Shown here: positions 1 to 32,056 of the stretch, in pieces
Layout: every line of letters starts with the position of its first letter
Position numbering within the stretch: the first letter of the stretch is position 1
Virus record (IMG/VR): IMGVR_UViG_3300027852_000125
Span: 1-32,056 of that record
Length of the DNA stretch: 32,056 bases
Direction: 5' to 3' (one strand)
Source: a virus
Program-made: the position numbers and the translations under genes
Notes under the pieces: generated by a model
The model's input: the letters and a program-made list of their open reading frames with translations, nothing else
What the model was told of the DNA's origin: nothing
Databases searched by the model: none

Positions 1-199
1 ATGACCTGTAGCGATGGCATGACCTGTAACCATTGCCAGATCAACGGCTGCTCCGTTGGTGAGGTCCATCACATGACCTGTAGCGATGGCATGACCTGTA
101 ACCATTGCCAGATCAACGGCTGCTCCGCTGGTGAGGTCCATCACATGACCTGTAGCGATGGCGTGACCTGTAACCATTGCCAGATCAACGGCTGCTCCG
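1..199. repeat. 72 bp in-frame tandem repeat, about 2.8 copies and cut by window edge
   Basis: Copies lie at 1-72, 73-144 and 145-199 (partial). They differ by only two or three bases. In the minus-strand gene these changes are His to His (silent) and Asn to Ser. The unit is about 54% G+C, clearly richer than the AT-rich flanking DNA. The array probably continues left of the window. Confidence 0.95.
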
Positions 200-768
200 A
201 CCGGTTCAACAGTATAATTATTGAATTTTAGTTTTGTACCGTTAAATTGGTACATGTAAAACGATGACCCACCAGCGTTTGAAACATCGCTATCAGTAGT
301 TGTGACAGTGGTTGGATTTCCCTCAATACCAAGGGTGATATCATTACCATCACACTCTAAATATAAAACTGACCCCGCTGGCGGAGGAGTTCCACCAATG
401 GAAACTTCATCAATAAAAACTTCAACACCCGCAACAACTTTGTATAAATATAAAAACCAATCACTGTCATAAAATAACCCACCAAACCAAAAATTTTCGA
501 ATGCCGCATCAGCACGAGCAGTAACATTGAATGCCCCGGTGTTTGATCCAATATCAAAATCAACTTTAACCCTGACGTTAGAACTCGTGATATTATCATC
601 AAGTTGTGCGCCACTCTCTTCATCAAGATTTGTTACTTCTAAATAACCGGGTGATACAGTGCGTAAATTGCCATAGTCAACCGTCCAACTTGAATTACCA
701 TCACTTGTGCTGGAACCATTCAAGTTGGACGGTGACGAACCCCGTGTGAAATCATCGAAAATACTCAC
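1..768 (-). CDS. Repeat-bearing virion-like protein, 3' end outside window
   Basis: An open minus-strand frame runs from a GTG codon at 768 to the window edge without a stop: 256 codons, C-terminus missing. An AAGG about eight bases upstream supports the GTG start. The first ~190 residues start VSIFDDFTRG and look beta-rich, with many D, N, G, T and S and aromatic residues spaced as in jelly-roll or lectin-like modules of phage fibres; this is an impression, not a match. The last ~65 visible residues are tandem copies of a 24-residue unit (A-A-V-D-L-A-M-V-T-G-H and so on) rich in Gly, Ala and His. It is last in a leftward set with two other virion-like genes. A head or tail appendage protein is likely; no function can be named. 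Confidence 0.7.
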   Translation of the reverse strand, partial: MSIFDDFTRGSSPSNLNGSSTSDGNSSWTVDYGNLRTVSPGYLEVTNLDEESGAQLDDNITSSNVRVKVDFDIGSNTGAFNVTARADAAFENFWFGGLFYDSDWFLYLYKVVAGVEVFIDEVSIGGTPPPAGSVLYLECDGNDITLGIEGNPTTVTTTDSDVSNAGGSSFYMYQFNGTKLKFNNYTVEPVGAAVDLAMVTGHAIATGHVMDLTSGAAVDLAMVTGHAIATGHVMDLTNGAAVDLAMVTGHAIATGH

Positions 769-785
769 TACGCCAACCTTTTCAA

Positions 786-1259
786 TTAAGCGTTGTCAGT
801 AACCATGTCAAAAACACCAGATGCGGGGGGTGTAATCGTTAAAGGAAACCCGTCAGGTGTGACTACATCAGCGGGGGTAGCATCAAGCAATGCAAACCCT
901 ATAACCGTTTTATTGGTTGGCGTGTCTGAATAAATTACAACCCAACGCGCCGTTAAATCAGCGCCCGATGCGGTCCAAGTAAATGCATCAAAATCAAAAA
1001 TCCATTTTGAAGGGTCAACACCGTCCACAACGAATGTTTTACCGGTCAATGTTACACCACCCGTTGTATAACCATTACCGTTAGCAACTTCATTGGACAA
1101 CGCACCATATGTTGCAATTGCTGATGTAAGTGCGGCTGCTGATGTAAACAACGCCGCCTTAATTGTATCAGCCGTTAAATCAACAGCATCAGCAGCCGTT
1201 GCACCTTTGCGAATTTTGTTGATAATTGTATCTGTTAAAATAAATTTACCCATTGCCAT
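786..1259 (-). CDS. Small virion-like protein (157 aa)
   Basis: The gene starts at ATG 1259 with an AGGAG about nine bases upstream, inside the end of the preceding gene. The protein begins MAMGKFILTD. Its body alternates Ala-rich stretches with beta-type stretches (ALFTSAAALTS, then GGVTLTGKTF, FTWTASGADLTARWVVIY and a PPASGVFD end). This layout recalls a widespread family of small phage structural proteins near head-fibre or tail-appendage genes, but I cannot name the family. There is no signal peptide or membrane segment. It sits 4 bp after one virion-like gene and 17 bp before another, so the three probably share a transcript. Confidence 0.75.
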   Translation of the reverse strand: MAMGKFILTDTIINKIRKGATAADAVDLTADTIKAALFTSAAALTSAIATYGALSNEVANGNGYTTGGVTLTGKTFVVDGVDPSKWIFDFDAFTWTASGADLTARWVVIYSDTPTNKTVIGFALLDATPADVVTPDGFPLTITPPASGVFDMVTDNA

Positions 1260-1263
1260 TATC

Positions 1264-1650
1264 TTAATCTCCTATTTCTAAAGTTTCCATGATTTCATAA
1301 TTCGCACCACGTGCACGTGACACTTTGTTATTACTATCAGTTAGTTTAACTTCGCTTTTATAATAAGTTGTCCCATTAATTGTTGAAAAATCAAGAGGGT
1401 TAAACGTTAAAGTGTATTGACCTTTATTTTCCACTTGGTCAGGGTCAATAACACCACTCCTTGCTAAAAATTCATCACCTGTTTCACTGTTGTATAATTT
1501 TACCTCAATAACACAACCTGTTAAATCAAGAGTTGATGTTGCAGAAACCCCTTGTGGGTTTCCACTAACAATATGCTCAACATAGGTAAAATTAACTGTC
1601 TCATCAGACCCTTTATAAAAGGAAACTATTACAGGTGAAAAACAATTCAT
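1264..1650 (-). CDS. Small beta-rich protein, possible BppU-like N-terminal fold
   Basis: I chose ATG 1650 (MNCFSPVIVSF, 128 aa). It has an AAGGG eight to nine bases upstream and lies just after the stop of the preceding gene. The next upstream in-frame ATG, at 1671, would overlap that gene by 19 bp. The pattern 'SFYKGSDETVNFTYV', 'LDLTGCVIEVKLY', 'KGQYTLTFNP', 'TTYYKSEVKL' resembles Ig-like or BppU-type N-terminal domains in phage tail and baseplate appendages: a charged start, then 'LTG...I...K' and a final strand set. That resemblance is inference. Its neighbours on both sides are also leftward, and spacing is 2-4 bp, so it is likely part of a small operon. Confidence 0.72.
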   Translation of the reverse strand: MNCFSPVIVSFYKGSDETVNFTYVEHIVSGNPQGVSATSTLDLTGCVIEVKLYNSETGDEFLARSGVIDPDQVENKGQYTLTFNPLDFSTINGTTYYKSEVKLTDSNNKVSRARGANYEIMETLEIGD

Positions 1651-1652
1651 AA

Positions 1653-2324
1653 TTAAAACCCTTTTAAACAATCAATACAACCGCCTGTACTCGTATATCT
1701 AAAACCATAATGCCCGTGAATGCAAGGTTTTCCGGTTCTATATACCATAATCCCCATAGTCTTTGCATCTTTTCTTTCAAGTATTAAGTCAGGTGATTTA
1801 TTCATCATGTTTTGAATATCACTTTTCACACTGTGCCGTTGCTTTTCACAATTTTCACATGAACCGGTTTTAACTCGCCGCCGTGATCGTTGCCCGCATT
1901 TGCGACACGGGTTGTTGCATTTATAAAAAGTTTCACCAGTTTGTTCCGCTGTTTGTCGTGCTTGACGATTTTCTAAACAATAATGACAGTGATTGGTGTT
2001 AGTTCTAATTGGTAAATGGCCATATCCGCATGGCTCATTTGCAACATGGCAATTGTTATGTATCACAAGATCAATTGCATTTATGATTGGTTGAGGGAAA
2101 TTAGACCAATCAACATCACCTTTAATTGCAGCCTTAATCATTTGTCCAACATCGACTAAACACGCATGACAAGCATTGTTAATAACATAACGTTTATTAT
2201 GATGGTGGTTAGCATCACAAGGTGTATCGCTAGTGTAAAATCGTGTTTTATATAAAAGTGCGTCCTCTCTACTTGTTGGGAAAGTGGAAGATTTACCATC
2301 TTCAAAAAAGTAAATGTGTTTCAT
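1653..2324 (-). CDS. Protein with four Cys/His zinc-binding knuckles
   Basis: This 223-residue protein contains four related modules. Each opens with Pro-Cys and closes with C-x2-C: PCDANHHHNKRY..CHAC, PCGYGHLPIRT..CHYC, PCRKCGQRSRRR..CENC and PCIHGHYGFRY..CIDC. Three carry an Arg or Lys-Arg after the first Cys/His pair. Each is expected to bind one zinc. Similar C-x-x-GH-x-x-R...C-x-x-C knuckles occur in phage HNH or endonuclease VII-related and DNA-binding proteins. I see no HNH catalytic set, so nucleic-acid binding is the safer reading. A GGAG about eight bases before ATG 2324 supports the start. It is the first gene of the leftward operon and lies next to the repeat-rich divergent region, so it could regulate that region or act in packaging. 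Confidence 0.8.
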   Translation of the reverse strand: MKHIYFFEDGKSSTFPTSREDALLYKTRFYTSDTPCDANHHHNKRYVINNACHACLVDVGQMIKAAIKGDVDWSNFPQPIINAIDLVIHNNCHVANEPCGYGHLPIRTNTNHCHYCLENRQARQTAEQTGETFYKCNNPCRKCGQRSRRRVKTGSCENCEKQRHSVKSDIQNMMNKSPDLILERKDAKTMGIMVYRTGKPCIHGHYGFRYTSTGGCIDCLKGF

Positions 2325-2424
2325 ACCCCGTACTCCGTTTTTATACAGGGGCGGTTTTAGATCAGGAAATCAGCGATTACCCTGTACCCCCGTACTTTTA
2401 ACATACTTTATACCAGGTAGGTTG

Positions 2425-2470
2425 TCATTATCTTTATTATTAAGACGCATTATAATAATAAAGATAATGA
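2425..2470. repeat. Perfect 18 bp inverted repeat with 10 nt loop
   Basis: The arm TCATTATCTTTATTATTA (2425-2442) is exactly matched by its reverse complement at 2453-2470. The loop is AGACGCATTA. The stem is almost all A/T, there is no T-run beyond it, and it lies between divergent genes, so a terminator is unlikely. Confidence 0.9.
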
Positions 2471-2497
2471 AACATTTATAAGACAATCAATTATACA

Positions 2498-2587
2498 GTA
2501 CAGGGAGTTCGGGGTAAAAATGGTAAGTGGTTGATAATGATACATTTATTTTTCCCGTATATACGGGGTTTGTACAGGGAGTTCGGG
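2498..2587. repeat. Pair of 16 bp direct repeats GTACAGGGAGTTCGGG flanking a palindrome
   Basis: Identical copies lie at 2498-2513 and 2572-2587, 74 bp apart, with the palindrome CCCGTATATACGGG (2554-2567) between them. A related string, GGAGTACGGGG, appears on the minus strand immediately before the zinc-knuckle start codon. GTACGGGGGTACAGGG lies on the minus strand at 2380-2395. They look like a family of protein-binding sites. Confidence 0.85.
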
Positions 2588-2643
2588 CACTATTGCACAC
2601 TGTGAATATCTATGATAATTTGCACCTAATAGGAGTTGAATAA

Positions 2644-3279
2644 ATGGACGTTTTAGTAAATCAAGACCTTGTGGCATTAACTGCTGATCAGATTGAATTG
2701 TTTCATAAGATGACAACACTACAACAAAACTTTTGCTTGTTAAAACTTGGCGGTTATAACAATGTTAAAGCTTATATTGGTGCTGGTGGCGATGCAAAAT
2801 CATATGATACACAACGATCATCAGCGTCAACGATGGCATCTAATTTAAACGTGCACAAGTTCTTGACATCATTTGCAATACCAAAGATGAACGCTGCAAT
2901 AATGGATCGCGACGAAATGTTAGAGAGATTGACAGCCATTGCGCGTACTAATGTTGGTGATTTGTTGAACTTCGTTAATTATGGTGAAGACATGGTTAGC
3001 CTTGAAACTGGTGAAGTGATAAGTGGTCAAACATATTGGGCATTAAAAGAGCAAAGTGAAATGACAGCGGCGGGGTTGTCTGCTATTACAGAAATGACTA
3101 AAAGCAAAGATGGAATGAAAATTAAATTTCATAATCAAATGGTTGCGATGAAACAACTTGCAGAATTGCAAGGGTTTGATGCTGATAAAACGCTTAATGT
3201 AAGGGAAGTGAAAAGTTTAAGTGACTTCTATAACGACATTGCCGCCACGGGGGCACAACAACCCACCACCGACACTTAA
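2644..3279 (+). CDS. terS: Terminase small subunit (Terminase_2-like)
   Basis: This 211-residue protein should recognise phage DNA and recruit the large terminase to the portal. After ~18 residues it has the helical pattern of the family: a Gln-Phe-type helix (LQQNFCLLKLGG), then NNVKAYIGAGG, then the Ser/Ala-rich SSASTMASNLNVHKFL. In relatives these form the helix-turn-helix. A longer alpha-helical middle (MLERLTAIARTNVGDLL) is typical of the phage version that marks DNA for packaging. The ATG at 2644 has a strong AGGAG nine bases upstream. The gene overlaps the large subunit by 59 bp in another frame. Confidence 0.88.
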   Translation: MDVLVNQDLVALTADQIELFHKMTTLQQNFCLLKLGGYNNVKAYIGAGGDAKSYDTQRSSASTMASNLNVHKFLTSFAIPKMNAAIMDRDEMLERLTAIARTNVGDLLNFVNYGEDMVSLETGEVISGQTYWALKEQSEMTAAGLSAITEMTKSKDGMKIKFHNQMVAMKQLAELQGFDADKTLNVREVKSLSDFYNDIAATGAQQPTTDT

Positions 3280-4633
3280 CCCTGTATTACGTGATTTTTG
3301 GGAAACCCCTGCGCGTAATCGTGTTTTATATGGCGGGCGAGACAGTACAAAGTCGTGGGATGCGGCGGGTTTCGCTGTGTTCTTGGCGCAATCATGTAAA
3401 ATACGTGTATTGTGCACTCGCCAATTTCAAAACAAAATTAGTGAAAGTGTCTACACCCTTTTAAAAATTCAGATAGCCCGGTTTGGTCTTGAAGGTGAAT
3501 TTGACATAACTAAAAACACAATCACACACAAAATAACCGGGTCAGAGTTCATATTCTATGGTTTATGGCGTCATATTGATGAAATTAAATCACTAGAGGG
3601 TATTGATATACTTTGGATTGAAGAGGCTCACAACTTAACACATGATCAATGGAAAATATTAGAGCCAACAATTCGTAAAGATGGTTCACAAGTTTGGATT
3701 ATATTTAACCCGCGTTACGCAACAGATTTTGTTTATAAGCGATTTGTTTTAAAACCGCCACCTGATACGATTGTCAGAAAAATTAACTTTAATGAAAACC
3801 CTTTTCTTAGTGAAACGTCTAAACGTATTATTGCTAATGCGCGTGATGAAGATTATGAAGAGTTTGAGCATGTTTATTTAGGTGTACCACATGACGATGA
3901 TGAAGGTGTCATTATCAAACGTTCATGGATAAATAGCGCAATAGACGCACATAAAACAATTTATCCTGAAACCGGTGAATGGTTTGGTGAACGTGTTGTT
4001 GGTTTTGATGTTGCCGATGATGGACCGGATTTAAATTCGATGGCTAAAATGGATGGGTCAGTCCTTGTTGGTGTTGAAGAATGGCGGGGGGCAGAAGATC
4101 AAATTCATAAATCAGTTTATCGCGTGTTGAATGCAGCAAAAGCTTTCGACGCTAAAACAATCGGGTATGACAGTATTGGCGTTGGTGCTTTTGTTGGGTC
4201 GGCGTTAAATGAAAAGAAATGGCGTAAACATTATGAATTTGATGCAGGTGGTAAAGTCCACGATCCACTTCGTATTGCGCGTGGAACAAAACAGATAAAC
4301 AAGGATTATTATCTCAACATTAAAGCGCAAGCATGGTGGCATTTAGCTATGAGATTTTTAAATACACATTTAGCCGTGACCACTGGAAAACGTTTTGCTG
4401 CGCGGGATATGATCAGCCTTTCAAGTGATTGCGATAGTAAATTGCTAAATAAAACAATTGATGAGCTTGCCACACCTCGCCGAGATTTTGACAGTGCCGG
4501 GGCAAAAGTGAAAGTGGAAAGTAAGAAGGATTTGAAAAAACGCGAAATTAAATCGCCAAACAATGCTGATGCTGTTATTATTGCCACAAGTCGGAACATG
4601 ATGGCTAGACCAAAATTGAAGGATTGGATGTAA
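3221..4633 (+). CDS. terL: Terminase large subunit (Terminase_3-type ATPase-nuclease)
   Basis: The large terminase is the packaging motor and cuts the DNA. A variant Walker A lies at residues 37-46 (YGGRDSTKSW) and Walker B at 127-137 (EGIDILWIEEA). The RNase H-like nuclease domain shows its acidic residues at D263 (VVGFDVADD), D317 (TIGYDSIG) and the Asp of SPNNADAVI near the C-terminus. The length of 470 aa is normal for the family. The only in-frame upstream start is GTG at 3221, with AAGGGA about 14 bases upstream, inside the small subunit gene. The N-terminal stretch has the motif RGHNNPPP (residues 10-17). The C-terminus overlaps the portal start by one base. Confidence 0.95.
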   Translation: MTSITTLPPRGHNNPPPTLNPVLRDFWETPARNRVLYGGRDSTKSWDAAGFAVFLAQSCKIRVLCTRQFQNKISESVYTLLKIQIARFGLEGEFDITKNTITHKITGSEFIFYGLWRHIDEIKSLEGIDILWIEEAHNLTHDQWKILEPTIRKDGSQVWIIFNPRYATDFVYKRFVLKPPPDTIVRKINFNENPFLSETSKRIIANARDEDYEEFEHVYLGVPHDDDEGVIIKRSWINSAIDAHKTIYPETGEWFGERVVGFDVADDGPDLNSMAKMDGSVLVGVEEWRGAEDQIHKSVYRVLNAAKAFDAKTIGYDSIGVGAFVGSALNEKKWRKHYEFDAGGKVHDPLRIARGTKQINKDYYLNIKAQAWWHLAMRFLNTHLAVTTGKRFAARDMISLSSDCDSKLLNKTIDELATPRRDFDSAGAKVKVESKKDLKKREIKSPNNADAVIIATSRNMMARPKLKDWM

Positions 4634-6081
4634 TGGGTAACAATCAATTAGCGCCAATTGGGCATAACAAATCACCAGTTGCAACGGCTAATGATGGTTT
4701 AGTTAATGTACTATCTGGTTTAGGTACAGAAAAATCAAAACGAAATCATAACAGTTGGGATTATGGTTTGTTAAACAATTGGCAACAGTTGGACGCGGCT
4801 TATCAGACTAATTGGATTGCACGTCAAATTGTTGATGTACCCGCTGATGATATTACACGAGAGTGGCGACGTATTAAAGCTAGTGACGCGGAGGTTATCA
4901 ACGTTGAAGAGGATCGTTTAAAAGTTCAAGCGAGAGTTAAAGAGGCATTGAGATGGGCGCGATTATATGGTGGCGCTGGTATTCTTATGGTTACGGGTCA
5001 GGATTTTGAAAAACCGCTGCAAGTGGATCGAATTAAAAAGAATGATCTTAAAAAATTGATCGTATTTGATCGCTATGACATGAATGGTTCGGATATAAAC
5101 AATTATGATATTTTAGCGGATAATTATAATTCTCCCGGTTATTTCAGCATAGTATCAGGCGCACAACGAATACATTATAGCCATTTCGTTAAATTTTATG
5201 GGGATGCCTTGCCACGTAGACAAAAGGTTATGTTGCAAGGTTGGGGTGATAGTGTTTTACGTAAATGTATTGAAGATGTTGAAGATACGGTAGCCGCTAA
5301 AAACGGTATTGCAGAGTTAATGCAGGAAGCTAATGTTGATGTTATCACCCGCGAAGGGTTGGCAGAAGCTTTGTCAACCGATGGTGAAAAAGATGTCATC
5401 AATAGGTATGCCATGTTTTCGCAAATGAAATCAATCATCAATCTGGCTCTTTTAGATGCTGATGAACAGTTAAACAGGCACACTTTAAATTTGTCAGGTG
5501 TTGCACCAATTATTGAACAATTGATGACATGGGTTTCCGGCGCTTCCGGCATCCCTGTGACCAAATTGTTTGGCACAAGTGCGAAAGGTCTTAACGCTAC
5601 CGGCGAGGGTGATGAAAAGAATTATTACGATGAAATTCGGTCATTGCAGAAATCACAAGCTAACGAACCGTTGCGATATCTTGATGAAGTGCTTGTTAGA
5701 TCGGCAACGGGTGGGTTTCCTGATGATTATGATTATGAGTGGAACCCGTTAGCCAAGGAAAACCCACTTGACGCGTCTCAGGCCGCTTTATATAGGCAAC
5801 AAATGGATGCGGGCTATCTTGCTGATGGTGTCATTAGACCATCGCAAGTGATGCGAGAGTTACAAGCCGGTGAGTATTATCAATTTGACGATAAGCAAAT
5901 TGAAGAAACTGAAACCCTTGAAGATGAAAACATGTTTGAAGAAATGATTACAAATGATCCAGAAGAGTTAGAGGTCATGACCGAAAAAAATGAAGATTTC
6001 ATTGATCGGTATACAGCGTTTCATGATGCCGGGTTATCGCATGCGGACATCATGAAACGTCTCAATGTAATCACTGTTTAA
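4633..6081 (+). CDS. Portal protein (DUF1073 family)
   Basis: The portal forms the ring at the capsid vertex through which DNA passes. Diagnostic stretches are LNNWQQLDAAYQTNWIARQ with PADDITREWRRI near the N-terminus, RWARLYGGAGILM, WGDSVLRKC, and GLNATGEGDEKNYYDEI in the second half, all characteristic of DUF1073 portals. I chose ATG 4633, which overlaps the terminase stop as TAATG and has GAAGGA about ten bases upstream. An upstream TTG at 4624 sits directly on that Shine-Dalgarno and is less likely. The result is 482 aa. Residues 9-15 (IGHNKSP) echo the terminase N-terminus. DUF1073 is also the N-terminal label used for Acb1-like proteins; I see no reason to call this one anti-CBASS. Confidence 0.93.
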   Translation: MGNNQLAPIGHNKSPVATANDGLVNVLSGLGTEKSKRNHNSWDYGLLNNWQQLDAAYQTNWIARQIVDVPADDITREWRRIKASDAEVINVEEDRLKVQARVKEALRWARLYGGAGILMVTGQDFEKPLQVDRIKKNDLKKLIVFDRYDMNGSDINNYDILADNYNSPGYFSIVSGAQRIHYSHFVKFYGDALPRRQKVMLQGWGDSVLRKCIEDVEDTVAAKNGIAELMQEANVDVITREGLAEALSTDGEKDVINRYAMFSQMKSIINLALLDADEQLNRHTLNLSGVAPIIEQLMTWVSGASGIPVTKLFGTSAKGLNATGEGDEKNYYDEIRSLQKSQANEPLRYLDEVLVRSATGGFPDDYDYEWNPLAKENPLDASQAALYRQQMDAGYLADGVIRPSQVMRELQAGEYYQFDDKQIEETETLEDENMFEEMITNDPEELEVMTEKNEDFIDRYTAFHDAGLSHADIMKRLNVITV

Positions 6082-6200
6082 AGTGGTGTATTATAATTTG
6101 CTTGTATATAGGCCGCAATAAAACACGCGGCAACAATGGCAATAAGGATGGTTAGATCAGTCCAATTTTTACGACTGTACGATTTAATTATGTTCCACAT
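6078..6200 (-). CDS. Tiny single-pass membrane protein (40 aa)
   Basis: A 40-residue minus-strand ORF begins at ATG 6200 with AAAGGG about eight bases upstream. It starts MWNIIKSYSRKNW and continues with a hydrophobic helix, TILIAIVAACFIAAYI (residues 17-32), then a short polar tail. Positive charges before the helix suggest an N-in orientation. The stop overlaps the convergent portal stop by four bases. The good ribosome binding site and a membrane helix make this a real gene rather than chance, but its role is unknown. It is the last gene of the first leftward island. Confidence 0.6.
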   Translation of the reverse strand: MWNIIKSYSRKNWTDLTILIAIVAACFIAAYIQANYNTPL

Positions 6201-6239
6201 TTTTCAACCCTTTCTTGCTTGTCAATTCACTGTTCGCTA

Positions 6240-6434
6240 TCATGTTATATTACCTTTCCCGCGTCGGTGATAACCGCCAGACTGACCTTGTGGGATTTCG
6301 TATGTCTTACCGGTGATGCAATCTGCCAACACATGACCTTTATCGGTTGTGACGAATATGCTTAAAACAGTCACATTTTTTTCACCAAAATCAAATGAAA
6401 AACTACCGTCTTTATTCTGGTTAATATTAGTCAT
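6240..6434 (-). CDS. Small protein of unknown function (64 aa)
   Basis: The product starts MTNINQNKDGSFSFDFGEKN, a short beta-type segment, then VTVLSIFVTT and a basic Gly-rich end (GGYHRRGKGNIT). I do not recognise a family. It overlaps the upstream zinc-ribbon gene by 8 bp, so translation is probably coupled. Several genes of this island begin MTN, which hints at shared initiation context more than homology. Confidence 0.65.
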   Translation of the reverse strand: MTNINQNKDGSFSFDFGEKNVTVLSIFVTTDKGHVLADCITGKTYEIPQGQSGGYHRRGKGNIT

Positions 6435-6615
6435 GGTTAGTCAATCTACAAATTGCAACCGATTGACGTTCAACGGTGCATTCAATACCAACACCACACT
6501 GGGGGCATTCATCAATCAAATTCGGTTGAGTTATTGCGTCATTAATATCGAACATGCAAAGTGGGCATGTAAAACGATTATCCCAACCGGGGTTGCGTAA
6601 TTCTTTGTCAGTCAT
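6427..6615 (-). CDS. Small zinc-ribbon protein (62 aa)
   Basis: ATG 6615 has AGGG seven bases upstream. A GTG two codons earlier lies on that site and is less likely. The protein has two CxxC knuckles, FTCPLCMFDI and DECPQCGVGI, spaced about 20 residues apart, followed by a third Cys (IEC). This is the pattern of a minimal zinc ribbon, which in phages often binds nucleic acid or a host polymerase partner. Specific function is unknown. It overlaps the next gene by 8 bp. Confidence 0.68.
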   Translation of the reverse strand: MTDKELRNPGWDNRFTCPLCMFDINDAITQPNLIDECPQCGVGIECTVERQSVAICRLTNHD

Positions 6616-6640
6616 GGTCACACCCTTTTCAATGAGTTAG

Positions 6641-6680
6641 CACACGGACGCAATTATTGCGACATCATCACGTCCGTGTG
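6641..6680. repeat. 10 bp perfect inverted repeat, 20 nt loop
   Basis: CACACGGACG (6641-6650) is mirrored by CGTCCGTGTG (6671-6680). It lies between two leftward genes, downstream of the 6711-6986 gene. No T-run follows on either strand, so an mRNA stem that protects or processes the transcript, or a protein-binding site, is more likely than an intrinsic terminator. Confidence 0.8.
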
Positions 6681-6710
6681 AGACGGTTATTGTTGGTTAT
6701 TCGATGTATT

Positions 6711-6986
6711 TTAAGACACGCGCCAGCAGCGAGTTTCAAACTCTTTAGTCGGGTCGCCACTCACTGTGAATTTATAATCAAGTTTTCGACCAGCACTTGA
6801 TGCACTAGATGAAACCTGTTTACGAGGTTTATTAATGCCAAAACTTTCACCAACTTTCATCTTTTCAAAATTATAAAGACTTGATGATGTACGTTCGGGG
6901 AGTGGTACATTGCTGATAATTTCACCAATCAATTTTGGTGACTCCGTTGGTGTAGATGTTTTTACAGATGGTTTCTTATCACTCAT
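6711..6986 (-). CDS. Small phage protein, DUF7303-like
   Basis: ATG 6986 has a GAGG Shine-Dalgarno. The first ~35 residues are Ser/Thr/Pro-rich and disordered. The rest carries FEKMKVGESFGI, then a Ser/Ala-rich basic stretch and the ending KFTVSGDPTKEFETRCWRVS. The order 'F-xx-M-x-VG-x-SF', then 'R...KFTV...RvWRv' matches a small family that recurs as an unknown protein in many phages (I believe DUF7303). Function is unknown. It follows a long leader (6987-7124) with a palindrome, so it may begin a transcript. Confidence 0.72.
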   Translation of the reverse strand: MSDKKPSVKTSTPTESPKLIGEIISNVPLPERTSSSLYNFEKMKVGESFGINKPRKQVSSSASSAGRKLDYKFTVSGDPTKEFETRCWRVS

Positions 6987-7066
6987 TTTAGGTAGTCCTC
7001 TTTTAAGGTTGATAATAAATCGTCATTGTATCAAGGTTGACGATAACACCTTATTTCTTACATTAA

Positions 7067-7082
7067 TTGACCGTCACGTCAA
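7067..7082. promoter_or_regulatory. Palindromic site TTGAC-N6-GTCAA
   Basis: The sequence is TTGACCGTCACGTCAA. It lies in the 138 bp gap upstream of the leftward gene that begins at 6986. The same design appears at 9379-9394, 11372-11387 and (one mismatch) 11402-11417. Each half can read as a -35 hexamer. A half-site TTGACG is also at 7038. It looks like an operator for a dimeric regulator. Confidence 0.55.
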
Positions 7083-7124
7083 GTGTTAAATTTTAAGGAC
7101 ATAATTAATAGTAACATCAATTTT

Positions 7125-7286
7125 CTAACACATTTCAGGTTTAAAATTATCATCTTTGGTCACTAATTTATTTAGATCAATGTGTTTTGAATGACGATTA
7201 CCATGTGCGTCAACCCATGGGACAACCATTTGACTTGCGGTGAGATTTGTTGGTTCGGCTATCCATTTTGGTAATTCGTTAGTCAT
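7125..7286 (-). CDS. Small protein of unknown function (53 aa)
   Basis: The ORF begins at ATG 7286 with AAAAGG about eight bases upstream and ends at TAG 7125. The product starts MTNELPKWIAEPTNLTASQM and continues VVPWVDAHGNRHSKHIDLNKL. A single short beta-type patch with W-V-D-x-x-GN-x-H recurs in small phage proteins, but I cannot name a family. It fits between its neighbours without overlap and shares their strand and Shine-Dalgarno style. Confidence 0.6.
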   Translation of the reverse strand: MTNELPKWIAEPTNLTASQMVVPWVDAHGNRHSKHIDLNKLVTKDDNFKPEMC

Positions 7287-7321
7287 AATGTTAACCTTTT
7301 AACCTCTCGTTAAACTGTGTT

Positions 7322-7594
7322 TTATTTGTTTTTTTTTGGTGGTTTTTGCGGATGATATAATTTGTAACAAATAGTTGTTTGTTTCACTAAATCGTCAACA
7401 GGGTCAAGTTCAACTGTTATAAAATTGGATAAAACTTGATCATCAATATAAACTCTACAATTCCAAACACCATTTTTAAAATTGTATTCCGCAACACCTT
7501 TGACTACAAATTTATCGCTTATGCGATTAAATTCAACAGTGCGTGCCGCGCGGGTAGTGATAAATGGGTTTGACTTAGGTTTGTTAAACATCAT
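7322..7594 (-). CDS. Unknown basic small protein (90 aa)
   Basis: The product starts MMFNKPKSNPFITTRAART. A middle of alternating beta-type segments (KFVVKGVAEYNF, VWNCRVYIDD, NFITVELD) is followed by a Lys/Pro-rich tail (HPQKPPKKNK). There is no membrane segment or metal motif. The start ATGATG has AAAGGGTGAG upstream and overlaps the preceding gene's stop by four bases. No family is recognised. Confidence 0.65.
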   Translation of the reverse strand: MMFNKPKSNPFITTRAARTVEFNRISDKFVVKGVAEYNFKNGVWNCRVYIDDQVLSNFITVELDPVDDLVKQTTICYKLYHPQKPPKKNK

Positions 7595-7959
7595 CTCACC
7601 CTTTCAATTAAGAGTATTTCGTCAAACAGCTTGTCAAGTTTTTCAAATGACTCTGCATTTCTAACATTGGTTAAAAAACTTAAACGTTTAATAACTTTCT
7701 CTCTTTTAGCTATTAATCTTACTCGTGCTTGTTGAGAATTTTTCACTCTTAAACGCTCTTTTGAATATTGTACGGCGTGACTACCAAGAAAACTGTTTGC
7801 TGTACCATATTGACGATGATTACGATCTAACATAAATGAAGAGTTATTTGACAATTTAAACACTGATTTTTTAATTTCAATTACAGTGTAAGGTCCATAT
7901 AAGTAACCGCCAGAGTTTTCAATAAAATATTTATCATCAATTTTAATATTGTTAGTCAT
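7591..7959 (-). CDS. Unknown protein with basic helical C-terminus (122 aa)
   Basis: The N-terminal ~45 residues look beta-rich (KYFIENSGGYLYGPYTVIEIKK), followed by a basic middle (RNHRQYGTANS) and a charged helix with many Arg, Lys and Glu (ARVRLIAKREKVIKRL, then SFEKLDKLFDEILLIER). Basic first, acidic second suggests a protein- or nucleic-acid-binding helix pair. I do not recognise a family. The GAGG before ATG 7959 supports the start, and the 3' end overlaps the next gene by 4 bp. Confidence 0.65.
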   Translation of the reverse strand: MTNNIKIDDKYFIENSGGYLYGPYTVIEIKKSVFKLSNNSSFMLDRNHRQYGTANSFLGSHAVQYSKERLRVKNSQQARVRLIAKREKVIKRLSFLTNVRNAESFEKLDKLFDEILLIERVR

Positions 7960-8001
7960 TATCTTTTAGTCCTCTCATCATTTTAATAACTTTTTACTGT
8001 T

Positions 8002-8265
8002 TCATTGTGCGGTGTAAGTTCCAATATACTCAGCTTTATCAGGGATATTATCAACAACAACCCAACCACCTACATTAAACAAATTATTAGGAATTTTAAC
8101 AATTCTGGACATTTTCATAACACTGTTAAAGTCACACGAGTATAAAGTTTCGGTTTGATTATCGTGATCAATTAAACTGTAACCTAACACAATATTTTTG
8201 TGATACATATTAACCTTGTGTATTGACATTAAACGTTCATGGTCTTTTTTAAAAGTGTTGGTCAT
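8002..8265 (-). CDS. Unknown small protein (87 aa)
   Basis: I chose the internal ATG at 8265 (MTNTFKKDHERL), which has AAGGA about ten bases upstream. The longer start at 8289 has no Shine-Dalgarno and would lie about ten bases from the predicted transcription start. The fold looks mixed: a helical charged start, then short strands (KNIVLGYSLID, ETLYSCDFNSV, GGWVVVDNIP, AEYIGTYTAQ). It looks like a compact SH3-like beta barrel, but this is a guess. No family is assigned. Confidence 0.62.
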   Translation of the reverse strand: MTNTFKKDHERLMSIHKVNMYHKNIVLGYSLIDHDNQTETLYSCDFNSVMKMSRIVKIPNNLFNVGGWVVVDNIPDKAEYIGTYTAQ

Positions 8266-8304
8266 CGTGATAATTTCCTTGTGTTTCATTGTTTCGATGA
8301 CAAG

Positions 8305-8333
8305 AATATAATCACTAATGACAGTGGTGTCAA
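8305..8333 (-). promoter_or_regulatory. Leftward sigma70-type promoter
   Basis: On the minus strand, TTGACA (8333-8328) and TATATT (8310-8305) are separated by exactly 17 bases. All six -35 bases and five of six -10 bases match consensus. Transcription would start near 8298, a little before ATG 8265. Confidence 0.6.
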
Positions 8334-8341
8334 TAGGTGAT

Positions 8342-8578
8342 TTAACGTTTGTTGATTATAATGCCAAAATTGTTTTTAAAATGTTTGATAAAGGTTTGGT
8401 GAATTGTTTTTAATACGTTTGTTCTAGTATCTCGTGACCGCCGTTTCACGTGTATCACAGATATAAATTTGCGAACAGCAACGATAAAGTTGACATTCGC
8501 AAATGAATAGATAATTGTATGCGTATCAGTTTTAATAGTTATTGATCTATTAAAACTGTCAATGATATAATGTATCAA
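8342..8578 (-). CDS. Small paralogous protein, copy A (TTG start)
   Basis: The protein (78 aa) begins with TTG at 8578, reading MIHYIIDSFNRSITI. It shares MIHY-x-IDS, then SVIHV-x-RR and a C-terminal F-x-K-x-FKxxF with the gene at 9029-9259, so the two are paralogs. The DNA also matches: ACGTGTATCACAGA is present in both. Copy A uses a TTG start where copy B uses ATG. The stop of the upstream gene lies one base before the TTG, so translation may depend on coupling. Function is unknown. Confidence 0.65.
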   Translation of the reverse strand: MIHYIIDSFNRSITIKTDTHTIIYSFANVNFIVAVRKFISVIHVKRRSRDTRTNVLKTIHQTFIKHFKNNFGIIINKR

Positions 8579-8579
8579 A

Positions 8580-9035
8580 TTAAATTTTTACCCAACCCCT
8601 ATTGATTATTGTTTTTTCAGTTTCTACCATTTTAAATTTATCACCACACCAGTTACATGTGCGCCTATCTTCAGTTTGGTCAATTGTATATTGTTTACCT
8701 GAATATAAAAAATGCCCTTTATGATCAGGGTCAACAACACACATACCTATTTGTTCATAGTTTGACCAAAACCAATCTGTTATATTTGTTGACGTGTCAA
8801 ATCGTTCTTTAGATATTGGTCTAAGTGGGTTAACTGTATAACCGTAATAACCCCGAAAAATACTGATGATACTTTTGCAATAATATTCTTGGTCACGCAT
8901 GACACCGATGTGAATTGCACCCGATCTCGCACGCATTACAACAAGTTCTTTAATTGAGTGACCCCTTAACCATCTAAAAAATGATGCTGAATATTTTGGA
9001 TTTTTGTTTGGGTTAAACGTTGCTTTGATTAACAT
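8580..9035 (-). CDS. Unknown protein with one C-terminal CxxC (151 aa)
   Basis: The product starts MLIKATFNPNKNPKYSASFF and continues with FRWLRGHSIKELVVMRARSG and IHIGVMRDQEYYCKSI. Near the C-terminus it has RRTCNWCGDKFKMVE, a single CxxC that could be half of a zinc site. I do not recognise the family. It sits between the two paralogous genes, overlaps copy B by 7 bp, and has a GGGGAG upstream of ATG 9035. Confidence 0.65.
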   Translation of the reverse strand: MLIKATFNPNKNPKYSASFFRWLRGHSIKELVVMRARSGAIHIGVMRDQEYYCKSIISIFRGYYGYTVNPLRPISKERFDTSTNITDWFWSNYEQIGMCVVDPDHKGHFLYSGKQYTIDQTEDRRTCNWCGDKFKMVETEKTIINRGWVKI

Positions 9036-9259
9036 TGCTCTATAAACTCCCCTTTGAAATTCTTGTGAAAAATTTTATCAACATCATCAAGTAACGTTTC
9101 ATCGGGTGTACCTGCGCGACGTTGAACGTGTATCACAGACATAAATGAAAACGCTACTTCATCAAATTTGTCAGTAGTAAACAAGTATCGTTTAACTTTT
9201 CTGACGCGATTAAAAACTGTTATAATGTTATCATCGCTATCAATTTTATAATGTATCAT
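9029..9259 (-). CDS. Small paralogous protein, copy B (ATG start)
   Basis: This 76-residue protein reads MIHYKIDSDDNIITVF, with SVIHVQRRAG in the middle and FHKNFKGEF near the end. It is a paralog of the gene at 8342-8578. An AAGG lies about nine bases upstream of ATG 9259. It is the first gene of the leftward island, downstream of a probable promoter at 9367-9394. No known family is recognised; a small DNA- or protein-binding fold is possible, but nothing in the sequence shows it. Confidence 0.68.
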   Translation of the reverse strand: MIHYKIDSDDNIITVFNRVRKVKRYLFTTDKFDEVAFSFMSVIHVQRRAGTPDETLLDDVDKIFHKNFKGEFIEQC

Positions 9260-9350
9260 TTGTTTACAACCTTGTGTGTTTGATAAACCATAATTTTAAC
9301 CTTGAAATATTAAAATTGAATTAACCTACCCCTTGTGTTAATTTCGTGGC

Positions 9351-10247
9351 ATGATTAAACCACCTGATAATATACTTATTGACGGGCATGTCAATAAAAA
9401 AAAACCTAAAGGGGTTGAGCTACCCAAACAGGTCGGCATTAGGTTTAATGCGGCATTACAGCGTATGGTCAAAGCGATACGCAAGGACATCACGCAACAA
9501 GTCTTACCCATTGTGCGACAGTATGGGTCGGCATATGCTTTAGATGCCGCTCCTATACCGTTTAAAGATGGGTATGCTGACGATATAATCAAAGCTTTAC
9601 AATTAGTCATGACACGATGGTCATCAACATCATTTTTAGCAATTGTTAATCAATTGGCAGAAGATTTTGTAGTATCAGCGGATAAAGTAAATCTAAAAAA
9701 AATTCATAAAGATTTTGGGGTTGATATTTTTTCGGGTCAAGACGCTAATTTATCTGATTACATTGCATCAAGTATTTACGATAACGTTAGGTTAATAACT
9801 GACATAAAAGAAAAATATTTAACAGACATACAATCTACAATCATGACAAATGTTCGCGCGGGTAATCGCCCATCTGTCATTGCGAAAATGTTGACCAAAC
9901 AATATGGTGTCGCATCAAAACGTGCAAAGTTTATCGCTCGTGATCAGACTGCAAAAGTGAATGGTGATCTTTCTGCAAAACGACAAATTGCGGCGGGGTT
10001 TGAATACTTTCAATGGGTTGACAGTGGTGACAGGCGTGTACGTGATAGACATCATGAAATTGCAAACAAAGTAACTGAATACGGGAAGGGTGTTTATCGT
10101 TGGGATAATCTACCTTTATCTAATCAAGGTGTGCCAATTAAACCGGGTCAAGACTATCAATGTCGGTGTGTAGCACGTCCTGTAAGTAGGCGTGAAGTTG
10201 AAAAAAATGTTACAGAAGGTAAAACTAGACCCGGTGTCAAACGTTAA
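9351..10247 (+). CDS. Minor head protein, Mu gpF/SPP1 gp7 family
   Basis: A late head-morphogenesis protein. The diagnostic C-terminal motif is present: ARDQTAKVNGDLSAKRQ, then YFQWVDSGDRRVRDRHHEI, then PIKPGQDYQCRCVARPV. Relatives sit at the portal vertex and help DNA packaging or ejection. The N-terminal ~150 residues are mostly helical. The ATG at 9351 has no clear Shine-Dalgarno. A stop closes the frame 12 bases upstream, so no earlier start is possible. A palindrome-promoter lies inside codons 10-15. It stands alone on the plus strand between two minus-strand islands. Confidence 0.9.
   Translation: MIKPPDNILIDGHVNKKKPKGVELPKQVGIRFNAALQRMVKAIRKDITQQVLPIVRQYGSAYALDAAPIPFKDGYADDIIKALQLVMTRWSSTSFLAIVNQLAEDFVVSADKVNLKKIHKDFGVDIFSGQDANLSDYIASSIYDNVRLITDIKEKYLTDIQSTIMTNVRAGNRPSVIAKMLTKQYGVASKRAKFIARDQTAKVNGDLSAKRQIAAGFEYFQWVDSGDRRVRDRHHEIANKVTEYGKGVYRWDNLPLSNQGVPIKPGQDYQCRCVARPVSRREVEKNVTEGKTRPGVKR
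9367..9394 (-). promoter_or_regulatory. Leftward promoter overlapping TTGAC-N6-GTCAA palindrome
   Basis: The palindrome TTGACGGGCATGTCAA spans 9379-9394. On the minus strand its right half gives a -35 TTGACA (9394-9389). After 16 bases comes a -10 TATTAT (9372-9367). This would transcribe the leftward island beginning at 9259, with a leader of about 100 bases. It lies inside the start of the minor head gene. Confidence 0.45.
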
Positions 10248-10456
10248 ATTTTAAAAATTCGATTAAAATCTTGTTTCATCACCCTGAATACGGGGTATCC
10301 ATTTATTTCAGTGATGCTATCTAAATTTAACATTTCCATCATCGCCGTTGCTTGTTCCCACCCCATGTAAATTTCAAACATGCTTTTAGGATCGACTTCT
10401 CTAAGTTTACGTGTTACATTTAACATTTCAACAGCAAAAGATTTTGCATCAATCAT
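10244..10456 (-). CDS. Unknown small helical protein (70 aa)
   Basis: The product starts MIDAKSFAVEMLNVTRKL and ends GYPVFRVMKQDFNRIFKI. It looks mostly helical, with Met-rich stretches (MGWEQATAMMEMLNL). The stop overlaps the convergent minor-head stop by four bases and the start overlaps the preceding gene by four (ATGA). No clear Shine-Dalgarno precedes it, so it probably depends on coupling. No family is recognised. Confidence 0.6.
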   Translation of the reverse strand: MIDAKSFAVEMLNVTRKLREVDPKSMFEIYMGWEQATAMMEMLNLDSITEINGYPVFRVMKQDFNRIFKI

Positions 10457-10680
10457 TGTTTTGCAACGTGTAAATAATGATTACGGTTTACCGGTACAAC
10501 ATTGTGATGACGAAATTTTATAGCGTTATCAATAGCGTTATGGTAATCAGGGCTAATATAAATCACCATTTTAATATTGGCAGCATCTTGCATTTTAACC
10601 GTGTCACTAACCGCTCTATCAAGAGCATTGTCAAGAGCATTGTCAATTTGATTTCTCAAAGCGTGTTTATCAAGTGTCAT
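10453..10680 (-). CDS. Unknown small protein (75 aa)
   Basis: An AAGGAAG lies upstream of ATG 10680. The product begins MTLDKHALRNQIDNALDNALD, an amphipathic helix with an internal short repeat (IDNALDNALD), continues with NIKMVIYISPDYHNAI and ends HHNVVPVNRNHYLHVAKQ. Some features recall small phage proteins that contact DNA or polymerase, but nothing is diagnostic. It overlaps both neighbours. Confidence 0.62.
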   Translation of the reverse strand: MTLDKHALRNQIDNALDNALDRAVSDTVKMQDAANIKMVIYISPDYHNAIDNAIKFRHHNVVPVNRNHYLHVAKQ

Positions 10681-10912
10681 AACGCTTCCTTGTGTCTAAC
10701 ATAGGTTCGGATGCAACTAATTTTGGTGCTGGTGGGTCACTCTCGCCAACCCCAATTTGTTGAGCAGTCAACATTAATGTCATTGCGAATAATTTCATTT
10801 TATCGTTGTTAACGCCAGTTCCGCGCAATACCCTTGTGGATAAAATGAAAAGATCGGTGGCGGACAAATTTGAAATATAATTGACCAATATATTTAAATC
10901 AGTATCCCTCAT
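10670..10912 (-). CDS. Small helical protein, likely distant paralog of next gene upstream (80 aa)
   Basis: The product begins MRDTDLNILVNYISNLSATDL. A helix pair (LSATDLFILSTRV, then DKMKLFAMTLMLTAQQIG) aligns by eye with the neighbouring protein at 10909-11157 (MSYADMLNFASRV, then ERTIASAIASAAITYMG). The C-terminus is a Pro-rich tail. No named family. It starts by ATGA overlap with the preceding gene. Confidence 0.6.
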   Translation of the reverse strand: MRDTDLNILVNYISNLSATDLFILSTRVLRGTGVNNDKMKLFAMTLMLTAQQIGVGESDPPAPKLVASEPMLDTRKRYDT

Positions 10913-11157
10913 ATGTTATTACCAAGAACAGGTGAGAAAAGCGCTGGTGGTGCACATGCGACCTTAACTGCTTTGTTAAGGTGTTTACCTTCTCGCTCGT
11001 GACCCATGTAGGTGATAGCCGCAGATGCAATTGCAGATGCAATTGTGCGCTCATCAAGTTCTGTTAGTTTGGTGGCTACTCTTGATGCAAAATTTAACAT
11101 GTCAGCATATGACATTTCTTCAAGGCATTCCATCGCACATTTATAAGTGTCACCCAT
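10909..11157 (-). CDS. Small helical protein, first gene of second leftward island (82 aa)
   Basis: The product begins MGDTYKCAMECLEEMSYADML. Two helices follow, with an Ala-rich second (ASAIASAAITYMG), then a short basic tail. The helix pair resembles the gene at 10670-10912. An AAGAAG lies just upstream of ATG 11157. A hairpin plus T-run (11179-11218) sits about 20 bases before the start codon, so expression may be attenuated. Function unknown. Confidence 0.62.
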   Translation of the reverse strand: MGDTYKCAMECLEEMSYADMLNFASRVATKLTELDERTIASAIASAAITYMGHEREGKHLNKAVKVACAPPALFSPVLGNNI

Positions 11158-11178
11158 CTTCTTTGATCCTTACATTTT

Positions 11179-11218
11179 AAAAACCCCACCTGCACGGTTA
11201 AGGGGTGCACAGGCGGGG
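11179..11218 (-). terminator. Leftward hairpin with T-run (possible attenuator)
   Basis: On the minus strand, a G/C-rich imperfect stem (11218 down to 11184) pairs CCCCGCC with GGTGGGG and TGCAC with GTGCA, with a two-base bulge and a nine-base loop. Five T residues follow (11183-11179). This is an intrinsic terminator form, placed between the likely leftward promoter and the first gene of the island. Confidence 0.55.
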
Positions 11219-11371
11219 CAACTTCGCTAGATAGTTAATATGATTAAAGTGAGTTAGACCATGATGAACCTGCCTTTCGTTAGAGGATCACCGATTAGGT
11301 TTTAGTGCGTCATCTATCTAATCGACTTTTCGTTCTATTCTCTATAGTGAGAAAACAACTTTAAAACGCTG

Positions 11372-11417
11372 TTGACGATCATGTCAACAACTTTTTTTTT
11401 ATTGACGGTCACGTCAG
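11372..11417. promoter_or_regulatory. Two TTGAC-N6-GTCAA-type palindromes, 30 bp apart
   Basis: TTGACGATCATGTCAA lies at 11372-11387 and TTGACGGTCACGTCAG (one mismatch) at 11402-11417. A T-run (11392-11400) separates them. They repeat the design found at 7067-7082 and 9379-9394. Tandem placement between divergent transcripts is what one expects of a cooperative operator. Confidence 0.6.
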
Positions 11418-11484
11418 GTTTTACAAACAGTTTTTTTTGTGTCAGGTTATCATTAATTGTTAGATTAACGAGTAATTATTAACC

Positions 11485-12627
11485 ATGAAAATTACCCTTT
11501 TAGATCGTAAAAGCTACGCAGTATCAAGTGCGCGGGTTTATACAGATGAGGGGTTTTTACGTGTTCCCGGCCATGTTGCACGAACCGGTGTGCAAGAATA
11601 TCTTGCAGGTGAATTGGGTTTAACAGGTCGCAATCCTAACGATGTCATTAGAGTTAATCGTGACGCTAGTGAAGTTTTTTCACAAGAAAGTTTAGCGTCA
11701 TATGCCGGTGCAGATGTCACTATTCAACACCCAACGGAAATGGTTGACATTAACACTCACAAGATGGTTTCGGTTGGCACTGTTGCTGGTCCGGGTATTC
11801 GCGATGGTGAGCGTGTCAAAATTGATATTATCATTAAAAATAAAGACGGTATTGAAGCTGTTGAAAAGGGGCTTGTTGAGCTTAGTTCAGGTTATTCTGC
11901 CGTCTATGATGATAATGTGCCGAAAGGTGCAGATTACGAATTTGACCAGCGCAACATTAAAATAAACCATGTTGCTCTGGTGGATACTGCGCGTGCGGGT
12001 GCGTTGGCGCGTTTATTTGATCATAAAATGAAGGTTAATGAAATGTTCAAAATTACACTTGATAGTGGGCGAGTGGTTGAAGTTGCTGACGCTGCAATTG
12101 CCGCCTTGATTGAAGATAGCTTGAAAACAATGAATGAAAAACTTGTCGCTGCAACTGCAACGGCAGAAAAAGCAACGGCTGCAAAAGATGCGGCAATTGC
12201 TGCTTTAGATGAAGAAAAAAAATTATCTTCTGATGAAGCGATTGCAAATCGTCTATCTACTTTGACAGCAGTGAAAGATGGTGCTCGTATTATTGCAGGT
12301 GATGATTTCACAACTGATAGCCTTGAGGTTGCTGAAATTCAACGTGTCGCACTTTTGACAGCCAACCCCAATAGAGATTGGAAAGACAAAAGTGATATTT
12401 ATATTCAAGCTGCCTTTGATATGGAACTTGAAAAAAAGGAAAATGAAGACGACGATGATGAAGATGAAGGTGATAAAAAAGGCGATAAAAAAGGTAAAAA
12501 AACTGCTGAACAACTCGCCAAAATTGCCAAAGATGCCGCTCACAATTCAAACGACACAGTTTCGGCACACGCAACTTTTACAGCCAACCTAAATGATAGC
12601 TGGAAATCAACAGTAGGAGTAAAATAA
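11485..12627 (+). CDS. Prohead protease-scaffold fusion (DUF2213)
   Basis: The 380-residue protein joins a DUF2213-type prohead protease to a scaffold. The N-terminal ~180 residues run from KITLLDRKSYAVSSARVYT to VTIQHPTEMV (H82), VELSSGYSAVY (S134/S135) and NHVALVDTARAG (H162), the expected catalytic neighbourhood. From about residue 187 the protein changes to an Ala/Glu/Lys-rich coiled coil (TATAEKATAAKDAAIAAL) with an acidic-basic stretch near the C-terminus (ENEDDDDEDEGDKKGDKKGK), typical of scaffolds. A second start inside the gene is described separately. It precedes the cement and capsid genes, as in other phages. The Shine-Dalgarno of ATG 11485 is weak. Confidence 0.9.
   Translation: MKITLLDRKSYAVSSARVYTDEGFLRVPGHVARTGVQEYLAGELGLTGRNPNDVIRVNRDASEVFSQESLASYAGADVTIQHPTEMVDINTHKMVSVGTVAGPGIRDGERVKIDIIIKNKDGIEAVEKGLVELSSGYSAVYDDNVPKGADYEFDQRNIKINHVALVDTARAGALARLFDHKMKVNEMFKITLDSGRVVEVADAAIAALIEDSLKTMNEKLVAATATAEKATAAKDAAIAALDEEKKLSSDEAIANRLSTLTAVKDGARIIAGDDFTTDSLEVAEIQRVALLTANPNRDWKDKSDIYIQAAFDMELEKKENEDDDDEDEGDKKGDKKGKKTAEQLAKIAKDAAHNSNDTVSAHATFTANLNDSWKSTVGVK
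12043..12627 (+). CDS. Possible internally initiated scaffold protein
   Basis: In frame with the protease gene, ATG 12043 has AAGG exactly eight bases upstream. The peptide that follows, MFKITLDSGRVVEVADAA, reads like a natural N-terminus and marks the start of the coiled-coil half. If used, it would give a 194-residue scaffold alone, comparable to the lambda C/Nu3 arrangement. This is inference from the start signal and domain boundary. Confidence 0.4.
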   Translation: MFKITLDSGRVVEVADAAIAALIEDSLKTMNEKLVAATATAEKATAAKDAAIAALDEEKKLSSDEAIANRLSTLTAVKDGARIIAGDDFTTDSLEVAEIQRVALLTANPNRDWKDKSDIYIQAAFDMELEKKENEDDDDEDEGDKKGDKKGKKTAEQLAKIAKDAAHNSNDTVSAHATFTANLNDSWKSTVGVK

Positions 12628-12629
12628 CA

Positions 12630-13118
12630 ATGGTGGTTCAAACAGTTTATAGTGCAACACATGCCGTGGCATATGCCGGTATGATTGCAGATGGCCAGCT
12701 TAAAAATACGATCAGCAAGCGGAATGCTGATAGTGTCATCATTCCATATGGTAAAGGGGTTGTTACAAGTGGTGAAGATGCTGCAAAACTACCCGTTGAC
12801 GCATCGCCCGCCACGGCTTTCATCGGTGTGACCATGTACGAAACCAATCGCGCTCAATCTGATGGTGATGTTGCCGGTGCGGTCTTGAATAACTTCTTTA
12901 CAGTTATTACGGAGGGGGCTGTTTGGGTTAAAGCTGCCGCTGATACGATTGTTAAAGATGAGCCGGTTTATTTACGAGTTGGCACGACCAACCCCGGTGA
13001 CTTTTCAAATGTAGTGGGTGCCGGTGTCACACTTGGCGTTTTGATCCCCAATGCAAAATTTCTTACAGGTGGTGACACTGGCGATCTTGTCAAGGTATCA
13101 CTCGGTCTTGGAGGTTAA
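12630..13118 (+). CDS. Structural cement/decoration protein (gp24-like)
   Basis: This 162-residue protein begins MVVQTVYSATHAVAYAGMIA. The AYAGMIADGQLKNTISKRNA stretch near the start, the beta-rich body and its place directly before the major capsid gene fit the structural cement (gp24) family that stabilises heads. A strong AGGAG lies upstream of ATG 12630. Confidence is limited to a family-level reading. Confidence 0.75.
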   Translation: MVVQTVYSATHAVAYAGMIADGQLKNTISKRNADSVIIPYGKGVVTSGEDAAKLPVDASPATAFIGVTMYETNRAQSDGDVAGAVLNNFFTVITEGAVWVKAAADTIVKDEPVYLRVGTTNPGDFSNVVGAGVTLGVLIPNAKFLTGGDTGDLVKVSLGLGG

Positions 13119-13124
13119 TTGATC

Positions 13125-14111
13125 ATGCATATTGTTGAAGTAAAAGATGTTGCTGGTAAAATTCTTTACAGTTATGACGCTGATTTGAAAATTGTAACAG
13201 CAGATGATGGTCTTGCATTTTATACGTCTCAATTATCTGTTGTTGAACAGCAGATTTATGAAACAAAATACGCCAACATTGTTTATCAAGAGCTTATCCC
13301 AATTAACACTTCTGACCCTGAGTGGGTTGATGAGGTAACTTATATTTCTTATGACGCGGTTACTTCTGGTAAGTTTATTGGTGCTAACGCCAAAGATTTG
13401 CCAGAAAGCGCGTTATCAGCGGGTAAGTCAACGATCCCCGTATTTTATGGTGGATTGAAATATTCCTATAGCATTGATGAACTTCGCAAATCACAAGCAA
13501 TGCAAATTCCAGTTGACACTACAAAGGGTAAAATGTCGTTTCGCGGGTTTCAAGAACATGCGCAATCGGTTGCGTTTTTTGGTGACTCTGCTGTCAATGT
13601 TACAGGGTTGTTTAATAATGGCAATGTCCAACTTGATAACAGTGTTGTCAATTGGTTGGATGGTGCGACAACTGGTCCAATGATTGTTGCAGATATTAAT
13701 AGTCTATTGCAAAAAGTTTGGACAAACTCCAAGCAAGTTCATATTCCAAATACTGTGCTAATCCCATCAACGTATTGGGCATTTATTGACAATATGCAAA
13801 ACAATACGGGTACAGACACAACCGTGTTGCAATTCTTGCAAAAAAACAATTTGTACACGTCACTGACACAGAAGCCTTTGCGTATTCTTCCATCATTCCA
13901 TTTGGAAAATGCGGGTGTAGGTGGTCTTCCACGAATGCTTGCTTATGAGTTGCACGATGAAAACTTGACAATGCGTATGCCAATCGTGTGGCGTCCAATT
14001 GCACCACAACCTGAAGGTTTAAGTGTCTCTGTACCTGCCGAATATAAATTTGGTGGTGTTGAGTGGCGTTTTCCCGGTTCGGCTGGTTATCGCGACTTTA
14101 ACACCGCCTAA
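13125..14111 (+). CDS. Major capsid protein (DUF2184)
   Basis: I chose ATG 13125 (MHIVEVKDVAGK, 328 aa), with GGAGG ten bases upstream; a TTG two codons earlier is less likely. Family features: YETKYANIVYQELIPIN, EWVDEVTYISYDAV, FRGFQEHAQSVAFFGDS, PNTVLIPSTYWAFI and the C-terminal VEWRFPGSAGYRDF. These are characteristic of DUF2184 capsid proteins of HK97 fold. It follows the protease-scaffold and cement genes and is followed by a strong hairpin, so its transcript may be separately bounded. Confidence 0.92.
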   Translation: MHIVEVKDVAGKILYSYDADLKIVTADDGLAFYTSQLSVVEQQIYETKYANIVYQELIPINTSDPEWVDEVTYISYDAVTSGKFIGANAKDLPESALSAGKSTIPVFYGGLKYSYSIDELRKSQAMQIPVDTTKGKMSFRGFQEHAQSVAFFGDSAVNVTGLFNNGNVQLDNSVVNWLDGATTGPMIVADINSLLQKVWTNSKQVHIPNTVLIPSTYWAFIDNMQNNTGTDTTVLQFLQKNNLYTSLTQKPLRILPSFHLENAGVGGLPRMLAYELHDENLTMRMPIVWRPIAPQPEGLSVSVPAEYKFGGVEWRFPGSAGYRDFNTA

Positions 14112-14142
14112 TTTAAAAGGTTGTTAAAGTTTTTGATGACGT

Positions 14143-14179
14143 TAGGGTGGCAAATGTCTGGTCCTACATTGCCACCCTA
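14143..14179 (+). terminator. Strong hairpin after major capsid gene
   Basis: TAGGGTGGCAA (14143-14153) pairs exactly with TTGCCACCCTA (14169-14179), with three further pairs after a bulge and an eight-base loop. No T-run follows, so it may be an mRNA-stabilising stem or a weak terminator rather than a classical one. It is the only hairpin of this strength in the late plus-strand block. Confidence 0.55.
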
Positions 14180-14217
14180 GTTTACATTGGGCCACATAAA
14201 CTAAGGACATTTGGACT

Positions 14218-14655
14218 ATGAAACTTTTAAATAAATCTGCCCGATTAATTTCCATACCCGGCGAAACAACTGATAAAAAAGCGCCTGATGGTCGCATCAT
14301 ATCAAAAACCCCGTTGATGGTTTATGATTTAATGCCAGCCGCGAAATCACCAACTGATGTGCCTGACAAATTTTGTAAAAATATTTTCGTTGAAGAATTG
14401 ATTAAATCTAACGACATTGAAGTTGTTGGTCAACCGAGCGGTGAAGATGATGAAACAGCGCTTGAAAAAATGTCAATCGCCAATTTAAAAGTGTATGCTG
14501 AAAATATTGGTGTTGATTTTAAATCTCGTTGGTCAAAATCAAAAATTATTGCTGCAATTGAAGATGTTACACACGGTGATGACCCTGATGATGATGGTGA
14601 TGGTGATGGTGATGGTGATGGTGATGGTGATGGTGATGGTGATGGTGATGAATGA
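14218..14655 (+). CDS. SAP/HeH-domain protein with Asp-Gly tail
   Basis: This 145-residue protein begins MKLLNKSARLISIPGETTDK, in a region expected to encode head-tail connector proteins. Residues about 82-115 (ALEKMSIANLKVYAENIGVD..WSKSKIIAAIED) look like a SAP/HeH helix-extended-helix, a small DNA- or protein-binding domain common in phage neck-region proteins. The last ~22 residues are nine Asp-Gly pairs, encoded by a hexanucleotide repeat, and one Asp-Glu. AAGGA lies upstream of ATG 14218. Its precise role is unknown. Confidence 0.78.
   Translation: MKLLNKSARLISIPGETTDKKAPDGRIISKTPLMVYDLMPAAKSPTDVPDKFCKNIFVEELIKSNDIEVVGQPSGEDDETALEKMSIANLKVYAENIGVDFKSRWSKSKIIAAIEDVTHGDDPDDDGDGDGDGDGDGDGDGDGDE
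14593..14646 (+). repeat. Hexanucleotide repeat (GATGGT)9
   Basis: Nine perfect copies encode Asp-Gly repeats at the C-terminus of the SAP/HeH protein. The unit reads GGTGAT in another register, a Shine-Dalgarno-like string, and lies directly before the start of the next gene. Length change by slippage keeps the reading frame. Confidence 0.97.
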
Positions 14656-15068
14656 TGGATATCACCAGTTCAATCATTCATGATTTTCGGAATGTGCAGC
14701 TTGCATTTGAAAGTGTAAGTAATTGGCCCGACCGTGTGGTTAAACTGGCTCTAATCGATGCTGACGCTGAAACCGGGGGTACTGGATGGGGTGAATACCC
14801 CGGTTTCAAGCAGCGTGGTATGTTCTTATTCGCGGCACATTTGTTGATTACAGATTATCCCACAGGTTGTGCCACCGATCAAAATAATGTGTCGCCCACC
14901 CCTAAATTCGCCGTGCAATCAAAAAGTGTTGGCGATGAAAGTGTGTCATACGCTAATGGTGCTGTAAGTTCTGCCAACATAGGTGACACATGGTTGTCAT
15001 CTACTAATTATGGGTTTCAATTTATGAGACAACGAAAACATGCTGGCATGGGTGCGAGGGCGGTTTAA
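14652..15068 (+). CDS. Head-tail connector protein, DUF4054-like
   Basis: The product (138 aa) begins MMDITSSIIHDFRNVQLAFE. The pattern FRNVQLAFESVSNWPDRVVKLAL, then GMFLFAAHLLITDYP matches the DUF4054 adaptor family that binds the portal ring. It starts by ATGA overlap with the preceding stop (a second ATG follows at 14655). The Asp-Gly repeat lies immediately upstream. Confidence 0.82.
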   Translation: MMDITSSIIHDFRNVQLAFESVSNWPDRVVKLALIDADAETGGTGWGEYPGFKQRGMFLFAAHLLITDYPTGCATDQNNVSPTPKFAVQSKSVGDESVSYANGAVSSANIGDTWLSSTNYGFQFMRQRKHAGMGARAV

Positions 15069-15069
15069 A

Positions 15070-15573
15070 ATGGGTTTAAGTGTAACAACATCAGAAACCC
15101 AAATTGCCCGTGACAAGCTGCAACAAGAGTTAAAAAAATTTGTAACAGGTAAATTTGTTACAGTTGGCATACAAGAAAATGCAGGGGATCATGAGGGTGG
15201 TGATATTACAAATGCACACCTCGGTGCAACGCTTCATTTTGGTGCAGAAATTAAAACTAAAAACGGTAAGACATTTTCCATACCCGCGCGACCTTGGCTT
15301 GATGTCGGTGTACAATCAGGTGTGGAAGATTATAACCAACTCATCCAAGGCGGTATAGAAGATGGTTTACCAATTGATCAAATACTAGAACAAATAGGTG
15401 TTGTTGCTGTTGCGGCTGTTCAAGGTTACATGACAGAATTAAATGCGCCACCCAATGCGCCTAGCACTATTGCAAAAAAAGGGTCTAGTAACCCATTAAT
15501 TGACACGGGTGCGCTACGTCAATCAATAACTTATAAAATTGAAAACGGGAAGCCGCAAGAGGGGTTAGATTAA
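15070..15573 (+). CDS. Tail-completion/neck protein, HK97 gp10-like
   Basis: I chose ATG 15070 (MGLSVTTSETQIARDKLQQ, 167 aa) with GAGGG about nine bases upstream; an earlier in-frame ATG at 15040 lies deep in the preceding gene. The C-terminus has IPARPWLDVGV and NPLIDTGALRQSITY, diagnostic of the HK97 gp10/virion-morphogenesis group that closes the tail's head end. The next gene overlaps its stop as TAATG. Confidence 0.85.
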   Translation: MGLSVTTSETQIARDKLQQELKKFVTGKFVTVGIQENAGDHEGGDITNAHLGATLHFGAEIKTKNGKTFSIPARPWLDVGVQSGVEDYNQLIQGGIEDGLPIDQILEQIGVVAVAAVQGYMTELNAPPNAPSTIAKKGSSNPLIDTGALRQSITYKIENGKPQEGLD

Positions 15574-15932
15574 TGACCGGTCTTGATATGCAAGGTCACA
15601 TTGATGATGTGTTTAAAAGTGCCGTGGTCACTCGCACAAGTTCAAATGGATCATACGTTAACGGTATATGGGTAAATAATACACAAACTACATCTAATTT
15701 CAACGCCAATGTACAACCCGTTTCAACCCGTGACATTGAAGTTTTAAATATTGGTGGTGAACGTGTTGTTGATCATCGCACTATTTATATTAATTCGGGT
15801 GATTTAACTATCATCAAGCTTGATGATAAATGGTTAATTTCAAATGTGCCCGGTGTATTTAAAACGGTTAAAATGGATGTTAGATCGCAGCGTAATTATT
15901 GTAAAATCATTGTGGTGTTAGAAGATGAATGA
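15573..15932 (+). CDS. Probable head-tail stopper
   Basis: This 119-residue protein begins MTGLDMQGHIDDVFKSAVV. A pattern of short strands (YVNGIWVNNT, NANVQPVSTRDIEVL, ERVVDHRTIYINSGDL) fits head-tail stopper or connector proteins seen in this position in phages with a DUF3383 sheath. The ATG overlaps the preceding stop by one base, and the gene overlaps the next by 8 bp. Confidence 0.72.
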   Translation: MTGLDMQGHIDDVFKSAVVTRTSSNGSYVNGIWVNNTQTTSNFNANVQPVSTRDIEVLNIGGERVVDHRTIYINSGDLTIIKLDDKWLISNVPGVFKTVKMDVRSQRNYCKIIVVLEDE

Positions 15933-16470
15933 TTTACAACTTTTTGAAATGTTACGTTCTATTATCATGATTGTCACGGGTGTGCCTGAGTGTGTTTTAG
16001 CTGATCAAAACAATCAAGCTCCATCAGGATCATATGCCGCAATTAAACCGCATCAAAACATTAATCAACGTGGTCAAGCTAACATCAATTACACAACCGT
16101 ACCCACCGCCAACTCTGTGACTGTTGAGGTTCGCGCACAAATAATGGCTACATGTAGTGTTAATTTTTATAGGGCGAATGCAAATAACTATGCTAAAAAA
16201 CTCTTGCAAGCGAACAAAAGACCAGATGTTTCCGCCATTTTGTTTCTTGCGGGGGTGGGTTGGAATAATGCTGGTCCGGTAAATAATTTAACCAGTTTAC
16301 AATCTGCAAATTTTGAAGAGCGTGCCCAAATATCTATTGTTTTAATGTATGAAACGAGTGATCCGGTTGTTATAAATTCAATAGAATATACAAGTATTTC
16401 TATTGAGAATGAAGACGCTGAAACAATTGTGACGACACATATAAAAACACCTGACGCGCCTACTGTTTAA
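15925..16470 (+). CDS. Neck terminator protein (LIC_12616/gp12-like)
   Basis: The product (181 aa) starts MNDLQLFEMLRSIIMIVTGV. Features include PSGSYAAIKPHQNIN, TVPTANSVTVEVRAQIMA and a closing beta segment, ERAQISIVLMYET, fitting the neck terminator group that lies between the neck and tail tube genes. The order (connector, gp10-like, stopper, this, sheath) is the usual one. It is followed by a 38-base gap with an AAGGGG Shine-Dalgarno for the sheath gene. Confidence 0.78.
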   Translation: MNDLQLFEMLRSIIMIVTGVPECVLADQNNQAPSGSYAAIKPHQNINQRGQANINYTTVPTANSVTVEVRAQIMATCSVNFYRANANNYAKKLLQANKRPDVSAILFLAGVGWNNAGPVNNLTSLQSANFEERAQISIVLMYETSDPVVINSIEYTSISIENEDAETIVTTHIKTPDAPTV

Positions 16471-16508
16471 TGGTAGACTAGTCATAACCTACAATAAGGG
16501 GTTTTAGA

Positions 16509-17651
16509 ATGAGTTATAATGTTGATAATATTATTCCAATCAATGTGCGAATTGTACCGCAAGGATTGAGTTTTGCTAATTTTGCCGAGGCAGTTTTATT
16601 TGCGCCAGAGGCGGAATTGCCAGTAGGGTTTGACCCGGATACGTATAGAGAATATACAACATTAACAGCTTTGGCAGTTGATTTTGCAACCACTACTGAA
16701 ACATACAAATCTATTAATCGGTGGTTAGGTGGCATTCCCGCAACTGGTAAAGTCAAAGTGTACGGTGTTGATGCAGCCGATGCCGATTGGGCAACAACAT
16801 TAAACAAAGCTCGCAATGTGTTTTGGTGGTATTGGTCATTTTTCACTGCGCCGGTTTACGCTGTTGAAGCGGAAGTTTTAGAAATCGCCTCGTGGTCAAA
16901 CTCACAGGAAACATTTTTTATGAATTGTCAAACAGGTGCCAATGCAACCGCAATTCGTGATCAAAATGATGTAACTGATATTGCAACACAATTGACTACA
17001 TTTGGTTATCGCCTTGTTGCGACGTTTACACATGCAACCGACCCTTATGCTGGAATTGCATTAGCGAAATGGTTTGCTAGTGTTAATTATTCGGCTGTAC
17101 GATCAACAATTACAGGTGAGTTTAAAAAACTATCTGGCGTTGCAGCTGAGGATTTGACCGATAGTGAATATGGGTCAATGACTAAAGTGACAAAAAAGGC
17201 AATGTTTTATAGTGTTGTTGAATTGCAAGGTTCGGTTGATAACGGTCGTGTTTTAAATACATGGTCGCATTCGACTTATGGTGAATTTGTTGATGATGTT
17301 GTCAATCTTTCGGCGTTTGTTAATAATCTAAAAGTTGCACTTTATAACACGTTAGCAAATTCAACAACAAAGGTTGGTCAAGACCCTGTTGGTCAATCAT
17401 TGTTAATTGGTTCGGCAAAAGCTATTTGTGAGCGTTACATTACAAATGCGTATCTTGGTCCACGCAACTATACTGATCCTGATGATGGGATTGAAAAATA
17501 TACAAACGGTTATGAAATTTTAACAAAACCAGAGGATATTTTAAACATCACTGATGAGGATCGCGACAACCGTTTGTCAGCACCAATGCGTATTAGGGTT
17601 TTTCGTAAAGGTGCAATTCATAAGTCAATTGTTGACATTGATGTATATTAA
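16509..17651 (+). CDS. Tail sheath protein (DUF3383)
   Basis: The sheath forms the contractile outer layer of the tail, so it defines this phage as a myovirus. The N-terminal SYNVDNIIPINVRIVPQGLS, the central WFASVNYSAVRSTITGEFK and a C-terminal half with GVAAEDLTDSEYGSMT and PMRIRVFRKGAIHKSIVDID are typical of DUF3383 sheath proteins. Length of 380 aa is within family range. ATG 16509 has AAGGGG upstream. It is followed by the tube gene. Confidence 0.92.
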   Translation: MSYNVDNIIPINVRIVPQGLSFANFAEAVLFAPEAELPVGFDPDTYREYTTLTALAVDFATTTETYKSINRWLGGIPATGKVKVYGVDAADADWATTLNKARNVFWWYWSFFTAPVYAVEAEVLEIASWSNSQETFFMNCQTGANATAIRDQNDVTDIATQLTTFGYRLVATFTHATDPYAGIALAKWFASVNYSAVRSTITGEFKKLSGVAAEDLTDSEYGSMTKVTKKAMFYSVVELQGSVDNGRVLNTWSHSTYGEFVDDVVNLSAFVNNLKVALYNTLANSTTKVGQDPVGQSLLIGSAKAICERYITNAYLGPRNYTDPDDGIEKYTNGYEILTKPEDILNITDEDRDNRLSAPMRIRVFRKGAIHKSIVDIDVY

Positions 17652-17663
17652 GAGGGTTGAAAA

Positions 17664-18080
17664 ATGGGTTTAAATAACTTCTCAACAGACGGTTTAATTA
17701 TAACTGTCAATGGTCGGGTCATTAATGATTGGGGCGATGCCAACCCTCCTTATTCTGATGATCCCATTGACCCCGTGTCAACTTTGCGGCGTGGTCAAGG
17801 GGGTGGCGCTGTACGCCTTGATAGAATTAACCCCGGTCGCCGTGTGACGTTGAATTTAAACCCCGGATCAGCAGATAGTACATATATGCAGGGATTGATG
17901 AACTCTAAAGCAACAATTGAAATGTCAAAAACTCAACTTGGCTCACTTGAAGCGGCAGTTGGTGTTGAAGGTGTTATTATAAATGATGGTTCAACTGGTC
18001 GCGGTGGGTCAACAATTACAGATGATCAGTATATGCTTGAATTTAATATTTGGACTGGTGGTAAAGGTGGCGACACTTAA
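17664..18080 (+). CDS. Tail tube protein (DUF3277)
   Basis: The product (138 aa) begins MGLNNFSTDGLIITVNGRVI and contains DWGDANPPYSDDPIDPVSTL, LRRGQGGGAVRLDRINPGRR and LNPGSADSTYMQGLM. This set is diagnostic of DUF3277 tail tube proteins, which stack as rings inside the sheath. It lies directly after the sheath gene, with an AGAGGG before ATG 17664. Confidence 0.9.
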   Translation: MGLNNFSTDGLIITVNGRVINDWGDANPPYSDDPIDPVSTLRRGQGGGAVRLDRINPGRRVTLNLNPGSADSTYMQGLMNSKATIEMSKTQLGSLEAAVGVEGVIINDGSTGRGGSTITDDQYMLEFNIWTGGKGGDT

Positions 18081-18094
18081 AGGGTAGATTATAA

Positions 18095-18493
18095 ATGGAT
18101 CATAAACAATTTGAAATCGATGGCGATGTTTTTAATGTGGCACAAGCAACGGCAATTCAACAAAAGACATTGATGAACTTAATTGGTGCTAAAATACTTT
18201 TTTATAAAAGTACAAGTGGTGTTGATGAAATTAGCGTATCAATGTTAAAAGGCGCTTTATTGACTGTTGATGAAAATATTTTTGATAGAATTGCGTCAAT
18301 TGTTCTTACAAAATGTTTTCGTCATGGGTCAGATAATCCCGTTACTATAAGTGATTTTCAAGGTAAAATGAACATTTACCTTACATTGATTGCCGAGGGG
18401 GTAAAATATAATTTAACCGATTTTTTTACATGGTTAGATACCGAAACTATGGAAGAAAGCGCAACCCTACCGCCGAAAGAGACGATGGAATAG
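18095..18493 (+). CDS. Tail assembly chaperone, upstream (G-type) product
   Basis: The protein (132 aa) starts MDHKQFEIDGDVFNVAQATAI. It is made between the tube and tape-measure genes, the usual place for tail chaperones that coat the tape measure. The zero-frame product ends at TAG 18493. A run of seven T at 18421-18427 lies in the region where the zero frame overlaps a minus-one frame, so some ribosomes likely produce a longer fusion. AAAGGG lies before ATG 18095. Confidence 0.8.
   Translation: MDHKQFEIDGDVFNVAQATAIQQKTLMNLIGAKILFYKSTSGVDEISVSMLKGALLTVDENIFDRIASIVLTKCFRHGSDNPVTISDFQGKMNIYLTLIAEGVKYNLTDFFTWLDTETMEESATLPPKETME
18421..18427 (+). other. Programmed -1 frameshift site T TTT TTT
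   Basis: The zero-frame codons are GAT TTT TTT ACA, so the heptamer T TTT TTT can slip by one base to read TTT TTT TAC. The minus-one frame opens just after a TAA at 18409-18411, so the slip falls exactly in the open overlap. The ATG at 18430 in that frame has no Shine-Dalgarno. Confidence 0.7.
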
Positions 18494-18672
18494 ACTGGTA
18501 TATGATGACACCGTGTATTGGCATAGAAGGTGTTTGCCCCCCGCTTTGTCGTTACAGCGATTTAGTTGATGGAACTTTTACACTTGCAGATGTTGAAAGA
18601 TTTAATCAAATTTTGACAATGCGATATGAGGAAAAATTACACCAATTAGAGACAATTAAAAGGCGACGGTGA
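18427..18672 (+). CDS. Tail assembly chaperone, frameshift extension (T-type)
   Basis: In the minus-one frame, translation after the slippery site continues YMVRYRNYGRKRNPTAERDD to WYMMTPCIGIEGVCPP, then DVERFNQILTMRYEEKLHQL. The expected fusion joins 111 residues of the upstream product with 81 of this frame (about 192 aa), the G/GT logic of lambda. The ATG at 18430 could allow independent initiation, but it lacks a Shine-Dalgarno. The stop overlaps the tape-measure start (TGATG). Confidence 0.75.
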   Translation, partial: YMVRYRNYGRKRNPTAERDDGIDWYMMTPCIGIEGVCPPLCRYSDLVDGTFTLADVERFNQILTMRYEEKLHQLETIKRRR

Positions 18673-19931
18673 TGTCAAATGTTTTAACAAGCTTCTTAGT
18701 CGGCGTTGGTGTTGACTTTGACGAAAAGGGTGCAAAAGATGTTGACACGGGTCTTAATAATATCAAAACTCGTGCGCTACAATTGGGCGCTGTTTTAGCT
18801 GGTGCGTTTGGGCTTAAAGTTTTAACTAGCGACTTTGCCAGTGCTGCCGACAAGGTTGGTAAATTCTCAGAAGTGTTTGGGGTGCTACCCGATGATGTCC
18901 GGGCATTGGGTGATGCTTTTGAATTAGAGGGTGGCACCTTTGACACTTTTCTGTCTCAAATAAAACAGTTGGAAGAATTGCGCGCGGGTTTGTTGGTTGG
19001 TGATGCTGATTTTATTAGCCGTGCCGGTATCGCGGGAATTGACACTGGACCGATTATTGCGGCAACTAATGCAACGGAGGCGTATATAGCACTAGCTGAC
19101 CAATTCGCGACCATGACACAAGACCAACGGTTAAACGCGGCTAGTGCACTAGGGTTAGACGAGGCGAGCATAAGATTGCTGTCTAAAGGTACTGGTGAAG
19201 TTAGACGACTTCAAGAGCAAATGAAGACAATCAGACCTATGACTAAGGAAATGACAGAGGCCGCGAAAGAATATAATGACGCCACAAAGATACTTGGTAA
19301 TAATATTGGTTCGTTTGCCGATCAAATAAGTTTGACATTGTTACCACCTTTGACAGACGTGGTTGATGGTATGAATGACTGGATTGCCGCAAATCGAGAA
19401 TTGGCGGGGCAAAATCTTGAAACAGTGTTGAAACCAATTGCAAAATATTTTGATGAAATCGCCGTTTCAGGTTCGCTATTTGCAACGGGTGGCGCATTAA
19501 TGGCGTTTGGTGCAATGGCGGGTTTTTTACCAATCATCGGGGGTGCGGTCGCAACAATGGCTGGTGCATTATCAGGTGTGGCAATAGCAGCGGGTGCAAT
19601 TTATGTTGCCGCGCAACTTTGGGATGTTACACCAAACCAAGCAGAAAAAGCAACAAATGGTGTTATGCCTGATTGGTGGTATGATTATATGTTTACACCT
19701 TGGTTTACAATTGGTATGCCTGACAATCGTAACTCATTTGATGGTATTGGACACGGTGTTACATCACCCAACGGAACAAGTGCGACAGCACCTATAGTAC
19801 CCTCGCAAAATTTTATCATTGAAAACGTTATCAAACTTGACGGTAAAGTGATTGATAGGAGGATAAACGACGTCACTGGTTCACACTTAAATAGATCACT
19901 CGATGACATCAAAAGCACCAATGGAGGTTGA
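18672..19931 (+). CDS. Tape measure protein (short)
   Basis: I chose ATG 18672 (MSNVLTSFLVGVGVDF, 419 aa), overlapping the chaperone stop as TGATG. Location after the chaperones, a helical start with AKDVDTGLNNIK, and hydrophobic stretches (LFATGGALMAFGAMAGFLPI, then ATMAGALSGVAIAAGAIYVAA) fit a tape measure, which sets tail length. At roughly 0.15 nm per residue it predicts a tail near 60 nm, if unprocessed. Repeats typical of long tape measures are absent. Confidence 0.85.
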   Translation: MSNVLTSFLVGVGVDFDEKGAKDVDTGLNNIKTRALQLGAVLAGAFGLKVLTSDFASAADKVGKFSEVFGVLPDDVRALGDAFELEGGTFDTFLSQIKQLEELRAGLLVGDADFISRAGIAGIDTGPIIAATNATEAYIALADQFATMTQDQRLNAASALGLDEASIRLLSKGTGEVRRLQEQMKTIRPMTKEMTEAAKEYNDATKILGNNIGSFADQISLTLLPPLTDVVDGMNDWIAANRELAGQNLETVLKPIAKYFDEIAVSGSLFATGGALMAFGAMAGFLPIIGGAVATMAGALSGVAIAAGAIYVAAQLWDVTPNQAEKATNGVMPDWWYDYMFTPWFTIGMPDNRNSFDGIGHGVTSPNGTSATAPIVPSQNFIIENVIKLDGKVIDRRINDVTGSHLNRSLDDIKSTNGG

Positions 19932-19934
19932 CCG

Positions 19935-20579
19935 GTGTCTATCTTAACATTGTTTACACGAAATGCTCCCACGTTGAACGGTTTTGAGTTTGATGCGATT
20001 TTAGAAGACACCTTTGACGCTGCTGTAGAATATACATCTTATCCTATTGAAAGTGGCGCTAGGGCTTCTGATCACGGGATCATAACGCCTTTTCGGTGGC
20101 GCTTAATAGGGGCAGTGTCTAACAACCCTATACGGCCCGTTCTATCCGATTTCACGGGGGTTTTCAGTAACCTTGCTGAAAACAATGGTGTAGTTGCGGG
20201 TATTACAGGTTTATCGGCTGGTTTGATTAGCGGTAGCAATGATACACGGTCTAGTGAAACACTTTCTTTTTTAATCAACCTAATGTCATCGCGCCAACCC
20301 TTTGATGTGTATACCGGCAATATAAACCTTGTGAATATGGTTATCGCAACACTGCAAAGTATAAAAACACCCGCTGATGAAGGTGGTTTAATTTTCGATG
20401 CTCAATTACAAGAGTTGCCAACTTTAGATACACTTACGAGTGATGAACACCCGAACCAAAATCAATTACGAGATAATACACCGGAAAAATCGCAACTAGC
20501 AGGTTTGATAGATTTGGGTCAAAAAACAGTTGATGATGTAAACACTGCTGTTGAAGATTTCATTACAGGGTTGTTTTGA
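19935..20579 (+). CDS. Dit-like distal tail/baseplate protein
   Basis: The gene starts with GTG 19935, with GGAGG about ten bases upstream. The N-terminus shows FDAILEDTFDAAVEYTSYPI followed by ESGARASDHGIITPFRWRL, the pattern of the Dit-like N-terminal domain (a strand set with 'HPxExGAxxxDH'). The remainder includes FDVYTGNINLVNMVI and an acidic tail. It is the first gene of the baseplate block after the tape measure. Confidence 0.82.
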   Translation: MSILTLFTRNAPTLNGFEFDAILEDTFDAAVEYTSYPIESGARASDHGIITPFRWRLIGAVSNNPIRPVLSDFTGVFSNLAENNGVVAGITGLSAGLISGSNDTRSSETLSFLINLMSSRQPFDVYTGNINLVNMVIATLQSIKTPADEGGLIFDAQLQELPTLDTLTSDEHPNQNQLRDNTPEKSQLAGLIDLGQKTVDDVNTAVEDFITGLF

Positions 20580-20581
20580 CA

Positions 20582-20872
20582 ATGAAAAAAATAGATTTAC
20601 AAGGTGGATCAGAATATTCTCATCAAAATTTTTCAGCACAACTTGGCGACAATTTAATTGATTTTAATTTGAACTACATTCAAACTGGTCAATGGTGTTT
20701 AAACTTAGAACAAAATGGTGTTTTAATTGCTAATGGATTAATGCTTGAACCAAATGCAGAATTAACGCAACATTTAAATTTAAACATAGGTAAACTTTTT
20801 TTTATAGGGGAACAACCGACACTCGATAATTTAGGTATTAAAAATAGTTTAATATGGGTTGAAGATGCCTAA
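20582..20872 (+). CDS. Baseplate plug protein
   Basis: I chose ATG 20582 (MKKIDLQGGSEYSHQNFSAQ, 96 aa). The pattern GQWCLNLEQNGVLIANGLML, then FFIGEQPTLDNLGIKNSLIW fits the baseplate plug family ('W-x-L-x-L...G...L..G.L....G.P..D.LG'). It would close the baseplate centre. It lies two bases after the preceding stop and overlaps the next gene by 8 bp. Confidence 0.78.
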   Translation: MKKIDLQGGSEYSHQNFSAQLGDNLIDFNLNYIQTGQWCLNLEQNGVLIANGLMLEPNAELTQHLNLNIGKLFFIGEQPTLDNLGIKNSLIWVEDA

Positions 20873-21719
20873 ATTTTATAATAGACGTTGGGAATTATCA
20901 GTTAATAACAAAGTGTTTATACCCGCCACTATTGATGGTCGGGAATTTAAAATAATTTTTGAAATTGTTATTGATTATGGTGCGTTCATTTCATATGCGG
21001 ATATTAGTATTTATAATCTATCGCAAAATACAATAGGTAAACTTTTAAAAAAAGGTTCGTCAATTTCACTGAAAGCGGGTTATGTAAATAATATTGACTT
21101 CATTTTTAAAGGTTCAATCATAAACGCTTTTAAAGGTAGGGTTGGACCTGACACGATCATCAACATCATTGCAAGATCAAGAAATCAACTAAACACTACA
21201 ATATCAGAAACATTAGGTGTCGATGTTAAAATTACTACAATTTTAAAAACATTGGCGACATCATTGGGTTACCCGCTTATCATAAATGAAAAAGATTTCG
21301 ATAACATCCAACCATACCCGCGTGGATATGTTATGAGTGGTGACCCACGATCATACCTTGATAAATTGGCTTTAACACATGATTTTAGCTATGTAATCGA
21401 AAACAATACACTTGTTATAACTAGAAATACATCTTTTAGACCCGGCACTCCGTTTGAGGTTTCCCAACGGAATGGCATGGAGGGGATACCGGAAATTACA
21501 GAAATAGGTTGTGATGCGGTTGTTAGATTATCACCACAGTTAAAAATAGGTGGGAGAATTGATGTTAAATCAGAGCTTTCTAGTTTTAATTATGGTAACT
21601 TATATTTTCAAGATATACCAGCATCATCGGGTAAAGGTGTTTATAGAATTTTTAAACTGCGCCATAGCGGTGATAGTCACGGTAGTAATTGGTCAACAGA
21701 AATAACGGCAAAGCGATGA
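20865..21719 (+). CDS. Baseplate hub protein
   Basis: I chose ATG 20865 (MPKFYNRRWELSVNNK, 284 aa). Features: IDYGAFISYADISIYNLSQNT, then GSSISLKAGYVNNIDFIFKG, DPRSYLDKLALTHDFSYVIE and NTLVITRNTSF. These fit the hub fold (gp27/gpD-like) that carries the spike. The gene overlaps both neighbours by a few bases. Confidence 0.8.
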   Translation: MPKFYNRRWELSVNNKVFIPATIDGREFKIIFEIVIDYGAFISYADISIYNLSQNTIGKLLKKGSSISLKAGYVNNIDFIFKGSIINAFKGRVGPDTIINIIARSRNQLNTTISETLGVDVKITTILKTLATSLGYPLIINEKDFDNIQPYPRGYVMSGDPRSYLDKLALTHDFSYVIENNTLVITRNTSFRPGTPFEVSQRNGMEGIPEITEIGCDAVVRLSPQLKIGGRIDVKSELSSFNYGNLYFQDIPASSGKGVYRIFKLRHSGDSHGSNWSTEITAKR

Positions 21720-22336
21720 AAGAAGCTTCTGATTTTACAGAATATACCAAACGCACCTTTCGTGAAATGATGAAAGATGTTGCCACATCGATACCGGGTT
21801 ACATCTTGGCTTTTGATCCTGAAACGCAACTTGCACAACTTCAAATTGGCATAGAGCGTGTTGATATTGCCGGGGAAGTTTTTAATCCGCCGCCGCTAAT
21901 TGAATGCCCTGTGTATATTTATGGTGGCGCATTCAGTGTTGAAATTCAAATCGACATCGGTATTGAAGGTGTTATTTTATTTAGTCAACGTTGCATTGAT
22001 GGTTGGGTTAATTCAGGTGGGGTTGCACCCAATCCTATGTTGCGATTTCATGATTTTTCAGATGCTTATTTTTTACCGGGTTTAAGATCGCAACCAAACA
22101 AACTTTCATCATATTCAAACAACGGTGTCAAATTGAGAAACAAAGACGGTACACAATATGTTTGGTTGCAGAATGATGGCAGTGTTAAAATTAAGGCAAA
22201 CAATGTGGAAATTGACGCGCCGGTGACAACAACATCATCGTTTATAATTAACAGCGGTGCGACACCTATTGATTTGACAACCCACGTTCACGGTGGGGTG
22301 GAACCCGGCGGTGGAACAACGAATGGACCAACATGA
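21716..22336 (+). CDS. Baseplate spike, Gp138 N-terminal domain
   Basis: I chose ATG 21716 (MKEASDFTEYTKRTFREMMK, 206 aa). An OB-type domain with TSIPGYILAFDPETQLAQLQIG, GVILFSQRCIDGWVNSGG, FHDFSDAYFLPGLR and a beta end with HVHGGVEPGGGTTNGP match the Gp138 spike family, which punctures the membrane. The histidine-rich end could bind a metal. No strong Shine-Dalgarno is seen; the start overlaps the preceding stop. Confidence 0.85.
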   Translation: MKEASDFTEYTKRTFREMMKDVATSIPGYILAFDPETQLAQLQIGIERVDIAGEVFNPPPLIECPVYIYGGAFSVEIQIDIGIEGVILFSQRCIDGWVNSGGVAPNPMLRFHDFSDAYFLPGLRSQPNKLSSYSNNGVKLRNKDGTQYVWLQNDGSVKIKANNVEIDAPVTTTSSFIINSGATPIDLTTHVHGGVEPGGGTTNGPT

Positions 22337-22692
22337 TGACTGTTAGAAAGTTAGACGCTATAACAGGGGAAATCGTGACATCTGGCGTACAGTTTATAAA
22401 CGGTCGCGACGAAGTTGCACAAAATATAAAAACAAGATTGCGTCTTTTTTTAGGTGAATATTTTAGAAATATACAAGATGGTACACCTTGGTTTCAATCT
22501 ATCTTGGGCAAAGAAGGTACTTTGTCATCAAAAGATGCCTCTATAAAAAAGCGAATATTTGAAACACCGGGCGTTGTTGAAATAATTAGTTTTTCATCTA
22601 ATTATGACTTGGCATTGCGAATATATGATATACAATCGCAAGTCATAACGACATATGGTTTAGTAGATTTTAGCGTTAATGGTACGATATAA
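22333..22692 (+). CDS. Baseplate wedge protein, gp25/W-like
   Basis: This 119-residue protein starts MMTVRKLDAITGEIVTSG. The pattern 'NGRDEVAQNIKTRLRLFLGEYFRNIQDGTPWF' fits T4 gp25/P2 gpW-type wedge proteins that join sheath to baseplate. The ATGATG start overlaps the preceding stop and the stop overlaps the next start (TAATG). Confidence 0.85.
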   Translation: MMTVRKLDAITGEIVTSGVQFINGRDEVAQNIKTRLRLFLGEYFRNIQDGTPWFQSILGKEGTLSSKDASIKKRIFETPGVVEIISFSSNYDLALRIYDIQSQVITTYGLVDFSVNGTI

Positions 22693-23891
22693 TGGGTAAA
22701 ATCGACAATACGGGTTATTTGGTCAAGACCGAAAATGAATATTTTACAGAACAAAAACAGATGTTTCAAGATATTGATGCAAGTTGGAACCTTGACCCGT
22801 CTTCACCTGATGGATTAAAAATCGCAAAAGATAGCGAAACATTTGCAGATTTAGATGAAGCAGGTTTAATTGCGTATAATTCAAAAGACCCTAACAAAGC
22901 TATTGATGTAGAACTTGATGTAGTGTCTTCAATTACTGGCACTTTTCGCATACCCGGTACATCAAGCACTGTATCTATCACTATTGGTGGTGTGGTTGGC
23001 GCTGTTATTTATGCTGGTGATATAATCAAATCTACTGTTGACGGTACAGAATGGGCAATTGACGCAACAGTGACTATTGGTGGTGGCGGCACAGTTGTTG
23101 CGCAAGCGACTGCAATGGTCACAGGGGCGATTGAAGCTGACACTGGCACAATCACAAAAATAGTGACCGCAAGGGGTGGTTGGCAGACTGTTACCAATAC
23201 AGTGGTTGCCGTCACCGGGACACCCCGCGAAACAAACGCACAGTTGAGATTTAGGCGATTTGTTTCTGTTGCGCGTCCGGGCGATAATCAAGTTGATAGT
23301 ATGTATGGTGAAATTGGTGCGGTTGCTGATGTTAGACATGTTGAGATTTATGAAAATGACACTAACGCGACTGATGCTGATGGGTTACCCGCACATAGTA
23401 TTGCGCCAATTGTTGATGGTGGTACTGATGCCGCTGTTGCTCTTGCGATTTATTTGAAGAAGAACCCCGGTGTATTTTTGCACCCTGCCGGTACACCTGT
23501 AAATGAAATAGTTACATCACCACTTTACTCGAACAACACGAAAAACATTACATTTAGTCGACCGGTGTACGTCGCACCACTTGTCGTCGTGGACGTAACC
23601 GACGATGGTACACTACCTGTAACAGCAGGTGATGAAATTAAAAAGGCTATATTGGCGTATGCTAATGGCACTTTAATTGATGAAAATACAGGGTTTAACA
23701 TTTTAGGTTTCACAATTGGGGAAGATGTCACGATTAGTAGAATGTACACACCGGTTAATCAAGTCATTGGTAGCTATGGTAACAGTTACGTTACAAATAT
23801 TACACTTGATGGTGGATCAATTAATGTAGCAATCGCTTTCAATGAGTTGTCCCAATGGTTGTTGGCAAATCTCACTGTGAATATAACATGA
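22692..23891 (+). CDS. Baseplate wedge J-like protein
   Basis: This 399-residue protein begins MGKIDNTGYLVKTENEYFTE. Features are PSSPDGLKIAKDSETFADLD, a Gly/Thr-rich centre (WAIDATVTIGGGGTVVAQAT), ARGGWQTVTNTVVAVTGTPR followed by RETNAQLRFRRFVSVARPGD, and a C-terminal domain of mixed strands. This is the gpJ-like wedge family. It lies between the gp25-like gene and a DUF2612 gene, as expected. Confidence 0.88.
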   Translation: MGKIDNTGYLVKTENEYFTEQKQMFQDIDASWNLDPSSPDGLKIAKDSETFADLDEAGLIAYNSKDPNKAIDVELDVVSSITGTFRIPGTSSTVSITIGGVVGAVIYAGDIIKSTVDGTEWAIDATVTIGGGGTVVAQATAMVTGAIEADTGTITKIVTARGGWQTVTNTVVAVTGTPRETNAQLRFRRFVSVARPGDNQVDSMYGEIGAVADVRHVEIYENDTNATDADGLPAHSIAPIVDGGTDAAVALAIYLKKNPGVFLHPAGTPVNEIVTSPLYSNNTKNITFSRPVYVAPLVVVDVTDDGTLPVTAGDEIKKAILAYANGTLIDENTGFNILGFTIGEDVTISRMYTPVNQVIGSYGNSYVTNITLDGGSINVAIAFNELSQWLLANLTVNIT

Positions 23892-24529
23892 CAATACCTA
23901 TTCATGACCGCATTTATGCGCAATATAGAAATAAACCTAAAACGGTTGCGTGGTATAACATTGTTTCAAACGTGGGTTATGATTTATCGATTGCGTTTGA
24001 CGGTGTTAAATCATCTTATGATGTTGATAGTATATTTGGTGAAAGCCTTGATGTGTTGGGTCGTGTCGTTGCAACTGATAGAGATACTTTTTCAAATATT
24101 GAATTTACACCTTTTGAGTTTGATGACGATACGGCGGAATGTGGCGATCCAGATATACAATGTTCAGCATTATCTGTTATTGCCGATGATGATTTGTCAG
24201 ATGAATACTTTAAAACATTGATCAAATCAAAAATTTTTAAAAATAATTCAAACGTTACACTTGATGAGGTCATTACTGCAATTTTGATAATTACACCGGG
24301 TGCGGCCCCTGTATATATTATTGATAACGAGGATATGACTTTCAGTGTTGTTGCGGGTGGGCTATTAACGGAAGTTGAACGGCAACTATTATTAACAAAA
24401 AATATTATACCAAAACCGCAAGGTGTTCAATTTTTAGGTTTTATTGAACCTATTGGGATAATTGAGTTTGATGACGATACGGCGGAATGTGGCGATCCAG
24501 ATGTACAAGCAGTTGGTTACACTGTGTAA
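23888..24529 (+). CDS. DUF2612 baseplate/tail protein with internal duplicated peptide
   Basis: I chose ATG 23888 (MTIPIHDRIYAQYRNKPKT, 213 aa), overlapping the J-like stop as ATGA. The pattern KTVAWYNIVSN, SIFGESLDVLGRVVATDRD and DEYFKTLIKSKIFKNNS fits DUF2612, the gpI-like wedge position. A 15-16 residue peptide, EFDDDTAECGDPD(I/V)Q, occurs in the middle and again near the end, encoded by a 41 bp exact repeat. The duplication is in frame and may provide paired sites for a fibre. Confidence 0.8.
   Translation: MTIPIHDRIYAQYRNKPKTVAWYNIVSNVGYDLSIAFDGVKSSYDVDSIFGESLDVLGRVVATDRDTFSNIEFTPFEFDDDTAECGDPDIQCSALSVIADDDLSDEYFKTLIKSKIFKNNSNVTLDEVITAILIITPGAAPVYIIDNEDMTFSVVAGGLLTEVERQLLLTKNIIPKPQGVQFLGFIEPIGIIEFDDDTAECGDPDVQAVGYTV
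24114..24502 (+). repeat. 41 bp exact direct repeat in the DUF2612 gene
   Basis: Copies lie at 24114-24154 and 24462-24502, 348 bp apart (116 codons), so the copies are in frame. Five more identical bases follow after one mismatch. Both encode the same acidic peptide. Confidence 0.95.
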
Positions 24530-24546
24530 CTTAGGAGTTTAAATAA

Positions 24547-25473
24547 ATGGCAATTAATCTAGCAACCAAATACCCCGGACGCGCAACAGCCGCTAGTGCC
24601 GAATACCCTGAAGGTTCGGCTAAAAATAGAAGTGCACCCGCGGCTGGTGATGGCACCTATTTTGAAAAAGATTGGGTAAATGATATTTTTGGTTTTTTGC
24701 AAAAGCTATTGGATGTCGCAGGTATGAGTGCAAACGGGTCACCTGACACAGTTCTTGCAAGTCAATATTTTGATGCATTGTTAATTGCGGCTGGTGGTCA
24801 AGTATTTCCCGCATATTATAAAGCTGGTCTTAAACTTGCATTTGGCACAGATCAAGCTCACGATGTTACGGTTTTCGGTGGTGCGGCACGAAGTGACGAT
24901 AACACAACAGACATCATTGTCACTTCACCCATGACAAAGCGTATTGATGGTGTTTGGGCGGCTGGCGATAATAATGGTGGTTTGTTTTCTGGTAGTGTTA
25001 GTGCAAACCAAACATACTATCTATTTGTCATTTTTGACGCTGATGGTAATTGGGATGTAGGTTTTGATTTGTCATCAACTGCTAATAATAGACCGGGCGC
25101 ATATCCATATTACACACAAATAGGCGCGTTTAAAACCAACTCATTAAGTGAATTTTATAATTTTATTAACGACAAGTGGCAGAGTGAAGATTTCACATAC
25201 ACAAATAACACAAATCCACCCATTGAAATAACACACCCGCTTAGTGTGATACCACGAAATTTAATTACATACGCTAGAAATGTAGTGGCAGATAATGGAT
25301 ATGCGCCCGGTGATATAATTCAACTGGGGACAAGCGATAGTAGTGGTTCAAGTTTTGGTTATGCTGTACAACTTGATACAAGTAAAGTGTACACAATTGT
25401 TGAAAACGGTTTGATTTTGAATGGTGTCTTAAACCCCGCCAGTTGGGTTTTATTTCATAAGGCCGAGGTTTAA
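24547..25473 (+). CDS. Tail fibre/receptor-binding protein
   Basis: The 308-residue protein begins MAINLATKYPGRATAASAEY, and GSAKNRSAPAAGDGTYFEKDW and WVNDIFGFLQKLLDVAG follow; this is a common N-terminal baseplate-attachment module of tail fibres. The C-terminal two thirds are beta-rich with Gly/Asn/Asp. No chaperone domain or repeat array is seen, and it is short, so it may need a partner fibre. It is placed just after the wedge genes, as expected. AGGAG lies before ATG 24547. Confidence 0.82.
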   Translation: MAINLATKYPGRATAASAEYPEGSAKNRSAPAAGDGTYFEKDWVNDIFGFLQKLLDVAGMSANGSPDTVLASQYFDALLIAAGGQVFPAYYKAGLKLAFGTDQAHDVTVFGGAARSDDNTTDIIVTSPMTKRIDGVWAAGDNNGGLFSGSVSANQTYYLFVIFDADGNWDVGFDLSSTANNRPGAYPYYTQIGAFKTNSLSEFYNFINDKWQSEDFTYTNNTNPPIEITHPLSVIPRNLITYARNVVADNGYAPGDIIQLGTSDSSGSSFGYAVQLDTSKVYTIVENGLILNGVLNPASWVLFHKAEV

Positions 25474-25478
25474 AAGTT

Positions 25479-25694
25479 ATGGAAATTGTAATTATAACGA
25501 GTATGGTTGTTAAAATTGTCATGGCGTTAATTGCATTGGGTACTTTGCGGTTAGCATTGCGAATGTTTGATAAATCATTATGTAAATCGTTTTCAGATTG
25601 GTTGGGTGAGTTAGATGGTACAGGTACGGGTATTTACCTTGGTTGTCGCATCCTTGGTGTTTGCATCCTCTTTGGTTTGGTCATTTCCTCATAA
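25479..25694 (+). CDS. Putative holin, two membrane segments (71 aa)
   Basis: The product starts MEIVIITSMVVKIVMALIAL, a first hydrophobic segment (residues ~4-26), followed by a charged loop and a second segment (GIYLGCRILGVCILFGLVIS, ~51-70). Size, topology and position directly before the endolysin gene fit a class II holin. The 3' 80 bp overlap the endolysin gene in another frame, an economical lysis layout. No homology is claimed. Confidence 0.62.
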   Translation: MEIVIITSMVVKIVMALIALGTLRLALRMFDKSLCKSFSDWLGELDGTGTGIYLGCRILGVCILFGLVISS

Positions 25695-26181
25695 ATATGA
25701 CCGACACTTTAAAGCATCGGCATCTTTATATTTACCCGGTGTGAATTGGAAATTATTAAAAGCGCAATGTTACCAAGAAAGTCTTTTAAAGTTTGATGCA
25801 ATATCTCCTGTAGGCGCACAGGGGCTTTGTCAATTTATGCCAGCAACTTGGAAAGAGGTTGCAGGGCAATTAAAATATTCAAAAACTGACAGTGCATTTA
25901 ATCCGGTCTTGTCCATAAAAGCCGCTGGTTACTATATGGCGAGATTACGCCGGGGTTGGTCTGCACCTAGACCAAATGAAGACCGTCACAATCTCGCCAT
26001 GGCGTCCTATAACGCTGGTTTTGGTTCCCTCCTAGCTGCGCAACGCTTATGTGGCAATCCTGCCCTATATGACGATGTAATCAAATGTCTACCAAATGTT
26101 ACAGGTAGGCACAGTGAGGAAACTATTGTATATGTTAATCGTATACGTGGTTTTTATTTGCGCATGATGGCAGGTGAATGA
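25615..26181 (+). CDS. Endolysin, lytic transglycosylase (SLT) with N-terminal signal/anchor
   Basis: This 188-residue protein begins with a hydrophobic segment (VRVFTLVVASLVFASSLVW, ~4-22), a likely signal or release-arrest anchor. The catalytic domain has the SLT fold: CYQESLLKFDAISPVGAQGL with catalytic Glu55, CQFMPATWKEV and a later MASYNAGFGS. It would cut the peptidoglycan glycan chains. GGTGAG lies before ATG 25615. It overlaps the holin and i-spanin genes. Confidence 0.85.
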   Translation: MVQVRVFTLVVASLVFASSLVWSFPHKYDRHFKASASLYLPGVNWKLLKAQCYQESLLKFDAISPVGAQGLCQFMPATWKEVAGQLKYSKTDSAFNPVLSIKAAGYYMARLRRGWSAPRPNEDRHNLAMASYNAGFGSLLAAQRLCGNPALYDDVIKCLPNVTGRHSEETIVYVNRIRGFYLRMMAGE

Positions 26182-26639
26182 TGTTTGCGACTGTGCTTTC
26201 TTTTTTTAGCTCCGGGAAAACTCTTTCCCTTGTGGCGATTGCAACGACAATTATAGTGTCTTTTACCATTCTTTATGTCATGTACATTATGAATAAATCC
26301 GAACTTGACACGTTGCGTGTAAGTTACTCAAAACTTGAAGACGCGCATTTTGAAACTATCAAAACTTTTCAATTGGTTAAATTAGACATTCAATTATCAA
26401 ATGATGCGTTAGCCAATGAACGTCAACGCCGAGTGGCAATTGATTTGATTTTTAAATCAATCAGAGAAAGAATTGCAAATGTTAAAAATGACGGTTGTGT
26501 TGGCCCCGCTGTTCTCGCTGTTGTTAATGGGTTGCGAGACTCCGAAGCCCATAGTAAAAATAAAATACGTTCGTACAATGATAAACCCGGAACTGTTACA
26601 ATGCCCAAAATCACCAACACCACCGTCAAACTCAACTGA
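26178..26639 (+). CDS. i-spanin (Rz-like)
   Basis: An N-terminal membrane helix (LSLVAIATTIIVSFTILYVMYIM, residues ~16-38) is followed by a long coiled coil (ELDTLRVSYSKLEDAHFETI, then ALANERQRRVAIDLIF). This is the i-spanin arrangement that spans the periplasm to the outer-membrane o-spanin. The start overlaps the endolysin stop (ATGA). The o-spanin gene lies inside it in another frame and extends past it. Confidence 0.82.
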   Translation: MMFATVLSFFSSGKTLSLVAIATTIIVSFTILYVMYIMNKSELDTLRVSYSKLEDAHFETIKTFQLVKLDIQLSNDALANERQRRVAIDLIFKSIRERIANVKNDGCVGPAVLAVVNGLRDSEAHSKNKIRSYNDKPGTVTMPKITNTTVKLN

Positions 26640-26733
26640 TAAATCAATTGCCCTTTGGGTGTTAGATTTAAACAATGCTGGTGAAAATTGCAGAAGTAAA
26701 TTAAAAGCGGTTCGATCAATTTTAAATAAATAA
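26479..26733 (+). CDS. o-spanin lipoprotein (Rz1-like), overlapping i-spanin
   Basis: I chose ATG 26479 (MLKMTVVLAPLFSLLLMGCE, 84 aa). The lipobox ends at Cys19, so the mature protein is a lipoprotein in the outer membrane. The body is Pro-rich (PKPIVKIKY, CPKSPTPPS), as in Rz1. It begins inside the Rz-like gene and runs 94 bp beyond its stop. The next gene overlaps its stop as TAATG. Confidence 0.85.
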   Translation: MLKMTVVLAPLFSLLLMGCETPKPIVKIKYVRTMINPELLQCPKSPTPPSNSTDKSIALWVLDLNNAGENCRSKLKAVRSILNK

Positions 26734-26975
26734 TGGGTGCCGTTTTGATAAATTCTGATGACGATGACGAATTGATGATTTTGGAATTGCCAAAGTATAA
26801 AATACATCGATTGAAAAAAATGATTGACCGCGACGAATTTAAAGAAGAATTGCATAAACGAGTAAAAATATTTGTAGCCATGTTTGTGTTAAGTGTGTCA
26901 GCGTGGAGTGCATTTTATGATGGTGTGACACATTTTTTTAATCTAATCGTTAAAAAACTTATAGGTGAAACATGA
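26733..26975 (+). CDS. Small membrane protein, possible second holin (80 aa)
   Basis: The protein starts MGAVLINSDDDDELMILELP, a strongly acidic N-terminus, followed by a basic helix (PKYKIHRLKKMIDRDEFKEE) and one hydrophobic segment (IFVAMFVLSVSAWSAF, ~46-61). The arrangement, in the lysis block, is compatible with a pinholin-like or accessory lysis role, but it is not a clear match. Confidence 0.62.
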   Translation: MGAVLINSDDDDELMILELPKYKIHRLKKMIDRDEFKEELHKRVKIFVAMFVLSVSAWSAFYDGVTHFFNLIVKKLIGET

Positions 26976-27196
26976 GATTGAGCGCATTTGTGTTGCCGGG
27001 GTTGGCAATTGTTACTGGTTTAATGGTTACACAGGCGACAGGTAGGGTGTATCAAAACGTTGAGTCCAAACAGCAAAAAATTTCAAATTGTCATTGTGTT
27101 GACGTTTGCCCAATAAAAAGTTTTAGTCGCGCAGGATATTTACCAGCTTTTTTGCCTGATGAATATAAAAATCATAGTTTATATTTGCGCGACTAA
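26972..27196 (+). CDS. Small Cys-rich exported protein, tail antisense to polymerase gene (74 aa)
   Basis: The product starts MRLSAFVLPGLAIVTGLMVT, a hydrophobic start that could be a signal peptide. A Cys cluster (CHCVDVC) follows. The last 74 bp overlap the convergent polymerase gene. An ATGA overlap with the preceding gene supports a real start. Function unknown. Confidence 0.55.
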   Translation: MRLSAFVLPGLAIVTGLMVTQATGRVYQNVESKQQKISNCHCVDVCPIKSFSRAGYLPAFLPDEYKNHSLYLRD

Positions 27197-29258
27197 ATGA
27201 TTTCATATCATTGCAATCTGTTGCTTTCCAACCTGCGTCAATAGATGCTTCGCGTATTTTATGCTTTGATTTTGACTTGGTGTGGATGCGTTCATCCCAA
27301 GGCGTCCCAAGGCTATCAACCTCAACGCCTTGGGGTGTAGGTTTATTTCGAATTTCGGTCATGACCATATTAAAATAATCATCAGTTAATTTAACCGCTC
27401 GTTTCCAGCTCCCAATAGGTGCGGTTGGTGGTGATATTTTTATCATTTCACCACCACTTTTAGTGACGCAATATCTACTCACTCTTTGCATTGGGATATC
27501 ACAGTCAAAACCTGTGTAACGCATTACCAGTTTTGACGCCTTATTTAATTTGGTCATCATCATAAAATCATAGTCATCATCATGTGACCGTATGAAATCT
27601 CCAATATCTATACCACGTATTAAAGCCGCCTCCGCTGCTTTTGGTACAACTAAATGCTGCCATTTACCACTATAAGGTTTTTCCAATGTTGTCGGATTTT
27701 CTTCTGCTGTTTCATATCTATAAGCGCCAATACGTTTTACTTTACCATCTTCCTTGACTGCGATGTAACTGTTGACATCCCTGACCAGCATACGGTTATA
27801 TAAATTTTCTTCTAAACTCAATAACGTGTAATTTTCCCACCATTTACAAACATCACGTTGATGGCTCATGTATTGTTTAGGGCAGTAATATGTTATACCA
27901 TCGGTGTTACATTGTATCATTTGTAAACCGGGTATTTTTAATAGTTGCTCAACCAACAATAACTGCAACAATTGACCATTGATTGTGATTGACATAGTGT
28001 AAAACGGGTCATAGAACGGGCTGTGAATGCTGTTGCTATCACCGTAAGTGCCATTAAGTGCTAACTTGAGAGTTGCATTTTCTGACGTACCTTTGGCATA
28101 TGATTGACGCTGTTTATACACGTCCTCATAAATTTCACAAAAGACTGTACTGAGGTGTTTGGGGTAAAGTTTATTTTTGATTGCAAGGTTTGGGTAAAAA
28201 CTGGCAACGTCAACGTCAACTATTTGATACATGTCTGTCGTCTCAAATGTTTTATTTGAAACTGACGCGTGTATACCACCGGTGCCAACTACGTATTCAA
28301 ACTCGTCAACATGTGTTTTAAACTTGATTTCACCTTTTGTCTTAACGATGGTTGTGTCAAGTAACTTCTGTTTTAAGCTTTGAAACTCCGATCTTTCAAA
28401 GTTTATGTATGGGAATATTAATTCAGAAAAACTTACCGACGGCCTAATTGTTTGTACTGGTCGTCGACCACCGTTGACTTTTTCATAACACCTAACACCG
28501 CTCTGTTCTAACTTCATTACAAAGTAATCTTTACCAATTTTAGTATCGTTATGATTGATAAAGTTTCGATTATATTTTATTGATAATTCTTCCCTATATT
28601 TTATCTTAGGTAATGATCTAATGTAAAAATATACTGTAGCCCTGACATCGTGTTTATTGTATGACAACAACATGTCTTTTTGATCGTTTGTTAAAACAGT
28701 ATCAAAAGGAATTGTAAATTCTTCTATTGTATCCATTCTCATGCAATATTCTAATTGTTTAAGACTGGTTGATACATTTTTATTGTCAAAATGATGAATT
28801 TTGAAAAGGTCTATTTGTTTAATAAATCTTTGATTATCCCATATCATAAGTTTATATTTTTCATTATAACTTGTATCAATAATTGTTTTTGATCGTGTAT
28901 AAATTTGTTGAAAATTTGTTGCGATGTGATCAATAATTGAGTGGATAACTAAATAATCATAACCAAGGTTATTAAAACCAATTAAGCGAGCATCAATATT
29001 TTTTAATGAAGAAAAGAAATTAATTAAATCTGTAAATTGATCTATACGATCACTGATTTCAAATTTCCACCATGTATCAGTTGCAGCGTGAACAATGGTG
29101 ATTGTAAAAATATTTGGTAATACTTCAATATCATAAACATAATCGCGAGGGTTAATATAGGCAGCGGTCGCACATTTCTGTGTTGCTTTACATTTTGGGC
29201 AACATGATAAGTCGCCCGGAAACTCATTGCCGCATTGACACTTTAACAGATAATGCAC
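27123..29258 (-). CDS. Family B DNA polymerase with N-terminal zinc ribbon and C-terminal PWDERIH module
   Basis: The 711-residue protein starts with GTG 29258 (AAGG about eight bases upstream). C7-x-C9, C20-x2-C23 and C29 suggest an N-terminal zinc ribbon. A 3'-5' exonuclease follows: Exo I at D43-x-E45 (YDIEVLPN), Exo II at IGFNNLGYDY (94-103) and Exo III at YNKHDVRA (200-207). The polymerase domain has motif A DVDVASFYPN (348-357), motif B KLALNGTYG (398-406) and motif C CNTDGI (450-455). The C-terminal region has VDSLGTPWDERIHTKSKSK (~647-665), also seen in the protein at 31423-32056. It would replicate phage DNA. It is smaller than the largest phage polymerases. No primase or terminal protein is seen. 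Confidence 0.92.
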   Translation of the reverse strand: MHYLLKCQCGNEFPGDLSCCPKCKATQKCATAAYINPRDYVYDIEVLPNIFTITIVHAATDTWWKFEISDRIDQFTDLINFFSSLKNIDARLIGFNNLGYDYLVIHSIIDHIATNFQQIYTRSKTIIDTSYNEKYKLMIWDNQRFIKQIDLFKIHHFDNKNVSTSLKQLEYCMRMDTIEEFTIPFDTVLTNDQKDMLLSYNKHDVRATVYFYIRSLPKIKYREELSIKYNRNFINHNDTKIGKDYFVMKLEQSGVRCYEKVNGGRRPVQTIRPSVSFSELIFPYINFERSEFQSLKQKLLDTTIVKTKGEIKFKTHVDEFEYVVGTGGIHASVSNKTFETTDMYQIVDVDVASFYPNLAIKNKLYPKHLSTVFCEIYEDVYKQRQSYAKGTSENATLKLALNGTYGDSNSIHSPFYDPFYTMSITINGQLLQLLLVEQLLKIPGLQMIQCNTDGITYYCPKQYMSHQRDVCKWWENYTLLSLEENLYNRMLVRDVNSYIAVKEDGKVKRIGAYRYETAEENPTTLEKPYSGKWQHLVVPKAAEAALIRGIDIGDFIRSHDDDYDFMMMTKLNKASKLVMRYTGFDCDIPMQRVSRYCVTKSGGEMIKISPPTAPIGSWKRAVKLTDDYFNMVMTEIRNKPTPQGVEVDSLGTPWDERIHTKSKSKHKIREASIDAGWKATDCNDMKSFSRANINYDFYIHQAKKLVNILRD

Positions 29259-29273
29259 AATCGCTGCCTTTTT

Positions 29274-30233
29274 TTACCCTTGCACCGGTGTTAATCCGGC
29301 AATCTGTGTGTCAGTCCAGCCACCCGCGCGTAATTGCGAAAGACTATAAACCATCCCATTGTAGTCATAACGTGGATCAACAGCGGCGGGCGTTGTGGGT
29401 GCCTCAATTGCTGGTGCAACTGGTGGTGTAGCCATTTGACCCGGAACAGGCGCAACAAGATCGTGTGCCGGAACAGGTGCAACTGGTGGTGTAGCCATTT
29501 GACCCGGAACAGGTGCAACTGGTGTTGTAGCCATTTGACCCGGAACAGGTGCAACTGGTGTTGTAGCCATTTGCATGCCACCAACCGGGGTTGCACTTGC
29601 ACCGGGTGGAAGCGCCCCACCAAATCCAACTTCACTGGCGTCAACACCACCTTGAATTTCAGGACCATAACCAGAATGAGCAATGATTTTTAAATTTAAA
29701 TAAATACCGGGTTTTTGCAATGAATTGTTAGATGTCATTTCACCAAAAACTTGAACATAATGACCGCGTTTAATCACTTGTTCATGTAGTGTTTTTGAAC
29801 CATTAGCGTCAGTATATGTTGGCGGATAGCCATTTGAAAAATGAATAATCCAATGACCCGGCCAACCTTCACGGTCACAAGGTTTGTTGCCTTTTGTGTT
29901 TGGTATTTGGCTGTCGCCATCATCAATCTTACAAGCAACCTCGCGACCTTGATACATATACCCTGTAGCAGGGTCAAAACATGATGGAAAACTTGTTCGC
30001 GCTAGAGCCATAATTTTTTGACCCCATGTGGTTTCTGACCAGTGTTGTTCCGATCCTTTTGGTATACCTAAGCCAATATAATATTCCTCGCGAGGTTGCC
30101 CTGCATTTGGACCATGTTTAACAACTAACGGGTTGTTGTCAGCGTCTTTTGTTCGCGCCTTGTAAGCATCACCCGATAAATAACGACCTACAGGGGTTAA
30201 GATTACATTTGGGCTATCAGTGACAGTTGTCAT
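29274..30233 (-). CDS. Probable ssDNA-binding protein with repeat linker
   Basis: The 319-residue protein starts MTTVTDSPNVILTPVGRYLS. An N-terminal domain with PREEYYIGLGIPKGS, WIIHFSNGYPP, GHYVQVFGEMT and GIYLNLKIIAHSG looks like an OB-type fold as in phage ssDNA-binding proteins. A Gly-Ala-Pro linker with repeated QMAT(T/P)PVAPVPG follows, and the end has YSLSQLRAGGWTDTQIAGL, a small docking-like motif. A GAGAG lies before ATG 30233. It sits between nuclease and polymerase genes, which fits replication. Confidence 0.7.
   Translation of the reverse strand: MTTVTDSPNVILTPVGRYLSGDAYKARTKDADNNPLVVKHGPNAGQPREEYYIGLGIPKGSEQHWSETTWGQKIMALARTSFPSCFDPATGYMYQGREVACKIDDGDSQIPNTKGNKPCDREGWPGHWIIHFSNGYPPTYTDANGSKTLHEQVIKRGHYVQVFGEMTSNNSLQKPGIYLNLKIIAHSGYGPEIQGGVDASEVGFGGALPPGASATPVGGMQMATTPVAPVPGQMATTPVAPVPGQMATPPVAPVPAHDLVAPVPGQMATPPVAPAIEAPTTPAAVDPRYDYNGMVYSLSQLRAGGWTDTQIAGLTPVQG
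29413..29573 (-). repeat. 36 bp in-frame tandem repeat in ssDNA-binding protein gene
   Basis: Units lie at 29413-29448, 29476-29511, 29512-29547 and 29548-29573 (partial). A 27 bp piece lies between the first two. The unit encodes a 12-residue Pro-Val-Ala-rich peptide, QMAT(T/P)PVAPVPG, in a disordered linker. Confidence 0.93.
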
Positions 30234-30278
30234 TTTAATTACTCTCTTTCATTTTATCAAGTTTAGATTGGTTAAGCA

Positions 30279-31430
30279 TTATGAACCGCCGAAAATTAAT
30301 TTAGCTAATGTACCATCATCAGCTACAACTTTGACGCCATTTTTATTTGTTTTACTGTATTGACTCACAATGTTTTCATCAAGACCCACCGCAATTGCTT
30401 GTTTTGGTGTAATGACATCTTCCGGCTTTCTTAAATCTATTTTCATTAAATCGCCAATTGTCAATAATTCGGTAATTTTAAGTTTGTCAAATACTGTATT
30501 TCCATATATTGTTTCTAGTTTTTGACCCGGTAATGGGGCACCGTTTAACATTTCATATTTCGCTTGCGCATTTAATGCGTCATACCTGCTTTCAACCAAT
30601 AATTTAGCATCACGCAACAATGATAATTCTAATGATAATTCGTTACCTTTTAACTCACTGGTATCATCGGAGTATTTAACAAGGTCGATTATATCAAACA
30701 CTGCGCGTTCATTTGCAACACAAGCTCTTTTACCGACGCACTGTTTACAATGGCGACCGGGTGTCAACTTTCCTTCACCGCTTTTAGTCTCATATGCTGC
30801 AAAAATTATCTTATCAAAATAAGTTGCCATGTTTTCGTAACTGTCGGACCAAGTTCTTGATATACCCAACGGGTGTCTGGCTCTTGGTTGATATATGGTT
30901 AAATTTACCTTCCACCCGGACCAATCACCATTTTGGGTTATACCCATTAAGTAAATCAACAATTGATAATTTTCATAAACTTCAACGATGGAATGTCCAA
31001 ACTTAGCATCCCATATAAAAATTTCTTTATGATCTTTGTCAATTACAAAAACATCGGGGTGACACCTTTCACCTTCACCAAAAACAGGTAACATAGTTTC
31101 TTTTTCTATTTGAACTTCGCCTAATATTCTTTTTTGATTGCAACATCTAAAAATGTCATTCGCATACTCAACACTCGCTTCATACATTTCTTGTGTGATT
31201 AACACATCATGAACTGAAATTGTGTTAATAAAATCACCCGGAATTGGCGCATCAATCCTTGGGTGGGTTATCATTTCAATCACTTGTTTTGCCAAGTCGT
31301 GAAATGTCAAACCCTCTTTTCTTGATTGTTTATTTTCATCTGGTAACTTGTATTTTGCTCGCAATGTTGCTGAACCTGTACAGTTTACCCAAATGTCAGC
31401 AAGAGAAGCTGCAATTGACACTTTACCCAT
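30279..31430 (-). CDS. RecB-like nuclease with Fe-S-type cysteines (DUF2800-like)
   Basis: I chose ATG 31430, overlapping the previous stop by 8 bp; an ATG at 31445 is also possible. The product (383 aa) starts MGKVSIAASLADIWVNCTGS. It has an N-terminal Cys17, the nuclease core GEVQIEKE (104-111), CHPDVFVIDKD (123-133), WDAKFG (140-145, D141-x-K143) and the QLLIY motif (156-160), and C-terminal CKQCVGKRAC (228-237). Together with C17 these fit a 4Fe-4S cluster of the AddB/Cas4 type. It probably processes DNA ends in replication or recombination. ATG 31430 lacks a strong Shine-Dalgarno, so coupling is likely. Confidence 0.8.
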   Translation of the reverse strand: MGKVSIAASLADIWVNCTGSATLRAKYKLPDENKQSRKEGLTFHDLAKQVIEMITHPRIDAPIPGDFINTISVHDVLITQEMYEASVEYANDIFRCCNQKRILGEVQIEKETMLPVFGEGERCHPDVFVIDKDHKEIFIWDAKFGHSIVEVYENYQLLIYLMGITQNGDWSGWKVNLTIYQPRARHPLGISRTWSDSYENMATYFDKIIFAAYETKSGEGKLTPGRHCKQCVGKRACVANERAVFDIIDLVKYSDDTSELKGNELSLELSLLRDAKLLVESRYDALNAQAKYEMLNGAPLPGQKLETIYGNTVFDKLKITELLTIGDLMKIDLRKPEDVITPKQAIAVGLDENIVSQYSKTNKNGVKVVADDGTLAKLIFGGS

Positions 31431-32056
31431 TGTTAGTTTCAGCATCGCGTTTGATGTCTGCCCAAACTTCAGGAATTTTAGCCGCACCCGCTGCGGCTAA
31501 AATAGGCATACCACTAATGCCATGCTGCAATAAAATAGTGTTAACTCTATCTTGCGTTGTTCGTTTTGAAGCACACAAGCCAGCAATTAATGGCATAATT
31601 TCTGCAAATGTTGTCGGTGCAGGTGCAGGTGCGTCGGGTGCAGGTGCAGGTGCGTCGGGTGCAGGTGCAGGTGCGTCGGGTGCAACACCAAACCCAATTG
31701 TAGAAGTATCAATCGTCGGTGTGGACGCATTTGTCATGACTGTTTTTAATTCTACCTTGACATCATCAACAAACTTCGCAAAACCGTCTTTTGTTTGATC
31801 AGGTGGACATTTTTTTAATCGCCAAGTGCCTTTTGCGGTGGTAGTTTTACCTTTAGAGTGAATGCGACTATCCCACGGGATATTTTCACTATCAAGAACA
31901 ACACCAGCATTGACCGCCGCTGCAACGCCTTGTGCGTCAGGTGTAGGTGTCGGTGCCGCTGCAACGCCTTGTGCGTCGGGTGTAGGTGTCGGTGCCGCTG
32001 CAACGCCTTGTGCGTCGGGTGTAGGTGTCGGTGCCGCTGCAACGCCTTGTGCGTCG
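31423..32056 (-). CDS. Repeat-rich protein with PWDSRIH module, 5' end outside window
   Basis: The open minus-strand frame enters from the right edge and stops at TAA 31423. Reading in, it has three and a part copies of DAQGVAAAPTPTP, then VVLDSENIPWDSRIHSKGK with KGTWRLKKC, then helical sequence, three copies of DAPAPAP, and a helical end (FAEIMPLIAGLCASKRTT). The PWDSRIH stretch is very close to the polymerase C-terminus. The ATG at 31737 is internal and not the real start. The two linkers suggest a modular scaffold. No catalytic motif is seen. Confidence 0.75.
   Translation of the reverse strand, partial: DAQGVAAAPTPTPDAQGVAAAPTPTPDAQGVAAAPTPTPDAQGVAAAVNAGVVLDSENIPWDSRIHSKGKTTTAKGTWRLKKCPPDQTKDGFAKFVDDVKVELKTVMTNASTPTIDTSTIGFGVAPDAPAPAPDAPAPAPDAPAPAPTTFAEIMPLIAGLCASKRTTQDRVNTILLQHGISGMPILAAAGAAKIPEVWADIKRDAETNNG
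31619..31681 (-). repeat. 21 bp in-frame tandem repeat, three copies (DAPAPAP)
   Basis: Copies at 31619-31639, 31640-31660 and 31661-31681 are identical. They encode a Pro-Ala-Asp linker after the PWDSRIH module. Confidence 0.95.
31939..32055 (-). repeat. 39 bp in-frame tandem repeat, three full copies (DAQGVAAAPTPTP)
   Basis: Units are 32055-32017, 32016-31978 and 31977-31939, followed by a partial fourth. They differ by one base. The array may continue beyond the right edge. Confidence 0.93.

Follow-up and report, generated by a model that had tools for sequence, protein, structure and literature searches.

The phiPLPE-like dwarf myoviruses, among them CP-T1, vB_VchM-138, PEAT2, MSW-3 and the Jedunavirus phages Geezett and JD001, have circularly permuted genomes of about 43–50 kb in which the terminase, portal, minor head protein (MHP), protease and MCP genes follow in that order. 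We analysed a stretch of 32,056 nucleotides, hereafter the window, which is a 32-kb linear fragment of a small contractile-tailed phage. Its portal, MHP, protease, decoration and MCP genes are homologous to those of the dwarf myoviruses and stand in the conserved order, and its sheath/baseplate region, compared by gene order and lengths, matches that of CP-T1. Two antisense islands and a palindrome at the island heads are found in both, but the island proteins of the window have no detectable homologs in these relatives.

Three other kinds of system resemble the islands in part. Morons, such as the 'ant moron' of P22-like phages (PMC2629481), are genes inserted into phage operons and expressed independently of them. 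The islands likewise lie between morphogenetic genes, with putative promoters of their own, variable content and no apparent morphogenetic role; unlike morons they are antisense, multi-gene, restricted to two or three fixed places, and have an operator in common with an early regulon. Anti-CRISPR operons under Aca control carry an inverted repeat in the core promoter and a small HTH autoregulator, and their strong early accessory transcription needs repression, sparing later genes (PMC9410906). The window islands also have an inverted repeat within the predicted core promoter, but the candidate regulator is TetR-like, lies at a distance in the early operon and would act in trans on several islands, and no Acr was identified for them. 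In archaeal viruses, regulons defined by early regulatory sequences have been used to find anti-defence genes (PMC11065993). There, as here, dispersed early accessory genes are marked by a common motif, whereas the present case concerns a palindromic operator and antisense cassettes in the head operon of bacterial myoviruses.

Judging from sequence, we put at about two in three the probability that the islands are autonomous, co-regulated early antisense accessory cassettes that share one operator and are probably shut off by an autoregulated small TetR-like protein (mini-TetR). The original prediction had named the islands as the most likely place for an undescribed system. The arrangement itself is already present in deposited genomes, but the operator common to the islands appears to be new, and searches of open-access papers found no earlier report of the motif in this phage group.

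Antisense islands in the head module

The portal gene (4624–6081, plus strand; Phage_portal_3, PF06381, E = 3.6e-97; phrog_146) forms the upstream boundary of island 1, which spans 6078–9259 on the minus strand and contains 11 small ORFs (6078–6200, 6240–6434, 6427–6621, 6711–6986, 7125–7286, 7322–7594, 7591–7959, 8002–8289, 8342–8578, 8580–9035 and 9029–9259). The MHP gene, which is Mu F-like (9351–10247, plus strand; Phage_Mu_F, PF04233, E = 7.5e-16), separates it from island 2 (10244–11157, minus strand), whose four ORFs (10244–10456, 10453–10680, 10670–10912 and 10909–11157) are bounded downstream by the head maturation protease gene (11485–12627, plus strand; profile matches to DUF2213). 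Small minus-strand genes thus separate portal, MHP and protease as originally described, though the antisense stretches sum to 4.1 kb of the 5.4 kb between portal and protease and not to the six or more kilobases first given. Minus-strand ORF coverage is 0.88 in island 1 and 1.00 in island 2, whereas shuffles average 0.16 and 0.19 and reach at most 0.44 and 0.79, and the aggregate codon-position GC of the island ORFs (0.41/0.35/0.29) ranks as in known genes. We conclude that the 15 ORFs exceed chance. The convergent portal/island 1 and MHP/island 2 junctions do overlap by exactly 4 bp (TTAA, common to both stops), yet this is ordinary, as relatives show the same overlap at eight or more further junctions.

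The island proteins gave little by homology. Searches against PHROGs, Pfam and NCBIfam profiles found no clear homologs; the 15 proteins joined gave zero tblastn matches at E 0.1 against 50,697 phage records; and IMG/VR scans found no relatives of the 8580, 7591 and 10909 proteins, nor anything with the portal as a single-protein query. A phmmer search of the six-frame ORFs from 107 related loci returned one weak match, linking the 91-residue 6711–6986 protein, itself weakly similar to DUF7303 and phrog_10287, to a minus-strand gene upstream of the portal in the L082 locus. The 64-residue protein at 6427–6621 has the CxxC...CxxC cysteines of the zinc ribbon that had been proposed, with a sub-threshold Pfam match (E = 4e-4). 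One of two suggested paralog pairs held, namely 8342–8578 and 9029–9259, the latter opening island 1 (36% identity across 72 residues); 10670/10909 gave no alignment and was rejected. No HTH family was detected among the island proteins (for the 40-residue 6078 ORF, in a scan of PHROGs alone), PADLOC returned nothing beyond scattered weak matches to anti-defence genes, Rfam and tRNA scans had no match, and a single-sequence fold of the 8580 protein was uninformative (pLDDT 41).

Occupancy and turnover of the junctions

Compared across genomes, the island position is a lineage trait of the phiPLPE-like dwarf myoviruses (CP-T1, PEAT2, Jedunavirus and MSW-3). The portal/MHP and MHP/protease junctions of relatives are either tight or hold antisense genes only, and the portal–MHP island of the window, whose MHP is 41–57% identical to the relatives aligned, is the longest among them. 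The place is common and the genes are not: the same genes in the same order did not recur in the junction comparison that had been proposed. The tree implies about 9 changes of occupancy at the portal/MHP junction. Content turnover is almost complete, 92 of the relatives' 154 island genes being singletons, and in one of two 94%-identical sisters (L036 versus L025) the island was lost while the promoter was kept with a mutated operator. These observations bear out the predicted accessory character. A plus-strand terminator follows the portal at 11 of 20 occupied junctions and at none of 28 tight ones.

A role against host defences, also suggested at the outset, was not borne out. Named island families in relatives are few and mostly concern DNA or nucleotide metabolism (NinX, DUF3310, exonuclease, kinase and GIY-YIG), together with a Lar-like restriction-alleviation gene in CP-T1. 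The small island proteins would likeliest have varied roles in host takeover, anti-restriction and nucleotide metabolism.

A palindromic operator at the predicted island promoters

Promoter-like and terminator-like counts in the window were not above shuffles, so our argument rests instead on a shared 16-bp palindrome, TTGAC-N6-GTCAA. It occurs at ≤1 mismatch five times in the islands and six times in the window (0.67 expected). At the head of island 1, the palindrome TTGACATGCCCGTCAA (9379–9394, in a predicted minus-strand promoter at 9367–9394) lies within the beginning of the MHP gene and supplies TTGACA as the −35, a −10 TATTAT following after 16 nt. A predicted internal promoter/operator, TTGACACCACTGTCAT (8318–8333, within 8305–8333, minus strand), precedes the 8002 gene and has a −10 TATATT at 17 nt; another internal operator, TTGACGTGACGGTCAA (7067–7082, minus strand), lies before the 6711 gene, where a convincing −10 was not found. 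Island 2 is preceded by TTGACATGATCGTCAA (11372–11387, within 11358–11387, minus strand), with a weak −10 TAAAGT at 18 nt, and by a second, tandem operator, CTGACGTGACCGTCAA (11402–11417, minus strand), the two being 30 nt apart, or about three helical turns. Two of the window palindromes form the −35 of sigma70-like promoters, each with 11/12 consensus bases. Blind palindrome discovery placed TTGAC-N6-GTCAA top or nearly top in the window and in most tested island-bearing relatives. The repeats at 7067, 8318, 9379, 11372 and 11402 do not figure in the original prediction.

The operator in related phages

The palindrome is present at 41 of 55 occupied junction heads in relatives (~0.4 in shuffles) and at 2 of 58 tight junctions, and palindromes with other spacer lengths are about absent from the heads. 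It overlies the −35/spacer or comes directly after the −10, and repressors classically bind at either position. In CP-T1, Geezett, LAPP1, MSW-3, AAM22 and PEAT2 most antisense blocks of the structural region, and also the early operons, are headed by it; operons so headed in relatives encode SSB, exonuclease and helicase, while the late minus-strand lysis blocks lack it. ZF40 fits this picture: it has the same virion genes with lambda-like early genes, it lacks a mini-TetR, and its junctions are tight and free of the motif. The early expression originally read from position and opposite orientation is thereby supported indirectly, through operators common with early operons, from which we infer that the islands would be expressed early. 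The common palindrome, heading relatives' blocks and early genes as well, suggests that the islands are one jointly controlled early accessory set and not stray inserts.

Ordinary morons, that is, unrelated cassettes inserted singly with their own promoters, in which the palindrome is the mere context of a strong −35 (TTGACA), are an unlikely explanation, though the best of the alternatives. The islands are indeed inserted between genes that abut in relatives, their content differs almost wholly among relatives, parts of island 1 have a low GC content (31–33% versus 39%; island 2 shows no divergence), and terminators are present in relatives, although a search at 6081 and 10247, where the islands of the window end, gave none. 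The palindrome, however, is 16 bp long, with an exact 6-bp spacer and a near-invariant GTCA beyond the −35; in many heads it follows the −10 and hence is not a −35 there; and early operons and the TetR-like gene are headed by it too. Cassettes inserted independently are an improbable source, since the same operator would not come with each.

The association has limits. The 14 of 55 occupied heads without the motif belong to the lineages L008, L066, L016 and L085 and to some J2 and J0 heads, so control by the mini-TetR is not universal. Close relatives are also non-independent: the tree offers only 4–5 independent pairs, and a sign test on them was not significant. In phages with a TetR early module and a different virion, the pairing is unsupported (no motif enrichment in PY6, AeroV_348 and 367.14; little in SppYZU01), and regulator and operator therefore do not always occur together in recognisable form.

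A candidate regulator

The TetR-like gene of relatives encodes ~100 residues (92–114), with a few short helices after the HTH domain, and departs from the typical TetR layout of ~200 residues with a C-terminal ligand-binding domain. CP-T1 gp14 matches TetR_N (PF00440, E = 3.7e-9), while three divergent homologs have no match. The mini-TetR also matches a PDB TetR profile over residues 9–70 (E = 4.6e-8), and its structure model (pLDDT 92) gave a Foldseek probability of 1.0 but an E-value of only 0.01. The gene lies within the early replication operon, and in the six relatives listed above its own promoter carries the palindrome. The corresponding part of the genome falls outside the window fragment. 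From sequence we infer that the mini-TetR would be the palindrome binder, that it would act by repression and that the window phage would possess it.

Might the regulon instead be an immunity or pseudolysogeny switch, with the mini-TetR as master repressor silencing early promoters and islands in a carrier state? The sites are dispersed over early promoters, and CP-T1 acts temperate without known lysogeny genes (PMC3391216). We nevertheless regard such a switch as improbable, slightly more so than morons: the mini-TetR gene sits inside the early replication operon behind a promoter with its own site, a Cro-like position; the lytic Jedunavirus and PEAT2 also possess it; and the window fragment has no integration genes. 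Least probable by far is that the antisense orientation is itself the function, with leftward RNA delaying or dosing the head genes as antisense or roadblock and the proteins secondary, because, despite convergent ends that abut or overlap late genes and a GC-rich 13-bp hairpin followed by UUUUU in the island-2 leader (11177–11219, minus strand; terminator- or attenuator-like) that could yield a short RNA, ORFs tile the islands with a coding-like base phase, many relatives have tight junctions and presumably normal head assembly, and most leftward islands stop on reaching the late gene before them or barely enter it.

Proposed control of the islands

In our preferred reading of co-regulated early cassettes, the islands would be leftward-transcribed accessory cassettes occupying two junctions of the rightward head operon that tolerate them. 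A separate sigma70-type promoter, placed shortly ahead of the next late gene or within its beginning, would serve each island, and transcription would run back as far as the end of the late gene before it. One 16-bp operator on all promoters would make the islands and the early replication operons a single regulon. Host RNA polymerase would transcribe the islands directly upon infection; the early-encoded, autoregulated mini-TetR would then occupy the operators and close the islands before late transcription, so that collision with rightward transcription is avoided. This offers a proposal for how leftward accessory genes may persist where late transcription runs rightward, without lasting conflict between the two directions.

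Small phage genes without assigned function are usually sorted by position alone, and the operator adds a sequence-level marker. It marks a putative early accessory set in a large phage group that includes Klebsiella phages considered for therapy, and it turns the question of island purpose into a concrete list of co-regulated genes. The mini-TetR is likewise a testable candidate regulator for phages like CP-T1, whose temperate behaviour is otherwise unexplained.

Possible exchange of regulators between lineages

A broader, tentative possibility is a genome-wide two-direction regulon, in which one operator and a mini-TetR without ligand domain would govern early operons and late-module islands, and regulators would be swapped wholesale between lineages (the mini-TetR in most of them, activation by host cAMP-CRP at −41.5 in the branch of Vibrio 1.286.O). 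If true, accessory-gene expression would be tied to phage timing through the mini-TetR or to host nutrition through cAMP-CRP, the operator would be a search key for undiscovered accessory and counter-defence genes of phages, and temperate behaviour in CP-T1 without known lysogeny genes could be due to the mini-TetR. The Vibrio 1.286.O lineage, which lacks a mini-TetR gene, carries a CRP-type 16-bp palindrome, TGTGA-N6-TCACA, at the same island-head position, resembling host CRP class II promoters. It differs from the window in being another operator, probably for a host activator, in another branch, and is absent from the window. In 1.286.O, BUCT_X002 and K435, a −10-like hexamer lies 21 nt on in 12 of the 12 sites tested, which places the CRP-type site near −41.5.

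Gene organization of the two antisense islands

The 32,056-bp window, a linear fragment from an IMG/VR virus record, carries rightward late genes (TerS, TerL, portal, minor head protein (MHP), protease, decoration, MCP, and presumed tail genes) and, leftward at its right end, genes for a B-type DNA polymerase, SSB, and an exonuclease, named by comparison with phages CP-T1 and PEAT2. The portal–MHP gap holds 11 minus-strand ORFs (6078–9259; island 1) and the MHP–protease gap holds four (10244–11157; island 2), and the ORF tiling of both islands is far above chance. The aggregate codon-position GC of these ORFs has the same order as in known genes. The short ORFs 6078, 8002, 8342, and 10244 are individually ambiguous by this measure, and 8342 is supported by its paralog 9029. 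The original prediction was wrong in giving the antisense stretch as six or more kilobases and in proposing a second paralog pair. The 4-bp overlap it described at both convergent junctions is there, with TTAA at each, and is ordinary, as it is found at many junctions of relatives too. None of the collections searched gave a clear homolog of the window's own island proteins.

Islands are restricted to certain junctions and turn over

We gathered 107 related loci by MHP and protease searches and called their genes with a simple caller written for the analysis. The portal–MHP and MHP–protease junctions are either tight, mostly below 300 bp and without minus-strand genes (many of these are Pseudomonas prophages), or occupied almost only by small minus-strand genes; the protease–decoration–MCP junctions of the 107 loci are nearly always tight. 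Named phages bearing islands include CP-T1, PEAT2, Geezett, MSW-3, LAPP1, AAM22 (at the MHP–protease junction only), and 1.286.O. On a portal+MHP tree, portal–MHP occupancy requires nine changes, five of them forced by well-supported branches, and MHP–protease occupancy requires four. Among representative relatives, 92 of 154 island genes are singletons, and the largest family (23 genes, DUF6378/phrog_17775-like) is present in both islands. It is the position of the islands, and not their content, that is a lineage trait. The CP-T1 island matching that of the window has a Lar-like restriction-alleviation gene, and an anti-defence role of island proteins is possible.

A shared palindrome heads the islands

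Repeat analysis of the window surfaced an imperfect palindrome that resolved to TTGAC-N6-GTCAA. Copies at 7067, 8318, 9379, 11372, and 11402 lie upstream of minus-strand genes, all within the islands; one additional match lies at 17290, and 0.67 are expected in the window at one mismatch. At 9379 and 8318 the TTGACA half forms the −35 element of a predicted promoter, and both predicted promoters match 11 of 12 consensus bases. The MHP N-terminus (9351–9430) extends beyond that of most relatives and contains the island-1 promoter/operator; the true MHP start codon may lie further in.

Counting representatives at 90% MHP identity, 41 of the 55 heads of occupied junctions carry the palindrome, against ~0.4 in dinucleotide shuffles, and the other 14 lack it; 2 of 58 tight junctions have it. 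A paired tree test on these related, non-independent phages was too small for significance. In one geometry the palindrome covers the −35/spacer and the start codon usually follows 45–60 nt further; in the other it comes right behind a TATA box and the start codon follows ~20 nt further. This pair of geometries points to an operator rather than a mere −35 element. Blind discovery over all 5-bp-arm palindromes placed either this palindrome or its TGACG-N4-CGTCA core among the top two in the window, CP-T1, PEAT2, Geezett, MSW-3, LAPP1, and two further loci (L057 and L068); in AAM22 the core ranks first. We found no report of the motif in the open-access literature, which is weak evidence that it is a new element.

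Locus L036 lacks the island of its sister L025, the upstream flanks being 94% identical. A clean deletion is likely, because L036 (9053–9188, against 4713–5719 in L025) keeps the −10 element and a mutated operator with one arm reading GCCAA for GTCAA, a scar suggesting relaxed selection after gene loss.

A predicted regulon and its candidate regulator

With one mismatch allowed, complete relatives have 13–21 sites in each genome, whereas other spacers give means of 2–4. In the structural region the sites head most antisense blocks, and they are also found upstream of the divergent early promoter region, of the SSB, exonuclease, and helicase operons, and of a TetR-like gene of 92–114 residues (mini-TetR), which resembles TetR in the HTH half only. 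In PEAT2, Geezett, and LAPP1 the promoter of this gene is TTGACC-N17-CATACT with the palindrome over the −35 and spacer; AAM22 and MSW-3 have close variants, and CP-T1 has one arm altered. This arrangement is what would be expected of a repressor that controls its own gene. Minus-strand lysis blocks, identified from annotations, have no site; since they must be late, this absence is a useful internal control. ZF40, with the same virion genes and a lambda-like early module, is without mini-TetR, motif, and islands. The genome part that carries mini-TetR in relatives lies outside the window, and the phage of the window is predicted to have the gene. SppYZU01, PY6, and AeroV_348 share the early module of the relatives (helicase, TetR-like gene, DNA polymerase) and have a different head module and no islands, apparently a case of early and virion genes being exchanged as modules.

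Sequence comparison shows islands that are restricted to certain junctions, turn over, share an operator, and are associated with early operons and the candidate regulator gene. In the mechanism we propose, the islands would be expressed early and repressed before late transcription, with mini-TetR binding the operator. This logic resembles that of Aca-controlled anti-CRISPR operons, in which core-promoter inverted repeats serve to shut down strong early transcription that would otherwise disturb later genes (PMC9410906). We do not claim membership in that family, because the gene of the candidate regulator is not linked to the islands and its product would control several of them. Insertion and the predicted own promoters also fit morons (PMC2629481), but no terminator was found at the island ends of the window.

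CRP-type island heads in Vibrio phages

The Vibrio 1.286.O branch has islands, and gave no mini-TetR match and no TTGAC motif. The top palindrome of the branch in blind discovery is TGTGA-N6-TCACA (10 exact copies against 0.06 expected), which is the CRP consensus; copies lie at 2641, 5553, 7518, 20724, and 25128 of 1.286.O (L113) and also in loci L122 and L123. In 1.286.O, BUCT_X002, and K435 it heads islands, ~53–58 nt before the first minus-strand gene, and lies 15–20 nt before portal or MHP. A −10-like hexamer stands exactly 21 nt downstream at 12 of 12 sites tested, which come from three related phages and are not independent. This spacing puts the palindrome near −41.5, where CRP activates class II promoters, and the island heads of these phages are apparent class II CRP promoters. 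Either host CRP or a phage protein of equal specificity would fit as the binder. The branch appears to be an independent replicate of island heads with a different operator.

Other elements in the window

The ~200-nt island-2 leader has, after the promoter/operator and before the first gene, a 13-bp GC-rich hairpin followed by UUUUU (11177–11219, minus strand). The hairpin has no Rfam match; possible readings are an attenuator or the terminator of a short leader RNA. A long hairpin without a T run (CACACGGACG...CGTCCGTGTG; 6641–6680) lies between genes 6711 and 6427, with a z of −2.9 and none of 200 shuffles equally stable.

A Cys/His-rich minus-strand protein of ~220 residues (1653–2324) adjoins TerS in many relatives. 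It matches SppYZU01 and loci L003, L019, L020, L022, L026, L036, and L068, with fragments elsewhere in PEAT2 (31862–32194) and L051. It has no Pfam family, and is possibly homing-endonuclease-like or DNA-end-associated.

Long tandem repeats lie in coding sequence at 1–199, 14586–14650, 29468–29573, 31616–31684, and 31916–32056 (72-, 6-, 36-, 21-, and 39-bp units), including the tails of the SSB gene and of a gene adjoining the exonuclease. Similar long repeats in CP-T1, 138, and phiPLPE were once proposed as attachment sites (PMC3391216).
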